Source: Methanomicrobiales archaeon
GTDB taxonomy: Archaea > Halobacteriota > Methanomicrobia > Methanomicrobiales > Methanospirillaceae
DNA length: 64,000 bases
Direction: 5' to 3'
Assembly: GCA_012516785.1 (NCBI GenBank)
Contig: JAAYWH010000073.1
Coordinates: 1-64,000, forward strand
Part shown: positions 1 through 64,000 of the stretch, piece by piece
Layout: each line of letters starts with the position of its first letter
How positions within the stretch are numbered: position 1 is the first letter of the stretch
Notes under the pieces: model-generated
Seen by the model: the letters and a program-made list of their open reading frames with translations, nothing else
What the model was told of the DNA's origin: nothing
The model's database searches: none
Position numbers and translations under genes: made by a program

Positions 1-58
1 CAAAGAGCTGGATGCGGAGCACGGCATCATAGATAATATCAATTGAGAGTGTTGCCAT
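1..58 (-). CDS. Possible start of a CDS running off the left edge
   Basis: Read on the minus strand, an ATG at 58 opens 19 codons (MATLSIDIIYDAVLRIQLF) with no stop before the window edge. An AGGT lies a few bases upstream of the ATG and a TATA-like GTATAC about 18 bases further. The fragment is too short to assign a family. It may equally be a chance open frame. Confidence 0.35.
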   Translation of the reverse strand, partial: MATLSIDIIYDAVLRIQLF

Positions 59-400
59 CGGATACCTGTAGTATACACATCGTCACTCAGGAACAAAAAG
101 GATAGGGTGACTCACGCCCTTCATCAACCCGTGTCAACATTTTTCCAGATCTCTTCGGCATTCCTGGTATCATGAATCAAAGTACATACATTACCAGAGC
201 AAACAAAATAAGTGAAATTAATTATTGTTCCTCCCCACTCTTATTGTTCGGATCATAGATTCCTGGTTGCTGGTCGTCTCCCAATCCCGAAGGGGGGCGG
301 ATTGGTATTCTGAGATCCTGGATCGGATTGGACTGTGACTGGGTATTGAATCCTGTAATCGGCTGGTATCTGGTATGGCACTACATAAGGTGACAGGTGG
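59..400. other. Intergenic region upstream of fdhD
   Basis: No convincing gene is seen. A 79-codon minus-strand frame here overlaps the fdhD start and looks like a shadow of it. The stretch from about 190 to 235 is AT-rich and could hold the fdhD promoter. The plausible ribosome-binding site AAGGTGA (387-393) lies 7 bases before the fdhD start. Confidence 0.5.
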
Positions 401-1198
401 ATGAAACTGCGAGGAAACACTGCGATGAATCAGAATGAAGCCATGACCCGTGACCATGAAATTCTTTCAGTCAGGGAGGATATTGTTGAACAGACAACGG
501 TCCAGGTCTGTATTGAAGATACCATCACTATCACCCTCAACGGGATTCCGGTTACTACTCTGAAGATTACCCCGGTCGATTTGGAAAGTTTTGCAGTCGG
601 TTTTCTCATTTGTGAAGGCCTTGTGAGCGATCCTGGCTGCATCTCTGCGATCGACGTCAGGCCCACGCTCATCTCGGTTACCGCAGAGGAGTGCACATTG
701 GAAGGAAGTTTGCCTTCTCTCGAGATCCGGAGTGCCGGAGTTGGCATCGGTCGCCGGCAGGAACTTTCGAGCCCCGCTCTCGGGGACGGCTTTACTGTTG
801 ACAAAAAGATTCTCTTTGAAGGTACAAGGCAGGTCCACGAGACTGCAACGGTATGGCGGTCAACCGGAGGGACGCATTGTACAATCCTTGTTGATAACCG
901 GGGGCACATCCTCTCTGCCGCTGAAGACATCGGGCGGCATACCTCGGTCGATAAGGCAGTCGGAAAAGCACTGTTGTCAGGGATAGATCCTGGTCATTCC
1001 TTTATGGTCTGTACTGGACGGCTTCCCGGCGACATGGTTGCAAAAGCATACCGGGCAGGCATTCCAATTGTCGTCAGCAACAATGCCCCGTTCTCCTCAG
1101 GAATCTCTTTGGCAGAACGGATGAACATGACATTGGTGGGATTCGCACGGCCACCACGGATGAGCATCTACACGCACCCTGAAAGGATACTTCTGTAG
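401..1198 (+). CDS. fdhD: FdhD, formate dehydrogenase sulfurtransferase/maturation factor
   Basis: A 265-residue protein of the FdhD family. In bacteria FdhD relays sulfur from a cysteine desulfurase to the Mo/W-bis-MGD cofactor of formate dehydrogenase. Family hallmarks visible are TGGTHC, the EDIGRHTSVDK block, TGRLPGDMV and a C-terminal THPERI. Only one cysteine stands in the TGGTHC region, unlike the CxxC of E. coli. The start at 401 is preferred over an in-frame ATG at 425 because AAGGTGA sits 7 bases upstream. It is followed 13 bp later by a DUF2703 gene and lies upstream of modABC and the fdhAB cassettes, so a role in maturing those enzymes is likely. A second fdhD is at 45203. Confidence 0.93.
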   Translation: MKLRGNTAMNQNEAMTRDHEILSVREDIVEQTTVQVCIEDTITITLNGIPVTTLKITPVDLESFAVGFLICEGLVSDPGCISAIDVRPTLISVTAEECTLEGSLPSLEIRSAGVGIGRRQELSSPALGDGFTVDKKILFEGTRQVHETATVWRSTGGTHCTILVDNRGHILSAAEDIGRHTSVDKAVGKALLSGIDPGHSFMVCTGRLPGDMVAKAYRAGIPIVVSNNAPFSSGISLAERMNMTLVGFARPPRMSIYTHPERILL

Positions 1199-1211
1199 GA
1201 GGGTAGATCAG

Positions 1212-1604
1212 ATGAATGAAACAACGAGACTCCATATAGAATGGCGCCACCTTGACCTGGGGCAGTCCTTCTGCGGCCACTGCTCCGATACCGGGATCAA
1301 CCTCTGGGAGGTGATCACCACGCTTGGCCAGGAGCACCTGCTCGACGATGTGGAACTGGAGCTCGAAAATACCATCCTTCCTCCGGAACAATTTGAGGAA
1401 TCAAATGTCGTGCTCATCGATGGAATTCCTGTCGAGAAAATCGTAGGAGCAGAAGTCACGTTCCCTGACTGCAACGGTTGCCAGGACCTGAATGGGGAGC
1501 TTTGCCACGTCCAGAGGGCTGCACCAGGACGGGAGAATGTCTTCAAAGCGATACCCAAAGCGATGCTCCGGGCAGCCATCCTTAAGGTTCTGGAACGGGC
1601 CTGA
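1212..1604 (+). CDS. DUF2703 cysteine-rich protein
   Basis: A 130-residue protein matching the DUF2703 family by its RHLDLGQ start, the CGHCSDTG motif, the CNGCQDLNGELC motif and the C-terminal helix IPKAMLRAAILKVL. The family has no firm function. The CxxC pairs suggest a thiol, persulfide or metal relay, which is inference. A GGAGGGT ribosome-binding site straddles the fdhD stop, so the two genes are probably co-transcribed and the protein may work with FdhD. A decayed copy follows modC at 4984-5350. Confidence 0.8.
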   Translation: MNETTRLHIEWRHLDLGQSFCGHCSDTGINLWEVITTLGQEHLLDDVELELENTILPPEQFEESNVVLIDGIPVEKIVGAEVTFPDCNGCQDLNGELCHVQRAAPGRENVFKAIPKAMLRAAILKVLERA

Positions 1605-1771
1605 TCCGGATTTGGCATCATGGTGCACCCTTTTTAAGAATTTACTGACATTGCATTCTGCGCCCTGGTTATAGGCAGCTTATGTCATGAGAAAATGACA
1701 AGGGACATTCCGGACATGTTTAATACATAATGCTATATGGTGGCGGTAATCAATTAAATCCGGTGAATTTC

Positions 1772-1981
1772 TTGAAGATCAGTGCACGAAACCAGATCCC
1801 GGGAACGGTGAAGATGATCAAGAAAGGCCCGGTGAGTACAGAAGTGGTGATCGCCATTGGAGGAGGACAGGAGATTGTCTCGACCATCACCACCTACTCT
1901 GCGGAAACGATGAGGTTGAAGGAAGGATCGAACGTATACGCCGTGATGAAAGCTTCCGAAGTGATGGTGGGAATCGATTAA
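1772..1981 (+). CDS. Stand-alone Mop (molbindin-like) domain protein
   Basis: A 69-residue single Mop/TOBE domain beginning ISARNQIPGTV and containing the GPVSTEVVI and ETMRLKEGS segments typical of molybdate/tungstate-binding molbindins. The start is taken as TTG at 1772: the protein then begins exactly as molbindins do, and GGTGA at 1762-1766 lies 5 bases upstream. A longer reading from ATG 1730 adds an unrelated leader. Such domains bind oxyanions as oligomers, either for intracellular buffering or as the regulatory part of ModC or ModE. The ModC encoded downstream lacks this domain, so this protein may replace it. Confidence 0.85.
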   Translation: MKISARNQIPGTVKMIKKGPVSTEVVIAIGGGQEIVSTITTYSAETMRLKEGSNVYAVMKASEVMVGID

Positions 1982-2004
1982 TATCTTTTATCCGATCACG
2001 CTCT

Positions 2005-2211
2005 CTAAAATCGCGTGGAAAGGAGCGCATCAAGGTATTCAGAAGGATACGAACCCTTGTCCGGATTGTACCAGACCTCAATACGCTTCCTCCCGACAAG
2101 AGCGTGAATCTCCAGAAGGCCGTATTTATGGATGATATGTAACGGACCTGATATGGTATCCCGGATGTATGAGTCCTCGTCCCCTACAAATGCCTGTATG
2201 TCACTCATACT
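2005..2211 (-). CDS. Small conserved-looking hypothetical protein
   Basis: A 68-residue protein on the minus strand. The ATG at 2211 is favoured over the longer frame from 2301 because a clear TATA element (TTTATATAG, minus strand, about 2228-2237) lies roughly 22-25 bases before it, which fits leaderless transcription. The sequence is charged and ends with a WYNPDKGSYPSEYLDALL segment. No family is recognised. The layout slightly resembles a small winged-helix protein, but this is weak. It converges on the Mop gene. Confidence 0.55.
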   Translation of the reverse strand, partial: SMSDIQAFVGDEDSYIRDTISGPLHIIHKYGLLEIHALVGRKRIEVWYNPDKGSYPSEYLDALLSTRF

Positions 2212-2543
2212 GACCGGGCGGGGGAGCCTATATAAACGCCTTTCCCAGCCTGGGTATGGGCAGGCAGAATCTGCATGTGGGGAACTCATGTGGGACGCCA
2301 TTGTTGATACGGTTTATGTGGTTCTGGTCAGAGGGTGGAGCCGGCAGATCACGTGATTGACCATGGACATGAAGTGCAACAGGTGAGCTGCCGGCTACCG
2401 GAAAACAATTCGATCGGCTCTAAAGCTGGACTTCGCTGCACCAATTATGATGCATAGTACCAGTAAGCTTCGATTGTGATAAATATTTCTAATTAATTAA
2501 TTGAAATAGTCAACTAAATATACTTCATTCGCTTATTAGTTGT
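2212..2543. other. Intergenic region with divergent promoters
   Basis: It holds the TATA element of the small minus-strand gene at its left end. At its right end is an AT-rich stretch (2475-2525) including TAAATATAC (2515-2523), placed about 25 bases before the modA ATG and therefore a good leaderless modA promoter. No gene is seen in between. Confidence 0.6.
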
Positions 2544-3350
2544 ATGAAGTTTTCATGGATCATTCCCGTAACCGCAGTTTTCCTTGCGGCAATCCTCCTT
2601 ACGGGCTGTACCGGAAACCAGGCGGAACCAGGAAAAACCGAACTTACCGTCTTTGCTGCCGCCTCTCTCACCGGTGCATTGACCGACATGGCAGAGACCT
2701 ATGAGACCAGTCATCCAGGTATCCACGTTGTCCTCAATTTTGATGGTTCGCAAGCATTGAGAACACAGATTGAACAGGGCGCCTATGCTGATGTGTTCCT
2801 CTCAGCCAATACGAAACACCTGTATGCACTCCGTGATCAGGGTCTCATGGAGAACAGCAGCATCGGATTGTTTGCAAAAAACAAGCTGGCAGTCATCACC
2901 CCGGCATCCAACCCCGGGAATATGACGACCCTTGCTGATCTCGCACGCCCTGGCACAAGACTTGTCATCGGTACAAAAGATGTCCCGGTTGGGGACTACG
3001 CCCGGCAGATCCTGAAAAAGATGGGGAACGACTCCACGTATGGCCCCTCCTATACTGCATCGGTCCTTGCCAATGTCATATCCGAAGAGACAACGGTGAC
3101 CGGGGTTGTCACCAAAGTCCAGATCGGTGAAGCAGATGCGGGTATCGTGTATGAATCGGACATTACTCCGGAAAACCGTGACAGGTTCCTGGTTATTACC
3201 ATCCCCGATCAGTACAATGTTATCGCTGAGTACCCGGCAGGGATTGCGGGGTCATCGGCACACAAGGATGAGGCAGCCGGGTTCCTTGCCTACCTGAAAG
3301 GCGAACAGGGCAGGGCGATCCTGGCGAAGTACGGATTCGCGCTCCCCTGA
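2544..3350 (+). CDS. modA: ModA, molybdate/tungstate-binding lipoprotein
   Basis: A 268-residue extracytoplasmic solute-binding protein of the ModA family. A hydrophobic signal segment ends in the lipobox LLTGC, giving a lipid-anchored Cys22. The mature part begins LTVFAAASLTGAL, the classic ModA anion-binding segment, and continues with NFDGSQALRTQIEQGA and ADVFLSAN. It should capture molybdate or tungstate outside the membrane and pass it to ModB. It starts about 25 bases after a TATA box, so it is probably leaderless, and it leads the modABC operon. Confidence 0.93.
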   Translation: MKFSWIIPVTAVFLAAILLTGCTGNQAEPGKTELTVFAAASLTGALTDMAETYETSHPGIHVVLNFDGSQALRTQIEQGAYADVFLSANTKHLYALRDQGLMENSSIGLFAKNKLAVITPASNPGNMTTLADLARPGTRLVIGTKDVPVGDYARQILKKMGNDSTYGPSYTASVLANVISEETTVTGVVTKVQIGEADAGIVYESDITPENRDRFLVITIPDQYNVIAEYPAGIAGSSAHKDEAAGFLAYLKGEQGRAILAKYGFALP

Positions 3351-3363
3351 GCACTGGGATCGG

Positions 3364-4179
3364 ATGATGGGAAGAAGATATTTCCAGGGGAAGAACTCCC
3401 TTTTTCTCACCATCGGGGCAGGGGTACTGATCACCCTGCTCGTTGTTTTTATCATCACTCCGATCCTTGGCCTCTTTTTCCGGATCACCTTCGAACAATT
3501 CCTGGCTTCGCTCTCCGACCTGGTAGTTTGGAATGCTCTTATACTCAGCCTTGTTACTGCCAGTATTTCCACGCTTGTGATCATCCTTGTTGGCACTCCG
3601 GTGGCATGGATCAATGCCCGCCACCAATATCCCGGGCGTGAGATTGTGGATACCTTGATCGACCTCCCGCTGGTGCTTCCTCCGACCGTAGCGGGTCTCG
3701 CCCTTCTCCTGGCATTTGGCAGGATGGGCCTGATCGGGAGTATCTTCTATGATTATGGTATCAGCATCGCCTTCACCACTCTTGCGGTAATCATTGCCCA
3801 GATATTTGTTTCCATACCGTTCTACATCAGGCAGGCTCGTGCGAGTTTCGAGCAGCTTGATCCGATGTACGAACATGCGGCCAAGAGTCTCGGATCCCCC
3901 GCTGTCCCAACCTTTTTCACCGTCATCCTGCCACTTGTGAAAGCAGGCCTGATCGGGGGGGCTATCATGTCCTTTGCACGGGCACTTGGGGAATTTGGTG
4001 CGACCATCATGTTTGCCGGGAATTTCCAGGGCCGGACCCAGACGATGCCCCTCGCCATCTATACGGCCATGCAGGGAGATCTGACTGCCGCTATCACGCT
4101 CTCGGTTATTCTCATCATCATCTCATTTCTCATCATTGCACTCGTAAAATTCAAGCTCAGGGGGTATACAGAACGTTAG
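3364..4179 (+). CDS. modB: ModB, molybdate ABC transporter permease
   Basis: A 271-residue integral membrane protein with about six hydrophobic segments. It has the cytoplasmic EAA-type loop of ABC permeases (YEHAAKSLGSP followed by a long hydrophobic run) and the FARALGEFGATIMFAGN block characteristic of ModB/CysT-type permeases. It lies 13 bp after modA and 2 bp before modC. Adjacent ATG codons at 3364 and 3367 make the exact start ambiguous by one residue. Confidence 0.92.
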   Translation: MMGRRYFQGKNSLFLTIGAGVLITLLVVFIITPILGLFFRITFEQFLASLSDLVVWNALILSLVTASISTLVIILVGTPVAWINARHQYPGREIVDTLIDLPLVLPPTVAGLALLLAFGRMGLIGSIFYDYGISIAFTTLAVIIAQIFVSIPFYIRQARASFEQLDPMYEHAAKSLGSPAVPTFFTVILPLVKAGLIGGAIMSFARALGEFGATIMFAGNFQGRTQTMPLAIYTAMQGDLTAAITLSVILIIISFLIIALVKFKLRGYTER

Positions 4180-4181
4180 AG

Positions 4182-4907
4182 GTGGCGGTCCGGAGGGACC
4201 TGCGGGAGTATCTCCTTGAGGCAGAGTTTACCGTAAGGCAGGGCGAGATCATGGTACTGATTGGAGAGAACGGGTCCGGGAAATCGAGCCTGCTCCATCT
4301 TATCGCCGGACTCCTTCCACCTGGTTCAGGGCATGTAAAGATCGGAGAGCAGGTGCTCTATGACAGCATGAATGGGATCCATGTACCACCCGAATACAGG
4401 GAGATCGGGCTGGTCTTCCAGAACCATGCCGTCTTCCCTCACCTGACCGTCTTTGAGAACATTGCATTTGGCCTGCGGAGAAGAAAGGTACCAGAGCCCG
4501 AGATCCGTGAACGGGTTGGGGAGATCCTCGCCAGAGTCTCTCTCGAAAACCTTTCAGGAGTCCGGGGGGACCAGCTCTCCGGGGGAGAGCGGCAAAGAAC
4601 AGCCCTTGCACGCGCACTTGTCATCTCCCCAACGCTGCTCCTCCTTGACGAGCCAGTCAGTGCCCTTGATGCAGTCGCCCAGGAGCGTATGCGGTCTTAC
4701 CTCCATACGTATGTCAAAACATCCAATATTCCCTGTATTGTCGTGACTCATTCGTTCAGGGATGCTGCATCACTCGGTGACCAGGTGGGGGTCATGGAAA
4801 GAGGCCGGATTATCCAGAATGGAGATCTTGAAGAGATCAGGGGAAATGGAAGTCATTTCCTTCACCAATTTTTTTGTGGGTGCCGGAAGGATTCATGCCA
4901 CTTGTAG
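4182..4907 (+). CDS. modC: ModC, molybdate ABC transporter ATPase lacking the TOBE domain
   Basis: A 241-residue ABC ATPase that starts with GTG two bases after modB. Walker A is GENGSGKSS (residues 28-36), the Q-loop is VFQNHAVFPH, the signature is LSGGERQR and Walker B is LLLLDEPVSALD. Length and content correspond to the nucleotide-binding domain only. The C-terminal TOBE/Mop regulatory domain of longer ModC proteins is absent, while a separate Mop protein is encoded at 1772. The last residues are cysteine-rich (FCGCRKDSCHL). Confidence 0.92.
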   Translation: MAVRRDLREYLLEAEFTVRQGEIMVLIGENGSGKSSLLHLIAGLLPPGSGHVKIGEQVLYDSMNGIHVPPEYREIGLVFQNHAVFPHLTVFENIAFGLRRRKVPEPEIRERVGEILARVSLENLSGVRGDQLSGGERQRTALARALVISPTLLLLDEPVSALDAVAQERMRSYLHTYVKTSNIPCIVVTHSFRDAASLGDQVGVMERGRIIQNGDLEEIRGNGSHFLHQFFCGCRKDSCHL

Positions 4908-4983
4908 GCATGATTCGTTCTCGGGAAGGTTCCAATTCTCTCCTCCTTAACAATGATACCAGTGCTCAAATGACAGGGACGAC

Positions 4984-5350
4984 ATGAATCGTCAGAGATC
5001 TGCGCCACCTTGATTTGGGGCAGTCCTACCGGGGCCACTGCTCTGACGCCGGGACCGCCCTGTGGGCGGTGATCGCCATGCGTGGGCAGGTGCACCTGCC
5101 CGATGCAGTGAAATTGGGACTGTGTACTACCATCACCCGGTTCGAACAGACTGATGGATCGATGCCGTATAAACGGGGTCGCTACAAAAGTACTCCTCAA
5201 TCAGAGGGACCTTTCCCCGTGAGCACCGGCAGGCAGGAGAAAGATGGAGAAATCTGGCATCTTTCCGGCGCTGCGTCCGGGGGGTGATGGTATGAAAGGG
5301 AACCGCCGCTTGAGGTGCTACGTGAGGCGTTATCCCAAAGGTTCTGGATG
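4984..5350 (+). pseudogene. Decayed second copy of the DUF2703 gene
   Basis: The translation RHLDLGQSYRGHCSDAG, later DGEIWHLSGAASGG and, in another frame, PPLEVLREAL aligns along its length with the intact DUF2703 protein at 1212. The ATG at 4984 is out of frame with the body and needs a one-base shift. A TGA at 4985-4987 blocks the body frame upstream, and the C-terminal helix is again in a different frame. The conserved cysteines are mostly lost: FCGHC is now YRGHC, the CNGC region reads STGR and GELC reads GEIW. It sits just after modC. Confidence 0.8.
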
Positions 5351-5554
5351 AGTGGGGAAAAAACGAATCAAAACTCCAGGTTGTTTAACACACGGGCGTC
5401 TCATCAAACCTTTAAATGGCATAGAATGATTTCAGAGAAATGAAGAGAGAAGCCTGCTGTTTTGATAAGGGACCAGTGAGACCGGTTTCAGAATGAGTGG
5501 GGCCAGTATTCCGATATTCGAGGGGGTAAGAAAATTTCCCTTTCCTGAATCAGT

Positions 5555-5579
5555 CGAAAAAAAATTGTAGAGGGTAGGG
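5555..5579 (-). terminator. Oligo-T terminator after the ferritin-like gene
   Basis: Eight consecutive A on the plus strand (5557-5564) form a T8 tract on the minus strand about 16 bases after the stop codon of the ferritin-like gene, as in archaeal intrinsic termination. Confidence 0.55.
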
Positions 5580-6041
5580 TTACACCCAGACGTTTTCGGG
5601 AAACGCCATATTGGTGTAGATATCCTCGAGCCGTGCCTTGTGGCTCCGCTCCATGTTTGCGAGTTGGGAGAAGAGGAGCTGTGTCTCGGTGTCCTTGGAA
5701 AGCTTTGCGAGCTGGGTGTACATCTGCATCGCCTGCAGCTCTTTCTTGATTGCCACAACAAGACCTTCCAGTGGTTTCATGTCGACTTTCAGGTCAGGGG
5801 TCGGCAGGTTGTCTCCCACCTTGTAGTCGTGGGATGGATCAAATTTCATCTTTGCGACATCCTTGTCGAGCACCCCCTGCAAAAACTCCCTGTGTTTCTT
5901 CTCTTCCCCGGCAAGTTCGGTGAACAGGTCCTTCAATACCTTGTCTTTCACCTTGCCGGCAATGCCATGATAAAAGGTGTAAGCTTCGATTTCCTTGTCG
6001 ATTGCATCCTTGATGATCTTCTTTGCATCTTCTGATTTCAT
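5580..6041 (-). CDS. Ferritin-like/rubrerythrin-family diiron protein
   Basis: A 153-residue four-helix protein with the two-fold pattern of carboxylate/histidine ligands of the ferritin-like superfamily: KEIEAYTFY and GEEKKHREF in the first half, KKELQAMQMY and ANMERSHKARLEDI in the second. It lacks the rubredoxin domain of classical rubrerythrins. A role in peroxide or oxygen defence, or as an iron sink, is likely for an anaerobe. It lies 50 bp downstream of fdhB and may be read with it, though an A8 tract (T8 on the coding strand) lies between them. Confidence 0.85.
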   Translation of the reverse strand: MKSEDAKKIIKDAIDKEIEAYTFYHGIAGKVKDKVLKDLFTELAGEEKKHREFLQGVLDKDVAKMKFDPSHDYKVGDNLPTPDLKVDMKPLEGLVVAIKKELQAMQMYTQLAKLSKDTETQLLFSQLANMERSHKARLEDIYTNMAFPENVWV

Positions 6042-6082
6042 GGTTTTTTCATCTCCTCATATGATTCGTGCGTCAATCCCAA

Positions 6083-6091
6083 CAAAAAAAA
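6083..6091 (-). terminator. Oligo-T tract after fdhB copy 1
   Basis: Eight A on the plus strand (6084-6091) give a T8 tract on the minus strand directly after the fdhB stop codon. It may end or attenuate the fdhAB transcript before the ferritin-like gene. Confidence 0.45.
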
Positions 6092-7243
6092 TTAATTGGT
6101 ATAGGCTGGCTTCCCAAGCTTCGGCTCAAAGAACTTGTCTGCCTCAGTGCGAATTGCATGCGAGAAGAGCGCCAGCGGTATCTCTGACGGGCAGCCCTCT
6201 TCGCACTGGCCGCAGTTGATGCAGGAGTCAGAGATATGGGCAAAGCGGCGCAGGTGGAACATCGGGTCGGCCGGGATGAAACCAGCGCGGACCATCTGGT
6301 CAGGCTGTTTCCACTTGTCTGCAATAGTGACGCAGACCGGGCAGTGGTCGATGCACGCGTAACACTTCATGCAGCGTCCCGTCTCCTTGGCAATGGTCTC
6401 CCAGAGGGTGGGCGCGAGTGCATCAAAGTCATGCTTGCGCCACTTGTCACCAAGCTTGTACATCGAATTCTCTACCTTGGTCCGGATCTCGATCCCCTTG
6501 GGGTTTGCCGGTTCGGTGGTGAGTTTGTTGGCTTTGATGGCCGCATCGAGAAGTTTAGCACCCTTGTCTGAGCATACCTCGACAAAGGTCGCCTTTCCTG
6601 CCTTGTCTCCGATGACTCCCCAGTTCCCGCAGGCAATGTCTGCCTGTCGTGGGACCTTCAGTTTGCACCGGCGACAGTTGCTTCTCCTCCCGTACCCGGC
6701 TTCTTCCAGTTCATCCATGGAGATGCCCTTGTGGCCTCCCTCGTACTCGATGATGAACTGGCCTTTGTCGATCTCTTCCTTGGTGACCGTGTTCGGATCA
6801 ACGCCGAACTTTTCCTTGATCATCTTCCGGGCAGTGACCGGGCTGACCGATCCCCCGCAGTTGACCCCGATCATGAGGATATTGTCGAGGTTAACCAGCT
6901 TGCGTTTTGACAGCTCAAGGAGTCCCATGAGGTCGCATCCCTTGACTACCATTCCCAGCTTCTTGCCTGCCATCTTGGGTACGTACTCCATTACCAGCTT
7001 GGAGAGGAGAAGGGTTCCGCAGTGGAGAGACCCGGCGCATGCATCAAGGTCCTTGGGATTCGTAACGATAGTCGGTACGGCATCGTACAGGTCAACACCG
7101 CGTTTGACGGCAAGAACGGCATCCACTGTCTTGCTCTCGAGTGCATACTTGAGGAGCTCGGTGACCGCACCACCGCATTCTGCCTTCTTGGCGAGGGCAG
7201 AATCATTGGTCCATGCATACAGCATATCGCCTTTCTTTGACAT
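6092..7243 (-). CDS. fdhB: FdhB, F420-reducing formate dehydrogenase beta subunit (copy 1)
   Basis: A 383-residue iron-sulfur flavoprotein of the FrhB/FdhB family, which passes electrons from FdhA to coenzyme F420 or to the heterodisulfide reductase complex. The F420/FAD-binding part contains GYGRRSNCRRCK and ACGNWGVIGDKAG. Two C-terminal [4Fe-4S] motifs are CMKCYACIDHCPVC and CINCGQCEEGCP. The ATG abuts the fdhA stop with no gap, so the two are translationally coupled. It is very similar to the copy at 10293. Confidence 0.95.
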   Translation of the reverse strand: MSKKGDMLYAWTNDSALAKKAECGGAVTELLKYALESKTVDAVLAVKRGVDLYDAVPTIVTNPKDLDACAGSLHCGTLLLSKLVMEYVPKMAGKKLGMVVKGCDLMGLLELSKRKLVNLDNILMIGVNCGGSVSPVTARKMIKEKFGVDPNTVTKEEIDKGQFIIEYEGGHKGISMDELEEAGYGRRSNCRRCKLKVPRQADIACGNWGVIGDKAGKATFVEVCSDKGAKLLDAAIKANKLTTEPANPKGIEIRTKVENSMYKLGDKWRKHDFDALAPTLWETIAKETGRCMKCYACIDHCPVCVTIADKWKQPDQMVRAGFIPADPMFHLRRFAHISDSCINCGQCEEGCPSEIPLALFSHAIRTEADKFFEPKLGKPAYTN

Positions 7244-9298
7244 TTACGCCACCTTCTCAACCTTGACGGCACAGTGCTTGAGTTCAGGCATCTTTGAGAG
7301 AGGGTCAAGGGCGGTATTGGTCAGGTTGTTCACACCCTGGTTGAAGTGCATCGCCATGTACAATACTTTCGGTGCAACGTCTTCTGAGACCCTTGCCTTG
7401 GTGATGGTCTCACCACGGCGACTCGTCACCTTGACCTTGTCCCCTTCCTTGATTCCCAGTTCCTTCGCATCCTGCGTGTTGATCTGGATGTAGGACTCGG
7501 GCACTTCATAATGCAGTTGTTTGGCACGGTCGGTCTGGGTCCTCGTGTGGTAGTGGAAGATCACACGCCCTGTCATCAGCGAGAACGGGTATTGTGAATC
7601 CGCTACTTCCGCAGGTGGCCGGTACTCGAGGCCGAACATGGTACCTTTCCCATCTGCTGCCGAGAACTTTCCGATGTGAAGGATCGGGGTCCCGGGGTGT
7701 TCGATGGTTGGGCAGGGCCAGTGAACTGACTCGGGCTTTTCCATCTTCTCGTACGTTACCCCGAACTGGCCCGGGGTGGTTGCACGCATGTCGTCCCAGA
7801 CGTCCTTGGCACTCTTCCAGTCAAAGCCTTTGAGGCCCATCTTTTTCGCGAGCAAGGAGATGATTTCCCAGTCGTATTTCGACTGCCCGGGTCCGTCAAC
7901 AGCCTTCCTGACACGGTTGCCCCGCCGCTCGCCGCTGGTGAACGTCCCGTCCTTCTCGGCAAAGCAGGTGCCGGGCAGGACAACATCAGCATAATCGCAG
8001 CTCTCGTTCCAGAAGATGTCCTGCATGACGCAGAAGTCGAGTTTCTCAAGCTGCCTCTTGACATGGTTCGAGTCAGGGTAGGAGACCGTCGGGTTCAGGC
8101 CCATGAAATACATTGCCTTGACAACGGAGCCGGCATCGTTGATCTGCTCGGTCAGGGTCGAACCGTACCAGTCAGGGAGTGAACCCTCCTTCAGGTGCCA
8201 GGCCTTCTCATGTTTGGCACGGTTCTCAGGGACTGCAACAGCCTGGTATCCGGCGAAGACGTTCGGATAGGCGCCCATATCGCAGGCACCCTGCACGTTG
8301 TTCTGGCCACGAAGCGGGTTGACCCCTACCCCCGGGCGGCCGATGTTGCCGGTGAGCAGCGAGAGGTTACCCATGGAACGGACATTGTCGGTCCCGGTGG
8401 TGAGTTCGGTGATGCCGAGGCAGTAGATGATGACTGCGTTCTTGGCGTTGGCATACTTGCGGGCAAACTCCTTGACCGTCTCTTGCGGGACCCCGTGGAT
8501 ATTCGTGGCATCGGCATACTTCTGGACCATTGCTTTGAGGTCATCGAAGCCTTTCGTCCGCTCCGCGATGAACTCCTTGTCCTCGAGGCCTTCCTTGATG
8601 ATGTAGTACATCATGTTGTTGGCGAGCGCGATGTGGGTTGACGGGTTGAACCGGATCCACTGGTCGGCAAGGCGTGCCGTTGCACTGTAGCGCGGGTCGA
8701 CCACGACAATTGGGATACCCTTCTTCTTGGCCTGCATGACGCGGCGGCCGGCAAGCGGGTGGGCCTCTACTGCATTGGAGCCCCACATCACAATCAGGTC
8801 AGAATTCAGGACGTCTTCGAACGGATTTGTGGCTGCACCGGAGCCAAAGGAGAGCGAGAGCCCTGCGACGGATGGTCCGTGGCAGATACGGGCGCAGTTG
8901 TCAACGTTGTTGGTCAGGAATGCACACCGTGCAAACTTCTGTAAAGCGTAGCAGTCCTCGTTGACGGTACGGCAGGACGTCTGGAAACCAAGCGCCTTGG
9001 GGCCGTGCTTTTTATAGACCTCCGTGAACTTCTTGACGATCAGGTCAAGGGCTTCATCCCAGGAAGCATCCACGAACTTTCCGTTCTTCTTGATCTTCGG
9101 TGTCGTGAGCCGGTCGGGGCTCTGGACATGTTCCCAGCAGGTCATTCCCTTGGGACAGAGCTTGCCTTCATTGATCGGAGACCGCTTATAGGGCTCTACT
9201 CCTACCAGCTTTCCATCGCTGACAACAAGGTTGAGTCCACAGCCGACCCCACAATACGGGCAGGTGGTTGGTACATACTTCAATGCTTCATTACTCAT
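7244..9298 (-). CDS. fdhA: FdhA, formate dehydrogenase catalytic subunit (copy 1)
   Basis: A 684-residue Mo/W-bis-MGD oxidoreductase that oxidises formate to CO2. The N-terminal [4Fe-4S] ligands are CPYCGVGC (Cys13, 16, 20) plus Cys48 in KLCPKG. The catalytic segment VDNCARICHGPSVAG carries cysteine (about residue 139) where some relatives have selenocysteine, followed by the conserved histidine. No in-frame UGA is present. ATG 9298 is preferred over ATG 9304 because the GGGGG ribosome-binding run directly abuts 9304. It faces away from an FmdE-like gene across a promoter region containing a palindrome. Confidence 0.95.
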   Translation of the reverse strand: MSNEALKYVPTTCPYCGVGCGLNLVVSDGKLVGVEPYKRSPINEGKLCPKGMTCWEHVQSPDRLTTPKIKKNGKFVDASWDEALDLIVKKFTEVYKKHGPKALGFQTSCRTVNEDCYALQKFARCAFLTNNVDNCARICHGPSVAGLSLSFGSGAATNPFEDVLNSDLIVMWGSNAVEAHPLAGRRVMQAKKKGIPIVVVDPRYSATARLADQWIRFNPSTHIALANNMMYYIIKEGLEDKEFIAERTKGFDDLKAMVQKYADATNIHGVPQETVKEFARKYANAKNAVIIYCLGITELTTGTDNVRSMGNLSLLTGNIGRPGVGVNPLRGQNNVQGACDMGAYPNVFAGYQAVAVPENRAKHEKAWHLKEGSLPDWYGSTLTEQINDAGSVVKAMYFMGLNPTVSYPDSNHVKRQLEKLDFCVMQDIFWNESCDYADVVLPGTCFAEKDGTFTSGERRGNRVRKAVDGPGQSKYDWEIISLLAKKMGLKGFDWKSAKDVWDDMRATTPGQFGVTYEKMEKPESVHWPCPTIEHPGTPILHIGKFSAADGKGTMFGLEYRPPAEVADSQYPFSLMTGRVIFHYHTRTQTDRAKQLHYEVPESYIQINTQDAKELGIKEGDKVKVTSRRGETITKARVSEDVAPKVLYMAMHFNQGVNNLTNTALDPLSKMPELKHCAVKVEKVA

Positions 9299-9346
9299 AT
9301 TCATCCCCCTGTAACGGAGACATCCGGCGGAAAATCCGGACTTCTG

Positions 9347-9369
9347 ATTAACTAGTGTTTATAGTTAAT
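9347..9369. promoter_or_regulatory. Palindrome upstream of fdhA copy 1
   Basis: ATTAACTA (9347-9354) and TAGTTAAT (9362-9369) form a perfect 8-bp inverted repeat separated by 7 bases. It lies 49 bp before the fdhA ATG and just downstream of an AT-rich TATA-like stretch (about 9383-9396, minus strand). The position would overlap the start of transcription, as expected for an archaeal repressor site. The cognate regulator is unknown. Confidence 0.5.
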
Positions 9370-9502
9370 GACTCAAACTTCATGTTATTTAAATATTAAT
9401 AAATTTAGTTTATTTGTAAATATTCATTGATTAACCTGTTATGGAACAACAAAGAAAGGGAACCTGCACAATCCTTATAAAAGCCGGCATCATTCGCTTT
9501 TC

Positions 9503-10144
9503 ATGCAGTTTCCGAGCCACTCCCGCGCGTCCACCGAAATGCGGGAGAGCATGGACGCCTATGGAATCAGTCCTGCGCTTCAAGAACAGTTTACCCGGTG
9601 CAGCAGTTTTCACACGGTGACGGCACCCGGCCTCTTTATCGGTGTCTTCATGGTGGACTACGCACTTGAGCTCCTTGGCGCCCGCCACGGCGAGAAACTT
9701 TACGCTGTTGCTGAGACTTATAAGTGTATTCCCGATCCCATACAGGTTATGGCGGGCTGTACCTTTGGAAATCACCGCCTCCAGGTGGTCCCGATTGGAA
9801 AATTTGCCCTTACGATGAACCGGCCTTCTGAAAAATATGCGATCGAAGGGGTGCGTGTCTATGTGAATGCCGAAAAGTTGAAAAAATTCCGGATTATCAA
9901 CGCATGGTATACCCATAGTCCCGGGTTTGACAGTGGGACAATGATCTACCCGCTAATCGATGAAATCCTGAAAGCCGGCCGTGATATCCTCTCATACCAA
10001 CGGGTTATCGTCAGGGTGCCCCCAAAGAGTTCGTGGAAGTCAGTCAAGTGCAACGACTGCGGAGAGATGGTCCCTGATATTGCCCTGGAAGGGGATCACT
10101 GCAAGGGGTGCGGTTCACAGTCTTATTATGAAGTCCTCTCGTGA
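9503..10144 (+). CDS. FmdE-family protein with C-terminal zinc ribbon (copy 1)
   Basis: A 213-residue protein of the FmdE family, named after a gene in formylmethanofuran dehydrogenase operons. The N-terminal domain has FHTVTAPGLFIGVFMVDYAL and the GCTFGNHRLQVVPIGKFAL segment. The C-terminus is a zinc ribbon, CNDCGEMVP then CKGCG. Function is unproven; a role in Mo/W cofactor handling is suspected. A TATA box (CTTATAAAAG, about 9473-9482) lies about 25 bases before the ATG, supporting a leaderless start. It is divergent from fdhA copy 1, and a paralogue stands in the same place beside fdhA copy 2. Confidence 0.85.
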   Translation: MQFPSHSRASTEMRESMDAYGISPALQEQFTRCSSFHTVTAPGLFIGVFMVDYALELLGARHGEKLYAVAETYKCIPDPIQVMAGCTFGNHRLQVVPIGKFALTMNRPSEKYAIEGVRVYVNAEKLKKFRIINAWYTHSPGFDSGTMIYPLIDEILKAGRDILSYQRVIVRVPPKSSWKSVKCNDCGEMVPDIALEGDHCKGCGSQSYYEVLS

Positions 10145-10264
10145 AAATGGAGGAGCCTGATCGGGAGCATAAGCAACACTTTATTATTACAATTTCGCAG
10201 ATTTTTCAATTATCTTCTTGAATCGTAAGATTAACGTGATTTTAGATGATGAATGGGGGTATTC

Positions 10265-10275
10265 TCAAAAAAAAG
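10265..10275 (-). terminator. Oligo-T tract after fdhB copy 2
   Basis: Eight A on the plus strand (10267-10274) give T8 on the minus strand about 18 bases after the fdhB copy 2 stop, a plausible intrinsic terminator. Confidence 0.5.
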
Positions 10276-10292
10276 AATTGAGTGGAATGCCA

Positions 10293-11528
10293 TTATTTGA
10301 ATATATCAAAGATCTGGTCACTTCCGGTCGCTGCAAGCCGGTCACGCTCTTCACGCTCTTCGACAAGCGCAAGGAGAGGCAGCGACATATCAACACCCGG
10401 GACATGCCCGAACATCTTCTCGAGCTCGACCTGCTGGGCATGCATGAACAATGCATTCGGAATATCCATCGCACAGAGTTCCTGGCACTGGCCGCAGTTT
10501 ATGCATGAGTCGGCGATGTGTGCGAACCGGATGAGGTGGAACATGAAATTCGGCGGGACTTCCCCAGGTTTTACAAGATATGGTTTCTTCGTGCTGCATT
10601 CAACGCAGTAGCAGATCGGGCAGTTCTCAATGCAGGCATAACACTTGATGCACCGCGAGGTCTCCTTCACGATCTTCTTGAGACGTTCTCTTCCCTCCCC
10701 CAGGCCTTCAAAGTCCTTCTTCCGCCACTTGTCACTGAGTTTGTACATCGCGTTCTCGACTTTGGCCCGAATCTCAAGACCCTTCGGATTTGGAGCCTCG
10801 GTCTTGATCCTGCCGTCCTTGACCGCCCTGTCCAGGAGGTCGGCTCCCTTGGTACTGCAGACCTCGACAAACGTTGCTTTCCCGGCCTTGTCCCCGATGA
10901 CACCCCAGTTTCCACAGGCAAGGTCTGCCTGGCGAGTCACCTTCAACTTGCACCGGCGGCAGTTGCTCCTCCGCCCATAACCCTGCTCTTCGAGTTCATC
11001 GATGGAGATGCCCTTGTGGCCTCCCTCGTACTCGATGATGAACTGGCCCTTGTCGATCTCTTCCTTGTGGACCGTGTCTGGGTCCACTCCGAACTTTTCG
11101 GCGATCATCTTCCGGGCTGTGACCGGGGAGACCGTGCCCCCGCAGTTCACCCCGATCATGATGATATTGTCAAGGTTAACCTGCTGGCGCTTCGCCAGCT
11201 CGTAGAGCCCCATCATGTCACATCCCTTGACCGTCATTGCGATCTTCTGGGTGCCAGCGCCGTCTAAGTATTTCTTGACAAGCTTGGACAGAAGGAGTGT
11301 TCCACAATGGAGCGACCCTGCGGTTTTATCAATATCTTTCGGATCGGTGATGATCACCGGGACCGCATCGTAGAGATCCTGCCCCCTCGTGACGGCAAAA
11401 ACTCCATCGACAATCTTCTTCTCGAGCGCATACTTCAGAAGGCCGCTCACCGCTCCCCCGCACTCCGCCTTCTTTGCGAGGTCAGCATCGGTGGTCCATG
11501 CATAATACATGTCACCTTTCTTTGACAT
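10293..11528 (-). CDS. fdhB: FdhB, F420-reducing formate dehydrogenase beta subunit (copy 2)
   Basis: A 411-residue paralogue of the FdhB at 6092. It shares GYGRRSNCRRCK, ACGNWGVIGDKAG and both ferredoxin-like clusters (CIKCYACIENCPIC and CINCGQCQELC), and carries a longer C-terminal tail. ATG 11528 is chosen by analogy with copy 1 (MSKKGDM). A GTG at 11534 overlaps the fdhA stop as GTGA and is an alternative start two codons longer. It should accept electrons from FdhA copy 2. Confidence 0.94.
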   Translation of the reverse strand: MSKKGDMYYAWTTDADLAKKAECGGAVSGLLKYALEKKIVDGVFAVTRGQDLYDAVPVIITDPKDIDKTAGSLHCGTLLLSKLVKKYLDGAGTQKIAMTVKGCDMMGLYELAKRQQVNLDNIIMIGVNCGGTVSPVTARKMIAEKFGVDPDTVHKEEIDKGQFIIEYEGGHKGISIDELEEQGYGRRSNCRRCKLKVTRQADLACGNWGVIGDKAGKATFVEVCSTKGADLLDRAVKDGRIKTEAPNPKGLEIRAKVENAMYKLSDKWRKKDFEGLGEGRERLKKIVKETSRCIKCYACIENCPICYCVECSTKKPYLVKPGEVPPNFMFHLIRFAHIADSCINCGQCQELCAMDIPNALFMHAQQVELEKMFGHVPGVDMSLPLLALVEEREERDRLAATGSDQIFDIFK

Positions 11529-11530
11529 GC

Positions 11531-13603
11531 TCACTTCGCCTCCGCGATCTTCTCAACAGCAACGGCACAGTGCTTCAGCTCGGGCATCTTGGACATCGGA
11601 TCAAGGGCCGTGTTGGTGAGGTTGTTTGCACCATTCGGGAAGTGCATGGCCATGTAGAGCACACCAGGGGCTACTTCATCCGTAACCCGGGCAAGTGGCG
11701 TGGTCTCTCCCCTGCGGCTGCGTACCTTGATATGGTCACCCTCTTTGATCCCGAGTCTCTTCGCATCATCGGTATTGATCTGGACGAAGTTCTCTGGCAC
11801 CTCGTAATGGAGCACCTTTGCACGGTCGGTCTGGGTCCTCGTGTGGTAATGGAAGATCAACCGTCCGGTCATCAGGGTAAACGGGTATTCCGCATCTGCT
11901 ACCTCAGCGGGTGGGCGATACTCGATACCAAAGAAGGTGCCAAGGCCGTCAGGTGAAGCAAATTTCTCCTTGTGCAGGATAGGTGTCCCGGGGTGTTCAA
12001 CAGTCGGGCAAGGCCAGTGGACAGATCCTGGGATGTCGATCCGTGCATTGGTAGCACCGAACATGGACGGAGTGACCGACCGCATGTCATCCCAGATTTG
12101 CTGGGGTGACTTGAAGTCGAATCCTTTCAGCCCAAGTTTCTTTGCTAGCAGTACAAAAATCTCCCAGTCCTCCTTTGCCTCGCCAGGGGGATTGACAGCC
12201 TTCCTGACACGGTTGATCCGCCGTTCTCCGCTGGTGAACGTCCCATCCTTCTCCGCAAAGGATGCTCCGGGAAGGACTACGTCCGCATACTCGCAGGTCT
12301 CGGTGAAGAAGATATCCTGTACGACCAGGAAGTCGAGCTTATCGAGAGATCGTTTCACGTGGTTCGAGTCCGGGTAGGAGACTGCCGGATTCAGGGCGAA
12401 GATATACATTGCCTTGATGGGATCGCCACACTGGGAGATCTGCTCAGTCAGGGTCGACCCGTACCACTCCGGCAGCGATCCGGCCGGCATGCCCCAGGCC
12501 TCCTCCATCTTCTTCCGCATCTCCGGGAGCTCGCACTTCTGGTAGCCTGAATAGACATTCGGATAGGCACCCATGTCGCAGGCACCCTGCACGTTGTTCT
12601 GGCCACGGAGGGGATTGACACCGACACCAGGGCGCCCGATATTCCCGCAGAGCATCGAGAGGTTCCCGAGCGACCGGACGTTGTCGGTCCCGGTGGTGAG
12701 TTCGGTGATGCCAAGGCAGTAGATAATGACACCATTCTTTGCAGCGGCGTACTTCCGTGCCATGTCCTTCACCGTCTCAACAGGAACCCCGGTGATCTTC
12801 TCAACATCCGCGTAGTTCTCGACGGTCTTTTTCAGGTCCTCGAATCCCTTCGTCCGCTTCTCGATAAATTCCTTGTCGTGGAGGTTCTCCTTGATGATCC
12901 AGTACATCATTGAGTTGATAAGGGCGATATGGGTCGAGGGATTGAACCGGATCCATGTATCCGCGAGCCGTGCGGTCGGGCTGTACCTGGGATCGACAAC
13001 CATGATGGGGATACCCTTCAGCTTCGCCTGTGCAATCCGCCGGCCTGCAAGCGGGTGTGCTTCCACCGCATTCGAACCCCATACAAGTATGAAATCGGAA
13101 TTGAGGACATCCTCGAACGGATTTGTCGCCGCTCCGGATCCAAACGAAAGCGAGAGTCCTGCGACTGAAGGGCCGTGGCAGATTCGGGCGCAGTTGTCGA
13201 CATTGTTGGTTTTGAATCCCACCCGGGCAAGTTTCTGCATGATGTAGCACTCTTCATTCGGTGTCCTGCAGGAAACCTGGAATCCGATGGATTTCGGACC
13301 GTTTTTATCCGATATCTCCTTGAATTTCGTAGCTACCAAGTCAAGGGCTTCGTCCCAGCTCGCCTCTTCGAACTTCCCGTTCTTCTTGATCAACGGTTTG
13401 GTCAACCGGTCGGGGCTGTGGATGAACTCCCAGCAGGTCATACCTTTTGGGCAGAGCTTGCCCTCGTTGATCGGACTTCGCTGCCAGGGGGCTACACCAA
13501 CTGCTTTCCCATCTTTGACGATGAGGTTCAGCCCGCACCCTACTCCACAGTAGGGGCATGTTGTGGGCACGTATTTCAGGGTTTCTGGTTTGGCATTAGT
13601 CAT
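11531..13603 (-). CDS. fdhA: FdhA, formate dehydrogenase catalytic subunit (copy 2)
   Basis: A 690-residue paralogue of the FdhA at 7244 with the same CPYCGVGC iron-sulfur motif and VDNCARICHGPS active-site cysteine. The start is set at ATG 13603 (MTNAKPETLKYV), which matches copy 1. A longer frame from TTG 13657 adds a leader with no family support. A TATA-like element (TTTATATTTTAAAT, minus strand, about 13682-13697) would leave a short untranslated leader. The two copies may differ in metal use or expression. Confidence 0.95.
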   Translation of the reverse strand: MTNAKPETLKYVPTTCPYCGVGCGLNLIVKDGKAVGVAPWQRSPINEGKLCPKGMTCWEFIHSPDRLTKPLIKKNGKFEEASWDEALDLVATKFKEISDKNGPKSIGFQVSCRTPNEECYIMQKLARVGFKTNNVDNCARICHGPSVAGLSLSFGSGAATNPFEDVLNSDFILVWGSNAVEAHPLAGRRIAQAKLKGIPIMVVDPRYSPTARLADTWIRFNPSTHIALINSMMYWIIKENLHDKEFIEKRTKGFEDLKKTVENYADVEKITGVPVETVKDMARKYAAAKNGVIIYCLGITELTTGTDNVRSLGNLSMLCGNIGRPGVGVNPLRGQNNVQGACDMGAYPNVYSGYQKCELPEMRKKMEEAWGMPAGSLPEWYGSTLTEQISQCGDPIKAMYIFALNPAVSYPDSNHVKRSLDKLDFLVVQDIFFTETCEYADVVLPGASFAEKDGTFTSGERRINRVRKAVNPPGEAKEDWEIFVLLAKKLGLKGFDFKSPQQIWDDMRSVTPSMFGATNARIDIPGSVHWPCPTVEHPGTPILHKEKFASPDGLGTFFGIEYRPPAEVADAEYPFTLMTGRLIFHYHTRTQTDRAKVLHYEVPENFVQINTDDAKRLGIKEGDHIKVRSRRGETTPLARVTDEVAPGVLYMAMHFPNGANNLTNTALDPMSKMPELKHCAVAVEKIAEAK

Positions 13604-13787
13604 AGAAATCGTTCCGGAAATCTTGATTCCTGGGGTCCTCGATAAATTGTTGTACAATAGAATAAGCAGGGCTTGAAGGTATTTAAAATATAAACAATTA
13701 TAATTAACAATTTGCCAACTTAATTAAATATTATTTATTAACCCTGCTGCGGTATGTGGTATTACATTGGAAAACGCGCAAATTTGT

Positions 13788-13809
13788 TCATATCATATGA
13801 TTGATATGA
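13788..13809. promoter_or_regulatory. Palindrome upstream of FmdE-like copy 2
   Basis: TCATATCA (13788-13795) and TGATATGA (13802-13809) form a perfect 8-bp inverted repeat with a 6-base spacer. It ends 27 bp before the ATG of the FmdE-like gene and directly upstream of an AATAATAATAAGATAATAAAG stretch that could serve as the basal promoter. Confidence 0.45.
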
Positions 13810-13836
13810 CAATAATAATAAGATAATAAAGTTATC

Positions 13837-14481
13837 ATGTCAGAAATTGGGAGCGAGATACAATCCCTGATGGACGCTCACGCCATCTCACCGCGTTTAC
13901 AGGACTATTTCAAGCGTTGCATCGAATTCCATACCTATCCGGCACCCGGGCTCCTTATCGGAGTCTTCATGGTCGACTATGCAGTTGAGGAACTTGGTGC
14001 AACTCCCGGAGAAAAATTGTATTCAGTCTGCGAAACTCAGAAATGTGCCCCAGATCCCCTGCAGGTCATCCTCCATTGCACCTCAGGGAACCACCGGCTT
14101 CGGATCATTCCTATGGGCAGATTTGCATTGACCCTGAACCGTCCCTCCACAGAACCCTTCACGGATGGTATCAGAATCTTTATCGATCCCGGGAAATTGG
14201 AAAAGTGTCCCCTCATCAAGGCTTGGTTTTCCAACGACCCTGCGTTCAATCAGAGGGCAAAGGCAGTACCCCTGATCGATGAGATATTCAGGGCAGGTCG
14301 TGATATCCTCTCTACTGAAAAAGTCCGTGTGAAGGTGACTCCCAAGCAGCAGTGGCAATCGGGAAAATGCCGTGTCTGTGGAGAGTTGGTTCCTTCTGAC
14401 CTGCTGGATAAGGGGGTCTGCATTGGCTGTGGCCCGAATGCGTATTATCAAAAAGATCTAAGCTCTTCACAGCGGCAATAA
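13837..14481 (+). CDS. FmdE-family protein with C-terminal zinc ribbon (copy 2)
   Basis: A 214-residue paralogue of the protein at 9503. It has FHTYPAPGLLIGVFMVDYAV, the HCTSGNHRLRIIPMGRFAL segment and a C-terminal CRVCGELVP...CIGCG zinc ribbon. It is divergent from fdhA copy 2, repeating the arrangement of the first cassette. The repeated pairing suggests a function tied to formate dehydrogenase rather than only to formylmethanofuran dehydrogenase, which is inference. Confidence 0.85.
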   Translation: MSEIGSEIQSLMDAHAISPRLQDYFKRCIEFHTYPAPGLLIGVFMVDYAVEELGATPGEKLYSVCETQKCAPDPLQVILHCTSGNHRLRIIPMGRFALTLNRPSTEPFTDGIRIFIDPGKLEKCPLIKAWFSNDPAFNQRAKAVPLIDEIFRAGRDILSTEKVRVKVTPKQQWQSGKCRVCGELVPSDLLDKGVCIGCGPNAYYQKDLSSSQRQ

Positions 14482-14506
14482 TCCAGAAGCGTCTGGAGTG
14501 TCAGGG

Positions 14507-14947
14507 ATGGGTGAGATGCACCTGGTCCAGGTAGGGGTGTGGGCCACTCACCAGTCCGCTCGCCCAAAGAGATGCCATCACTTGGTGTAGATAGGGAGAT
14601 TGAACTCTTCCCCCGATGCCGATCCCCTCGAAGGGATGGATGGACATTCCCCTCTTGTTATTTTCTGATGGATGCACCGGGCGGACCGTACCATACCACT
14701 GGCCGTCCCAAGAAAGATCTCACTGGATCTTCCGGTAAAGGAGGTATTTTCACTCCGATCTCCTTCAAGGCCAAATCCCCTCTTGTTCACCATGATAAAA
14801 ATCGCGGAAATAAGAGCAGATCGGATACTTGATGTCTCGTTCATCGATCTCATCGATGATACCCCTGTGATCCACCAGAATCCCTATCAGCCTGGGAGGG
14901 ACAGTATCTTCTCTGCAAGGAATCCTGACTGTTGGAGAGAAGATTGA
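14507..14947 (+). pseudogene. Decayed TrmO/TsaA-family tRNA methyltransferase gene
   Basis: Pieces in shifted frames align in order with the intact TrmO at 19947. MGEMHLVQVGV opens at 14507. HSPVRSPKEMP and EIELFP follow in the next frame (from 14539). VFSLRSPSRPNPL and ILDVSFIDLIDDTPVI follow in a third (to 14947). These match VEIFP, GVFATRAPNRPNPLG and HISGVDMLDGTPLLD of the intact gene. At least two frame changes are needed, and key segments are degraded, for example the glycine after RPNPL. It lies just after the second FmdE-like gene. Confidence 0.75.
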
Positions 14948-15428
14948 TAGCTATCAATGGAACATTAGCGCGAGGATCTCATCTGGGATGCACTCGGATT
15001 CCACGGAGAATATTGTCCAACCTCTGCAGGTGCGGTGAGGTGATGATACCTGATCTCCGATGGTTGGGGGGTGATCTCGCAGGAGATGAGATCACCTGTA
15101 GTCTGGGACCCGATCCCTGGATTAATGACACTCTTAGGTGGGGCCTCAGGGGCAAGTCTGTAAACAGACGGCTCATCATATCTGAAGGCTGGGCTGGGAA
15201 AACCAGTTTACCGGCAATCAGACCGTGGAACATCACTCGAATTCCGGGATATAGTTATACCGTCTGATAATGCTTCCGTACATTACCCATCTGCCAGTGA
15301 CTAATTCTCCCTGAAGGTTAATAATAAATAATTTACATATCAAACCAGTAAACATTGAATACCTTTCAGTACGGATCCGGGACGATGTTCCATGCCTGTG
15401 AACCCATAGCCCACCATGAAGGTTGGAG
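14948..15428. other. Non-coding stretch before the moeA-like gene
   Basis: No credible gene is seen; open frames here are short and lack family signals. It contains the inverted repeat at 15070-15096 and a smaller GTCTG/CAGAC stem near 15155-15168. An AT-rich segment (AATAATAAATAATTTA, about 15320-15336) may be the promoter of the moeA-like gene. Confidence 0.5.
15070..15096. repeat. 9-bp inverted repeat
   Basis: GGTGATCTC (15070-15078) and GAGATCACC (15088-15096) are perfect inverted repeats with a 9-base spacer. They lie mid-intergenic between the trmO pseudogene and the moeA-like gene. The role is unknown. Confidence 0.4.
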
Positions 15429-17333
15429 ATGATGAAGAAGCGTTACCTTACCCTCCAGACCCTTGATGATGCCCTCACCATGATGAAGACGGCTTTTCCT
15501 CTATCAGGAGGATCCATGACCATCCCCATCACCGAAGCGGAAGGCAGGGTTGCATCGGAACCGATCTTTGCCCGGTATACCGTCCCGGATTCTTTTATTG
15601 CAGAAATGGATGGCATTGCGGTCAAGAGCAGCTCCACCGTAGGGGCAGGGGAACAGCGTCCCGTCACACTCACCGACTTTCTCAGGGTTGATACGGGGAA
15701 TATGATCCCTACGGAATACGATGCAGTTATCATGATCGAGGATGTCTGCCTTGCGGGGTCCTCCTGTATTGTACGGAAAGCAGCCCGGCCTGGGCAGCAT
15801 ATCCGTCCTCCCGGCCAGGATATCCGGAAAGGAGACCAGATCATCCCCCGGGGTCACCAGATCCGTTCCTCTGATATCAGTGCCCTCGCAACCTATGGGT
15901 ATGATACCGTTGCGGTAAGAATCGTCCGTGTTGGTATTCTCCCCACTGGCAATGAGCTTGTTCCGATCGGAACGGTGCCAGGACCTGGCCAGGTGATCGA
16001 GACGAACAGCGTCTTTGCCGCCTCGTTCCTCTCCCGCCTCGGCGCTCTCTGCACAACCTATCCGCTCGTGCGTGATAATCCTGTTCAGATTACACAGGCA
16101 CTGGAAAAGGCGGTCCTGGAAAATGATCTTGTACTCATATCCTCAGGGACCTCGGCGGGAAGGCATGATTATTCGGCTCAGATCATCAGGAATATTGGAA
16201 GACTCCTCTTCCACGGAGTTGCGATTTTGCCGGGAAAACCAGCAATACTCGGTGAAATCCAGGGAAAACCGGTGGTGGGATTACCCGGATATCCTGTGGG
16301 CTCCCAGACCGTGCTTCGCGAGATCGTTGCGCCGTTCCTCGTCTCGTGGGGGCTTGCCCCCCTTCCCCACTGGATTATCCGAGGAAGGCTTGCACGGGAT
16401 ATGCCCTCTGATCTAGGGTTCGATGAATATGTACCGGTATCGGCTGGAGCAGTCAACGGGACGTCCTGGATCTTTCCCCATCCCCGCGGTTCAGGCCTCC
16501 AGATGAACCTGGTCCGGGCGAACGGCTATCTTCATATCCCGCTTGCCAGCGAGGGATGGGAGGCCGGTGCATGGGTTGATATCCATTGCACCACCCTTCC
16601 CCACCAGATTGACCGCACCCTTCTTTGTATAGGGGCAAAAAATCCTGGTATCCGGCAACTCGCCTATGCCCTTGCGGACCGTTCTGTCATGTTGCAAACT
16701 TTTGATGACCTCTCTTCGCGGGCGCTCCTTGCACTCCGGAAAAATTCCTGTCATCTTGTTGCCCTTACTATTCCGGATCTATATGGGGACATCGGAGCAA
16801 GGTATGCATGGAACGATACTCATGCCGTCGTTATTCATCTTGGCAAGATGCCGGTCGGTATCGTCTCGCATACCAGTGCAGGGAGTGCCGACCTTGATCA
16901 TCTTCGGGTGGTACATTCTCCCAAAGGTTCAACCGGAAGAATTCTGATTGACAGGCTGATTGCTGCAAAGAAAATTGGTCATGACCAGATTGTAATGAAC
17001 AGCAATGCGGTAAAAACGGAGCATGCAGTGATATCGGCGGTGAAAACCGGTATTGCGGATGTAGGAATCAGCTCGGCAGTCCTTGCAAAGGAAGCAGGAC
17101 TGGCGTTTGTTCCCCTCACCCATGAATTCCATGTTCTGGTAGCCCGGAAGGAGTCACTTGAGGATGAGAGAATACAAGTCCTCCTGCAGATTGTCCAGTC
17201 TCCGGAATTCACGCGTTCTCTTGAGGAATGGTATACTACGGCTTGTACCGGAAAGGTCGAGGAATGTACCGCTGACTCCTTCCAGGGAAATGCTTTATTC
17301 CGGGATGGGGTTGTCGATCCTGGAACAGAATAA
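15429..17333 (+). CDS. moeA: MoeA-type molybdopterin molybdenumtransferase fused to a periplasmic-binding-like domain
   Basis: A protein of about 634 residues. The first 400 or so are MoeA, which inserts molybdate or tungstate into adenylylated molybdopterin. Motifs are EMDGIAVKS, ISSGTSAGRHDYS and GLPGYPVGSQ. The last 220 form a PBP-like (LysR substrate-domain type) module with SAGSADLDHLRVV and FVPLTHEFHVLVARKE, an architecture seen in some archaeal and bacterial MoeA proteins; that domain may sense the ligand. The open frame begins at TTG 15423, but ATG 15429 (or 15432) is the likelier start, with AAGGT a few bases before it. Confidence 0.88.
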   Translation: MMKKRYLTLQTLDDALTMMKTAFPLSGGSMTIPITEAEGRVASEPIFARYTVPDSFIAEMDGIAVKSSSTVGAGEQRPVTLTDFLRVDTGNMIPTEYDAVIMIEDVCLAGSSCIVRKAARPGQHIRPPGQDIRKGDQIIPRGHQIRSSDISALATYGYDTVAVRIVRVGILPTGNELVPIGTVPGPGQVIETNSVFAASFLSRLGALCTTYPLVRDNPVQITQALEKAVLENDLVLISSGTSAGRHDYSAQIIRNIGRLLFHGVAILPGKPAILGEIQGKPVVGLPGYPVGSQTVLREIVAPFLVSWGLAPLPHWIIRGRLARDMPSDLGFDEYVPVSAGAVNGTSWIFPHPRGSGLQMNLVRANGYLHIPLASEGWEAGAWVDIHCTTLPHQIDRTLLCIGAKNPGIRQLAYALADRSVMLQTFDDLSSRALLALRKNSCHLVALTIPDLYGDIGARYAWNDTHAVVIHLGKMPVGIVSHTSAGSADLDHLRVVHSPKGSTGRILIDRLIAAKKIGHDQIVMNSNAVKTEHAVISAVKTGIADVGISSAVLAKEAGLAFVPLTHEFHVLVARKESLEDERIQVLLQIVQSPEFTRSLEEWYTTACTGKVEECTADSFQGNALFRDGVVDPGTE

Positions 17334-17487
17334 AGAATGTGAACAGAGATCGGACCATCGTATCGACTCTTATTGCAAGGATTCAATACCGAGACTCATC
17401 GTTTCATCGGGGCAAGGTAATGCTTTTTGGAATCTTGCAGATCTGCTTCTGCTTCACAAATTGAAATATGAAAAAAAGGTTGATTGA

Positions 17488-17703
17488 TCAGTGTTTCTGT
17501 CTCTCTTTCTCGTCATCGGGTATCTCTTCGAAGTAAATGACTTCGGCACCGACGTCCTTTGCGATCTGCTCGATCTCAAACTTCCTGAAGTGGGTCAGTT
17601 CAATCTGGACGGTTCCCCCAGTGACTGCCACGATCCGGTACATCGGTTGCTTTACCCCTTCGCGGACCTTCATCCGCTCCCTGACATAGATCTTCATCTT
17701 CAT
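17488..17703 (-). CDS. Small hypothetical protein divergent from the MoSto-like gene
   Basis: A 71-residue, highly charged protein (MKMKIYVRERMKVREGVKQP at the start). The GGAGGGTGA ribosome-binding site 6-7 bases upstream is the strongest seen in this region and supports a real gene. The predicted fold is a short beta-alpha-beta pattern, and no family is recognised. It shares a promoter region containing several palindromes with the MoSto-like gene, so co-regulation by molybdate or tungstate is plausible but inferred. Confidence 0.7.
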   Translation of the reverse strand: MKMKIYVRERMKVREGVKQPMYRIVAVTGGTVQIELTHFRKFEIEQIAKDVGAEVIYFEEIPDDEKERQKH

Positions 17704-17721
17704 CGTACTTCACCCTCCTGG

Positions 17722-17790
17722 CTGGTAAAACAGAACATCTGTTATACCAACTGGTTTACAGTATACTGTATTAACCATTACTGATATAAA
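17722..17790. promoter_or_regulatory. Divergent promoter with palindromes before the MoSto-like gene
   Basis: The stretch contains TACCAACTGGTT (17745-17756), identical over 12 bases to the operator-like palindrome before the TupA-WtpA gene. It also has the perfect 14-bp palindrome TACAGTATACTGTA (17757-17770), flanked by GGTT and AACC. A TATA box (GATATAAACC, 17783-17792) follows and lies about 20-24 bases before the ATG at 17806. Sites placed just upstream of a TATA box are typical of archaeal activators or repressors. Confidence 0.6.
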
Positions 17791-17805
17791 CCTATGGGAG
17801 TCTGC

Positions 17806-18618
17806 ATGAAGCGGGATCGGTTTGAAGTCACTAACAAGCTCCAGGGAGAGTCACTGGTACGGAAAGGCTTGCTGAAGGCATACGAGGGCAGGAGCCAGCT
17901 CCGGATGATGCCCGATCTGAACGTGGTAAAGATCGGAGGCCATGGTATCATCGATTACGGGAAAGAGGTGCTCCTGCCGCTTCTGACCGAGATCGGGGAG
18001 CTTTCACGTGAGAACCAGATCCTTGTGGTCACGGGCGGAGGAGTGAGAGTGCGTCATATCCTTGACCTCGGCCTTGACCTCGGGTTGCCGACCGGTGTCC
18101 TTGCAGAGCTTGCCGGGAAGATCAGTGAGCAGAATGCGATCATGGTATCAATCCTGCTCTCGAAATACCACGGGACGCGGATCCATACCGGGGACCTTCT
18201 CGAACTCCCCATGCTGATGAACCTGGGCGTCCTCCCGGTCATCCATGGGACGCCTCCCTATGGTTTATATGAGCAGCCCGCCCACATCGGCTCGATTCCC
18301 CCAAACCGCACCGATACAGGGGCGTTCCTTGCCGCAGAGGTACTTGGCGCAAAGAACCTCATCCTCGTGAAGAATGTGGATGGCTTGTTCACAGCAAATC
18401 CGTTCACTGATACCACAGCCGAGATCATCCCGGATATCACTGCAGCAGAGCTCCTGGCAATGGAGATGGAGGACATGGTTCTTGAGCCGAGAGTGGTCGA
18501 GCTGATGATGAATGCCAAACATGTGCATGAAGTCAAGATCATCAACGGCCATGAGCCAGGGAATCTCCGTCGCGCCATTGCAGGCGAGCGAATCGGTACG
18601 GTAATCCGCGCAGTATGA
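17806..18618 (+). CDS. Molybdenum/tungsten storage protein (MoSto)-like amino acid kinase family protein
   Basis: A 270-residue protein of the amino-acid/UMP-kinase fold, closest by eye to the MosA/MosB subunits of the Azotobacter molybdenum storage protein. It shares VVKIGG, VTGGGVRVRH, GLDLGLPTGVLAELA, PPNRTDTGAFLAAEVLGA, NVDGLFTANP and the C-terminal GHEPGNLRRAI and RIGTVIRA. MoSto uses ATP to pack polyoxomolybdate or tungstate clusters. Length also fits (270-276 residues). ATG 17806 is chosen over 17794 because the TATA box lies about 23 bases before it. The next gene, 25 bp downstream, is a MOT1-type transporter, which strongly supports a metal-oxyanion role over UMP kinase. Confidence 0.85.
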   Translation: MKRDRFEVTNKLQGESLVRKGLLKAYEGRSQLRMMPDLNVVKIGGHGIIDYGKEVLLPLLTEIGELSRENQILVVTGGGVRVRHILDLGLDLGLPTGVLAELAGKISEQNAIMVSILLSKYHGTRIHTGDLLELPMLMNLGVLPVIHGTPPYGLYEQPAHIGSIPPNRTDTGAFLAAEVLGAKNLILVKNVDGLFTANPFTDTTAEIIPDITAAELLAMEMEDMVLEPRVVELMMNAKHVHEVKIINGHEPGNLRRAIAGERIGTVIRAV

Positions 18619-18643
18619 GTAAAACACCGACTGACAGGATATC

Positions 18644-19765
18644 ATGCCCCAGGATTCCAAACCCCCACTCAGGTTTGGTATCGGTGAGCTGGCAGGCAGC
18701 CTTGGTGATTTCGGGACCATCCTTCCCCTCTCTCTCGCGCTTGCCGCGACTGGCGCCCTCGGGATAGGGCCGGTCCTCCTTTTTCTGGGCATCTGGTTCA
18801 TCATCACCGGGTATTATTACCGGTACCCGGTCCCCGTTGAGCCCATGAAGGCCATTGCCGTCATTGCGGTCGCAGCCGGGATGTCGGGAGGGGAGATCGC
18901 TGCTGCCGGGTATATCCTCGGGGCCATTTTCCTCCTCATCGGTTTCACCAATGTTCTTGAAATAATTGAACGGTATATCCCACTGCCTGTAGTCCGGGGT
19001 ATCCAGCTGGGGCTGGCCCTTATCCTCCTCAAAACAGCAGTGGGATACCTCATTCCTGATCCAGGGCATTTCTTCCTGGGGGCAATGATCATCATTGGAG
19101 GATTCCTGGTGGCATACCACTTTCGTGTTCCGGATCTCTCCTCAATTGCGGTCATCATCGTTGCGATTGCGGCCGGTATCCTTGCACAGGGATTCCCTCC
19201 GATAACCACACTTTCCCTCTCCCCTGGTGCAATTCCTACTGGATCAGAGATAATTGCGTCACTCCGGGAGCTAGTCCTCCCCCAGGCTATCCTTACCATC
19301 ACCAATGCCATTCTCGCAACGTCATTGCTCGCTAAAGACCTGTTTTCAGCTGATATCCGCCCAAAAAAGCTCTCCAAAACAATTGGTCTCATGAATCTCA
19401 CATCGATTCCGTTCGGGGGGATGCCTATGTGCCACGGTGCCGGTGGGATGGCCGGCCAGTACCGGTTCGGGGCAAGAACCGGTGGTGCAAACATCTATGC
19501 CGGAATCTTCCTTATCGGGGCTGCCCTTCTTTTTGCAAGCACCGCATGGGTCGGTCTGATCGCCCCTGGTTTCTATGCTGCCCTCCTCATCTTTGTCGCG
19601 ATAGAACTGGCGAGGCACGGATTAAAGACCAGCTCATACCTCGTGACCTTCACTACTGCGGTTCTGTCGTTACTCGTCTCGATGACGGTAGCATTCATCG
19701 TGGGAATGTGCCTTGCATACGGTGTCCCCTCTCTCATGAAACAGATCGGAGAAAAAAGCAGGTGA
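18644..19765 (+). CDS. MOT1-family molybdate (tungstate) transporter
   Basis: A 373-residue protein with about ten hydrophobic segments. It carries the two signature blocks of MOT1-type high-affinity molybdate transporters, a SulP-related group. The first is GELAGSLGDFGTILPLSLAL followed by PVEPMKAIAVIA. The second is GGMPMCHGAGGMAGQYRFGA. It probably moves molybdate or tungstate across the membrane. It follows the MoSto-like gene by 25 bp in the same direction, so import and storage appear coupled in one operon. This route is separate from modABC. Confidence 0.87.
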   Translation: MPQDSKPPLRFGIGELAGSLGDFGTILPLSLALAATGALGIGPVLLFLGIWFIITGYYYRYPVPVEPMKAIAVIAVAAGMSGGEIAAAGYILGAIFLLIGFTNVLEIIERYIPLPVVRGIQLGLALILLKTAVGYLIPDPGHFFLGAMIIIGGFLVAYHFRVPDLSSIAVIIVAIAAGILAQGFPPITTLSLSPGAIPTGSEIIASLRELVLPQAILTITNAILATSLLAKDLFSADIRPKKLSKTIGLMNLTSIPFGGMPMCHGAGGMAGQYRFGARTGGANIYAGIFLIGAALLFASTAWVGLIAPGFYAALLIFVAIELARHGLKTSSYLVTFTTAVLSLLVSMTVAFIVGMCLAYGVPSLMKQIGEKSR

Positions 19766-19946
19766 TAGTGTGCCGGAGCATCCCATTCATATTGACCATG
19801 GACATGGGATTCCGGCATGACTCCTGGTGTTTATCACAGAGCGATGTACAGGGTCACACATGTTCCTGGGATGCATGACCAATAGAGAATACGAAGAGGA
19901 AATATATAAAATTACTTTATCAAAAAGATAAATTAATTAAAAACAC

Positions 19947-20447
19947 TTAATCTTCCTTCTTTCCAGAGAACCGATCATCAGACAGGGTTGTGCTGAAACA
20001 GGATCCCCTTGTGGGAAACCACCCCGTACGTTCAGAGCAGAAGGCATCGCATTCGGGGAGGTAGGGCTTGATATCAAGCAGGGGAGTGCCATCGAGCATG
20101 TCCACTCCGCTGATGTGAAGACAGGTATTTTTGCAGGCGATCAGGGACACGATCGATATCCCGAGGGGATTAGGCCGATTGGGAGCTCTGGTTGCAAAGA
20201 CACCATGCGGGCAGGTGTCAAGAAACGGGATCAGGTGAAGTCTGCATGGCCCTGAACGGTGAAAATGGTAGATGAGAATGATCCGCGAAAAACCATCCAT
20301 ATCCAAAAGCCCGTCAGCAAACTCCGGAAAAATCTCCACGGTTCCTTCAATCTCCTTGCCGCCAGTCGGCTGAATAGGCATCCCCGCCGGCTCCTGAAAA
20401 GGGGTATGAATGATGCCAATTGGTCTGAACAAGATGCCCTCTTCCAT
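19947..20447 (-). CDS. trmO: TrmO-like tRNA (m6t6A37) methyltransferase, TsaA/YaeB family
   Basis: About 166 residues. The family motif GVFATRAPNRPNPLG, the GVDMLDGTPLLDIKPYLP block and the N-terminal PIGIIHTPF are all present. TrmO uses S-adenosylmethionine to N6-methylate t6A37 in tRNA-Thr in bacteria; archaeal members are assumed similar. ATG 20447 is chosen because AGAGGA lies upstream and family homology begins there. The frame is open back to 20519 without family support. A decayed relative sits at 14507-14947. Confidence 0.85.
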   Translation of the reverse strand: MEEGILFRPIGIIHTPFQEPAGMPIQPTGGKEIEGTVEIFPEFADGLLDMDGFSRIILIYHFHRSGPCRLHLIPFLDTCPHGVFATRAPNRPNPLGISIVSLIACKNTCLHISGVDMLDGTPLLDIKPYLPECDAFCSERTGWFPTRGSCFSTTLSDDRFSGKKED

Positions 20448-20813
20448 AACAATTCCTCTCTTGATCAAAGATCGGGCTAGGTACACATAAGAAGGATGGT
20501 ATGTCACCTCTTCACCCATCAGGGCGGGTGTGCAGTCATTTAGAAAATCCCCAAAACTTATGGATGCTCATCGGTCCGGAAAACCGGGATGATATACTCA
20601 TTCTGGCATCGGATTCCAGGGATCCACTCATCAGTATGCCGGCATTCCCCCTACGGGCTGTAATTGAATCTCTGAAGTATTCAAAACCTGTAATTGTTTG
20701 ATTCGTCAACAGTTCATTCTGAAGAATTAACTGAGCATGACTGAGATCAGGGCATACCACATGAACAATAGCTAACCTGCTTTCTTATAAAATAGGATGA
20801 AAAAAGAAGATAT
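20448..20813. other. Intergenic region, no gene seen
   Basis: Only short overlapping frames on both strands are open and none shows a family signal or ribosome-binding site. The right end (AAAATAGGATGAAAAAAG, just before 20814) lies downstream of the TupA-WtpA gene on the minus strand and could act as its terminator. Confidence 0.4.
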
Positions 20814-22757
20814 CTAGGCCATCACCACACCGCTCTCTTTTAATGCTGCGGGGACGTTGCCGTAGCCGAGTGCCGGGTCAATGACCTCCTGCCCGTCAGC
20901 AGTGAGGATATCCTGGCCGGTCTGGCTTACGAGGATCTTGATATATTCAAGTCCAAGGTCGGGGTTCCGTGCATTCTTCGGCACGGTAACCGCGTAGATG
21001 ATCGGGGTTCCGGTCTCGGTTGCCGTGGTGGTTCCGCTGATCCGCTTCACCTTGACAGTTGCATACGAATCGGCGTATTCCTGGGAAGAGAGATCCATTC
21101 CCACCGGGAGTTCGATATACGGCAGACCGTTCTGGATCGCCACGCTGCTGTATTCGATCGCGTAGTCAGCCTTGCCTTCCTTCAGGATGGTGACCACGTC
21201 AGGACCGGATTTCCCTATCACGAGCTTTCCATCGGGGGTGGGCTTGGTGACATCGATCGTGTACTTTCCGTCAGCAAACGTCCTGGTCATCTTGCTGTGG
21301 GCACCGAGGAGGCTGGAGAAGATCGTATCTACGCCATACACCCGTTCTGCGAGTTGGATCGACATAACCGCACGGTAGCCTGCCGGGTCAGTGTTGGGAT
21401 CGCTGATCACGTACTTGACGTCCGGGGTGTTGAGGATCTCGTACCAGTTATCAGGAGTGATTTCATCGTTATACTTGCTCTGGTTGGTATACACCACGAC
21501 CATGTGGTTCTTTGCAAACGTGACATAATAGTCAGCGTAGGTCGGGTACATCAGGGTCGGGATGAGGTAGGCATCGGCTGAGGCAAGCACATCGGCCTTC
21601 TTGCCCTGTTTTGTGATCTTCTCTATCATGGTGACGCTCCCTCCACCGAAGAGCTGGGCGTCGACCAGCGGGAACTGGCTCTCGTATACCGTTTCAATCT
21701 TTGCGAAAGGCGCATTGAGGCTTCCGGCATTAAAGACGGTCATCGGTTCGATTGCGGTTGCTTCCCCTGTGCAGACACAGTTGAACCGGCTGCAGTTGCC
21801 GTTCATCGCGGAGAAGAGGTTCTTCCCGTACTTCTCTTTTCCATAGTTGTCGATATCGGCCTGCGTCTCCGGTGAGATCATGAAGTTGACGAAGTTGTTC
21901 GCCATCTCGATCTTCTCTGTTGTCGTTTTGTCGTTGTAGACCGTGATCACGGAATACACGTTGAGGAGGATAGCGCCTTCACTCACGAGAGGTTCCAGTT
22001 CGAGATCGCCCTGGTAGGCCAGGTACGTCCCTTCATCGGTCAGAGTGTAGGCCCCTTTCTCGGACGCGAGCTGAAGTGTCTCGCCCATCCCTCTGCCAGC
22101 CTCGATATACCAGTTGCCCGATTTCTGGACATCCTTGGTATAGTTGAACTTTGCAGAAGCCCAGACGGCCTTTTCAGCCGAGTGAGTACCGGAATTGTCA
22201 CCACGCGAAACGAACATCACACCCGGGGTGTTTGCCTTCCCTTTGGTGAGAATAGTGGTGAATGCCTGCTCGGGGGTCATCCCTTTTATACCGGCGGGAT
22301 CGCTGGGTGGCCCGACGATAATGAAGTAGTTGTAGGCAAAGCAGCGGCGGTTCAGCCCAGCCCCATCCTCCATGTAGGCGACCTCCTGTGCGGGTGAGTG
22401 GACGGCGAGGATATCGCAGTCGCCTTTCTTAGCAACTTCAATGGCTTTCCCGGTCCCCTGTGAGGTGATCAGGAGTTCGGCGTTATACTTCTCCTCAAAC
22501 TTTGGTTTCAGGTAGTCAAGGAGCCCGGTATCATAGAGGCTCGTCGTGGTTGCAAGGAGTACCTTTGTTTTCGGCCCGACAGGAGTTGTTGGAACGGTGG
22601 TCGGTACGGCAGTTGCATTACCCGTCTCACTGGGGGTGGGGGTCACGGTAGGAGTACCGGCGCCCGGTTCGCTGGTCGTGCATCCTGCAAATACTGCAAA
22701 ACCAACGACCAGGAGAGAGAGGATTATGAAAATGCTGAGATGTTTCTTCAATGTCAT
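20814..22757 (-). CDS. Fused TupA-like and WtpA-like tungstate/molybdate-binding lipoprotein
   Basis: A 647-residue secreted lipoprotein. The signal segment ends in VFAGC (Cys26), followed by a Thr/Pro-rich linker to about residue 62. Residues ~63-330 are TupA-like: LLATTTSLYDTGLLD, ITSQGTGKAIEVAKKGDCD and RGDNSGTHSAE. A short linker with three cysteines leads to a WtpA/ModA-like domain (from ~337): TVFNAGSLNAPF, GGGSVTMIEKIT, GKKADVLASADAYLIP and YADYYVTFAKN. Each domain alone normally serves an ABC importer. No permease or ATPase lies next to it; modBC at 3.4-4.9 kb are the only candidates in view. A palindrome precedes the gene. Confidence 0.88.
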   Translation of the reverse strand: MTLKKHLSIFIILSLLVVGFAVFAGCTTSEPGAGTPTVTPTPSETGNATAVPTTVPTTPVGPKTKVLLATTTSLYDTGLLDYLKPKFEEKYNAELLITSQGTGKAIEVAKKGDCDILAVHSPAQEVAYMEDGAGLNRRCFAYNYFIIVGPPSDPAGIKGMTPEQAFTTILTKGKANTPGVMFVSRGDNSGTHSAEKAVWASAKFNYTKDVQKSGNWYIEAGRGMGETLQLASEKGAYTLTDEGTYLAYQGDLELEPLVSEGAILLNVYSVITVYNDKTTTEKIEMANNFVNFMISPETQADIDNYGKEKYGKNLFSAMNGNCSRFNCVCTGEATAIEPMTVFNAGSLNAPFAKIETVYESQFPLVDAQLFGGGSVTMIEKITKQGKKADVLASADAYLIPTLMYPTYADYYVTFAKNHMVVVYTNQSKYNDEITPDNWYEILNTPDVKYVISDPNTDPAGYRAVMSIQLAERVYGVDTIFSSLLGAHSKMTRTFADGKYTIDVTKPTPDGKLVIGKSGPDVVTILKEGKADYAIEYSSVAIQNGLPYIELPVGMDLSSQEYADSYATVKVKRISGTTTATETGTPIIYAVTVPKNARNPDLGLEYIKILVSQTGQDILTADGQEVIDPALGYGNVPAALKESGVVMA

Positions 22758-22818
22758 AGGCGTTCGGGATAACTATTCGATTGGAAATAAATGAATATTG
22801 TTATTTTTCACCTTCGAT

Positions 22819-22850
22819 TAACCAGTTGTATTACCAACTGGTTATACCAG
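22819..22850. promoter_or_regulatory. Operator-like palindrome upstream of the TupA-WtpA fusion gene
   Basis: TAACCAGTTG (22819-22828) and CAACTGGTTA (22835-22844) form a perfect 10-bp inverted repeat with a 6-base spacer. A further overlapping CTGGT-TAT-ACCAG element extends to 22850. The element is about 60 bp before the start codon and upstream of a TATA-like CATTTATTT (minus strand). It shares the 12-mer TACCAACTGGTT with the MoSto promoter. Confidence 0.65.
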
Positions 22851-22994
22851 AATTATGTATCCTTCAGGTGCTGCCCTCGCTCCTTTCGGGAACGCGTGGG
22901 AGATCGAAACGGAAGAGAGAGAATAGGTACTATTGTCAGGTTGTATTGATTTTCCTGGACATAATACTGAGATCTTTTGTCATTTGCATGAGAT

Positions 22995-23513
22995 TCATCG
23001 CTTTTTTCTGCGAACCAGAATGAGCCCTGCACATGAGATTCCTGCCAGGCAGAGTGGAATCATATCGATCCCGAGTCCCGGATCTGACATCCGGGTGAAC
23101 GTTATGTTGGTCTTTGCACAAGAGACCGATCCTGAGTGAGGAAGGCCGAGAGGTAAGTTCACGACGTATACCGTATAGGTTCCGGGAATCAGCCTGCCTG
23201 CAAGGTAGTTGGTGTCCCAGATATATCGCCACGTCCCATCGGGGTTCACGTATGCCGAGGTGAAGTACCCATGACCCGCGGGGAGATTCAGGTTCTCCAG
23301 GCAGACCCCGCGTTTGTCAAGACCTGGTCCGGATACCAGCAGGAATACCGCGATAGTGCCCTTTGCATCAGTAGTGCCGTTTAGTTCGATCCGTTCTCCG
23401 ATCTCGGATAGCTCTGGGAGTGGCCCGATGGTAAGGTGATCTGCCGCACAACCCTGGATCAGGAATGCAGACCCGAGTAATAAGAGGAGAACCAGCTTCA
23501 GCCTTCCCTGCAC
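22995..23513 (-). CDS. Secreted, C-terminally anchored hypothetical protein
   Basis: A 172-residue protein starting with GTG. It has an N-terminal signal segment ending near LIQGCAAD (a possible lipobox), a beta-rich extracellular region containing GTWRYIWDTNYLAGRLIPGTYTVYVV, and a C-terminal membrane helix followed by RRKKR. This layout is common for surface proteins of Methanomicrobiales, where the basic tail stays in the cytoplasm. The exact function is unknown. Confidence 0.65.
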   Translation of the reverse strand: MQGRLKLVLLLLLGSAFLIQGCAADHLTIGPLPELSEIGERIELNGTTDAKGTIAVFLLVSGPGLDKRGVCLENLNLPAGHGYFTSAYVNPDGTWRYIWDTNYLAGRLIPGTYTVYVVNLPLGLPHSGSVSCAKTNITFTRMSDPGLGIDMIPLCLAGISCAGLILVRRKKR

Positions 23514-23811
23514 AGGGAAATGTCTCTTGTCGTTCCCGGTTCAAGCTTTCGCTCGTTGATGTAATTCATGGGAATAGTGTGCCAGTAGATTGATTAGGAA
23601 TACGCGGACAGCCTGAAACAGGAGAGAACGAGAATCTTTTTGAACAACGGTGAGAGATCAGATTCTCAAAAAATTTTTTCAGACCCGTGAAAAAATCCAG
23701 ATGATTGAGAAGAGTGAACCTGAATTCGTTGCTGGTAAAAAAAGGTGTGATAAACCACTCCTGGCTCTCCAGACGGGAAAAATCTCGTAAGGAGGACATT
23801 TCCATCATCGC

Positions 23812-25119
23812 TCAGAACTCGACGACCATCACCGCTTCTTCTTCTTCCCGAAGCTCCCCTTTCAAATGCCGTGCATCAAACTGGTAGCTCTTCCAGGGAT
23901 CATATTCCTCATACAGTTCGCATTTGTCCAGGACATCGACCAGCTCTTTGAGGAATATCCGGGGGATGACATCGATCCGCCCCCCGAATTTTCCCGTAAG
24001 CCTGTTGATCATGGCCCTGATGAACCGGTGTGAGACTCTGTTCCGATCTACCTCGCCATACGCTTCTGAATAAATGGTGATGACCTTATAGGCTACCTGC
24101 TCGAGTTTCTTTGCATCAAACTTGGAGAGCGAGATCTGGGGCTGGCGGGGATTTCTGAATTCACCACTATCAGTAACACCGATCCGGTCTGCGAGAGGTG
24201 GGATTGAGCGGATCCCCCTCGGGCCTTCAAAAAAGGCCGGAGTACCGGTGAAGAAGAAGTAACAATAGGGCATCTCGCCACGATCAAGGGAATCTATGAT
24301 CAACCGGAGCGTGGTATATCCCTTCTCACGCTGGTTCCTCGGGAGCGTCTGCGTCGTCTCAAGTTCATCAATTGCAACCGCAAGACCAGCGTATCCTGCA
24401 TTGACAGTAATCCTGACGATTGCACGGAGGAAAATGAGCGCGAAGGTCTCATCAACATCCCCCCTTATTCCTGCCTTTGCCTTGAATTCCCTGCCGATGT
24501 TCGGCTCAGCGGAGATCCAGCCGATAGCCGACTGCGCCGTCTGGAAATCACCGGCATTGTTTGCCCGGTAGTAGGTCCGGAGAGCCGCCGCAAGGGACGA
24601 ATTCATCTCTGATATCCCGGCAAGAGCGGTTTCTATCTCCTTGAGTGTGGCAATCTCGAGACTGTCTTCCGGAAGCGGGTGATCGCTCACTTTCAGGAGA
24701 CGTTCCTCAATGGAGAAGAGCCATGTGTCGATCACTGCCTTCATGGCATGCTCTTCTTCCCGTGTCCGGAGGGTCGCGCAGATCTGTTGGTACATCCCTT
24801 TCAACTTGTAGAGGGGGGATGCTGGTGAGATCACCACATGGGCAGTGACAAAGTTCTTCTCCCGTGCTATCTCAAGGGCTCTCGCGACAAGAAAGGTCTT
24901 GCCACTCCCGTAATCACCGCGAATAAATTTCAGGTCTCCTCCGCCATTTAACACATAATCGAGCTGGGAGGCGATAACCCCCTCCTCAACATCAATCCCG
25001 ACCGCAATACGTTCAAGACCGCCAGCCGGTACCGTTCCGCGCCGGAGTGCATTGATAATGTTGACACTCCCGGTCTTTCTCTTGTCCCCATGGTCAGCCA
25101 GTGTAGGCATATATCTCAC
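23812..25119 (-). CDS. BrxD-like (DUF2791) P-loop ATPase
   Basis: A 435-residue P-loop protein resembling BrxD of BREX phage-defence systems. It has NIINALRRGTVPAGGLERIAVG, the Walker A GDYGSGKTFL, a long helical centre with AIDELETTQTL as the Walker B region, and a GTPAFFEGPRG segment. In BREX, BrxD is one of several components; none of the core BREX genes (brxA, brxB, brxC, pglX, pglZ, brxL) is nearby. The start overlaps the 3' end of the TPR gene by 26 bp (ATG 25110 is an alternative), so the two are coupled. Confidence 0.8.
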   Translation of the reverse strand: MRYMPTLADHGDKRKTGSVNIINALRRGTVPAGGLERIAVGIDVEEGVIASQLDYVLNGGGDLKFIRGDYGSGKTFLVARALEIAREKNFVTAHVVISPASPLYKLKGMYQQICATLRTREEEHAMKAVIDTWLFSIEERLLKVSDHPLPEDSLEIATLKEIETALAGISEMNSSLAAALRTYYRANNAGDFQTAQSAIGWISAEPNIGREFKAKAGIRGDVDETFALIFLRAIVRITVNAGYAGLAVAIDELETTQTLPRNQREKGYTTLRLIIDSLDRGEMPYCYFFFTGTPAFFEGPRGIRSIPPLADRIGVTDSGEFRNPRQPQISLSKFDAKKLEQVAYKVITIYSEAYGEVDRNRVSHRFIRAMINRLTGKFGGRIDVIPRIFLKELVDVLDKCELYEEYDPWKSYQFDARHLKGELREEEEAVMVVEF

Positions 25120-26911
25120 CCCCTTTTCCTGAGCCCTTCTTTACAATTATGGGAAACCCGGATAAAGCACCTTTCTGCATAATACGGTTCATGATTCCAA
25201 CCACCCTCCGGGTATTCAGGAGCTGGCGGAGATCCATTTCGCTCGCTTCACGGTGGGTTCTGAGGAACTCGATGATCACCCTCTCCTGTTCATCGCATGA
25301 GTCAATGAAGTTCCGGAGTGCCTCATCCCGTTCATCTTTTACGGGATCTGCCCTTCTCGGTGCAAGGGCAGGGGTGTCGGAGAGCGTCTGCTCTTTGCAG
25401 GTTTTGATCAGCTCCAGAAAATCTTCCGGTCTTATGTGAGAAGAACCGGATGGGACGATGTCGAGGCCTCTCAGGCAGTATTCCTTGCAGCTCTGGTAAT
25501 CCCTGCTTTTCAACGCCTCACTCGCAGAGAGAAGGTATGCGACCGAAAGGTATTCGAATCCATCCGAACCCAGGGTCGGGATATGTCCCTCAAGCACGCT
25601 GACGAGACGGTCAAGGATCCTCTGTTGCGAGAAAAACCTCCATTCCTCCTCGAGGATGAATCCAGCGAGCGATTCAAGATCCCTGGTTTTCCGCACATTG
25701 TTCAGAATGTAAAGGAGCACCTTCTCGCCTTCCCTCCGTTCAGCCTGCCGGGCAAGGTAACGGGCATATGCAATACCGCCCGACAGGTAATCGCTCCTGT
25801 ATGCCCGGTAATAATACGACTGCGCTTCGGCATGATCGCCGATATCTTCATACAGCTTTGCAGACTCGATGAGGCAGACCACATGGGGGGTCCCTGACAC
25901 CTGCAGAAGGAATCGGGCGACTGCATCCCTGACTGGGTAATACGTCAGGAGATATTCGCGGTATCCGTCAAGAAGGTCAGACAGGAATCCTGGATCATCG
26001 ATATCTGATAGTGTCTCCCTGATCAGGTACTCAAAACAGCCCAGGGCTTTCTCTCTCTCCCCGGCCATCGCGTTCAGCCTGCAGAGAAGGAGCCGTATGC
26101 GCGGGTGGGAACCTGATCGGTCATCATCGAGGAGATCCCTCACCACCTGGAGCGCATCAGCAGGCTTTCCTGCAGAGAGGAGGAGTTGAGCATAATCGTA
26201 TCCGATTCCCGTATCTTTCAGGGCAAAGAAGAATTCGCGGTATTCCTGCTCCGCAGATCCGGGATGGTCCCGTGAAAGAGCCTGCAGGTACAGCCGGGCA
26301 CATTCAACAGAGCCTGTCTTCCGGTGTGCCCCGAGTGCCTCGCGGGCGGCTTCCGAAAAAATACCCGCCCCCATGAGGGCAGCGGCATGGTCCATGTCAG
26401 CACCGGTATGCCGGATGGAAGACCGGTATACCACAAGTGCCTCCCGTGCCTGGCCGGCAGAAATGAGTGCCTGTATCAACAGGCGTTGGTCTTCTTCTTT
26501 TCCGGAAAGTTGTGAAATCTTTTTAAGGATCGGGACGGCTCGGCGGTAGTCGCGCTGAGCCATGAGGCAGGCAGCATAGCTCCTGAGGGCCTCCAGGTTC
26601 CCAGGATCGAGCGTGATAGCCCGGATGTATTCGGCAACCGCGGCGTCTTCGTGTCTTCGTTCCAGTATCTTTCCAAGAAAACTGTGCAGGTAAGACGAAT
26701 CAGGCATCCCGTGGATCAGGTCCCGCACCAGCACCTCTGCCTCGTCCATCCTGTCGAGATTGAACAGGTTTCTCGCTGCCAGAATGGGGATCTGGGTGTC
26801 GGTACCCTGCTCACCGGCAGCACGGCAGATCTCGAGGGACTCGAGATATTTTCCCTCTTCAAAGAGCCTGAAGGCCATCCTGACGGACTCCTCCCGGTAA
26901 TCCTTATCCAT
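25094..26911 (-). CDS. TPR-repeat protein with C-terminal winged-helix-like domain
   Basis: A 605-residue protein. Most of it consists of helical pairs with TPR character (ALRSYAACLMAQRDYRRAVPIL, EYIRAITLDPGNLEALRSYA). The last 75 residues or so (EQERVIIEFLRTHREAS to the glycine-rich KKGSGKGGEIYAYTG end) look like a winged-helix domain. TPR repeats usually scaffold protein contacts. It overlaps the glycosyltransferase gene upstream by 8 bp and the DUF2791 ATPase downstream by 26 bp, so the three form a tight operon. Confidence 0.75.
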   Translation of the reverse strand: MDKDYREESVRMAFRLFEEGKYLESLEICRAAGEQGTDTQIPILAARNLFNLDRMDEAEVLVRDLIHGMPDSSYLHSFLGKILERRHEDAAVAEYIRAITLDPGNLEALRSYAACLMAQRDYRRAVPILKKISQLSGKEEDQRLLIQALISAGQAREALVVYRSSIRHTGADMDHAAALMGAGIFSEAAREALGAHRKTGSVECARLYLQALSRDHPGSAEQEYREFFFALKDTGIGYDYAQLLLSAGKPADALQVVRDLLDDDRSGSHPRIRLLLCRLNAMAGEREKALGCFEYLIRETLSDIDDPGFLSDLLDGYREYLLTYYPVRDAVARFLLQVSGTPHVVCLIESAKLYEDIGDHAEAQSYYYRAYRSDYLSGGIAYARYLARQAERREGEKVLLYILNNVRKTRDLESLAGFILEEEWRFFSQQRILDRLVSVLEGHIPTLGSDGFEYLSVAYLLSASEALKSRDYQSCKEYCLRGLDIVPSGSSHIRPEDFLELIKTCKEQTLSDTPALAPRRADPVKDERDEALRNFIDSCDEQERVIIEFLRTHREASEMDLRQLLNTRRVVGIMNRIMQKGALSGFPIIVKKGSGKGGEIYAYTG

Positions 26912-27605
26912 CTTCTTTACCCCCTGAAAACCGGAGGGAGACCAGGCTTTTGAGCATCCGGAAGGAATCCATCCCCCTGACCCGCGATCCTCCCTTGTTC
27001 TGCCAGGTGATCGGATACTCTTTTATCGTATACCCCTTCATCGAGAGGCGCCATAATAATTCCACATCGAATTCAAATCCGGTCGCTGCCATTTCCCCTA
27101 TGACTGCATCGATGGCTGATTTTTTAAATACTTTCGCCCCGCACTGTGTATCTGTCAGGGAGAGACCAAAGAGCAGCCGTATCAGCAGGTTGAACCCCCG
27201 GCTCTCCAGTCTCCGGGCAATTCCCTGCCGCTCGGGAACAATAGACCCCGGGAGCCAGCGTGAACCCACAACACAGTCGGCATCCCCCAGTTCCTCAAAG
27301 AGGGAGACCATCTGTGCAATCGAAGTCGAGGCATCGGCATCCATGAAGCCCACATACGCAGTATCGGCGTTGACAAATCCCTCTTTCACCGCCCCCCCTT
27401 TCCCGAGCCGGTGGGGATACACCAGGCATCGAAGGTCTGTTTCCGGATGGGATCTGGCACATTTCATGACAATTGCAGGGGTGGAATCGCTGCCATCGCA
27501 GATGAAAAGAAAATGGCCTCCTCTGCCGGGTATCTGTGAGAGGAGGTTCCCTATCCGGTGCTCTTCATTATACGCCGGGATGATGATGCTGAAATCCGGT
27601 TTCAA
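26904..27605 (-). CDS. Family 2 glycosyltransferase (dolichyl-phosphate glucosyltransferase-like)
   Basis: A 233-residue GT-A fold enzyme. FSIIIPAYNEEHRI opens the nucleotide-sugar domain, FMDADAS is the DxD metal motif, and GSRWLPGS, TDTQCGAKVF and GFEFDVELLWR are typical of archaeal Alg5-like enzymes that charge dolichyl phosphate with a sugar. No membrane helix is obvious. It lies 21 bp after a small ORF and overlaps the TPR gene. Confidence 0.88.
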   Translation of the reverse strand: MKPDFSIIIPAYNEEHRIGNLLSQIPGRGGHFLFICDGSDSTPAIVMKCARSHPETDLRCLVYPHRLGKGGAVKEGFVNADTAYVGFMDADASTSIAQMVSLFEELGDADCVVGSRWLPGSIVPERQGIARRLESRGFNLLIRLLFGLSLTDTQCGAKVFKKSAIDAVIGEMAATGFEFDVELLWRLSMKGYTIKEYPITWQNKGGSRVRGMDSFRMLKSLVSLRFSGGKEDG

Positions 27606-27626
27606 TCAGAATCGCCGTTGTCTGTT

Positions 27627-27857
27627 CTATTGGTGTCCGGTGAGGTGCTCGCGAAGTCCGGTCCCGGGGTGATACTTCTCAGCGATCCTGAGCGCCTCTT
27701 CCCGCAGCCTGTTATGATCCCTTATGCAGGACTCCGGCGGAGGGGACTGGCGAAGGATTGATGAGACATTCTCGGTTATCTGGATCAGCTCCGTAGCAAT
27801 CACTGCATTGAGCCAGACCAGATCCTTCAGCAGTGTGGTTGTCTCCTCATTATCCAT
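27627..27857 (-). CDS. Small hypothetical protein, first in the glycosyltransferase operon
   Basis: A 76-residue predicted soluble protein beginning MDNEETTTLLKDLVWLNAVI with helical character. A TATA-like TTTAACC lies about 28 bases before the ATG, compatible with a leaderless start. It is 21 bp upstream of the glycosyltransferase gene and probably co-transcribed. No family is recognised. Confidence 0.55.
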   Translation of the reverse strand: MDNEETTTLLKDLVWLNAVIATELIQITENVSSILRQSPPPESCIRDHNRLREEALRIAEKYHPGTGLREHLTGHQ

Positions 27858-27947
27858 GAAGGTACATTGGATGCCTGACGGTTAAATGATGACGGCGATT
27901 CTGCAGGCAACCATTATCGGTTTTCAAAAAAAAAATGTTTCTCATCC

Positions 27948-28358
27948 ATGCACTATATCGAGAGAATCCGGTCTTATGGAAGAGATGCCAATCCGTTTTT
28001 TACCCTCATGGGGATTGAGCTGGGGGTGATCAGCAATGGTTGTGCCACCCTCCGCATGCCGATACGACCTGACATGTTGAACGGGGAGGATTTTTTGCAG
28101 GGAGGCCTCTTCACAGCCCTCGCCGACGAAGCGATGGTCCTTGCCATCTATCCTCTCCTGCTCCCGGAAGAGCGGATCGCCACCATTTCTGAGAGCACGA
28201 CGTTCATGAGCGGGGCGCAGCGCGGAATCCTTGTCGGGACGGGCAAAGTGATCAAGAAAGGCCGGAGGGTCATATTTGCAGAAGGGGATGTCACCCTCGA
28301 GGGATCTGACCGGATACTCTCCCGCAGCACAGCCACGTTCATGGTCACGAAGGCCTGA
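27948..28358 (+). CDS. Hotdog-fold thioesterase, PaaI family
   Basis: A 136-residue hotdog protein. The central helix and following strands read GGLFTALADEAMVLAI, the position of the catalytic or substrate-binding acidic residue in PaaI-type acyl-CoA thioesterases, with preceding GIELGVISNGCATLRMPI. The substrate is unknown. It is divergent from the small gene at 27627. Confidence 0.83.
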   Translation: MHYIERIRSYGRDANPFFTLMGIELGVISNGCATLRMPIRPDMLNGEDFLQGGLFTALADEAMVLAIYPLLLPEERIATISESTTFMSGAQRGILVGTGKVIKKGRRVIFAEGDVTLEGSDRILSRSTATFMVTKA

Positions 28359-28479
28359 CATGCGCTATTCTCCCGCCACCCTTCAGAAGAAAAAGGGAAT
28401 GAATGGTGTGGGGAATAAAAATATCTCCCGATCGGGAGTATATTTAAGACAGAAGAGTGCATCCGGCGGGTAGTTTTCT

Positions 28480-30069
28480 TTGAAGTATATTTTTGTTACA
28501 GGGGGGGTGATGAGTGGACTTGGCAAAGGGATCACCGCTGCATCCATCGGGCGTATCCTCAAGAACCGGGGCTACACGGTCACCGCAGTGAAGATCGATC
28601 CCTACCTCAACATAGACGCGGGGACCATGAATCCAGGGCAGCATGGAGAAGTGTTCGTACTCTCCGATGGCGGTGAAGTCGACCTTGATCTCGGGAATTA
28701 CGAGCGGTTTCTTGATATCGATCTCTCATCCCTGCACAACATCACCACGGGAAAGATTTACCGGAGTGTCATTGAAAAAGAGCGGAGAGGTGACTACCTT
28801 GGTGAGACGGTCCAGATCATCCCGCATATCACTGATGAGATCAAGTGCTGCATAAGGGCTGCTGCCTGCGAGGAGATTCCCGGAGCCGGGAAGGCGGACA
28901 TTTGTCTGGTCGAGGTGGGAGGGACCGTTGGCGATATCGAGAGCATGCCGTTTCTGGAAGCGGTCCGCCAGATGAGGGGAGAGCTCCCTGTTGAAGACAC
29001 GGTCCTTATCCATGTCACGCTGATCCCTGAAGACAGCATGGGGGATCTCAAGACAAAACCGACCCAGCACTCGGTGAAAGCACTCCGTGAGCTGGGCCTG
29101 TATGCGGATATTATTGTGGGAAGGGGACACCGTCCGATTGGGTCCAATACCAAGAGGAAGATATCAGCCTTCTGCGATCTTCCCCAGCAGGGCGTGATCA
29201 GCGCTGCCACGGTCCCTGACATCTACCAGGTCCCGACCGAGATGGAGAAGGAGGGTGCAGCAGAGGTACTATCCCGTCACCTGCACCTTGAATCGCGAGG
29301 AGTGGATTCAGACTGGTATTCACTGGTCGCGAAGGAATATACCAGCAGGATAGAAGTGGGCATCGTGAGCAAATACGGGATCGAGGATGTCTACATGAGC
29401 ATCAAGGAAGCCCTCAAGCATGCAGGGCGTGCCTGTTCGACTGAGGTGAAGATCTCCTGGCTCGATGCCGAGCGGTACGAGGATCGGCACCTGGGTGAAT
29501 TTGATGGCATCCTGATACCCGGAGGATTCGGAAAACGGGGGATGGAGGGGAAGATCGAAGCCATCCGGTATGCCCGCACCGAAAAAATTCCCCTGCTTGG
29601 CCTTTGCCTTGGTTTCCAGATGTCAGTCGTCGAGTATGCGAGACATGTGCTCGGATGGGAGAATGCGACGAGTGCTGAACTGGGGGAAGGGAGGCACGTG
29701 ATCGCAATCCTTCCTGAACAGCAGGGGGTCACCGACCTTGGCGGAACGATGCGTCTTGGCAATTATCCGATCACCATCAGGGAAAATACTCTTGCGATGC
29801 AGATCTACGGGCAGCCGGTGATTGTAGAGCGGCATCGCCACCGGTATGAAGTGAACCCACTCTATATCCCCGAACTCGAAAAAGCCGGTCTGGTATTCTC
29901 GGGGTCATGGAAGAATCGCATGGAGATCTGCGAGGTTCCCGATCACCCGTTCTTCCTTGCTACACAGTTTCACCCAGAGTTCAGGTCGCGACCGACGAGA
30001 CCTTCACCCCCCTTTATCGGGTTTGTGAAGGCATGCAGCGCAGTAAAGTCGGGCGAGGTGAACAGTTGA
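28480..30069 (+). CDS. pyrG: CTP synthase
   Basis: A 529-residue enzyme that aminates UTP to CTP. The synthetase domain opens with [23 protein letters not shown] and contains [19 protein letters not shown]. The glutaminase domain has the nucleophile loop LGLCLGFQ and the later HRHRYEVNP and FHPEF. The start codon is TTG at 28480, supported by homology from the first residue and a TATA element (AGTATATTTAAG, about 28437-28448) upstream. Its stop overlaps the guaA start by one base. Confidence 0.96.
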
Positions 30070-30986
30070 TGGTACAGGCAGATCGGTTTGTCAGGGAGGC
30101 GGTTGACGAGATTGCAGCCGAGGCAGGGCACCACCGTGTCGTCATAGCTCTTTCAGGAGGGGTCGACAGCTCGGTCTGCGCTGCCCTTGCATCGCGTGCC
30201 ATCGGTGACAGGCTGATCCCGATCTATGTCGATACGGGATTGATGAGGAAAGGAGAGACCGACCGGATTGCCCGGATGTTCGGTCACCTGAATCTCCGTA
30301 TCATCCATGCCGAAGATGAGTTCATTTCGGCCCTTGCTGGTATCACTGATCCTGAAAAAAAGAGGAAAGTGATCGGGGAGCGGTTCATCAGGGTCTTTGA
30401 ACGGGAAGCGAGAAAGACCGGGGCCCTCTTCCTCCTGCAGGGAACGATCTATCCTGACAGGATCGAGAGCGAGGGAGGTATAAAAAGTCACCACAATGTC
30501 GGGGGAATGCCGGTTGAGATCGAGTTTGAGAAGGTGATCGAGCCCATCCGTGATTTGTACAAGGATGAAGTGAGGGAGGTTGCCGGGGCCCTTGGTCTTC
30601 CCCCGGAGATCCAGCATCGGATGCCGTTCCCGGGCCCGGGTCTCGCCGTTCGTATCGTAGGCGAAGTGACAAGGGAGAAACTTGAGGTCGTACGGGAAGC
30701 AAACTGGATCGTCGAGGAGGAACTGGTGGACCGGTATCTCCCCTGGCAGTGTTTTGCGGCGATACTCGGGCTTGGTACCGGTGTGAAGGGTGATAACCGG
30801 GTTCACGGATGGATCGTCTCTGTCCGGGCAGTGAATTCGAGGGACGGGATGACCGCGGACCCGATCGAGATCCCGTACGATGTACTTGGTATCGTCGCAT
30901 CCCGCATTACGTCGGAGATTCCAAGCGTGGCAAGAGTGGTGTATGACATCACCCCAAAACCACCTGCTACCATAGAGTATGAATAG
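30069..30986 (+). CDS. guaA: GMP synthase subunit B (ATP pyrophosphatase)
   Basis: A 305-residue PP-loop ATPase ([10 protein letters not shown]). It amidates XMP with ammonia supplied by a separate glutaminase subunit, the split arrangement usual in archaea. It ends with [10 protein letters not shown], the canonical GMP synthase C-terminus. ATG 30069 overlaps the pyrG stop (TGATG); a longer frame from 29907 lies inside pyrG and is not used. The pair supplies CTP and GMP from one operon. Confidence 0.95.
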
Positions 30987-31019
30987 GGAATATACCCAAA
31001 GATGTAAGGCAGAACATAC

Positions 31020-32159
31020 ATGAACGAAATGGATTACCGTGCTTCAGAGGCACGGTACTATATGCCCGCCTTTTCACGGGAGATCATGATTGAGCGTGGT
31101 CACCTCTCTAAGGTGTGGGACGCGGATGGGAAGGAGTATATTGACTGCGTGGCAGGAATCGCCGTATGCAGCACGGGCCATTGCCATCCGGAAGTAACCC
31201 GGGCTATCTGTGAACAGGCCGCGAGACTGATCCACTGCTCCAACCTGTACTATGTTCCCGGGCAGGCTGAGCTTGCCCGGAAACTGGTGGAGATTACCGG
31301 AATGCACAAGGTATTCTTCTCCAACTCTGGTGCCGAGGCAAATGACGGAGCGATCAAGCTTGCCCGCCTTGCAACTGGGAGGAAGAATTTCGTTGCGTTT
31401 ACCCACGGATTTCATGGACGCACCCTTGGTTCCCTCTCTGTCACGCATAAGCCTGCGATCCGGGAGCCGTTCCTTCCGCTCGAACCGTCCTGTACGTTCG
31501 TGGACTATGGCGACCTCCACGCGCTCGAAAAGGCCGTAGACGGGTCAGTTGCCGGGGTCTTTGTCGAACCGATCCAGGGAGAGGCGGGGGTGATCATCCC
31601 GCCGGATGGCTTCATCGCTGGTATCAGGGAGATCTGCGATCGGCACGGAGTCCTGATGATCGTTGACGAGGTCCAGACCGGCATGGGGAGGACCGGCAAA
31701 TGGCTTGCCATTCACCATACCGGCATAGAACCGGATATCGTCACCCTTGCAAAGGGGATCGCAAGCGGATTTCCCATGGGAGCACTCCTCGCCCGGGAAG
31801 GGCTCGAGTTTAAACGAAGCGAGCATGGCAGCACCTTTGCCGGGGGCCCCCTGGCATGCGCTGCTGCCAGGGCAACGATAGGGGTGATCGAGCAGGTCCT
31901 CCCCGACATCCCGGCAAAGGGGAAGCGGTTTACAAACCTCCTCTCGGCTCACAAGCCACGGTCACGGGGACTGATGATCGGGTTCCACGTTGGGAATGAC
32001 TGTCCCGCCGTGCAGAAAAAGTGCGCCGAGAACGGGGTGCTCGTCAACTGTGCAGCCGATGGAAACCTCCGGCTCGTACCCCCGCTTGTTATTACTAACG
32101 ACGAGATTGATCAGGCTGCAGCAGTGATCAATGCGGCCATAGCCGGTATCGGGGAGTAA
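31020..32159 (+). CDS. argD: Acetylornithine aminotransferase
   Basis: A 379-residue class III PLP aminotransferase of arginine synthesis. It has FSNSGAEANDGAIKLAR, the FVAFTHGFHGRTLGSLS block, VDEVQTGMGRTGK and the PLP lysine in TLAKGIASGFPMGA. Length and motifs match ArgD rather than gabT. It starts 33 bp after guaA and may be weakly co-transcribed. Confidence 0.94.
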   Translation: MNEMDYRASEARYYMPAFSREIMIERGHLSKVWDADGKEYIDCVAGIAVCSTGHCHPEVTRAICEQAARLIHCSNLYYVPGQAELARKLVEITGMHKVFFSNSGAEANDGAIKLARLATGRKNFVAFTHGFHGRTLGSLSVTHKPAIREPFLPLEPSCTFVDYGDLHALEKAVDGSVAGVFVEPIQGEAGVIIPPDGFIAGIREICDRHGVLMIVDEVQTGMGRTGKWLAIHHTGIEPDIVTLAKGIASGFPMGALLAREGLEFKRSEHGSTFAGGPLACAAARATIGVIEQVLPDIPAKGKRFTNLLSAHKPRSRGLMIGFHVGNDCPAVQKKCAENGVLVNCAADGNLRLVPPLVITNDEIDQAAAVINAAIAGIGE

Positions 32160-32247
32160 CAGCGGGGATCCCTCCCTGCAATCCTTTCTCTCAGCCTGGC
32201 AGGCACCGCAGTTTATCTTCTTTCAGGAATTACCTGTTATACGACTG

Positions 32248-33372
32248 GTGCATCAGGATATGGCAGGCAGGGTAACCAGGGGAAAGCGGGATGCGCTTCT
32301 GGTAAGGGACTGTTTCCGTGCAGGAGGCTACGTATTTGCCAAAAAAGCAGGGGAGATAGCACAGGAAAACGGGATCAGCCGTATTGCCCGGCTTGCAAGT
32401 AATGAAAATCCTTATCCTCCCTCTCCCAATGCAGTCCGCCAAGGTTGTGACGCACTCAGGGAAGCAAACAGGTATCCTGATGAATGCATGGAACAGCTTC
32501 TGCGGTGCCTCCGGGAGACCTACGGGTCGTACCACTTTGTGAGCGGAGTGGGAATGGACGGCGTAATAGAGACCCTGATACGGATCCTTGTGAATCCCGG
32601 TGACGGGGTGGCGATTGCCACCCCGACGTTCTCTTTTTACGGGCTGGCAGCACGGGCCCAGTCTGCCGAGATACGCCCCCTCCAGAGAGATGAGGATTAT
32701 TCTGTTGACCCAGGGATCTTCATCGATGCAGCAGGAGACGCGAAGATCTCTTTTCTCTGCTCGCCGAATAATCCTACCGGGACGGTCACCCCTCCCGAGA
32801 TCATCGAGGAGATCCTCGCAGGGATTGAAGGCATCCTCTTTCTCGATAACGCCTATATCGAGTTCTGCGATACCGACTACCTGCCGCTGATGAACAGGCA
32901 TGACAACCTTGTGATCGGGCGGACCATGTCCAAGGCCTATGCCCTGGCAGGTGCCCGTGTCGGATACGCCTTTGTACCCGCATGGATCGTCCCTTTTTAT
33001 CAGCGTGCCTCTACCCCCTTTGCCCTCAATTCGGCCTCTGCCCATGCAGCCATCGGAGCCCTCAAGGACAGGGAATTCATGAACCGGTACGTGACGCATG
33101 TCAGGACGTGGAGAGAGAGAGTGGCCCGGGAATGTGGCCTTCCCGTTACCCCTTCGGGGGCAAACTTCATCATGGTTGATGTAGCTCCCTGGACAGGAGA
33201 TGCAATGGTCAGGGAGCTGGCCAAAAGGGGGATTCTGGTCAGGTCCTGTGCAAGTTTTCCAGGACTTCCGGACCACTATATCAGGGTAAGTATAGGGGCT
33301 GAATGGGAGAACGAACTCTTTCTGAAGGAGATACAAGCGATACGGGAGGCGAATTCCGGTCTTTCCCAATAA
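32248..33372 (+). CDS. hisC: Histidinol-phosphate aminotransferase
   Basis: A 374-residue class I PLP aminotransferase of histidine synthesis. It has RLASNENPYPPSPN near the start, FLCSPNNPTGT in the middle and the PLP lysine in TMSKAYALAGARVG. The frame begins with GTG 32248; ATG 32260, four codons in, is an alternative start with AGGA close before it. It is followed 12 bp later by the AK6-type kinase gene. Confidence 0.93.
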   Translation: MHQDMAGRVTRGKRDALLVRDCFRAGGYVFAKKAGEIAQENGISRIARLASNENPYPPSPNAVRQGCDALREANRYPDECMEQLLRCLRETYGSYHFVSGVGMDGVIETLIRILVNPGDGVAIATPTFSFYGLAARAQSAEIRPLQRDEDYSVDPGIFIDAAGDAKISFLCSPNNPTGTVTPPEIIEEILAGIEGILFLDNAYIEFCDTDYLPLMNRHDNLVIGRTMSKAYALAGARVGYAFVPAWIVPFYQRASTPFALNSASAHAAIGALKDREFMNRYVTHVRTWRERVARECGLPVTPSGANFIMVDVAPWTGDAMVRELAKRGILVRSCASFPGLPDHYIRVSIGAEWENELFLKEIQAIREANSGLSQ

Positions 33373-33384
33373 ACCGGACCTGCT

Positions 33385-33897
33385 ATGATGTGCGGAATCA
33401 CAGGGACCCCCGGTACCGGAAAGAGTTCAGTCGCCGGAGCACTTGCGCAGCGGGGTTCTCCTGTCCTGCACCTCTCTGAAACCATATCCTCCTATATAAT
33501 CGAAGTGGACCAGGAGCGTGACACCCGGGTTATCGATGAAGAGCGGTGGGCCCGGGAATTCTCCCGCTTCGATGGATTTGTAGAAGGCCACCTCGCCCAT
33601 CTCCTCCCCTGCGACCGGATTATTATCCTGCGGTGCAGGCCGGATGTCCTTATGGACCGGTTGAGGAGAAGGGGTTATCCGGAAGAGAAGGTCCGGGAGA
33701 ATGCCCTTGCAGAAGCGCTCGATGTCATCCTTATCGAGACCCTGGAATCCTTCTCTCCGGAACAGGTTTATGAACTCGATACAACAGACAAGAGTATCGC
33801 AGAATGCTCGATGATCGCAGATCAGTTTGCTCGGGGACAGGTAAAGGCCTCGTTCGGTGCCATTGACTGGTCAGATTATATCGGACAGATAGAATGA
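33385..33897 (+). CDS. AK6/Fap7-type adenylate kinase
   Basis: A 170-residue nucleotide kinase with P-loop GTPGTGKSS, the LSETI segment, an EGHLAHLL region and a lid RLRRRGYPEEKVRENA. It matches the archaeal AK6 (Fap7) family, which phosphorylates AMP and in eukaryotes acts in small-subunit ribosome assembly. Adjacent ATG codons (33385, 33388) leave one residue of start ambiguity. It overlaps the following gene by four bases (ATGA). Confidence 0.87.
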   Translation: MMCGITGTPGTGKSSVAGALAQRGSPVLHLSETISSYIIEVDQERDTRVIDEERWAREFSRFDGFVEGHLAHLLPCDRIIILRCRPDVLMDRLRRRGYPEEKVRENALAEALDVILIETLESFSPEQVYELDTTDKSIAECSMIADQFARGQVKASFGAIDWSDYIGQIE

Positions 33898-34490
33898 CCC
33901 TTGATTCGCTCAGACCCCACCTGAAATGGATTTATAAGCCCTTCGTCGATATCGCAATCAGAATTGGGATAACCCCTAATCATTTCTCCATCGCTGCATT
34001 TTTTGTTGCTCTTTTTGCCGGCATTGCTTTTTATTTTGGGGAAGTGGTGCTCGGCACCTTTTTCATCATGTGCAATGCCGCATTTGACTCAATGGACGGG
34101 GCAGTGGCACGGGCGATGAACATCCAGGGCAGGAAAGGGGACTTTCTTGACCATGTGATCGACCGTTATGCTGATATCTTCATCATCACTGGGATCTTTG
34201 CCGGAGGCTTTGCCCCCTGGCCAATCGGGGTATTCGCCCTGACAGGGGTGTTGATGGTCTCTTATCTTGGAACCCAGGCGCAGGCAGTAGGAGTTGGCCG
34301 GTACTATGGCGGAATACTTGGCAGGGCTGACCGACTCCTCCTTCTCATCATCGCCGGCATCTTGAATATCATCTACCCTGCCGGAGTCTTCGGACTTCCC
34401 TTCCTCGGGTGGCTCCTTGTGATCTTTGGCCTCATTGGCCACATCACTGCCATCCAGAGGTTCATCTTTGTCTGGAAAGAGCTTGGGTGA
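33894..34490 (+). CDS. CDP-alcohol phosphatidyltransferase (archaetidylinositol-phosphate synthase-like)
   Basis: A 198-residue membrane enzyme of archaeal lipid synthesis. The complete CDP-alcohol motif Dx2DGx2ARx8Gx3Dx3D is visible from Asp65 (DSMDGAVAR, then GDFLDHVID). Several hydrophobic segments surround it. It attaches a polar head such as inositol phosphate to CDP-archaeol; the exact head group cannot be read from sequence. It is translationally coupled to the AK6-type gene. Confidence 0.88.
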   Translation: MTLDSLRPHLKWIYKPFVDIAIRIGITPNHFSIAAFFVALFAGIAFYFGEVVLGTFFIMCNAAFDSMDGAVARAMNIQGRKGDFLDHVIDRYADIFIITGIFAGGFAPWPIGVFALTGVLMVSYLGTQAQAVGVGRYYGGILGRADRLLLLIIAGILNIIYPAGVFGLPFLGWLLVIFGLIGHITAIQRFIFVWKELG

Positions 34491-34611
34491 GTTCACCGGC
34501 AAAGGCAGGATAGGTGAATGCAGCCCACGATCTCTCTCACAATAGACCCCCCCTTAAGTAAGATATGGAAAAAAAATAACCTGATTCCTTTGAAGCCCAC
34601 AAGCATAAAAG

Positions 34612-34636
34612 ATGAAAATGCCGGAGGCATTTTCAT
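34612..34636. terminator. Perfect 11-bp stem-loop between convergent genes
   Basis: ATGAAAATGCC (34612-34622) and GGCATTTTCAT (34626-34636) are perfect inverted repeats around a GGA loop. They sit between the converging CDP-alcohol transferase and fen genes. AT-rich sequence lies on both sides, so it may end transcription from either direction. Archaeal termination does not need a stem, so an RNA-processing role is also possible. Confidence 0.5.
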
Positions 34637-34724
34637 ATAAAAACAGGGGTTGAGAATGCCACGATACCATGATTCTATTCTGACCTTCTTCGAGGATCGG
34701 TTCACGAAAGGAGCGATCTGATTT

Positions 34725-35726
34725 TCAAAACCATGCATCAAGTGTCTTCTGGCCCTTCTTCACCTGCATCCCTGCAAGTGCTTTTTCAACCCTGTCCGGG
34801 GCAAAATCGTACTCGTTGCAGAGCATTTTCATGATACCGTCATGGTCCGGCTCTCCCCATGAGAGGGTGTATTCCGTGGTCACAGGTGGCTGCCTGAAAA
34901 AATCGAAAATTGGCTCGCTGTCTATTCCCTGGAGTTTTTCTTTAATCGTTGTCTCAAAATCCCCATTCCTGATGATCTTCAGGGCCGTCTTTGCACCGAT
35001 ACCCTTGATACCGGTATTGAAATCAGTTCCGATGAGTATTCCTATCCGGATCAGATCGTCCCTCGTAAGCCCCAGTCCTTTGAGAAGTTCGGAGAGGACG
35101 ATACGTTCAGGGGAGACAGAGATCGATCTTCCATGTAGTTTCCGTTTTCCACTTATTGTGAGATTGCGGACAAGGAGGGGGGCTCCAAAGAGGAGGGTGT
35201 CATAATCCTGGGAGACGACATACCGGGCATCCCCCCGGCAGACCATCGCTGCTGCCTGTGCCTCCCCTTCACTCGGAGCCTCAACAGTGGGAATGCCAAG
35301 GAGGTGGATGAGGGTCTTTGCCGTTGAGATGACCTGCTCATCGACCCGCGATGCAGAGCGTGCCTGCTTGTATGCTTCCGCGACCTCTCCTCGCTCGAGG
35401 GCTTCTTCCCATTTTGCCTGTGCCTGTTTCCTGGCGGTCCGCCGCTCCTCGATGGTCTCCTGCTTGAATGCCGGAGGGGAGCCGTCAAAAACATAGACGG
35501 GCCTGATTCCTTTCTCGATGAAATTCGTGGTACGGAAGAGAATTCCGGAGAGATGAGAGGTCACCCTGCCTCGCTGGTCCATGAGTGGCGTCCCGTCCGG
35601 CTGTCGGATGATGCTCAGAAACTGGTATAATGCATTATGGGCATCAATCGCGGCAATCCCCGAAAGAGCCTCCCAGGCAACCGGGATCTTGTATCCTTCA
35701 ATGATATCCCTTAAGGCGACTCCCAT
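34725..35726 (-). CDS. fen: Flap endonuclease 1
   Basis: A 333-residue structure-specific nuclease for Okazaki fragment and repair flaps. Acidic active-site blocks are AIDAHNALYQFL, VFDGSPPAFK, APSEGEAQAA, SQDYDTLLFG and GTDFNTGIKGIG. The C-terminal QKTLDAWF is a PCNA-binding PIP box. It converges with the lipid gene. Confidence 0.95.
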   Translation of the reverse strand: MGVALRDIIEGYKIPVAWEALSGIAAIDAHNALYQFLSIIRQPDGTPLMDQRGRVTSHLSGILFRTTNFIEKGIRPVYVFDGSPPAFKQETIEERRTARKQAQAKWEEALERGEVAEAYKQARSASRVDEQVISTAKTLIHLLGIPTVEAPSEGEAQAAAMVCRGDARYVVSQDYDTLLFGAPLLVRNLTISGKRKLHGRSISVSPERIVLSELLKGLGLTRDDLIRIGILIGTDFNTGIKGIGAKTALKIIRNGDFETTIKEKLQGIDSEPIFDFFRQPPVTTEYTLSWGEPDHDGIMKMLCNEYDFAPDRVEKALAGMQVKKGQKTLDAWF

Positions 35727-35753
35727 GCGGTGCTCAAACCTCCGGTACTCTGG

Positions 35754-36068
35754 CTAACGGTATACCCGTTTTGCGACTTCTGCCACCGTCTCTTCAATAC
35801 GCTCGATGCTGCTGTCGTACCGCTGAGCCATCTTTGCCGAGATCTCCTCCAGGCTGACCCTGACCATGCGCTCGCGGTTGGTGATATTCAGCTCGATAGT
35901 GCGGATTTTTTGGTGAATGATCAGAAAGAGCCCGGAGATCGAGATGGCGATCAGGAGTCCGTACGCGATCAATGAAGGTGGCGCCCCGATGGCTGCAAGG
36001 GATAGATACGTCGATGAACAGAGAATGATAATGAGTATTATATCCCCCAGATACTCACGTATATCCAT
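35754..36068 (-). CDS. Membrane protein with two helices and a coiled tail
   Basis: A 104-residue protein with two hydrophobic segments (LGDIILIIILCSSTYLS and LIAYGLLIAISISGLFLII) and a charged helical C-terminal half (SLEEISAKMAQRYDSSIERI). ATG 36068 is chosen over ATG 36122. It lies about 25 bases from the AT-rich GTAATTAAG element (about 36090-36100) that could also serve the divergent protease gene, and the family-like membrane part begins there. Function is unknown. Confidence 0.65.
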   Translation of the reverse strand: MDIREYLGDIILIIILCSSTYLSLAAIGAPPSLIAYGLLIAISISGLFLIIHQKIRTIELNITNRERMVRVSLEEISAKMAQRYDSSIERIEETVAEVAKRVYR

Positions 36069-36125
36069 GCTTTTACTTGATGAAGACCGGGTAATTAAGT
36101 TACCTGAGGATATCGTGGTCATATA

Positions 36126-37013
36126 ATGGAAAGATCCCGGCTCCTTCCCCTTCTCACCATCCCGGCAATGCTTGTGATCGTCGAGCTTGCCGCTCTCTTC
36201 CTGTCCATTCCCATGCAGAGTGCCGGGATAACCGCTTTTGAAGACCCTGAATCGGTGGCAAATCCGTTCATCTTTATCATCATCCTCCTTCTTTTCACCG
36301 GTTTTCTCCTCCTTTTACTGCGGTTCCGCTGGAAGAAGCTGATCGGGGTGATCATCGGCCTCTCCATATTCTTTACCTTTATCTACATTTTTGCCGGAAT
36401 TGCAGGGTACTTCCTGGGGCTGACCGTGGGCACCCTCGCAATCTCGCTGATACTCTCGGCTGGTGCGACAGTATTACTCTACCTGTATCCCGAATGGTAT
36501 GTTATCGATATCCTGGGGATCCTTATCGCTGCTGGTGCCGCCTCGATCTTCGGGATCTCGCTCACGATTATTCCGGTGATCATTCTCCTCGTCATCCTGA
36601 TGGTCTATGATGCCATTTCGGTATACAAGACCCGTCACATGATCACGCTTGCAGAGGGAGTTGTGGACATGAAGTCTCCTATCCTCTTTATCGTCCCGAA
36701 GAAAAGGGGATACAGTTACCGGACTGAAGGGATCGGTAGTATCGGGGAGGGGGAGCGTGCCGCCTACCTCATAGGAATGGGGGATCTGATCATGCCCTCA
36801 ATTCTTGTGGTGTCCGCCACTGTCTTTCTCGATGTGACGAGGATTGGGTTCATCACCCTGCCCTCTCTTGGAGCAATTATCGGTTCAGTGATAGGGCTCT
36901 TTCTCCTTCTTCTGGTGGTACAGAAAGGAAAGCCCCAGGCAGGCCTCCCGCCAATCAATGGGGGTGCGATAATAGGATTTTTAGCCGGGTATGGCTTCGC
37001 CCTGCTCCTTTGA
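36126..37013 (+). CDS. Presenilin-like intramembrane aspartyl protease
   Basis: A 295-residue polytopic membrane protein matching archaeal presenilin/signal-peptide-peptidase homologues. The two catalytic aspartates are in LMVYDAISVYKT and LIGMGDLIMPS, the YD and GxGD motifs. The third signature, usually PAL, reads GLPPINGGAI here. These proteases cut membrane helices, for example signal peptide remnants. It is divergent from the 104-residue membrane protein and overlaps the NOG1-like gene tail to tail by 33 bp. Confidence 0.86.
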   Translation: MERSRLLPLLTIPAMLVIVELAALFLSIPMQSAGITAFEDPESVANPFIFIIILLLFTGFLLLLLRFRWKKLIGVIIGLSIFFTFIYIFAGIAGYFLGLTVGTLAISLILSAGATVLLYLYPEWYVIDILGILIAAGAASIFGISLTIIPVIILLVILMVYDAISVYKTRHMITLAEGVVDMKSPILFIVPKKRGYSYRTEGIGSIGEGERAAYLIGMGDLIMPSILVVSATVFLDVTRIGFITLPSLGAIIGSVIGLFLLLLVVQKGKPQAGLPPINGGAIIGFLAGYGFALLL

Positions 37014-37937
37014 TCGTTCCCGGTAACTGATCAGGGTATCGAGCACCTCATCGATACCCTCTCCAGTCTCCGTGGACATGTTGAGATAGCCGTCAAAATA
37101 GAAAAGATCCGATTTGTTAATGACAACAACGACAGGGACGCTCACCATCTGTTCTATCTCATGGACCAGCCTGACCTGTTCCTCAAGGGGGTAACCGCAA
37201 TGCTCACTGGCATCGAGAAGGCAGAGCACGATATCGGCAAGGTTGATGATTGCCGTGAGTGCCTGACGCTCGATTGCATTCCGTTCAGGGGCAGGGCGAT
37301 CGAGTAGTCCGGGGGTATCGATAAACTGCATCCGCTCCGACCCGGCATAACGATGCCCAACGATAATTCCTTTGGTAGTAAACGGATAAGATGCGATTTC
37401 AGGAGTCGCAGAGGAGACCATGCGGATAAACGATGATTTGCCTACATTGGGGTATCCTGCCACCACCACGGTGAACTCTTCATCCACATGGGGGAGTTTT
37501 CGCAGGACATTTCGCATCTCGTTCAGGAAGCGGAGCTCGTCATCGATCTGGTGCACCACTGAGGAGAGGCGTGCCACCGTCCTCTTGCGGATCACAGAGG
37601 GTGTCTCTGCCTTCCGTGTCTGGTACGCAAGGCCTGGTCCGTGGTTTCGTGCCCATCGTGCAGCCCAGCCGACTGCCCCAAGTGACTTTTTAACCCGGTC
37701 CATCCCCCACATGATATCGACAATATCGCGGTAAAAAGGCGGGAGCTCGTTGAGTTCAGGAAAAGACCTGATGATCTGGACGAGCCGGTCATGGATGCCA
37801 TGGCTCACCGCACGGACGAATTCCTCGTTTGCCCGATCCTTGTTCCTCTTCAGCCGCATCTTCGATGCAGCTCTCCGGAAACTCCGGTCGAGTATCTCAT
37901 CAGCGGTCGGAACTGTCGGTATTCTCTCGAACTCCAC
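36981..37937 (-). CDS. NOG1-family GTPase
   Basis: A 318-residue Obg/Nog1-type GTPase, probably in large ribosomal subunit assembly. G-motifs are GYPNVGKSS, DTPGLLD and NKSD. The helical NOG1 N-terminal region (DRANEEFVRAVSHGI, VKKSLGAVGWAAR) precedes them. It starts with GTG at 37937. A TATATA element near 37955 lies between it and the divergent HTH-CBS gene. Confidence 0.9.
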   Translation of the reverse strand: MEFERIPTVPTADEILDRSFRRAASKMRLKRNKDRANEEFVRAVSHGIHDRLVQIIRSFPELNELPPFYRDIVDIMWGMDRVKKSLGAVGWAARWARNHGPGLAYQTRKAETPSVIRKRTVARLSSVVHQIDDELRFLNEMRNVLRKLPHVDEEFTVVVAGYPNVGKSSFIRMVSSATPEIASYPFTTKGIIVGHRYAGSERMQFIDTPGLLDRPAPERNAIERQALTAIINLADIVLCLLDASEHCGYPLEEQVRLVHEIEQMVSVPVVVVINKSDLFYFDGYLNMSTETGEGIDEVLDTLISYRERSKEQGEAIPG

Positions 37938-37985
37938 CGGATATTCAACCCAATCTATATATGCGAAATCAGATGATAAACCATT

Positions 37986-38864
37986 ATGGATTTATCCCTC
38001 ATCCAGAAGGATATCCTTATTACCCTTATCACTCTGTATCATCAGCATTCGCACCCCATCAAGGGGGAAGAGATTGCCGATGTTATAAAGCGGAATCCGG
38101 GCACCGTCCGAAACCAGATGCAGGCATTGAAGGCCATCGGGCTGGTGGACGGTATTCCCGGTCCGAAGGGAGGGTATAATCCCACCTCCCTCGCCTACAA
38201 GGAGCTGAACCTGGGTATCTCTGAGGGAGAATATGATGTATCAATATCCCGGGATGGTGAGGTAGTCACGGGAGTAAAAGTGGTGGAGATTGCATTCACC
38301 ACCCTCTGCCATCCGGATATCTGCCAGGCAAGTGTCCGGATCATCGGGAGTGTACGTGCCTTTGAGATCGGGGACAATATCATGATAGGACCGACTCCGG
38401 TTAACAAGCTTCTGATCAGGGGGGAGGTTTACGGAAAGGACGAAATATCGCAGACCCTTCTCATATCCACCTACGAGATGATCTCGCTTCCCAAAAAACA
38501 GATCCGGTATTATATGAGTGCCCCTCTCATCACCCTCAAGGGCACCGATTCAATTGCAGATGCCATTCGTCTCTTCACCACGCATCACATTCACGGGGCT
38601 CCGGTGATGGAGAACGGCAGGCTGGCCGGGATTGTCACCATGAGTGATATTGCCAAGGCGATCGGCAATCACAAGACACTCGATGAAAAGGTAGCAGCGG
38701 TCATGACCACCGATGTTGTCAAGGCACCTTCAAACGTGCAGCTCTTCGAAGTGATACGCCGCTTCAAGGAGCGTGAGATCGGGCGGCTTGTGGTGATTGA
38801 GGACGATCGTCCGGTGGGGATCCTCACCCAGTCTGACATTATCCGGCAGTTCCCGACCCTCTAG
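37986..38864 (+). CDS. HTH-CBS transcriptional regulator
   Basis: A 292-residue protein. A winged-helix domain occupies about residues 1-70 (SLIQKDILITLITLYHQHSHPIKGEEIADVI). A middle region follows, then two CBS domains (YYMSAPLITLKG... and VMTTDVVKAPSN...). CBS pairs bind adenosyl ligands such as AMP or SAM, so it is probably a ligand-sensing regulator of the archaeal CBS-HTH group. TATA (TCTATATATG, about 37952-37961) lies 25-30 bases before the ATG. Confidence 0.87.
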   Translation: MDLSLIQKDILITLITLYHQHSHPIKGEEIADVIKRNPGTVRNQMQALKAIGLVDGIPGPKGGYNPTSLAYKELNLGISEGEYDVSISRDGEVVTGVKVVEIAFTTLCHPDICQASVRIIGSVRAFEIGDNIMIGPTPVNKLLIRGEVYGKDEISQTLLISTYEMISLPKKQIRYYMSAPLITLKGTDSIADAIRLFTTHHIHGAPVMENGRLAGIVTMSDIAKAIGNHKTLDEKVAAVMTTDVVKAPSNVQLFEVIRRFKEREIGRLVVIEDDRPVGILTQSDIIRQFPTL

Positions 38865-38996
38865 CAAGACGGTATGTACCCGGATCTCGCCTGAATCGAC
38901 AGTTTTTCCCGAATTGGAGCCCTTATTTTTTAAAAATGCAATCCTTCCGGACGAATTTTGAACATCTTTAAATATTAAAAGCTCAACAGTTCTGTT

Positions 38997-39248
38997 ATGG
39001 CCAGAGTATTAGCCCGCAGCCTATCCAAAAAGAAGATTGTTACCAATGAAGGAAAGGTGATCGGTACCCTGAAAAACCTCGTCGTTGATTTTGAGACCGG
39101 ACAGGTCGTCGACATGATAGTACAGCCTGACCCCTCATTTGATACTTCAGGGTACCGGGTGGAGGGGGACCGTATGTTTGTATCCTTTGAATCGGTCAAG
39201 GATATCAAGGATTATATCATCGTTGACCGCTACCTCTCGAGGAAATAG
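38997..39248 (+). CDS. PRC-barrel domain protein
   Basis: An 83-residue protein consisting of a single PRC-barrel: LSKKKIVTNEGKVIGTLKNLVVDFETGQV, then the second half ending [17 protein letters not shown]. Archaeal single PRC-barrel proteins are common, and some bind CdpB-type division complexes or RNA-associated partners. The exact role here is unknown. TTTAAATATTAAAAG just upstream gives a promoter, and the ATG lies about 25 bases after it. The 3' end overlaps the phosphatase gene by 19 bp. Confidence 0.83.
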   Translation: MARVLARSLSKKKIVTNEGKVIGTLKNLVVDFETGQVVDMIVQPDPSFDTSGYRVEGDRMFVSFESVKDIKDYIIVDRYLSRK

Positions 39249-39928
39249 GGCATATACCGGTCGAGGGCTTCCACAAAGCCATCACCAAATCCTTTTTGAG
39301 CAATGTAGGTTGCTACCGCTGCTGCTGCTGGATGAGCATTCTGTACTGCAATTCCGATCCCTGCATACCTGAGAAGTTCAAGATCGTTCTCGGCATCCCC
39401 TGCTGCAAGGAAATCGGACGGATCAAGCCCGAACTCAGCGGCAAGGTTCAGGAAAGCAAGCCCCTTGGTCACCCCGTTTGACTGGAGATGTACGGCAAAC
39501 CCTGTATCCAGCACATCGACAGGAAAATCCTTCACGATCTCCCTGACCTCGTCTACCGGGACGGTCCGGGCAAAGGCGAGATCGGCAAAACGGTAGGTGG
39601 GGCTGTAGAGATCGAGCGTGATTCCCGACCGGCTATAAAAATCCTCCACCGCCTTGAGAGCCTCTTTACAGACGGTCTGGTTGCCAAGGATCCGCAATGG
39701 CTGGGCATAACCGGTACGGTACACACCTCCGTTCTCGGCAATGAAGGCACCCTGTGTACCGATCATCTTGGAGAGTGCGTCCATGAAACAGGAGGTATTG
39801 CCGCTTGCCAGCACGACGAGTATGCCTTGATCACAGAGCTTCCGGATGTATTCTATGGCACCGGTGTGGATCCTCCGGTGCCGGTCGGTAAGGGTGCCAT
39901 CGATATCGGTGACGAGCCCCTTCAGCAC
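39230..39928 (-). CDS. Phosphoglycolate phosphatase, archaeal HAD type
   Basis: A 232-residue HAD phosphatase with nucleophile loop DIDGTLTD, threonine-serine loop LASGNTS and the acidic loop [12 protein letters not shown]. It fits the TA0175-like archaeal phosphoglycolate phosphatases. The start is GTG 39928, overlapping the radA stop by seven bases, so it is coupled to radA. Confidence 0.9.
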
Positions 39929-40893
39929 TGTCTCAGTCCTGCCTCCTCCACCATGAAAGGCGCCTCGCCTTCCGGCAGGTTCGGGCTGTCTACCAGCCGG
40001 GCAATACGCTTGCCTCCCTTGCTCTTCCGCAGGTAGATCCGGAACGTTGCAGTATGCCCCACGATGTTCCCGCCGATGGGTTTGGTCGGGTCACCAAAGA
40101 AGACTGCCGGGTTTGAGAGCACCTGGTTCGTGACCAGTCCGACAGCATTATTCTCGTCTGCAAGCTTGAAGAGGTCGTGGAGGTGCCGGTTCAGTTTCTG
40201 CTGCCGGGCTGCAAGGGTTCCGCGACCGGCATATTCGGCCCTGAAGTGTGAGGTGAGCGAATCGATGATAAAGAGCCTGACCGGCCTGTCGGAATCCCTC
40301 AGTTCGGCAGCCCGTTCCCGTGCCGTGTCCAGCATCAGGATCTGATGGTCAGAGGTGTGGGCCCGAGCCACATGGATATGTTCCAGGAACTCTGCGGGGT
40401 CGGCATCGATACCGAGGCCGAGGACCATCTGCTCAATCCTCTCAGGCCGGAAAGTATTCTCGGTATCGATGTAGATAGCACTCCCGGAAAGCCCCCCTTC
40501 TTCCTCAGGCAGCTGGACGTTGACCGCCATCTGGTGCACGATCTGACTTTTTCCTGAACCAAACTCACCGTACATCTCGGTGATAGCCTGGGTCTCGAAT
40601 CCACCCCCGAGGAGGTCATCAAGCTCGGGCACGCGGGTCTTGAGCTTCCGCACGCCCTTCCGCTGCTCAAACACATCCTTTCCGGTCCGGAATCCGCCGA
40701 TTTCCGCCAGTTCACGTGCCGATTTGATCATCTTTTTTGCTGTGGATTCTCCAATCTCCGCGGTCTCTGCAAGCTCGGCAGGGGATGCGGTGGCGATGCT
40801 CTCTACCGTAATAAAGCCTGCCTCACGCAGCTTCTCTGCGGTGGTAGGGCCCACTCCGGGGAGATCTTCAAGTTCAAGGGGTCCGTTTGTCAT
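39922..40893 (-). CDS. radA: RadA, archaeal recombinase
   Basis: A 323-residue RecA/Rad51-family strand-exchange ATPase. The N-terminal helix-hairpin-helix domain reads [20 protein letters not shown]. Walker A is GEFGSGKSQ and Walker [12 protein letters not shown]. The L2/C-terminal region has [15 protein letters not shown] and [16 protein letters not shown] lies upstream of the ATG. It lies 87 bp downstream of an RPA gene in the same direction. Confidence 0.96.
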
Positions 40894-40980
40894 TACTCGG
40901 GTTCACCTTTTTCGTGGAGAGCATACATGAATCCTCTCATATATCTTCGCGGCCATGCAGCGTGAAAGTATTGGTTCCTT

Positions 40981-42267
40981 TCACCCTGCCCCGGTAAGGT
41001 TGCTGAGCAGCGATCGCACCTTCACCGCATCCTTCTCAAGTTCTTCTGATGTGCTGATCGTTATCCGTTCGCCGGAACGTATCCCCCTCACCCTGAACTC
41101 ATGGCCGTGTGGCAGAGTGCCATTGACAAGATACCGCACCTTCCCGTCATCGAGGAATGTCCCCTCCCTTGTGGCAATCACCGTCCCTTCCATCTCTACC
41201 TCTTCCTCAAGTCCGCGTGGCGTGACCACCACAAATCCCCCGTTACCGACATGCAGCTCAGGTTCTCCAGAGCGACCCTGTCTGAGCCGTGCATTGTATA
41301 TGGTGAGATAGTCGCCCCTTACAAGAGGCACCAGTGCCCGGTCTCCCCAGAGGACTGCCCGGAGATGTGCCGTCCCGTCCGAGAGGACAATGTTCCGCAC
41401 GTGACCGGTCCTGCCATCCCGCGAGGAGAATGCCCGGACCGGCTGAAGGGAAGAGACCGACCCCTCAACCGACCAGTCACCCTCGTTTTTCACGGTATCA
41501 AGGGTGCTGAATGAGAAGGATATGCAGGTGTCATCAGGTGTCACCTCACTTTTCTCATCGATGACAAACTCTACTCCCCAGTTCCTGGCTTTGACGAGCG
41601 CTCCCCTGATAAAAACGGTGGTATCAGGGAGGAAATCGTCAAAGATCTCGGGGAGCCAGGTCATCAGCCGGGTGACCGCGGTTCCATCCGTCCCGCATCC
41701 TTCGATCAGTTCGGCTGTGCTTCCGTCCCGCCGGGTAATTGTCTTGGGATCCTCGAGATGGAGGATCCTGATCCTGATGTCTTTCCGTTCAGGAGGGGCG
41801 AGCTGGGGATGGACTGACATATCACATTCGATTATGCAGGGGGACTTGCGGAGGGCAAGGACGGTGATATCATTCTTCAGATTTCCCGCAGGCTTTCCAA
41901 TCACCTCGAGGACCTCTCCGGTCTCTATCTCAGATACAGCTCCGGCTTTTTCATCCCAGAGGACTGCCCTTACCTGGCCCGTCTCATCAGCGAGGATCAG
42001 ATGGGCAACCCACCCTTTCCCGCCATCCTGCCGGGTGAACTCTTTTGGAGGTGTCACGGTGATGACCTTGCCAAAAAAGGAGAAGAGCGTGGACTTCCCG
42101 GAAAGCCCATTGATCTTCACGTGCTGCCGGTCGAGCTCGCCAACCACCAGCATCGCGGCCGTGACATCATCGATGAGATCGCCACACTCCTGCATCTTCC
42201 CTTCTACCCGGCGTTCGAACTCCTCCCTGCTGATCAGGTCGTCAACCAGAGCATAGTGGAAGTGCAT
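40981..42267 (-). CDS. Replication protein A-like single-stranded DNA-binding protein
   Basis: A 428-residue protein made of several OB folds, as shown by repeats of the type GKGWVAHLILADETGQVRAVLWD and GHVRNIVLSDGTAHLRAVLWG. It matches archaeal RPA proteins. The C-terminal zinc finger of some RPAs is not evident. It binds single-stranded DNA in replication and repair, and sits between lysA and radA. Confidence 0.9.
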   Translation of the reverse strand: MHFHYALVDDLISREEFERRVEGKMQECGDLIDDVTAAMLVVGELDRQHVKINGLSGKSTLFSFFGKVITVTPPKEFTRQDGGKGWVAHLILADETGQVRAVLWDEKAGAVSEIETGEVLEVIGKPAGNLKNDITVLALRKSPCIIECDMSVHPQLAPPERKDIRIRILHLEDPKTITRRDGSTAELIEGCGTDGTAVTRLMTWLPEIFDDFLPDTTVFIRGALVKARNWGVEFVIDEKSEVTPDDTCISFSFSTLDTVKNEGDWSVEGSVSSLQPVRAFSSRDGRTGHVRNIVLSDGTAHLRAVLWGDRALVPLVRGDYLTIYNARLRQGRSGEPELHVGNGGFVVVTPRGLEEEVEMEGTVIATREGTFLDDGKVRYLVNGTLPHGHEFRVRGIRSGERITISTSEELEKDAVKVRSLLSNLTGAG

Positions 42268-42284
42268 CGCAGGAGCGCCTCTTT

Positions 42285-43583
42285 TCAGTCCTGTTTCTGC
42301 CAGGGCGGGGACTGCATGGTACAGGTCAGGTCACTGATGGTCTCTCCCCTTCGCATAAGTGCTGCCATATTCCCTTTGAGCAGTATTTCGGGGCATCGCG
42401 GCCTGCTGTTGTATTGCGATGACATGGCAAACCCATAGGCCCCACAGTCAAGGAGTGCGAGGATATCTCCAGCAACCGGATCAGGAAGGAACCGGTCGGA
42501 AGCAAGGATGTCCCCGGTTTCGCAGATCGGGCCTGCCACGGTGCAGAGTGTGGTCCCTCTCTGATCTGCCCTGTTCGCTGTGAGCACCTCATGGTACGAA
42601 TCATACATCACCGGGCGGACCAGCAGGTTGAAACCGGCATCGATATTGACAAATGTCCGGTGGGCTGTCTTGACCGAGTTTACTCTGGTAAGCAGGATGG
42701 TGGAATCAGCCACGAGCGATCGGCCAGGTTCGATCCAGAGCGAGGGAGATATTCCTGCTGCTGTAATCCCTTTCCTGAATACCGGCATCACCGCTTCTGC
42801 GTACTCCGTTGGAGTTGGGGCATGGTCGTCCGGGCGATGGTAGGGGATGCCGAGTCCGCCGCCAAGGTCTATGAATTTCAGACGGACTCCCATATCGGTG
42901 ATTACCCCTGCGATCCTTACCATCACCTCGCAGGCTCTGGCAAACGGCTCCACCGAGAGAATCTGGGAGCCGATGTGGCAGTGGATCCCGATGGGATCGA
43001 TATACTCGCATCCAAGCGCCTCATCGTACGCTGCGGGTATCATCTCGTGGGCGATCCCAAACTTGCTCGTGGCCAGGCCGGTGGCAATCTTTGGGTGGGT
43101 CGGCACATCAAGGGCAGGATTGACACGGAAGGCAATCGCAGCCCGTTTCCCGGCCTGTCCGGCAGCGGCATCGAGCTGGTGAAGTTCGTCGAGTGAATCG
43201 ACCGAGACAATAACCCCTTTCTCTACGGCGAGCGCAAGGTCTCCCGGGCTTTTCGAACTCCCATTGAAAAGGAGCGAGTCGGGTTTCATGCCGGCAGCAA
43301 GTGCCAGGTGCAGTTCTCCGGCCGAGAATACATCTGCTCCTGCACCGAGACAGGCAAGTGCCCGGAGTACAGCAAGGTTGCCGTTAGCCTTGGCTGCGTA
43401 GAGGATACGGGTATCAGGGTAGTATGGCCGGAGTGCCTGCTCATACTGTCGGTAATTCCACACGATCCGGTCTTCGTCGGTCACATACAGGGGAGTTCCA
43501 TGCCGGGCGGCAAGGGCTACCATATCGTGTTCCCGGATGCAGAGATGGCCCTTCCTGACTTCCATGTGGTCAGGGAGTGTCAT
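42285..43583 (-). CDS. lysA: Diaminopimelate decarboxylase
   Basis: A 432-residue PLP enzyme for the last step of lysine synthesis. It contains the PLP lysine segment YAAKANGN, GIHCHIGSQ, FIDLGGGLGIPY and the C-terminal CDSGAYG-like CGAYGFAMSSQYNSRPR. The ATG overlaps the dapL stop by four bases, so the two lysine genes are coupled. Confidence 0.95.
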   Translation of the reverse strand: MTLPDHMEVRKGHLCIREHDMVALAARHGTPLYVTDEDRIVWNYRQYEQALRPYYPDTRILYAAKANGNLAVLRALACLGAGADVFSAGELHLALAAGMKPDSLLFNGSSKSPGDLALAVEKGVIVSVDSLDELHQLDAAAGQAGKRAAIAFRVNPALDVPTHPKIATGLATSKFGIAHEMIPAAYDEALGCEYIDPIGIHCHIGSQILSVEPFARACEVMVRIAGVITDMGVRLKFIDLGGGLGIPYHRPDDHAPTPTEYAEAVMPVFRKGITAAGISPSLWIEPGRSLVADSTILLTRVNSVKTAHRTFVNIDAGFNLLVRPVMYDSYHEVLTANRADQRGTTLCTVAGPICETGDILASDRFLPDPVAGDILALLDCGAYGFAMSSQYNSRPRCPEILLKGNMAALMRRGETISDLTCTMQSPPWQKQD

Positions 43584-44728
43584 GAAACAAGGTCCCCCAT
43601 CCGATCGACTGCTTCCTGTATGCGCCCGGTTGACCGCGTGAGGGCGAACCGGATATACCCGTCACCACCTGATCCAAATCCCACTCCTGGGGTGACAACG
43701 ATACCGGCTTCATCAAGAAGCCGGGTGGCAAACTGCATGCAGTCGTCAACTTCCATCCACACGTAAAAGGTGGCTTTCGGTGCCTGGACTTCAAATCCCA
43801 GTGCTCCAAGCCCCTTTATCAGGACATCTCGCCGTTCCTGGTAGGTGCGGCATGCATCCCTGATGCAGTCCTGGGGACCAGTAAGGGCGGCAATAGCGGC
43901 TTTCTGGACGGCGTCAAAGACCCCGGAGTCCACGTTGGTTTTCACCCTTGCAAGACCTGCAATGATATCCGGGTTGCCACACGCCATCCCGATGCGCCAT
44001 CCGGTCATGTTGTAAGTCTTTGAGAGGGAGTGCATCTCGATAGCTGTCTCCATGGCACCTTCGGTCGACAGGAATGACGGTGCCTGATACCCGTCAAACG
44101 CTATCTCGGAATAGGCATTGTCATGGACGATGAGTATCTCATGGTCCAGGGCAAAGTCCACCGCCTCTTCAAAAAATCCGGGGAGGGTCACCGCGGAGGT
44201 GGGATTGTTCGGGTAATTGAGAAACATCAGCCGTGCTGCCTTTGCCACCTTCTCCGGTATTGCCGAGAGATCGGGAAGAAACTGGTTCTTTGCGAGAAGC
44301 GGCATCTCGTATACGTTTCCTTCGGCAAAAAGAGTCGATGTCCGGTAGACCGGGTAGCCTGGACTCGGGGCAAGGACGTAATCGCCAGGGTTGACAAACG
44401 CCTCCGGGATATGGGCTATACCGTCTTTTGAGCCCATCAGCGCAAGTACCTCTTTTCCGGGATCAAGACTGACAGAGAATCGCGACCGGTACCAGCCGGC
44501 TACCGCTGTCCTGAAGGTCTCCATGCCTGCATAGGAAGGATAATGGTGATTTCTCGGATCATGTGCTGCTTCGCAGAGTGCTTCAACAATATGGCCCGGG
44601 GTTGGGAGATCCGGGTCTCCGACACCGAGGTCGATAACATCCACCCCGCTCCGGATCTTCGCGGCTTTCATCTCATCGATCCGGGCAAAGAGATACGGGG
44701 GAAGCTGCCCCATACGTTCCGCGTACAT
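43580..44728 (-). CDS. dapL: LL-diaminopimelate aminotransferase
   Basis: A 382-residue class I PLP aminotransferase. It converts tetrahydrodipicolinate directly to LL-diaminopimelate, the route used by many methanogens. Motifs are NYPNNPTSAV, HDNAYSEIAFDG and the PLP lysine in SLSKTYNMTGWRIG. The adjacent lysA supports this assignment over other aminotransferases. Confidence 0.92.
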   Translation of the reverse strand: MYAERMGQLPPYLFARIDEMKAAKIRSGVDVIDLGVGDPDLPTPGHIVEALCEAAHDPRNHHYPSYAGMETFRTAVAGWYRSRFSVSLDPGKEVLALMGSKDGIAHIPEAFVNPGDYVLAPSPGYPVYRTSTLFAEGNVYEMPLLAKNQFLPDLSAIPEKVAKAARLMFLNYPNNPTSAVTLPGFFEEAVDFALDHEILIVHDNAYSEIAFDGYQAPSFLSTEGAMETAIEMHSLSKTYNMTGWRIGMACGNPDIIAGLARVKTNVDSGVFDAVQKAAIAALTGPQDCIRDACRTYQERRDVLIKGLGALGFEVQAPKATFYVWMEVDDCMQFATRLLDEAGIVVTPGVGFGSGGDGYIRFALTRSTGRIQEAVDRMGDLVS

Positions 44729-44888
44729 GCTGGATATAATCTCTTTCGAATGTTCTTTAAAGTGACCTCAGGAGGGGAAGGTGACCAGGAGGTGAAGGTG
44801 ACGCAAGGAAGGGGAAGTGTCCCGGAATGATGGATCGAAGATCTCATAATGAGGGGTGAGAAAAAAGGGATGAGAAAGGTGAGGTTTC

Positions 44889-45206
44889 ATGGACAGTGAT
44901 CCGGTTATCATTCTTTCGACCGCAGGTGAGAGGGAGGCGAGGGGGATTGCACAGGCACTCGTGATTCAGCATCTTGCAGCGTGTGTGAACATCATGCCGG
45001 TCGAATCGGTGTATCGATGGGAGGGGAAGCTGTGCGAGGACAGGGAACACCTCCTGATCATAAAGACGGTAACGTCAAATGCCGATGCAGTCATGCACGA
45101 GATCCGGAACCTTCATCCCTATGAGCTTCCGGAAATGATCGTACTGCCGGTGTCCGGTGGATACCTCCCATACCTGCAATGGCTGGCAGAAGAGACGAGA
45201 TCATGA
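44889..45206 (+). CDS. cutA: CutA divalent-cation tolerance protein
   Basis: A 105-residue CutA1 protein with VYRWEGKLCEDREHLLIIKT and HPYELPEMIVLPV, typical of the trimeric ferredoxin-like family. The role in metal tolerance is reported for E. coli but is unclear in archaea. It overlaps the second fdhD gene (ATGA). Confidence 0.93.
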   Translation: MDSDPVIILSTAGEREARGIAQALVIQHLAACVNIMPVESVYRWEGKLCEDREHLLIIKTVTSNADAVMHEIRNLHPYELPEMIVLPVSGGYLPYLQWLAEETRS

Positions 45207-45928
45207 ACACCATCCGTTTCACCGGGATACAGGTAAAAGAGGGGAAAACTGCACCGATCGATGATACGGTCGTAAAAGAGGAGAGGTTCTCCCTGTTCCT
45301 GAACGGCCGTCATTTTACCGATCTGGTCGCAAGTGCAAACCAGCTTGAAGAACTTGGTGCCGGATTTATCATCAGCCAGGGGCTCTCCACAGAGTTGAAT
45401 GACGTAGAAGTATCGGGGAGCGAGATCCGGGTTCAGGCGCCCCTGTCAGGCGCCATTGAAACGGAGATCGAGACCACAGGATCGATCGGGGTCATACGGC
45501 CTCCTCCGGGGAAGGTGGGCTCGGATCATTCAATCGCCATCGATGAGGTATACGGGATAACCCGCGAGATCGTGACTGATCTCTGGCGACAGACCGGCGG
45601 TGTCCACTGCTCGGTTCTCTTCCATGACGAAGCGATCGTTGCGAGGAGCAGCGATGTAGGGAGGCATAACACGGTAGACAAGGTGATAGGACACGCGGTT
45701 CTCTCGCATATCCCGCTCGGGGAGTGTGTCATCGGCTGTACCGGGAGGCAGCCGAGAGACATGGTGATCAAGTATGCCAATGCCGGAGTGCCGATCGTCA
45801 TCTCCCGTGCGGCAACCACCGACCGTGGGATCGCTGTCGCTGATGAATTCGGGATAACGCTGATCTGCTTTTCCCGGCAGGAGCGGTTTACGGTATACAC
45901 TCATCCGTCCCGGATCCGTGGACTCTAA
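45203..45928 (+). CDS. fdhD: FdhD, second formate dehydrogenase maturation factor
   Basis: A 241-residue FdhD homologue with QTGGVHCSVLFHDE, SSDVGRHNTVDKVIG, CTGRQPRDMV and YTHPSRI. It diverges clearly from the copy at 401. ATG 45203 overlaps the cutA stop; the longer frame from 45179 lies inside cutA. With two FdhA copies in the window, the two FdhD proteins may serve different molybdo- or tungsto-enzymes, which is inference. Confidence 0.92.
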   Translation: MNTIRFTGIQVKEGKTAPIDDTVVKEERFSLFLNGRHFTDLVASANQLEELGAGFIISQGLSTELNDVEVSGSEIRVQAPLSGAIETEIETTGSIGVIRPPPGKVGSDHSIAIDEVYGITREIVTDLWRQTGGVHCSVLFHDEAIVARSSDVGRHNTVDKVIGHAVLSHIPLGECVIGCTGRQPRDMVIKYANAGVPIVISRAATTDRGIAVADEFGITLICFSRQERFTVYTHPSRIRGL

Positions 45929-46066
45929 CATCGTCTATGGTGCGGAAAAGCCAGCACCGAGCCGTCGTGACGGTCGCATTATCTGACGATTCTGCCGGTT
46001 TGAAAATCCGGGAACAGACCGTTGGAAAACCATTTGAGGGACAGCGAGAAAGGTTCTGTGCAGAAG

Positions 46067-46549
46067 ATGACAAGCGAACAGGTAAATAATGAGAAGAGTG
46101 CGGTCCTCGTGCTCGGCTGTCCCCAGGTCCCGGTCCAGACCGGGATTGCCCTCTACCTGATAAGTGCCCTCCGGAAAAAAGGGGTAAGGACGGTTATTGC
46201 GGGGAACCGGGCTGCACGCACCCTCGTGGAGGTATCAGATCCTGAGCGGCATTACGTGGGTGAAGTGATGGATATCGACCGGTATATCGGCGAGATAGCG
46301 GAAAAAAAGCGTGCCTTTGACTACCATTTCATCTTCATCCATAACGATGCAGGGGTCAGCTATGCCGCCACTGTCCAGGCTATCACCGGGAAGACGGTCG
46401 TTGCCCTCATCTACGGGGAACATTTTCAGGAGATGGCAGGCATGATAACGTTCCCCTGCGAGAAGATCGCGGCGAAGGCAGTTCACAATCCGATGCCGCT
46501 CAAGAACAAGCTCGATGAGGTGCTCCCATGGGTTGTCTCGAATCTCTGA
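46067..46549 (+). CDS. DUF1890 methanogen-specific protein
   Basis: About 160 residues matching DUF1890, a family limited to methanogens, by VLVLGCPQVPVQTGIALYLI, DYHFIFIHNDAGVSYAATVQ and MAGMITFPCEKIAAKAVHNPMPL. ATG 46067 is preferred over the TTG-opened longer frame at 46022. The function is unknown. It overlaps the DUF1894 gene by 22 bp, and this pairing is conserved in methanogens. Confidence 0.85.
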   Translation: MTSEQVNNEKSAVLVLGCPQVPVQTGIALYLISALRKKGVRTVIAGNRAARTLVEVSDPERHYVGEVMDIDRYIGEIAEKKRAFDYHFIFIHNDAGVSYAATVQAITGKTVVALIYGEHFQEMAGMITFPCEKIAAKAVHNPMPLKNKLDEVLPWVVSNL

Positions 46550-46815
46550 AGTACGAGATCATCCTCCGTGATACCAGCTTCTCCGAATGCAGGGAATATA
46601 TCAGATCTGCCTGTAAGGAGTATGTCGATGTTGATCCCGGATTCAAGATATTTGACAAGCACATTATTGGTATTCCCCCAATATCGATCGGATTCGACGG
46701 GGATGTGATCACCTTTCCGTTCACCAAACCCTGTTACGGCACCTTCCTGATGAGGGTTGAGGACCATGATGAGGCGGAGCGAATCCGGAAATCTGCCCCG
46801 TCAAAGAAAAAATAA
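46528..46815 (+). CDS. DUF1894 methanogen-specific protein
   Basis: A 95-residue protein matching DUF1894, with LRDTSFSECREYI, GIPPISIGFDGD and FTKPCYGTFLMRVE. It is encoded in overlap with the DUF1890 gene and is probably its partner. A link with methanogenesis or its cofactors is assumed from distribution, not proven. Confidence 0.84.
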   Translation: MGCLESLKYEIILRDTSFSECREYIRSACKEYVDVDPGFKIFDKHIIGIPPISIGFDGDVITFPFTKPCYGTFLMRVEDHDEAERIRKSAPSKKK

Positions 46816-46905
46816 CCTGAAATATCGAATAATTCTCTTTTATAAGCCTAGACTGGGCGGAATGTATATCATCCCTGGTGTGCACCAGACTGATAGGCGG
46901 AGCAG

Positions 46906-48558
46906 ATGAATGATATTTCGGTTCTGACCGGTGGAAGGGCTGGCGATGGCATCAACAGTGCAGGCCTGCTGATCGCCCATCTCTTCAACCAGATGGGATA
47001 CCAGACATACCTGTACTTTGATTACCCCTCTCTTATCAAGGGGGGGCATAACTTCACCATCACCCGTGCAGCGGAGCAGAAGATCGGGGCACACAGGGAC
47101 CGGTGCGATTACCTCCTGGCACTCTCGCAGGACTCTGTCGATCTCCACCAGCACCTCTTGTCTGAAAACGCGGTCATACTCTTTGACAGTGGCAGGGTCC
47201 ATGGACAGGGGCAGGGAATACCTGTGGAAGCGATATTGAAGGCAGAACAGGCACCTCCGGTGATGGGGAACTCCTGCATTATCGGGGCGTTTGCGAAAGC
47301 CTCCGGGATACCCTTTGATGTGGTCGAGACGGTAATCCGGCGGCAGATCCCGAAAGCCCCTGAGAAGAACCTGTCCATTGCAAGGAAGGGATACGAGGTG
47401 GTTCGGGAGGAGGGTGTGATCCCCCGGGTCGGCACTACCTGCTGCCCACTCATCAACGGGAACGAGGCGATCGGCCTTGGCCTCCTGCAGGGCGGGCTCG
47501 ATGCATACGTGGCCTATCCGATGACCCCTACATCAAACCTCCTTCATTTCCTTGCGGGAGCCGCACGGGATTTTCCTATTACCGTCGTCCATCCTGAGAA
47601 CGAGATTGCGGTGATGCTGATGGCACTCGGGCTCTCTTATGCCGGGAAGAAGACGGCAGTCGGGACATCGGGGGGAGGATTCTGCCTGATGACCGAGGGA
47701 TTCTCTCTCGCAGGTGGAGCAGAGGTTCCCATCGTGGTGGTTATGGGGCAGCGTACCGGGCCATCCACGGGACTCCCGACCTATACCGGTCAGACCGACC
47801 TGCGGGTCGTCCTCCACGCAGGGCAGGGAGAGTTCCCACGGATCGTCGTGGCGCCAGGGAGTCCCGAGCAGGCATACATCTGGTCCTCGATCGCCCTCTC
47901 CCTTGCATGGAAATGCCAGGTCCCGGCAGTGATCCTCGCGGACAAGACCCTCTGTGAGGGCACATACAGCCTCGATGATACGGCGATCACTATCCCCGGC
48001 ACCAATGACAGTTCCGGCCTATCCTCTGGATCGGGGCCATACCTGCGGTATGCGGTGACCGAAACCGGGATATCCCCCCTGCAGTTCCCGCCCCTGAAAT
48101 ATGCTGCGATCAAGGTGAACAGCTATGCCCATGACGAGGCCGGGATCACGACCGAGCAGGCCGACATGGTGCTGCTGATGACCGAAAAAAGGCAGCGGAA
48201 GGCACAGGCATTGAAGGGTGAGACCGCTTCACTCCAGTGCGTGAATACCCATTGGACGAGAGGGGCCAGGACTGCCCTTCTCTGTTGGGGTTCGACCCTG
48301 CCGGTCTGCAGAGAGGTTGCAGAGCGATACGGGTTCGGGGTAGTCCAACCGATAGTCCTCTCTCCGTTCCCGGTAGAGCAGCTCAGGGAAGCAGTTGCCG
48401 GCATCCGGAATCTCATCGCAGTCGAAGAGAACGCGGAAGGACAGCTTCGGCTCCTCTGCCACCAGCATGGAATACCGGTTGGGTCCCATATCGCGAAGCT
48501 CGACGGACGTCCCTTCTCGGTCGAGGAACTGGATGCCCGCTTGAAGGAGGTGGCCTGA
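46906..48558 (+). CDS. 2-oxoacid:ferredoxin oxidoreductase, fused gamma-alpha subunit
   Basis: A 550-residue protein. Residues 1-180 form the gamma domain (GRAGDGINSAGLLIAHLFNQMG). The rest is the alpha subunit with PMTPTSNLLHFLAG and HPENEIAVMLMALG. It acts with the beta subunit that follows to oxidise or form a 2-oxoacid such as 2-oxoglutarate with ferredoxin and CoA. The substrate cannot be fixed by sequence. A TATA box (TTTTATAAGCC, about 46840-46850) precedes it. No separate ferredoxin-like delta subunit is present. Confidence 0.9.
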   Translation: MNDISVLTGGRAGDGINSAGLLIAHLFNQMGYQTYLYFDYPSLIKGGHNFTITRAAEQKIGAHRDRCDYLLALSQDSVDLHQHLLSENAVILFDSGRVHGQGQGIPVEAILKAEQAPPVMGNSCIIGAFAKASGIPFDVVETVIRRQIPKAPEKNLSIARKGYEVVREEGVIPRVGTTCCPLINGNEAIGLGLLQGGLDAYVAYPMTPTSNLLHFLAGAARDFPITVVHPENEIAVMLMALGLSYAGKKTAVGTSGGGFCLMTEGFSLAGGAEVPIVVVMGQRTGPSTGLPTYTGQTDLRVVLHAGQGEFPRIVVAPGSPEQAYIWSSIALSLAWKCQVPAVILADKTLCEGTYSLDDTAITIPGTNDSSGLSSGSGPYLRYAVTETGISPLQFPPLKYAAIKVNSYAHDEAGITTEQADMVLLMTEKRQRKAQALKGETASLQCVNTHWTRGARTALLCWGSTLPVCREVAERYGFGVVQPIVLSPFPVEQLREAVAGIRNLIAVEENAEGQLRLLCHQHGIPVGSHIAKLDGRPFSVEELDARLKEVA

Positions 48559-49409
48559 TGTCATCAAAGGACCTCATCACGAGCGCCCAGAACACCTGGT
48601 GCCCGGGCTGCGGGAACTTTACGATCCAGTTCGCACTCAGGAATGCAATCAAAGGGCTCGTTGCAGACGGAGTCCCGCTCGAGAATATCGTGCTTGTCAC
48701 CGGGATCGGGTGCCATGCCAAGATAGGCGATTATCTCGATATCAACAGTTTCTATTCCATCCATGGCCGTACAATCCCGGTCGCGACCGGGATCAAGCTT
48801 GCCAACCCGGACCTGACAGTTATCTGCTGCGCCGGCGATGGCGATGCGTATGCCGAGGGGCTTGACCATCTCATCTTTGGTGCAAAGAGGAATTCGGATA
48901 TCACGGTCATCGTCCATAACAACCGCGTCTATGGCCTGACGACGGGGCAGTACACTCCTACCTCGCCGCTGGGATTCCGCGGGAGATCGACCCCGCAGGG
49001 CACACCCGAGGAGCCGTTCAACCCGATCAGCCTGATGCTCGCAAGCGGGGCAAGGTTCGTTGCCCGGAGTACGACGCGAAAGATGCCTCACCTCTCGGGG
49101 ATTATCGGCCAGGCACTCCGCCATAAAGGATTCTCGTTTGTGGACGTGCTCCAGATCTGTGCGACCTATTTCAACGTATCAGAACTCTATGACCGGCAGG
49201 GATACGAGTTGTCCGGCCATGATCCGGCCGATTTCCAGGCAGCGTGCCGCAAGGCTGAAGAATGGAACTATAACACCGATGCTCCCATTGCATTCGGTTT
49301 GTTTTACCAGGAGAAGAAGCCCTGTTTCGAGGATCGTTTCAGCAGGCACCCCCCCTCGTTCGGTGGACGCGAGGAGCAGATACGGGCATTTCTTGAGACA
49401 AAACGATGA
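48558..49409 (+). CDS. 2-oxoacid:ferredoxin oxidoreductase, beta subunit
   Basis: A 283-residue TPP-binding subunit. TWCPGCGN gives the iron-sulfur/TPP segment, and GDGDAYAEGLDHLI with HNNRVYGLTTGQYTPTS is the TPP motif. The ATG overlaps the alpha-subunit stop by one base (TGATG). It completes the enzyme with the fused subunit at 46906. Confidence 0.93.
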   Translation: MSSKDLITSAQNTWCPGCGNFTIQFALRNAIKGLVADGVPLENIVLVTGIGCHAKIGDYLDINSFYSIHGRTIPVATGIKLANPDLTVICCAGDGDAYAEGLDHLIFGAKRNSDITVIVHNNRVYGLTTGQYTPTSPLGFRGRSTPQGTPEEPFNPISLMLASGARFVARSTTRKMPHLSGIIGQALRHKGFSFVDVLQICATYFNVSELYDRQGYELSGHDPADFQAACRKAEEWNYNTDAPIAFGLFYQEKKPCFEDRFSRHPPSFGGREEQIRAFLETKR

Positions 49410-49460
49410 GGGGACCCAAATAAGAGAGAGGACTAAATAAAGGAACGATAGGAGGTACGA

Positions 49461-50708
49461 ATGGCTGAGCAGAATTTGTTCGAGGAGGTCAAGCGGCATC
49501 TCTGCAGTTGCAGTGCAGATCTTCAGATCACCCCCAATCTCGAGGCGGTCATGAAGCTGCCCATGCGCGAGCTGCATGTATCGATCCCGGTCCGGATGGA
49601 TGACGGATCCCTCAGGGCGTTTTCAGGATTCCGGGTCCAGTATAACGATGCCCTCGGACCAACCAAGGGCGGGATCAGGTTCCACCCCGATGAGACGATC
49701 GATACTATCCGGGGACTTGCCGCGATCATGACCTGGAAGTGTGCCCTCCACAACCTGCCGCTCGGTGGGGCAAAAGGAGGCGTGATCTGCAACCCGAAGA
49801 AGATGTCGCAGGGAGAGATCGAGCGACTTTCGCGTGCCTATATCCAGGCGATCTCCCATTTCATCGGCCCGGATCGGGATATCCCGGCACCCGATGTCTA
49901 TACCGATTCATCAGTGATGGCATGGATGATGGACGAGTACTCCCGGATCTTCCGGAAGACGACCTTTGGGGTGATCACCGGAAAGCCTCTCAGCCTGGGG
50001 GGATCCGAGGGGAGGGAGGATGCCACTGCCCGTGGGGGATGGTTCATTGTCAGAGAGGCTGTAAAGGACCTTGGTATCATTCTTGAAGGGGCAAGGGTTG
50101 CAGTCCAGGGATTCGGGAACGTCGGATCACATGCAGCCAGGATAGGTCAGGGGGAATATTCCGTCCAAGTAGTGGCGGTAAGCGATAGCAGCGGAGGGGT
50201 GTATGCCAAAGACGGTCTCGACATCCGTGCTCTTCTCGATCACAAGGAGAAAACCGGGAGTGTCCGGGACTTTTCCGGTGCCAGGAACATCACGAATGAG
50301 GAACTGATCGGGCTTGATGTCGACATCCTCATCCCTGCTGCTCTTGAGAATGTGATCACCCTCGATAACGCAAGCCAGGTCAGGGCCCGGCTGATCGCTG
50401 AATTCGCCAATGGTCCTGTCAGTGGCGATGCGGATGCCCTGCTCCATGCCAGGGGGATCCCGATCCTGCCCGACATTCTTTGTAATGGCGGAGGTGTTAT
50501 CGTCTCGTATCTTGAGATGGTGCAGAACTTCAACCTGGACCACTGGGAGGGCGAAGAGGTGAACCGGAGGCTCGAGAAAAAGATGGTCGATGCCTACAAG
50601 GTTGTTCACGATCTTGCTTCCCGGAACCACGTTCCTATGCGCCAGGCTGCGTATACCATCGCAGTCGGGAGGGTGGTAAAAGCAATGAAATATCGCGGTT
50701 GGGTCTGA
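49461..50708 (+). CDS. gdhA: Glutamate dehydrogenase
   Basis: A 415-residue Glu/Leu/Phe/Val dehydrogenase that interconverts glutamate and 2-oxoglutarate plus ammonia. Motifs are GPTKGGIRFHPDE, the catalytic lysine region PLGGAKGGVICNPKKM and the Rossmann motif VQGFGNVGSHAARI. A strong AGGAGGT ribosome-binding site precedes ATG 49461. Placement after a 2-oxoacid oxidoreductase suggests 2-oxoglutarate may be their shared metabolite. Confidence 0.95.
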   Translation: MAEQNLFEEVKRHLCSCSADLQITPNLEAVMKLPMRELHVSIPVRMDDGSLRAFSGFRVQYNDALGPTKGGIRFHPDETIDTIRGLAAIMTWKCALHNLPLGGAKGGVICNPKKMSQGEIERLSRAYIQAISHFIGPDRDIPAPDVYTDSSVMAWMMDEYSRIFRKTTFGVITGKPLSLGGSEGREDATARGGWFIVREAVKDLGIILEGARVAVQGFGNVGSHAARIGQGEYSVQVVAVSDSSGGVYAKDGLDIRALLDHKEKTGSVRDFSGARNITNEELIGLDVDILIPAALENVITLDNASQVRARLIAEFANGPVSGDADALLHARGIPILPDILCNGGGVIVSYLEMVQNFNLDHWEGEEVNRRLEKKMVDAYKVVHDLASRNHVPMRQAAYTIAVGRVVKAMKYRGWV

Positions 50709-50735
50709 CATATCCTGTAATATGGTGGGAAGACA

Positions 50736-51335
50736 ATGGCAGATCCTGTAGCATCATCCGATCTCTTTGCATGGGTGATTTTACCCCTCCTGATATTCTT
50801 CTTCCGCATCTGTGATGTGAGTCTTGGGACGATTAGGGTCATCTTCATCGCGAAGGGATTGAAGTATATCGCTCCTGTCATCGGGTTTTTCGAGGTGATC
50901 ATCTGGCTCCTTGCCATCGGGCAGGTGATGAACAACATCTCGAACGTCGCCTGCTACATTGCCTATGGCGGGGGTTTTGCGGCAGGGACCTTGCTTGGAA
51001 TGACCGTAGAAGAAAAGCTCTCCCTCGGTACAGTGGTTGTCCGGGTGATCTCAAACGAGGATATTACGGGACTTCTCCTGTTCCTGAGAGCACACAGTTT
51101 CGGGGTTACCATCGCTGAGGGGGAGGGATCGAAGGGAAAGGTGAAGATCATCCTCTCCGTGATCAAACGACAGGATCTTGATGAGGTTGTCCGGGGGATT
51201 CAGCACCACTTGCCGGGGACCTTTTACTCGGTCGAGGAGATTAAGTCGGTGGCGGAAGGAGTCTTTCCCGAGAAGAAGTCGCGGCTCCTGTTTAATCATC
51301 GTGATCCGTTTGGTTTTTTCAGAAAGGGAAAATAA
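50736..51335 (+). CDS. DUF2179/UPF0316 membrane protein
   Basis: A 199-residue protein with three N-terminal membrane segments (LFAWVILPLLIFFFRICDV, the next after GLKYIAPVIGFFEVI, and one around YIAYGGGFAAG). A soluble DUF2179 domain with HSFGVTIAEGEGSKGKVKIIL follows. It fits UPF0316 (YebE-like) proteins of unknown function. Confidence 0.85.
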   Translation: MADPVASSDLFAWVILPLLIFFFRICDVSLGTIRVIFIAKGLKYIAPVIGFFEVIIWLLAIGQVMNNISNVACYIAYGGGFAAGTLLGMTVEEKLSLGTVVVRVISNEDITGLLLFLRAHSFGVTIAEGEGSKGKVKIILSVIKRQDLDEVVRGIQHHLPGTFYSVEEIKSVAEGVFPEKKSRLLFNHRDPFGFFRKGK

Positions 51336-51539
51336 GGCTCTCCAACCATGGTGTGTTGAGGGTATGGCCGAACTTCCCATTCCCCATCCCCCTGTGTAGC
51401 TTAACGGTAACGAGGCCTTTGCTGAATCGATCATTGCATTTTGTGGTTTTATCAGTATCGGATCAGCGATCGTGGCCGGGACGCTGGACGAGTCTGTATC
51501 TTTTTTATCATCCCGGACCTATCTGGATCAGGAGTCGTT

Positions 51540-52025
51540 ATGATGACTGACGAAAAGAGCGATCCGATGACCGGTACGCAGGCACCTGATTTCTGTATTC
51601 CCGATTCGGAAGGGGAGGAGTATTGCCTGAAGGATTTTGCAGGGAAATGGCTCGTCCTCTACTTTTACCCGAGAGACAATACACCCGGGTGCACGATGGA
51701 AGCCAGGGCGTTCTCCGATGCGGTGGATGAGTTTGCTGCGCTGGGAGCCGAGATTGTGGGCGTGAGTGCTGACTCAGAGGCAAGCCACCAGAAATTCACG
51801 ACAAAGCAGGGGCTCCGGTTTCGCCTCCTTTCCGATCAGAACCATGATGCCATCGCCGCATACAAGGTCTGGAAGGATAGTATGCTCCTGAAAGGTATCG
51901 AGCGGAGTACCTTCCTGATCACTCCCGATGGGCATATTGCCGCGGTATGGCGGAAGGTAAAGGTGCTCAGCCACGTGGACGAGGTCAAAGAAACCCTCCG
52001 TGAGCTGACGGGCTCAGTGGGGTAG
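51540..52025 (+). CDS. Bcp-type peroxiredoxin
   Basis: A 161-residue thiol peroxidase of the Bcp/PrxQ group. The peroxidatic cysteine is in YPRDNTPGCTMEA, followed by EIVGVSADSEASHQKF. ATG 51540 has AGGAG five bases upstream. The longer TTG-opened frame is not used. It reduces hydroperoxides. Confidence 0.92.
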   Translation: MMTDEKSDPMTGTQAPDFCIPDSEGEEYCLKDFAGKWLVLYFYPRDNTPGCTMEARAFSDAVDEFAALGAEIVGVSADSEASHQKFTTKQGLRFRLLSDQNHDAIAAYKVWKDSMLLKGIERSTFLITPDGHIAAVWRKVKVLSHVDEVKETLRELTGSVG

Positions 52026-52200
52026 CAAATTCTGGCGGCTCTCAGCCTCTTACCCGGAGGGAACTCAGCCGCCACAATAGGATATTACGATTTTATTCCT
52101 GCTGTTGTTGATGCAGTGTGGAATCTTCTCTTACGTTCTCCAACTGAAATATCCCGGGCTTGAAGCATGATCGTGTATCCCGGGGCGGGTACAACCCTTT

Positions 52201-52620
52201 TCATGCATTTCCGGCGACATAGTGATCAATCCATACCGTAATCTCGTCCCGGATTTCCCGGAACCCTGCACGTATCTGATCATCGGTCCCCGAGAACTCC
52301 CTGGGGTTCCTGAATGTGGCATGAATCGTCTCTTTTGCCCAGGGAAAGAACGGGCATGCGGACTTTGCTGCATCGCAGACGACGACAGCAACGTCCATCT
52401 CCACGCCGGAAAACTCCTTCAGGAGCTTTGACCGGTGCCCGGAAATATCCACGCCGATCTCCCTCATGACGCTGATCGCATACGGGCTGACGGCCGATAC
52501 CTCGGTACCAGCACTGAATGCCTCGAAACGCTCACCGTACCGGGCGCGGAGATAGCCTTCTGCCATCTGGGACCGGGCGGCGTTATGGGTGCAGATGAAA
52601 AGTACACGGTTCCTGGTCAT
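52201..52620 (-). CDS. ArsC-like low-molecular-weight phosphotyrosine phosphatase-fold protein
   Basis: A 139-residue protein with the active-site loop CTHNAARSQMAEGYL and a second cysteine region VVVCDAAKSACPFFPWAKET. This fits the thioredoxin-type arsenate reductases of LMW-PTP fold. It may reduce arsenate or act as a phosphatase. No ars operon neighbours it. Confidence 0.88.
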   Translation of the reverse strand: MTRNRVLFICTHNAARSQMAEGYLRARYGERFEAFSAGTEVSAVSPYAISVMREIGVDISGHRSKLLKEFSGVEMDVAVVVCDAAKSACPFFPWAKETIHATFRNPREFSGTDDQIRAGFREIRDEITVWIDHYVAGNA

Positions 52621-52686
52621 ATCGTCCTCTCCATGCTTGAACGCACGGTCTGATATAGTTCCCGCTGTGGCTTGCAGGCATGCTAT

Positions 52687-52705
52687 CCAGGCATAGACTG
52701 CCTGG
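52687..52705. repeat. 7-bp stem after the HAD hydrolase gene
   Basis: CCAGGCA (52687-52693) and TGCCTGG (52699-52705) form a perfect inverted repeat with a 5-base loop just downstream of the minus-strand HAD gene. A TAGACTGCCTGG copy recurs at 52755-52766 inside that gene's 3' end. Terminator or small duplication are both possible. Confidence 0.35.
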
Positions 52706-52737
52706 CAGCACTAACTGCTCCCTCCCCCACCCGTGGC

Positions 52738-53451
52738 CTAATGCGATCCAAGGGTAGACTGCCTGGTACCTCTCTTCTTCCTTCCATTGGGTTCCAGGAT
52801 TTCCAGTAGTTCGGGGAAAGAATCGATGGCATGGTCCGCACCACCGTCAGACTTCGGGTGGGAAAACCGGTCCCCGTACCTGGCATACACAGTATGCATG
52901 CCCAGGATACCCGCCGGGGCGATGTCTCTTCTCGGGCTGTCTCCGATAAGCAGCGTCTCCCGTGCGGTGGTATTCATCAGGACGAGTGCGAGGAGGAATG
53001 GGAGACTGCTCGGCTTATGTGCCCCGGTCATCTCATGGGTCACCACGGGATCGAAGTACCGTGAAAGGCCGGTCGCTTCAAGACGGGTAGTTGCATCTCC
53101 CCGCCATGCATCGGTAACAATCCCCAGCCTGAACCCGGAAGAGGCAAGAAGTGCAAGGGTCGGTTCCACCCCCGGGAAGAGGATTAGATTGCGGGTCTGT
53201 TCCTCTCGGTAGAGCGAGGTGCACTCCCAAAAGAGGCTTCTCTCGTAGCAGGAGTGGTCCAGCATGAAGTCCCTGATATTTTCAGGATCATCAAAACCCC
53301 CCTGCCGGCGGAGAAAGTATGAGAAGAGGTCTTCGGCATCACCAGCACCGAGTCTCGCTGTCACTGCGTGGCACGCCTCGTTCTTTGCATGGACAAGGTC
53401 AAACAGGGTATTGTCCATATCGAAGAGGAGCGTCTTGAGCAGACCAGTCAT
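52738..53451 (-). CDS. HAD-family hydrolase (pyrimidine 5'-nucleotidase-like)
   Basis: A protein of about 237 residues with HAD loop DMDNTLFD, a second conserved block GIVTDAW, the lysine loop THEMTGAHKPSS and the acidic loop GDSPRRDIAPAG. The N-terminal part suggests a helical cap like the YjjG/Sdt1-type nucleotidases. Start ATG 53451 is chosen over the TTG at 53481. The substrate is unknown. Confidence 0.83.
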   Translation of the reverse strand: MTGLLKTLLFDMDNTLFDLVHAKNEACHAVTARLGAGDAEDLFSYFLRRQGGFDDPENIRDFMLDHSCYERSLFWECTSLYREEQTRNLILFPGVEPTLALLASSGFRLGIVTDAWRGDATTRLEATGLSRYFDPVVTHEMTGAHKPSSLPFLLALVLMNTTARETLLIGDSPRRDIAPAGILGMHTVYARYGDRFSHPKSDGGADHAIDSFPELLEILEPNGRKKRGTRQSTLGSH

Positions 53452-53557
53452 GTCCGCTTCAAGGTAGGAGCGATTCAGCAATTAGCTTGACGCCCCTGAA
53501 TCTCCCTGTTCGAAAACTATATTGGAACCGGAATTCAATTCGGGAACGGGCATACTC

Positions 53558-54928
53558 ATGATCATCCGGAAGATACCCTCGGAAGGGCTCTCTCACTACT
53601 CATATTTCATCAGTGCGGCAGGAATCGCCGCGGTGGTAGATCCACGGAGGGACTGTGAAGCATACCTTGAACTGGCAAGGGATCTTGATGTCAGGATTAC
53701 CTCTATATTCGAGACCCACCGCAACGAAGACTACGTGATCGGGTCCCTCGAACTAGCATCCCGGACCGGCGCCGCTATTTACCATGGCAGCCAGATATCA
53801 TTTGCGTATGGGAACGCGGTGAAGGAAGGCGACACGTTCAGGCTTGGACCAGTTGAGCTCCGGATCATCGAGACACCAGGTCATACCTTTGAGAGCATAT
53901 CTATCATTGTGACCGACAGGGAGGTGTCCGACCTCCCCTACGCAGTGTTGACCGGGGATGCCATTTTTGCCGGTGATACAGGCCGTACCGATTTTTTTGG
54001 GATTGAAAGAAGGGCTGAAGTATCAGCACTGCTCTATGAGAGCATCTGGAAGAAGATCATCCCTCTTGGGGATGGCACGCTCGTGCTTCCGGCACACGGG
54101 GCAGGTTCGGTGTGCGGATCCACGATTAGCGACCATGAGGTTACCACGGTCGGGTACGAAAAGCAGACCAATCCCTATCTCTCTCTCTCGAAAGATGAGT
54201 TCATGGAAAAAAAAGTGAACGAGCATCATTATCTTCCTCCTTACTTTGCACAGATGGAACAGATGAACCAGGAAGGAGCCCCGGTTCTCTCCCATCTCCC
54301 CGATCTTCGTCCCTATCTGGTGGATGAACTCCGCGATATCCGGGAAAATTCCCAGGTGCTCGACATCCGTTCACCCACCTCCTTTGCCGGGGGGCACATC
54401 AAGGGCAGCCTCTCTCTCTGGAAGGATGGTATCCCTGCTTTTGCAGGATGGTTCCTTTCGTATGATCACCCAATAATCCTCGTCGATGATTTCAACTGTC
54501 ATCTCCGGGAAGTGAGCAGGCATCTCCTACGGCTTGGGTACGATAACCTGGAGGGGTACCTTGCAGGGGGATTTCCGGCATATTTCAAGTCAGGGAGCCC
54601 TCTAGGCCAGTTCGAGAGCTGGAGTGTGCATGACCTTGCGAGAGAGCGTAAAAATGGTGACCTCTTCCTCCTGGACGTACGTGATATTGCAAATGTGCGG
54701 AAGTATGGCATGATCCCGGAAGCCCACCATATCTATGTAGGGGAACTCCCGGGAAAGTTGGGGGAGGTGCCGATGGATCGTAAAGTGGCAGTCTACTGCG
54801 ATGCCGGCTTCAAGGGTTCGCTTGGAGCAAGCTATCTCGCAGGAAAGGGGTATTTGCGACTGGCCAATGTCCTTGGCGGTATGGGGGCGTATCTGCGGGC
54901 AGGATATCCCATAGAGCACGCACAATAA
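53558..54928 (+). CDS. Metallo-beta-lactamase/rhodanese fusion with altered metal motif
   Basis: A protein of about 456 residues. An N-terminal MBL-fold domain has the later motifs ETPGHTFESISI, TGDAIFAGDTGRTD and PAHGAGSVC. The first metal motif, normally HxHxDH, reads THRNEDYVIGS, so only one histidine and the aspartate remain. Two rhodanese domains follow. The first lacks a clear active-site cysteine loop and the second has CDAGFKGS. It resembles persulfide dioxygenase fusions but may not bind iron in the same way. ATG 53558 is chosen; the frame opens at TTG 53522. Confidence 0.82.
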   Translation: MIIRKIPSEGLSHYSYFISAAGIAAVVDPRRDCEAYLELARDLDVRITSIFETHRNEDYVIGSLELASRTGAAIYHGSQISFAYGNAVKEGDTFRLGPVELRIIETPGHTFESISIIVTDREVSDLPYAVLTGDAIFAGDTGRTDFFGIERRAEVSALLYESIWKKIIPLGDGTLVLPAHGAGSVCGSTISDHEVTTVGYEKQTNPYLSLSKDEFMEKKVNEHHYLPPYFAQMEQMNQEGAPVLSHLPDLRPYLVDELRDIRENSQVLDIRSPTSFAGGHIKGSLSLWKDGIPAFAGWFLSYDHPIILVDDFNCHLREVSRHLLRLGYDNLEGYLAGGFPAYFKSGSPLGQFESWSVHDLARERKNGDLFLLDVRDIANVRKYGMIPEAHHIYVGELPGKLGEVPMDRKVAVYCDAGFKGSLGASYLAGKGYLRLANVLGGMGAYLRAGYPIEHAQ

Positions 54929-55335
54929 GCGTGTTGCACTAATCCAGGGACCTTTCCCTCGATTCATGGGATGCCACCTTTCAACGGAAAAGTGGATTTC
55001 ACCTCTCACGGAATACGATGTCCCGGCATCATTGTAATTCAGCTCAAGCCCGGCAGAGGGTCTTTTAGGATCTGCGCTCCTTTAAGATGAGCCGTCTCCT
55101 CCCATAGTGATCGCCTCCCTGGGATCCGTCAGAAATATATTCGTGATATAAACGAATCGAATGGTCCCGCGATTCGGAAGGATGCCCTTTTTAGTGCAAA
55201 TTTCGAAAAAAGGCCTAATTAAAGGGATGATTTCAGAAAAGGACGATATTAATAGCCCCTCATGATCAGATGCACGAACTCGAATTAAAAAAATTTATGT
55301 AACCCCCGCAACTATTGAGGAGAGTAGGAAATCGT
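54929..55335. other. Intergenic region with inverted repeats, no gene
   Basis: No credible gene. ATTCGT/ACGAAT and CGAATCG/CGATTCG inverted repeats lie at about 55138-55177. The region near 55285-55305 is AT-rich (AATTAAAAAAATTTATG) and could be the promoter of the FMN-binding gene. Confidence 0.45.
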
Positions 55336-55812
55336 ATGGACATTGTTAAAATTCCCCGCATGGAAAAGCAGGACTATGACCATCTTATCGAGGAAGGGTA
55401 TGTCTGCCGCATCGCATTCCAGGGAGAGAAATACCCGTACATTGCACCTTTCCTCTATGTCTTCGATGGCAAGTTCCTTCATTTCCTTTCGACAAAATAC
55501 GGAAAGAAGATCGAGTATTTCAGGAAGAGCCCCCATGTTGCGGTAGAGGTGGAGAAGTACACCCGCGACCTCTCTTGCTACACCTTCATCACCCTCCAGG
55601 GCTATCTTGAAGAAGTGACCGATTCCATCGACAAGAAGATCATCCGCGAGGATTTTGTGAACCTGATCAAGGGGCGGAAGCTCTCGAACAATATCCTGGC
55701 AGCCCTTGGCCATTCCCCTCAGGATCCCCCGGAGGCCATCGCCCTCGAGGAACGATCCCTTGTATGGAGACTGACTGGGGTAAAGGACCTGGTAGCATTG
55801 CGGAATCTCTGA
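55336..55812 (+). CDS. Pyridoxamine 5'-phosphate oxidase-family FMN-binding protein
   Basis: A 158-residue split-barrel flavoprotein with GYVCRIAFQGEKYPYIAPFLYV, KSPHVAVEVEKYTRD and FITLQGYLEEVTDS, the typical FMN-binding family pattern. Such small archaeal members often use FMN or F420 for reduction and redox defence. The exact substrate is unknown. ATG 55336 follows a GGAG-containing stretch. Confidence 0.84.
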   Translation: MDIVKIPRMEKQDYDHLIEEGYVCRIAFQGEKYPYIAPFLYVFDGKFLHFLSTKYGKKIEYFRKSPHVAVEVEKYTRDLSCYTFITLQGYLEEVTDSIDKKIIREDFVNLIKGRKLSNNILAALGHSPQDPPEAIALEERSLVWRLTGVKDLVALRNL

Positions 55813-55819
55813 TATTTTT

Positions 55820-57970
55820 TTAAACCCAGGATTTTTTCCGGTCTTTTTCCTTCTCAACCCCCAGGAGCAGTTCTTTTACTCCTTTCACGGGTACTGAGCA
55901 GGAGTGGCGGCTGCAGAGGTATGCAGCCGTCTCCCCGTCGATAGCACCCATGTCCCTGGTGAACGGGGCAACCTTTGCCAGTGCATCCTCATTCCTGGAA
56001 TCTTTTACCAGGATCACGGTAAAAGGCAGGTATCTGCATTCCAGCGCATCCACCATCTCTTCTGTGGTATCACCTATTTCTCCCCCGGCAATGACGATTT
56101 CAGAGGAGGGGCCGAAGAGGAGGCAGAGTCCACTCAGGAAAAAGGAGTGGGCAGAGGGTGCCTGTGCGAGGTGTTCAGCATAGGGGCGGGAAAGATCCGA
56201 AGCGCGGCTTTCGAACGAGGTATTCCCGGTAAGCATGGTGAGCCTCAAAAGGTTGGTGAAAGCAACGGAATTTGAAGATGGGATTGCCCCGTCATAGAAC
56301 TCTTTCTGGCGTGAGATCAGGTCGGTCTCGGTCCCTGCAGCAGTAAAATATCCCCCGTTTGCGGGATCCCAGAACTGGCTGTCAAGAGAGTCCTGCAGGG
56401 AAAGGGCAGCAGCGAGATGGGCAGGATCAAACGTTGCCATGTACAGCTCCGTGAGACCAAAGATGAGGAAGCTGTAATCCGCAGCCTGTGCGGTGATCCC
56501 TGCCCTCCCGTTCCGGTACCGGTGGAGGAGCTGCCCATCTGGATTCTTCATCGACCCGAGAATGAATTCCGCGGCCCTGGCTGCCGCGTTCCTGTACCGT
56601 TCTTCGTGAAAGATCCGGGCAGCTTTTGCGAGAGCAGCAATCATGAGGCCGTTCCAGTCGGCAAGGATCTTGTCATCCGTGAGAGGCGGGGCGCGGTTCT
56701 TCCGGGCCGTATAGAGTGTTTTTTTGGCTGCCTCGATAAGAGATGTAAGCTTTTCGGGGGACAACCCCATGCCTTGCGCAAGGTCTGTTAATTCACGCGT
56801 GAGATGGAGGATATTCCTCCCCGTTCTCTCCCCACTCACCGGATCGATATAGTTTCCAGCTGTAGTGACATGCCATGCACGGCATGCAGCTGCGGCTGTC
56901 TCCCTGTCAAGGAGGTCCTCCACCTCCTTCTTCGTCCAGAGATAATAACTTCCCTCTTCTCCCCCAATGTCGGCATCCTGCGCTGAAAAAAATCCTCCCT
57001 GTGGGGCGGTCATCTCGCGGAGCACGTATTCCAGCGACTCCCTGGCAATAGTTCCATACCCATCATTGCCGGTCAGCTGGTATGCCTCGGTATAGGCAAG
57101 GATGTGGAGTGCCTGATCATAGAGCATCTTTTCAAAGTGGGGAACGAGCCAGTGGGTGTCGGTTGAATACCGGTGAAAACCAGAACCGATCTGGTCATAC
57201 AACCCACCCATCGCCATGGAACGAAGGGTCTTTTCAACCATACGTATCGCCCGCTCTTCGCCCTTCAGTTGTGAATACCGGAGAAGGAACAGCAAGGTGT
57301 GGGGGAGGGGGAACTTGGGAGCGCCCCCAAATCCGCCATCTCTCGCATCAAAACGGAGGAGGAGCTCATGGTATGCAGCATCAAGTATCGTTCGCGATAA
57401 CCTCCTGCCTTTTCCTGTCTCCCTGGAGAGGTGTGCAGCCACGAGTCCTGCTGTTCTGAGCAGCTCGGGGCGTGCTTCCCTCCAGAGCCTGCTGATCTCC
57501 CCGAGAATATCGATGATCCCGGGAGTTCCAAAACGCCGCTCCCTGGGCATATAGGTCATGGCAAAGAACGGTTGTTTTTCGGGTGTCAGGAACACATTCA
57601 GCGGCCATCCCCCCCTCCCGGAGAGCATCTGGCCTGCAGCCATGTAGAGAGCATCGATGTCAGGCCGTTCCTCCCTGTCCACCTTTACCGGTACGAAATG
57701 GGTATTGAGTACCCTTGCCACCTCAGGGTCCTCGAATGACTCCCTTTCCATTACGTGGCACCAGTGGCAAGTGGCATACCCGATCGAGAGAAATACCGGT
57801 TTGTCCTCCGCGGCAGCGTGTGCAAACGCCTCGTTTCCCCATGTATACCATCCCACCGGGTTCCAGGCATGCTGGAGCAGGTAGGGGCTTACCTCGTTGA
57901 TAAGCCGGTTCGGTCTCTTTCTCCCCTGCCGATCATTGGTATCCCCTCGTTGTTCTGGCTCCATCATCAA
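55820..57970 (-). CDS. DUF255 thioredoxin-like protein (YyaL/Spata20 family)
   Basis: A 716-residue protein. The N-terminal DUF255 thioredoxin-like domain carries [15 protein letters not shown] and [12 protein letters not shown]. It is followed by an alpha/alpha-barrel (six-hairpin type) region with [30 protein letters not shown]. The family is widespread, of unknown exact role, with links to thiol or glycan chemistry. It converges on the FMN-binding gene. Confidence 0.9.
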
Positions 57971-58169
57971 TATCCAAAGCTCATCGTCTGAGGGTCCTGC
58001 CTATTTCAACCCTTGTTTATGGGATCCTGTTCCTGATACGATCTGGTGAGGCCGGGTGGTAAAGGTGACCTGTTTCACGATTTTTTTGTTGGGTATAGTA
58101 CAATTTCTAGCACCAATCTCTCTCATAAATCACGTTGGAAAATATTCAGCTGGTGGAGTTCTCAAATCG

Positions 58170-58322
58170 ATGCAAAAAAGTGATAGGCCATTCAATATGA
58201 CCAATGAAGAAATGTATGTGCTCGATACCGCCCTATCCCATCTTGGGGGACGCCACAGAGGCGGGGATTGGCCGAAGGCGCAACCCTCTGGAGCGTTTTG
58301 GAAGACATGGAACACCAGGTAA
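58170..58322 (+). CDS. Possible small ORF upstream of mutS
   Basis: A 50-codon frame beginning MQKSDRPFNMTNEEMYVLDT and ending WKTWNTR. It has no clear ribosome-binding site and no family match. The region also carries AT-rich sequence suited to a promoter, so it may be non-coding. Listed only because it is open in an otherwise empty gap. Confidence 0.2.
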   Translation: MQKSDRPFNMTNEEMYVLDTALSHLGGRHRGGDWPKAQPSGAFWKTWNTR

Positions 58323-58447
58323 AATAAAAAAATGGTGGATGAAATGACACTTTATCCTTTATTTACCCTGAGGCTGAAACCCCATGCTCTCCTGCTCCGT
58401 GTTCTGGATCGGTATGCATTTCTCATCGCACTACGATCATCTGTATA

Positions 58448-61096
58448 ATGGCAAATGGAGCGGAGCATCCCGGACCGAACCATGGCAGGTTGACGCCCGC
58501 GATGGCCCAATATTGGGCGATCAAGGAGCAGTACCGGGATGCTATCCTCCTTTTCCATATCGGCGACTTCTACGAGACATTTGGCGGTGATGCAGAGACC
58601 GTCTCGCGTGAGCTCGAAATAACCCTCACCTCCCGTTCGAAAGATTCCGGCGGCCAGAAGATCCCGCTTGCCGGTGTTCCCTGCCATTCCGTTGAGGGAT
58701 ACATCGCCCGGCTGATTGCAAAAGGCTACAAGGTTGCCATCTGTGACCAGGTCGAGGATGCAAAGAATGCAAAAGGGATCGTCCGGCGCGAGGTGGTGCG
58801 AATAATAACCCCCGGGACGGTGATCGATGAGGGGATGATCGGGTCATCCGGGGCCCGCTACCTGATGGCGGTGGCGTCCCTGGAAAGGAATTCTGTGATG
58901 GGCCTGGCCTTTCTTGATATCACCACCGGAGAGTTTGTTGTGACAACCTGTCCTTCCGATCGCGGGACCGCTGCCCTCACCTCTGAACTGACACGGTATC
59001 GCCCGTCCGAATGTCTGATGCCGGAATACCTGTCGGCGGAACTCGGGGATATCGTAAAGCAGTCCGGGGTGGTGATCACTGCAGCTGGAAACTGTGCGAC
59101 TGATCCTGCCAGCGCAAGAAAAATCCTTATCGATCACTTCAAAGGAAGCGATCTGTCAGACTTTGGTATAGAATCGGCCCCCTCCGTCGTTATGGCAGCC
59201 GCCATGGTACTCTGTTATGCCAAGGAAACTCAGCGACTTGATCTCACGCATGTGCAACAGATCTTCTACCGGCAGGCAGGAGAGGCATGCCTGATTGATG
59301 GGATCACGCTCAGGAACCTGGAGATCCTGGAAAGCATCCGGGGGAGATCGGGGGATCCAACCCTGCTCTCCCTCCTCGACCGGAGCATGACCCCCATGGG
59401 AGGCCGGCTCATACGGAGCATGCTCGCGGTCCCGCTGGTATCACCTGCGGCTATCAACCGGCGACTCGACACCGTTGAATACTTCTCCAGGAAGACGGCC
59501 GTCAGGGCAAGGGTCCGTGAGATACTCGGTGAGCTGGCAGATATCAGCAGAATTGCCGGAAGGATAGCCTGCACCAATGCAGGTCCCCGCGATCTCATTG
59601 CCTTGGCACGCACGCTGGGCCAGCTCTCGGCCCTCCGGGAAACTCTCGACGATCCCTCCCTCCCGGTCGAACTCGCGGGTTCGTGCGGGGATCTTGTTGA
59701 CGAGGGGTGGATCGCTCCCCTGATCCTGAACGCCATTGCCGATGACCCTCCAGCCCTTGCCCGGAATGGCGGGGTGATACGCGAGGGATACCATCCCCTG
59801 CTTGATGAACTCCGGAGCAGGGCCGCATCCGGCCGGGAATGGATCATCACCCTCCAGCAACATGAACGGGAGAAGACGGGGATAAAATCGCTCAAGGTCG
59901 GCTATAACTCGGTATTTGGCTATTATATCGAGGTCACGAAACCGAACCTCGCCCTTGTTCCCCCGACCTACCAGAGGAAACAGACCACCGCATCGGGAGA
60001 ACGGTTCACCATCCCGGAATTGAAAGAGCAGGAAGCGCTCATCGCAACGGCAGAAGACCGGCTCTCCTCGCTGGAGCAGGAACTGTACATGGATGTGCTC
60101 CGGAAGCTCAATGATGGAGTCCCCTCCCTCCAGTCGGTCGCAAGGGGTATTGCCGCGATCGATGCTGCTGCGGCACTCGCCGAGGCTGCCGTTCTGCACC
60201 AGTATACCCGTCCTGTCATTGACGAGACGCAGGATATCCTGATCCGTGAGGGCAGGCACCCCGTTGTGGAACCCGGTATGAAAGGCGGTTTTGTCCCCAA
60301 TGACACCGTACTCTCCTCAAGTGACTCCCAGATCCTGATCATCACGGGGGCAAACATGGCCGGGAAGAGTACCTACATGCGATCCGTGGCGCTCACCGTG
60401 GTCATGGCCCAGGCAGGATCTTTTGTCCCGGCAGCCCATGCCCGGGTTGGAATCGTGGATCGGATTTTTACCCGGGTCGGGGCATTTGACGATCTTGCGT
60501 CAGGACAGAGCACCTTCATGGTCGAGATGATCGAGCTTGCAAACATCCTGAATAATGTGACTCCGAGAAGTCTTGTCATCCTTGACGAGATCGGGAGGGG
60601 AACAAGCACCCTTGACGGGTATTGCATCGCACGGGCAGTCCTTGACTTTCTTCATGGAAGGGGGGCTTCCGGGCCAAAAACCCTCTTTGCAACGCACTTT
60701 CACGAGATCGCATCAGCCGAGAATGACTTGAAAAGGGTCCGTACCTACCATTTTGCAGTAAAGGATACCGGCAACGATGTCATTTTTCTCCGGAAACTGA
60801 TACCCGGGGCTACCGACCGGAGTTATGGAATTCATGTCGCCTCACTTGCCGGGTTGCCGGGGAGAGTGATCACAAGGGCATCGGCTCTCATGGAAGACCT
60901 TATCCGTGGGGAAGGAGGAGGGGGACCGAGGCTCCAGCGATATACCCAGATGTTACTTGTCGATGCACCCCCTCTCATCGAACATCCTGTTGTCAGCGAC
61001 CTGAAAAAGATCGATCCTGATCAGTTGACCCCACGGGATGCACTCGGGATACTCTATGAATTGAAAAAGCGGGCAGGGGAGAGGAAGCGTGACTGA
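58448..61096 (+). CDS. mutS: MutS, DNA mismatch-recognition protein
   Basis: An 882-residue MutS. Domain I has the mismatch-contact segment FHIGDFYETFGGDA with the Phe-x-Glu pattern. The connector and lever follow, and the ATPase has GANMAGKSTYMR (Walker A) and LDEIGRGTSTLDG. The C-terminal helical part ends KKRAGERKRD. It forms an operon with mutL 3 bp downstream. This is the bacterial-type mismatch repair pair that occurs in only some archaea, probably by transfer. Confidence 0.95.
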   Translation: MANGAEHPGPNHGRLTPAMAQYWAIKEQYRDAILLFHIGDFYETFGGDAETVSRELEITLTSRSKDSGGQKIPLAGVPCHSVEGYIARLIAKGYKVAICDQVEDAKNAKGIVRREVVRIITPGTVIDEGMIGSSGARYLMAVASLERNSVMGLAFLDITTGEFVVTTCPSDRGTAALTSELTRYRPSECLMPEYLSAELGDIVKQSGVVITAAGNCATDPASARKILIDHFKGSDLSDFGIESAPSVVMAAAMVLCYAKETQRLDLTHVQQIFYRQAGEACLIDGITLRNLEILESIRGRSGDPTLLSLLDRSMTPMGGRLIRSMLAVPLVSPAAINRRLDTVEYFSRKTAVRARVREILGELADISRIAGRIACTNAGPRDLIALARTLGQLSALRETLDDPSLPVELAGSCGDLVDEGWIAPLILNAIADDPPALARNGGVIREGYHPLLDELRSRAASGREWIITLQQHEREKTGIKSLKVGYNSVFGYYIEVTKPNLALVPPTYQRKQTTASGERFTIPELKEQEALIATAEDRLSSLEQELYMDVLRKLNDGVPSLQSVARGIAAIDAAAALAEAAVLHQYTRPVIDETQDILIREGRHPVVEPGMKGGFVPNDTVLSSSDSQILIITGANMAGKSTYMRSVALTVVMAQAGSFVPAAHARVGIVDRIFTRVGAFDDLASGQSTFMVEMIELANILNNVTPRSLVILDEIGRGTSTLDGYCIARAVLDFLHGRGASGPKTLFATHFHEIASAENDLKRVRTYHFAVKDTGNDVIFLRKLIPGATDRSYGIHVASLAGLPGRVITRASALMEDLIRGEGGGGPRLQRYTQMLLVDAPPLIEHPVVSDLKKIDPDQLTPRDALGILYELKKRAGERKRD

Positions 61097-61099
61097 GCG

Positions 61100-62881
61100 A
61101 TGACGCCCGGTCAGGGCGGCCGGATACAGGTCCTCGATGAGAGTACGGTATCCCGGATCTCGGCTGGGGAGGTCGTGGAGCGGGCAGCCTCCGTAGTAAA
61201 AGAACTCTGTGAAAATTCGATCGATGCCGGTGCAGGACGGATCAGGGTCGCTGTGACATCGGAGAAAGGCCGGATCACTTCGATCCAGGTGAGTGATGAT
61301 GGGTGTGGCATGAGCCCGGACGATGCACAACTGGCTTTTGCCCGCTATGCAACCAGCAAGATTGCCTGCATCGATGACCTGTTCGCCTGTTCCACCCTCG
61401 GGTTCCGCGGCGAAGCACTTGCCAGCATTGCAGCGGTAGCGAAGGTGACTATCGTCACGAAGAGCCGCGAAGGGGCAGGGATATCGGGGACACGAATCGT
61501 GAACCAGGGGGGAGAGATCCTCCTGGTTTCTGAGACAGGATGCCCGTTTGGGACTGTGATCACGGTCGAACAGCTGTATTTTAACACACCTGCACGCGAG
61601 AAATTTCAAAAAACGGTATCAACCGAAATTGCACGCATTACCGGGGTCATCGAGCGCCTTGTCATCACACATCCAGGGATAGCGTTCGAACTGACTCACA
61701 ACGATCGGAAGATCCTTTCAGTACCTGGAGGAGGCAGACTCATGGATACTATCATCCACCTGTTCGGCCTTCCCGTATCCCGGCAGATGATCAGGGTGCA
61801 TGCGGAGAAGGAGGGAATTTTCGTTGACGGATACATCTCGGTCCCTGAACTCACGAGAAAGAATCAGTACCAGATGTTCATCTCGGTGAACAGGAGGAGT
61901 ATCAGATCGCGTATCCTTTCAATTGCAGTCAGGGAGGCATACGGCACCCTGCTTCCGACCGGCAGGTACCCGGTGGTATTTATCGATCTCAGCATTGATC
62001 CATCAGAAGTTGATGTTAACGTGCACCCTGCCAAGCGGGAGGTCAGGCTCAGCCGGGAGGAGGAGGTCAGAAAAGTCCTGATATCAGCGATAAGCGGGAG
62101 CCTTGGCGGGGCATCCCTTATCCCGGAAGCAGGGTCGAGTGGCAATTCTGTTTCCGGGGCAGAACATCCCGGTCGGATCCGTTACCATCTGCCAGAGCTG
62201 GGTGGGGAGACCGGGGTGAGAGAACCGCTCCTCCGGGAGCGGATCAGTACGGAGCGTCAGCTCAGCCTGACCGGTAGACAGCCGGATACCTCAGTGGAAT
62301 CGAAACTCCCCGATTTTCAAATTATCGGCCAGCTCGGGAGCCTGTACATCCTTGCAGGCACTCCCGGGGATGACCTCCTGGTCATCGACCAGCACGCAGC
62401 CCATGAGCGGGTTCTCTACGAACAGGTCACGGAATACGCCGAGCAGCACCATGATCTCCAGGAGCTCCTGGAGCCTGTTGTTCTTTCACTCTCACCCGGA
62501 GAAAGCGAGGCGCTTTCCGCAGCTCTCCCGCTTCTGGCGGAAGAGGGATTTTGTATCGATGCATTTGGTCCCGGGACCTTTCTCGTAAGGACAGTCCCCG
62601 TCCTCTTCGGGCAGAATATCGAACCCGGTGAGGTACGGGATATTATCGCTGGGATCATAGGCCCCGGGATGCCAAGGGGCATCGATACACGCGAGCAGGT
62701 GAGGCGTATTGTTGCCTGCCGTGGGGCTATCAAGGCAGGGGCGTTCTGCACCCTGGATCAATGCAGAGAGCTGCTTCAGCAGCTTGCCCGGACCAGGAAT
62801 CCTTTCACCTGCCCTCATGGGAGACCAACGATGATCGTGTTCCCGAAACAGAAGATGGATGAACTCTTTAAAAGGGTGTGA
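61100..62881 (+). CDS. mutL: MutL, mismatch-repair protein with endonuclease motif
   Basis: A 593-residue GHKL ATPase. N-terminal motifs are ENSIDAGAGRI, DDGCGM and GFRGEALASI. The C-terminal dimerisation domain carries DQHAAHERVLYE, which fits the MutL endonuclease signature DQHA(x)2E(x)4E, plus ACRGAIKAG and CPHGRP. It therefore probably nicks DNA, unlike E. coli MutL. It starts 3 bp after mutS. Confidence 0.94.
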   Translation: MTPGQGGRIQVLDESTVSRISAGEVVERAASVVKELCENSIDAGAGRIRVAVTSEKGRITSIQVSDDGCGMSPDDAQLAFARYATSKIACIDDLFACSTLGFRGEALASIAAVAKVTIVTKSREGAGISGTRIVNQGGEILLVSETGCPFGTVITVEQLYFNTPAREKFQKTVSTEIARITGVIERLVITHPGIAFELTHNDRKILSVPGGGRLMDTIIHLFGLPVSRQMIRVHAEKEGIFVDGYISVPELTRKNQYQMFISVNRRSIRSRILSIAVREAYGTLLPTGRYPVVFIDLSIDPSEVDVNVHPAKREVRLSREEEVRKVLISAISGSLGGASLIPEAGSSGNSVSGAEHPGRIRYHLPELGGETGVREPLLRERISTERQLSLTGRQPDTSVESKLPDFQIIGQLGSLYILAGTPGDDLLVIDQHAAHERVLYEQVTEYAEQHHDLQELLEPVVLSLSPGESEALSAALPLLAEEGFCIDAFGPGTFLVRTVPVLFGQNIEPGEVRDIIAGIIGPGMPRGIDTREQVRRIVACRGAIKAGAFCTLDQCRELLQQLARTRNPFTCPHGRPTMIVFPKQKMDELFKRV

Positions 62882-62981
62882 TTCAGATGATTGAACCGGG
62901 TGGTTCAGTAAGATTATATAGTGCCGGGGTTCTTCTTTCCACTGAACATGATTCCTTCCCGGAACCATGGGAGTATGTCAT

Positions 62982-63332
62982 ATGAAGGAAGGAATAAAAG
63001 CAACCATCATTCTGCTGCTGCTCGCCATTTTTATTGCAGGATCCGTTGCAGCAGATCTACCCTGGAGTGAATTCTCTCTCAGCGGCCCAATCTCTACGAG
63101 CACGAGCGTTTCTGTGGAGGGAACCGTGAACGAGACGATATCGTTTACCAAGACTACCATCGGAAGCCGGGAAAAGACTGTATTCACAGATACTTTTACG
63201 ACCGTGAACCCATCCGGCCTTTCATGGCGTTCACATATCACCCTTCATGGAGATCCGGAGAAGGTGTGGGTGGACTATACCAGGACCGGGGCAGTTCCCC
63301 CTATTTCCTGGAGACAATTGTTCAGCAGATAA
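62982..63332 (+). CDS. Small secreted hypothetical protein
   Basis: A 116-residue protein with an N-terminal signal sequence (IILLLLAIFIAGSVAA) and a short, threonine/serine-rich beta-like mature part. No C-terminal anchor is seen. ATG 62982 is chosen, though ATG 62967 is in frame. No family is recognised. Confidence 0.6.
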   Translation: MKEGIKATIILLLLAIFIAGSVAADLPWSEFSLSGPISTSTSVSVEGTVNETISFTKTTIGSREKTVFTDTFTTVNPSGLSWRSHITLHGDPEKVWVDYTRTGAVPPISWRQLFSR

Positions 63333-63407
63333 AGATCATTCGTATCCCTCTTTTAGGCAGGAAATAACCGAGAATGGTAATGTAGGAAGAACGTCAACCA
63401 TCAGGCA

Positions 63408-64000
63408 ATGATCCCGGAAGAGAGGGTAGCGTATCTCTCGAAAAAATCTGTCAAGAAAGGGCATTATATCCTTTATTGGATGCAGGCAGCACCACGGATC
63501 ACCTGTAACCATGCGTACCAGTACGCGGTCAGGATGGCTGAACGCCATTCGCTTCCGCTCCTTGCCTGTTTTGACCTGATACCCGGTTATCCCGGGGCCA
63601 CATGCCCGCACTACCGTTTCATGGTCGAAGGGCTGATCGCTCTCTCCCGCGATCTGGAAGCGCAGGGGGTGCGATTCCTCGTCAGGACTGGTCCTCCTGG
63701 AACCTCCGCATGGGAACTGGGGGGAGATGCGGCGCTGGTGGTGACCGACAGGGGCTACCTGCGGTTCCAGGACCAGTGGCAACAGCAGGTGGCAGGGGAA
63801 CTCGATTGTCCCCTGGTCCGTGTCGAAACCAATGTAGTCGTTCCGGCAGGCATCGCATCCGAAAAAGAGGAATGGTCTGCTGCAACATTCAGAAGGAAGA
63901 TCACCCCTCACATCGATCGGTTTCTTCTCCCGCTGGAAGAAAGAAAACCATCGCGATCATCCATAGGCCTTGGGCAGGATTTTGAGAGAGAGATGACCGT
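63408..64000 (+). CDS. Deoxyribodipyrimidine photolyase, class II-like (partial at right edge)
   Basis: The first 197 codons of an open frame that runs off the window. The start reads VAYLSKKSVKKGHYILYWMQAAPR and continues with NHAYQYAVRMAERHSLPLLACFDLI. This is the N-terminal alpha/beta domain of class II CPD photolyases, where the antenna chromophore binds. Only a fragment is seen, so the FAD-binding domain is out of view. It repairs UV-induced cyclobutane dimers using light. Confidence 0.85.
   Translation, partial: MIPEERVAYLSKKSVKKGHYILYWMQAAPRITCNHAYQYAVRMAERHSLPLLACFDLIPGYPGATCPHYRFMVEGLIALSRDLEAQGVRFLVRTGPPGTSAWELGGDAALVVTDRGYLRFQDQWQQQVAGELDCPLVRVETNVVVPAGIASEKEEWSAATFRRKITPHIDRFLLPLEERKPSRSSIGLGQDFEREMT

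Follow-up and report, generated by a model that had tools for sequence, protein, structure and literature searches.

A single gene of a Methanomicrobiales archaeon (Methanospirillaceae) encodes a protein that is a member of the lineage of MosA and MosB, the subunits of the molybdenum storage protein (MoSto) of Azotobacter vinelandii. The archaeal protein is a variant and not a canonical MoSto, in that it has neither two different subunits nor the MosA ligands. It is best explained as the building block of a homomeric cage of the MoSto type that would store molybdate and/or tungstate, and we regard this explanation as probable. The gene lies in the window (the whole stretch of DNA analysed, 64,000 nt, positions 1–64,000 of contig JAAYWH010000073.1 in assembly GCA_012516785.1), whose left 23 kb form an island of Mo/W and formate genes (Table 1). 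The island also holds TrmO, between the MOT1-family gene and the TupA–WtpA fusion.

Table 1. Features of the Mo/W and formate island, in order of position in the window
Feature	Position	Strand	Basis or remark
FdhD	401–1198
Mod-type ABC transporter: binding protein, permease, ATPase	2544–4907	+	Pfam SBP_bac_11, BPD_transp_1, ABC_tran; models leave substrate unresolved
Formate dehydrogenase alpha subunit, copy 2	7244–9304	-	TIGR01591 over cut-off, 3.8e-248
FrhB/FdhB-type beta subunit, copy 1	10293–11534	-	Pfam FrhB_FdhB_C 3.8e-40
Formate dehydrogenase alpha subunit, copy 1; likely Mo/W consumer	11531–13657	-	TIGR01591 over cut-off, 6.7e-258
FmdE-domain protein	13837–14481	+	Pfam FmdE 1.5e-27
MoeA-type molybdopterin molybdotransferase with C-terminal PBP domain	15423–17333	+	Pfam MoeA_N, MoCF_biosynth, MoeA_C, PBP_like
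Undescribed ~70-aa protein ("small"), divergent to MoSto	17488–17703	-	Conserved; no Pfam/NCBIfam family
Inverted repeat TGGTAAAACAGA/TCTGTTATACCA, overlapping the palindrome	17723–17749	.	12-nt arms, 92% complementary
Palindrome TATACCAACTGGTTTA, likely operator, consensus TATACCANNTGGTATA	17743–17758	.	Between MoSto and ~70-aa gene
Single-subunit MoSto-like protein, 270 aa	17806–18618	+	PDB match, AF2 model, tree; alternative upstream ATG at 17794
MOT1-family (PF16983) transporter, 373 aa	18644–19765	+	Pfam 3e-46, two stretches; 25 bp after MoSto stop
Fused double substrate-binding protein, TupA-like N half and WtpA-like C half	20814–22757	-	NCBIfam

An earlier note on this DNA had recognised MosA/MosB over the full length of the reading frame from four motifs (GLDLGLPTG, RTDTGAFLAAE, NVDGLFTA and GERIGTVI). 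All four occur in the translation, and the homology is borne out by phmmer against the PDB, where MosB matches over residues 12–273 (E=7e-62) and MosA over residues 14–272 (9e-48), the next family being UMP kinase at 2e-10. Identity to the A. vinelandii proteins is 41% for MosB and 37% for MosA. The AF2 model of the monomer has a pLDDT of 89.8, and its top 15 Foldseek matches are all MoSto chains, with TM about 0.9, as against 0.6–0.7 for UMP kinases. The start at 17806 is likelier than that at 17794, because it has GGAG a short way upstream and is the start in most relatives.

The same note had proposed that profiles and phylogeny be used to weigh the MosA/MosB assignment against a true UMP kinase, and both fall on the MoSto side. 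The archaeal UMP kinase (PyrH) has the amino acid kinase fold in common with the MoSto-like protein, whose score of 58.9 bits against its model (TIGR02076, NCBIfam) is nevertheless far under the cut-off of 158. A tree of 78 rows separates the UMP kinases, as a clade of their own, from the archaeal proteins together with MosA and MosB (support 100/100). A separate true UMP kinase gene is found in all 26 genomes searched, including that of the window, where it lies elsewhere in the genome. Score, tree and separate gene together rule out that the open reading frame is itself a UMP kinase. Within the MoSto side the archaeal proteins are set off (85/93) from the group of MosA and MosB, for which support is mixed (95/65). 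The archaeal proteins may thus represent a single-gene branch that predates the MosA/MosB duplication, with a root that is not firm.

The archaeal proteins share with both MosA and MosB about 20 positions, R85, H88 and R172 among them, that UMP kinases lack; an inserted PPY...P loop shows the same distribution. In the nucleotide site, K46, G48 and G49 are invariant among the archaeal MoSto proteins. The residues that bind metal in the bacterial protein are another matter. The Mo8 cluster is held by Glu129 and His156 of MosA (PMC4504029). In the archaeal proteins the MosA residues Glu129, His130, His140 and His156–158 are all replaced, so that none of the known sites of covalent cluster attachment is left: the Glu129 column holds His in 50 of 67 sequences, the His156 column Gly in 64 of 67, and the His140 column mostly Leu (57/67). 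We take His140 to be a cluster ligand as well, and ligand roles other than those of Glu129 and His156 are likewise presumed. Newly conserved in the same segment are H131 (50/67), H151 (46/67) and D134 (66/67), and among these His151 and Asp134 stand out as candidate residues. Since MosB, too, is without the cluster ligands, a homomer could resemble six MosB-like subunits. The idea of a storage protein linked to its own importer holds in part: homology to MosA and MosB, tight linkage to a MOT1-family gene and the Mo/W setting speak for it, while a single-subunit protein without Glu129, His156 and His140 of MosA cannot be assumed to share the same cluster chemistry.

The gene is no isolated case, as its description in the earlier note as a notable extension would imply. 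Sampling 393 genomes of the phylum gave 67 with the gene, most of them from the window's own order and some from beyond it; among 61 relatives, 47 have it. Archaea nearly always have one MoSto gene; it is single-copy in the window and in most relatives, which leaves no heteromer in most genomes. In bacteria a mosB–mosA pair is present in 80 of 80 loci (the best 80 MosB loci among the matches listed), all from Proteobacteria except one MAG labelled Chloroflexota. The MosB of that MAG (L164) is 85% identical to Azospirillum MosB, pointing to transfer or contamination. On Azospirillum plasmids (L047, L048) the annotation of MosB reads uridine kinase or UMP kinase, and that of the gene next to it MoSto alpha. 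One archaeal genus (g20; L061, L062, L063) carries MoSto as a tandem pair that was duplicated together with the ~70-aa partner gene; this is an independent duplication. At G356:C1:953997-954353 and L236 the MoSto match is short and contains an in-frame TGA and is thus a likely pseudogene, with the small gene and the palindrome remaining. nifD exceeds the cut-off in 3 of 47 relatives with MoSto, compared with 4 of 14 without it, and in the window's genome (90% complete) no nifD over the cut-off was found. With nifD in just 3 of 47, the link to diazotrophy fails to carry over to these archaea and is unsupported.

The neighbourhoods strongly support a role in Mo/W handling. As the earlier note had proposed, a gene with both MOT1 blocks follows the MoSto stop; it scores 156.8 bits against PF16983 (gathering score 30), the two matched stretches lying in one protein, an archaeal member of this molybdate transporter family and a predicted transporter. 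MOT1 is directly downstream of MoSto in the window's family, and the order MoSto–MOT1 is the same in independent assemblies of two close relatives, G009 and G011. On the left side the relatives have the winged-helix-like gene and tupBC where the window has MoeA; this junction is not an assembly artefact, because the arrangement recurs in full in G009 and the G011 assembly runs across it. More widely, 35 of 41 archaeal loci have at least one gene for MOT1 or a Tup/Wtp-type binding protein no more than 8 kb from MoSto, three of the remaining six having short flanks, as against 0 of 13 loci around UMP kinase genes of the same group. MOT1 itself is near MoSto in 27 of the 41 loci, a frequency matched by Tup- or Wtp-like binding proteins.

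Import genes of both the TupABC and the WtpABC type of tungstate transporter thus adjoin MoSto. Unlike in those systems, the window's TupA-like and WtpA-like binding proteins are fused, and tupBC-like genes lie on another contig (C88). The N half of the fusion matches TupA (1.1e-51, residues 64–315, below the NCBIfam cut-off) and the C half matches WtpA (TIGR03730, 2.2e-92, residues 339–609, over the cut-off). The fusion is unusual and is present in relatives of the genus at 87–94% identity. A second FmdE-like open reading frame (9503–10144, +) is 53% identical to the one in Table 1, and a BrxC/BrxD-like ATPase with a TPR protein (23812–26911, -) adjoins the island; a similar pair occurs in eight neighbourhood loci. 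What links MoSto to formate dehydrogenase as the consumer is proximity, two fdhA genes being nearby. Formylmethanofuran dehydrogenase is equally likely, and tungsten is as likely as molybdenum.

MOT1, the partner named in the earlier note, is surpassed in constancy by two other genes that belong to the MoSto system and were undescribed before. The first, encoding the ~70-aa protein, is the steadiest: it is present in 38 of 41 archaeal MoSto loci, usually divergent to MoSto, and in 67 of 67 genomes with MoSto compared with 3 of the 326 others. Those three are incomplete MAGs of one genus. Searches of Pfam and NCBIfam assigned the protein to no family. Its model has a beta-beta-alpha-beta arrangement, for which a fold search gave no match (best E 0.25). 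An accessory role in the cage is probable for the ~70-aa protein.

The second is the gene for a ~116-aa winged-helix-like protein, present in 30 of 41 archaeal loci and in 61 of the 67 MoSto genomes. Profile matches are weak and confined to some members (GntR 3e-4, HTH_24 4e-4), and PDB matches are likewise weak (E 0.02–0.7), three of the four being to the DtxR family. The window's genome shows the gene just as a fragment at the start of a contig (L216, G000:C88, 1–2103), where it is followed by a palindrome at 153 and then by tupB-like and tupC-like genes. Two genomes have the gene without MoSto (G311:C1:535719-536051 and G377:C70:1284-1625).

The palindrome upstream of MoSto, which like the small gene goes unmentioned in the earlier note, is the only match in the window, with 0.06 expected. 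Of 64 archaeal MoSto genes, 37 have the consensus upstream with at most two mismatches (0.08 expected by shuffling). The motif was first noticed visually in the window's family and then counted elsewhere, so that the counts include the discovery set. It lies mostly 45–66 bp before the MoSto start and is missing or weak in 27 of the 64 upstream regions. In loci that separate MoSto from the small gene, it is the latter that keeps the palindrome. A palindrome also occurs upstream of tupB in the window's own genome. Among 50 genomes (up to three mismatches allowed; G009 and G012 left out), the winged-helix-like gene and the palindrome occur together in 39, neither in 8, the gene alone in 3 and the palindrome alone in none; the corresponding Fisher value of 3e-7 overstates certainty, since the genomes surveyed are related and not independent. 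It is likely, to judge from this pattern, that the ~116-aa protein is an on/off switch acting on the palindrome.

These features can be assembled into a working model. The single-subunit protein would form a MoSto-type cage, homomeric and able to bind ATP. Molybdate and/or tungstate would be brought in by MOT1 and by Tup/Wtp/Mod-type transporters, and the cage would take up the cytoplasmic oxyanion and hold it in condensed form, with loading driven by ATP. Release would supply enzymes with the pterin cofactor, presumably formate and formylmethanofuran dehydrogenases. The winged-helix-like protein, for which most relatives have a complete gene adjoining the locus and the window's genome has the contig-end fragment, would probably set expression through TATACCANNTGGTATA between MoSto and the ~70-aa gene. 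A more ambitious reading, which we offer tentatively and place somewhat below an even chance, is that many methanogens of the order store Mo/W by a dedicated system that differs from bacterial MoSto: a homomeric cage lacking the MosA ligands; a strictly co-inherited ~70-aa protein that replaces the second subunit or controls loading and release; a dedicated winged-helix regulator with its operator; and delivery to C1 enzymes, not nitrogenase. Such a system might even preserve the state before the duplication.

A narrower form of the storage explanation would make the cage tungsten-specific, there to supply the formate and formylmethanofuran dehydrogenases that depend on W; molybdate would be incidental. 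The equal frequency of Tup- and Wtp-type neighbours, the fused binding protein and the palindrome upstream of tupB lean that way, as does the fact that A. vinelandii MoSto also takes up W (PMC6448029). With MOT1 and Mod-type genes present too, and Mo and W inseparable from sequence, we consider this restriction rather unlikely. It is improbable, and more so than a tungsten-specific store, that the protein is an ATP-binding Mo/W sensor, or delivers oxyanion (for example to MoeA, which adjoins in the window), instead of forming a bulk cage. In that case the MosA ligands would never have evolved in this branch, as would fit their absence, the weakly supported position of the branch outside MosA and MosB (95/65) and an invariant small partner; the protein nevertheless keeps the MoSto-specific insertion and the family residues and has new conserved His and Asp residues in the ligand segment, and MosB makes up half of the known cage without these ligands. 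An amino acid kinase family enzyme with a small-molecule substrate, its Mo/W neighbours due to co-regulation only, would share its fold with UMP, isopentenyl phosphate and acetylglutamate kinases and would explain the retained ATP-site residues, but is very unlikely in view of the UMP kinase that each of the genomes searched already has, the 100/100 separation from UMP kinases, the replacement of the UMP kinase Thr by Arg172, the MoSto-only insertion and the constant Mo/W neighbourhood.

The archaeal gene and its partners suggest that methanogens can build up reserves of Mo and W, both scarce, even where they do not fix nitrogen, and bear on how those reliant on Mo or W enzymes survive scarcity. 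To our knowledge, nearly everything known of MoSto comes from A. vinelandii. In 2019 a study described it as without known homologues in databases (PMC6448029), and our literature search found no paper linking the term "molybdenum storage protein" with methanogens. A widespread one-gene archaeal branch would offer a simpler cage in which to ask which residues nucleate metal-oxide clusters, and a way into the origin of the two-subunit form. The co-inherited small protein and the regulator–operator pair are new, directly testable leads.

Two known systems invite comparison. Tub/Mop proteins with TOBE domains, such as Tub of Eubacterium limosum, have the same proposed role in Mo/W storage, but their fold is unrelated to that of MoSto and they bind a few single oxyanions, with no ATP-dependent cage (PMC11980592). 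A. vinelandii MoSto (PDB 2OGX, 4F6T) shares with the archaeal protein its lineage and fold, the ATP-site residues and the MoSto-only insertion. The bacterial protein is the product of a mosB–mosA pair and carries Glu129, His140 and His156 in MosA, whereas the archaeal form is encoded by one gene in which these residues are replaced. Its partners are MOT1, Tup or Wtp proteins together with the ~70-aa and winged-helix-like proteins, the last two being absent from the bacterial loci examined, and, unlike A. vinelandii MoSto, it is not tied to nitrogenase.

Follow-up and report, generated by a model that had tools for sequence, protein, structure and literature searches.

How tungsten and molybdenum are told apart at the cell surface is a standing question, and TupA and WtpA count among its textbook answers. 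The two proteins ordinarily serve different importers, as the original prediction for the locus described here correctly held. In AfModA, we take D153 and E218 to be the two carboxylate ligands of the octahedral coordination. For TupA of DaG20, the published account gives the ligand residues as a TTTS motif together with H59, R118, T124 and D170, and reports Kd values of 6.3 pM (W) and 6.1 nM (Mo) (PMC5517513). GlnPQ of Lactococcus lactis has tandem binding domains on a single chain that differ in specificity, are joined by short flexible linkers and can function next to each other (PMC8025302).

In the current study, we analyzed a stretch of 64,000 nucleotides from a Methanomicrobiales archaeon (contig JAAYWH010000073.1, hereafter the window), on whose minus strand a single gene (20814..22757) encodes a lipoprotein that combines two domains, one TupA-like and the other WtpA-like. 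The gene is one open frame of 647 aa plus a stop, with zero internal stops. It begins with a signal peptide whose lipobox (FAGC26) was recognized by eye (residues 1 to 26; 22680..22757, minus strand), followed by a Thr/Pro-rich tether evident from the sequence (residues 27 to 60; 22578..22679, minus strand), the TupA-like domain (residues 61 to 316; 21810..22577, minus strand), a linker (residues 317 to 337; 21747..21809, minus strand) and the WtpA-like domain (residues 338 to 647; 20817..21746, minus strand), which has AGSL at 344, GGGSV at 371, D457 and E535. Unlike WtpA and archaeal ModA, the C-terminal half has no signal peptide of its own.

Profile and structure-database matches confirmed the predicted identity of both halves. 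The N-terminal half matched Pfam PBP_like_2 (positions 61 to 297, E 7e-38) and the TupA structures 5my5 from Desulfovibrio alaskensis (E 5.4e-55) and 3lr1 from Geobacter (E 1.1e-47); against the NCBIfam TupA model NF041772 (positions 64 to 315) it scored 175.8 bits, under the equivalog cut-off of 400, as did the fusions of two relatives (191.6 and 192.3 bits). The C-terminal half matched Pfam SBP_bac_11 (positions 340 to 622, E 2.1e-39) and passed the WtpA model TIGR03730 (positions 339 to 609; 309 bits, cut-off 242.75), falling short of the cut-off of 355 for the WtpA model NF003196 (positions 330 to 642, 333.8 bits). Its best solved structure was MA_0280 (PDB 3k6u, E 2.5e-82). AlphaFold2, applied to the window protein and eight relatives, was uninformative (mean pLDDT 47, pTM 0.32). 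The single-chain lipoprotein, as originally predicted, is real.

In an alignment, all of the TupA ligand residues were present in the window fusion, as T70-T72, S73, H120, R185, T191 and D241. They were kept in 30 of 30 fusions (29 of 30 for the H59 position) and in all 26 solo TupA rows. The cysteine-bearing linker noted in the original prediction also exists (C322, C327 and C329), but its cysteines were not made by the fusion, as 13 of the 26 solo TupA rows finish in an identical CxxxxCxC pattern. By this match, the linker equates to the C-terminal tail native to solo TupA.

The candidate second site, in the WtpA-like half, is less uniform. D457 stands at the AfModA D153 position, which is kept in 30 of 30 fusions. 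The AfModA 218 position is Gly in the window fusion, and an acid, E535, stands at position 235; an acid is found at position 235 in 24 of the 28 WtpA rows of the alignment (W rows, two of which are contig-cut fusions). We had considered that the C-terminal half might have lost its second acid (AfModA E218), an idea rejected once the alignment placed an acid at position 235. E535 is a plausible second carboxylate, which would make position 235 a candidate metal ligand. E235 is kept in 20 of 30 fusions and is lost in the g16 genomes and in G128, G127, G133 and G197. As a side observation, WtpA sites seem to carry their second acid in one of two arrangements, E218 with I235 or, in most other W rows, S218 with E235. 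Two charge-changing differences set the fusions apart. At position 79, all 30 fusions have K, where 24 of 28 W rows have E or D; at position 215, R is found in 26 of 28 W rows but in just 1 of 30 fusions.

The same fusion was found at full length in 29 of the order's 232 genomes; five more copies are cut by contig ends (G004, G126, G005, G216 and G125), giving 34 fusion genomes. The class-level sample consisted of the same 232 genomes. All carriers belong to the window's family (f1) except G004 and G005 (f2). Two of them, G197 and G140, are single-contig genomes, the latter 98% complete. Six named MAG records (L006-L011) carry the fusion as well; the named relatives are Methanoregulaceae, Methanoregula and Methanolinea MAGs and one labelled Euryarchaeota, at 73 to 94% identity. 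In a phylum sample of 392 genomes, none outside the order spanned both halves in the TupA-WtpA order among the matches listed, and none of the 154 plasmid records with some match covered 80% of the query. Apparent unfused TupA-WtpA neighbours in G023 and G028 were rejected; they are TupA read on in frame towards TupB. A solo TupA occurs in addition in 5 of the 34 fusion genomes, and no further TupA was found in the window genome (89.9% complete). In the seven genomes of group g8, nothing but the fusion matches TupA or WtpA, and TupB is present. We found no report of a TupA-WtpA fusion among the titles and abstract beginnings searched, which leave subscription literature mostly uncovered; two surveys of TupA and WtpA make no mention of one in the parts covered (PMC6147048, PMC11733289).

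Purifying selection acts on both halves. Of eight close pairs tried, the one involving G148 was unusable for the TupA half; in the remaining seven, some with dS of about 1 or above, dN/dS (NG86) was 0.019 to 0.079 for the TupA half and 0.030 to 0.051 for the WtpA half. In the same pairwise comparison, the tether and the interdomain linker were the least conserved segments. Phylogenetically the two halves behave differently. The solo rows are a sample of the order (26 TupA and 26 WtpA), and in a C-domain tree that leaves out AfModA, the incomplete W_G411 and G126, 32 C-halves form one clade (SH-aLRT 100) apart from the 26 solo WtpA rows. When the order was scanned with the window C-half, the top 21 places were taken by fusion genes or contig-cut fusions. 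The C-half therefore appears, in the sampled tree, to be a WtpA-derived subfamily seen only joined to TupA. The N-halves are intermixed with solo TupA, with seven state changes of which at least three are forced, and a single clade of fusion N-halves was rejected (p-AU 0.001, or 0.009 without the two long rows F_G133 and F_G185; T_G183, at a contig edge, and DaTupA were left out, and T_G125, also at a contig edge, was counted as a fusion). Since the fusion N-halves are not one clade, some lineages can dispense with the C-half. The simplest history is that the two halves were joined once and that the C-half was then lost several times; recombination is a possible alternative.

A possible parallel in reverse order comes from G245, a genome of another order of the phylum. 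Here, a 728-aa WtpA-TupA fusion (L150 15052-17238, minus strand; WtpA 436.9 bits, above the cut-off; TupA 199.9 bits) has TupB and TupC next to it. A second, 704-aa protein on the same contig (L150 6045-8159, minus strand) joins WtpA to ModA (443.1 and 98.3 bits, both above cut-off) and lies between WtpBC and ModB-like genes. In the tree, both WtpA halves fall among solo WtpA and not in the fusion clade. They are 99.3% identical to each other over 1071 nt, as either a recent duplication or a misassembly might produce. Fusion of WtpA with a further oxyanion-binding domain may have arisen more than once, a suggestion drawn from one G245 contig with a near-identical repeat of about 1.07 kb.

Which importer does the fusion serve? 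The original prediction noted that no permease or ATPase is adjacent, and this holds inside the window; in relatives, TupBC adjoins the fusion. Using a TupB query, we found a TupB-like permease in 32 of the 34 fusion genomes, the two misses being genomes only 65% and 80% complete. In 20 of the 34, TupB lies within about 1.5 kb of the fusion, downstream or divergent. It is downstream in the same direction in 12 (directly so in G189, G135, G139, G140, G137, G134, G138, G141, G133, G004 and G005, and with a solo TupA between fusion and TupB in G178), head-to-head in seven (G213, G215, G219, G214, G217, G218 and G197) and 1.4 kb away with MOT1 between in G160. TupB is farther off on the same contig in G225 (4 kb), G146 (19 kb) and G221 (21 kb), and on a separate contig in 9 of the 34. 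Two gene clusters beside the fusion in g16 and G197 (clusters 15 and 26) were discarded; by the TupB coordinates, they are antisense shadow ORFs of TupBC.

In the window genome itself, TupB is encoded on contig C88 (bases 345-1028). This permease scored 242.4 bits against ABC_perm1 (above cut-off), 153 bits against TupB (below the cut-off of 320) and 39.6 bits against WtpB. G221 and G229 both contain counterparts of the first part of C88 and of the first part of the window, separated by a gap of about 150 bp. The most likely position of tupBC is therefore about 0.5 kb to the left of window base 1, on the far side of ModABC and some 20 kb away from the fusion gene, a link made by synteny and not by contig. 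In G222, of the same genus, a solo TupA occupies the fusion's syntenic place beside MOT1 and a kinase-like gene, with TupBC downstream. The distant importer that had been proposed as one option is thus likely to be TupBC, just past the left end of the window. Taken together, TupBC is very probably the transport partner of the fusion.

A conserved palindrome, a candidate operator, lies upstream of the fusion gene (22818..22850, minus strand). Its sequence, CTGGTATAAyCArTTGrTAATACAAyTGrTTAA, stands about 60 to 95 bp upstream of the fusion start, is kept ahead of the fusion in seven g1/g10 genomes and recurs in weaker form upstream of solo TupA in G144. Within the loci scanned, it is confined to tupA and fusion genes; a scan rejected the notion of a wider regulon within the window. 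Rfam gave zero matches on the window. Beside tupBC, many relatives conserve a small protein (about 120 aa; L086 11831-12202 and relatives) that by eye is probably a regulator of the winged-helix kind; it had no Pfam match.

Other genes of molybdenum and tungsten metabolism surround the fusion. About 3.5 kb away is a gene for MoeA with a C-terminal PBP_like domain, identified through Pfam (15423..17333, plus strand); the archaeal MoeA1-PBP type, and a co-occurrence with TupA in bacteria, are reported in an earlier survey (PMC11733289). Next come a homologue of the molybdenum storage protein MoSto beta (17794..18618, plus strand; 2ogx_B, E 7e-62) and a MOT1-type molybdate transporter (18644..19765, plus strand; PF16983, 3e-46), which possibly form a Mo/W storage and uptake island. 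We observed that the MoSto beta-like gene and MOT1 recur near the fusion or TupBC in many relatives. By eye, the same Mo/W island also holds (5580-14481) two pairs of genes for formate dehydrogenase alpha and beta subunits, as well as two genes resembling FmdE, of which the second alone was profile-scanned.

The reading that we favor, with a probability of roughly 60%, is that the fusion is the binding lipoprotein of TupBC and carries a second oxyanion-binding domain for two-site capture. The lipoprotein would be anchored in the membrane via C26. Its membrane-proximal TupA half, as its complete TupA site suggests, would bind tungstate and presumably dock on TupB. The membrane-distal WtpA-like half would be a second, chemically different oxyanion trap, raising the capture of scarce WO4/MoO4 and holding cargo near the importer, in the manner of the two GlnPQ domains, and it might then hand this cargo on. 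The pairing with TupBC is the most certain step of this reading. The capture-and-deliver role of the WtpA-like half is the least certain step, for which we regard the odds as even. Several observations count against the favored reading. Where a solo TupA is present as well (5 of 34 genomes), the fusion may not be the main binding protein of TupBC; TupB is on another contig in 9 of 34; the E235 acid is lost in some fusions; the N-halves are not one clade, the C-half being dispensable in places; the link to C88 is syntenic; and in G146 and G148 (only these, among the loci mapped) the fusion stands just upstream of a wtp operon.

That last arrangement speaks for a bispecific shuttle, a single lipoprotein that would load two importers by docking on TupBC through its TupA half and on WtpBC through its WtpA-like half. 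WtpB (at least 49% identity to the WtpB query) is indeed present in 15 of the 34 fusion genomes, including that of the window (contig C38), and the WtpA-ModA protein of G245 sits between WtpBC and ModBC-like genes. However, WtpB was undetected in the other 19, which include the whole of g8 (seven genomes) as well as G140 with its single contig, and it is about as common in the order overall (105 of 232 genomes), so there is no association of the fusion with WtpB. The window genome, G146 and G148 moreover retain an ordinary WtpA besides the fusion, and the C-halves have fixed the charge changes described above (K79 and the loss of R215). The fusion neither requires nor replaces WtpBC, although its position in G146 and G148 speaks to the contrary, and we consider the shuttle unlikely. 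As an aside, three genes recur upstream of wtpABC (L011 11842-14331, L072 8183-10445, L083 8925-11277, and also C38 of the window genome), one of which matches the molybdopterin-binding oxidoreductase domain PF00174.

Two further alternatives give the WtpA-like half a part in selectivity. It is improbable, in our estimation, that the C-half is a new WtpA-derived subfamily serving only as the cis partner of TupA, a metal discriminator that, as a second oxyanion site with its own coordination chemistry, decides whether W or Mo reaches TupBC. Nor do we give much credence to a WtpA-like half that retains bound molybdate (or tungstate) and in this way preserves the selectivity of the TupA half or signals occupancy. 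Such a role would fit a C-half that forms a separate clade, never solo in the tree, with a variable second-ligand position and fixed charge-changing substitutions, in a genome that also has a dedicated molybdate importer and MOT1. On the other hand, no signalling partner was seen, and TupA alone is already strongly selective, as the Kd values reported for DaG20 TupA indicate (6.3 pM for W versus 6.1 nM for Mo; PMC5517513).

The remaining alternatives fare poorly. A surface trap or scavenger without any transporter, one of the roles originally proposed, would suit the lack of a neighbouring permease in the window and the three g2 genomes (G128, G127 and G126) in which the neighbour of the fusion is CorA and TupB lies elsewhere, but the presence of TupB in nearly all fusion genomes, and its closeness in 20, makes this very unlikely. 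The proposal that the fusion supplies ModBC, which lies 3.4 kb in from the left end of the window, is highly improbable: the ModABC importer genes do lie in the same window (2544..4907, plus strand; ModA and ModB by profile, ModC by eye), but they include their own ModA (TIGR01256, 161 bits, cut-off 62.5), the fusion is next to ModBC in no relative among the loci mapped, and six of the seven g8 genomes keep the fusion with no ModB/WtpB-like permease match at E 1e-8 (G134 alone has one). An assembly or frame artefact joining two genes can be dismissed, as no support for one was found beyond the draft state of the window genome (122 contigs), the frame has no stop, dN/dS is low in both halves, and the full-length fusion recurs in 29 genomes, in the six named MAG records and in the two single-contig genomes.

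How, then, does the favored TupBC lipoprotein compare with described systems? Set against TupA of TupABC (D. alaskensis G20, 5my5; Geobacter, 3lr1), the N-half is of the same family with its ligand residues intact, and in relatives of the window genome the TupBC genes are likewise adjacent; the differences are the added second binding domain and a score of 175.8 bits against a cut-off of 400. Set against WtpA and archaeal ModA (Methanosarcina acetivorans MA_0280, Archaeoglobus fulgidus AF_0094; 3k6u, 2onk), the C-half passes TIGR03730, keeps the D153 position and has an acid at 235, whereas it falls in its own clade outside the 26 solo WtpA rows, carries K79, lacks R215 and is associated with TupBC, not WtpBC. 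The archaeal MoeA1-PBP is likewise a W/Mo protein extended by a PBP domain of the oxyanion type, but MoeA1 is a cytoplasmic biosynthetic enzyme and the fusion is an importer binding protein (PMC11733289). As in GlnPQ, two substrate-binding domains share one chain; those of GlnPQ are fused to the permease, whereas the fusion is a lipoprotein with a separate TupB gene. Moreover, the tandem domains of GlnPQ belong to one family, while the fusion joins two different oxyanion-binding families. With both sites in one conserved protein that is kept in genomes lacking WtpBC, discrimination between W and Mo becomes testable in a single molecule, and the tandem binding-domain principle extends beyond permease-fused domains to unrelated ones carried by a free lipoprotein.
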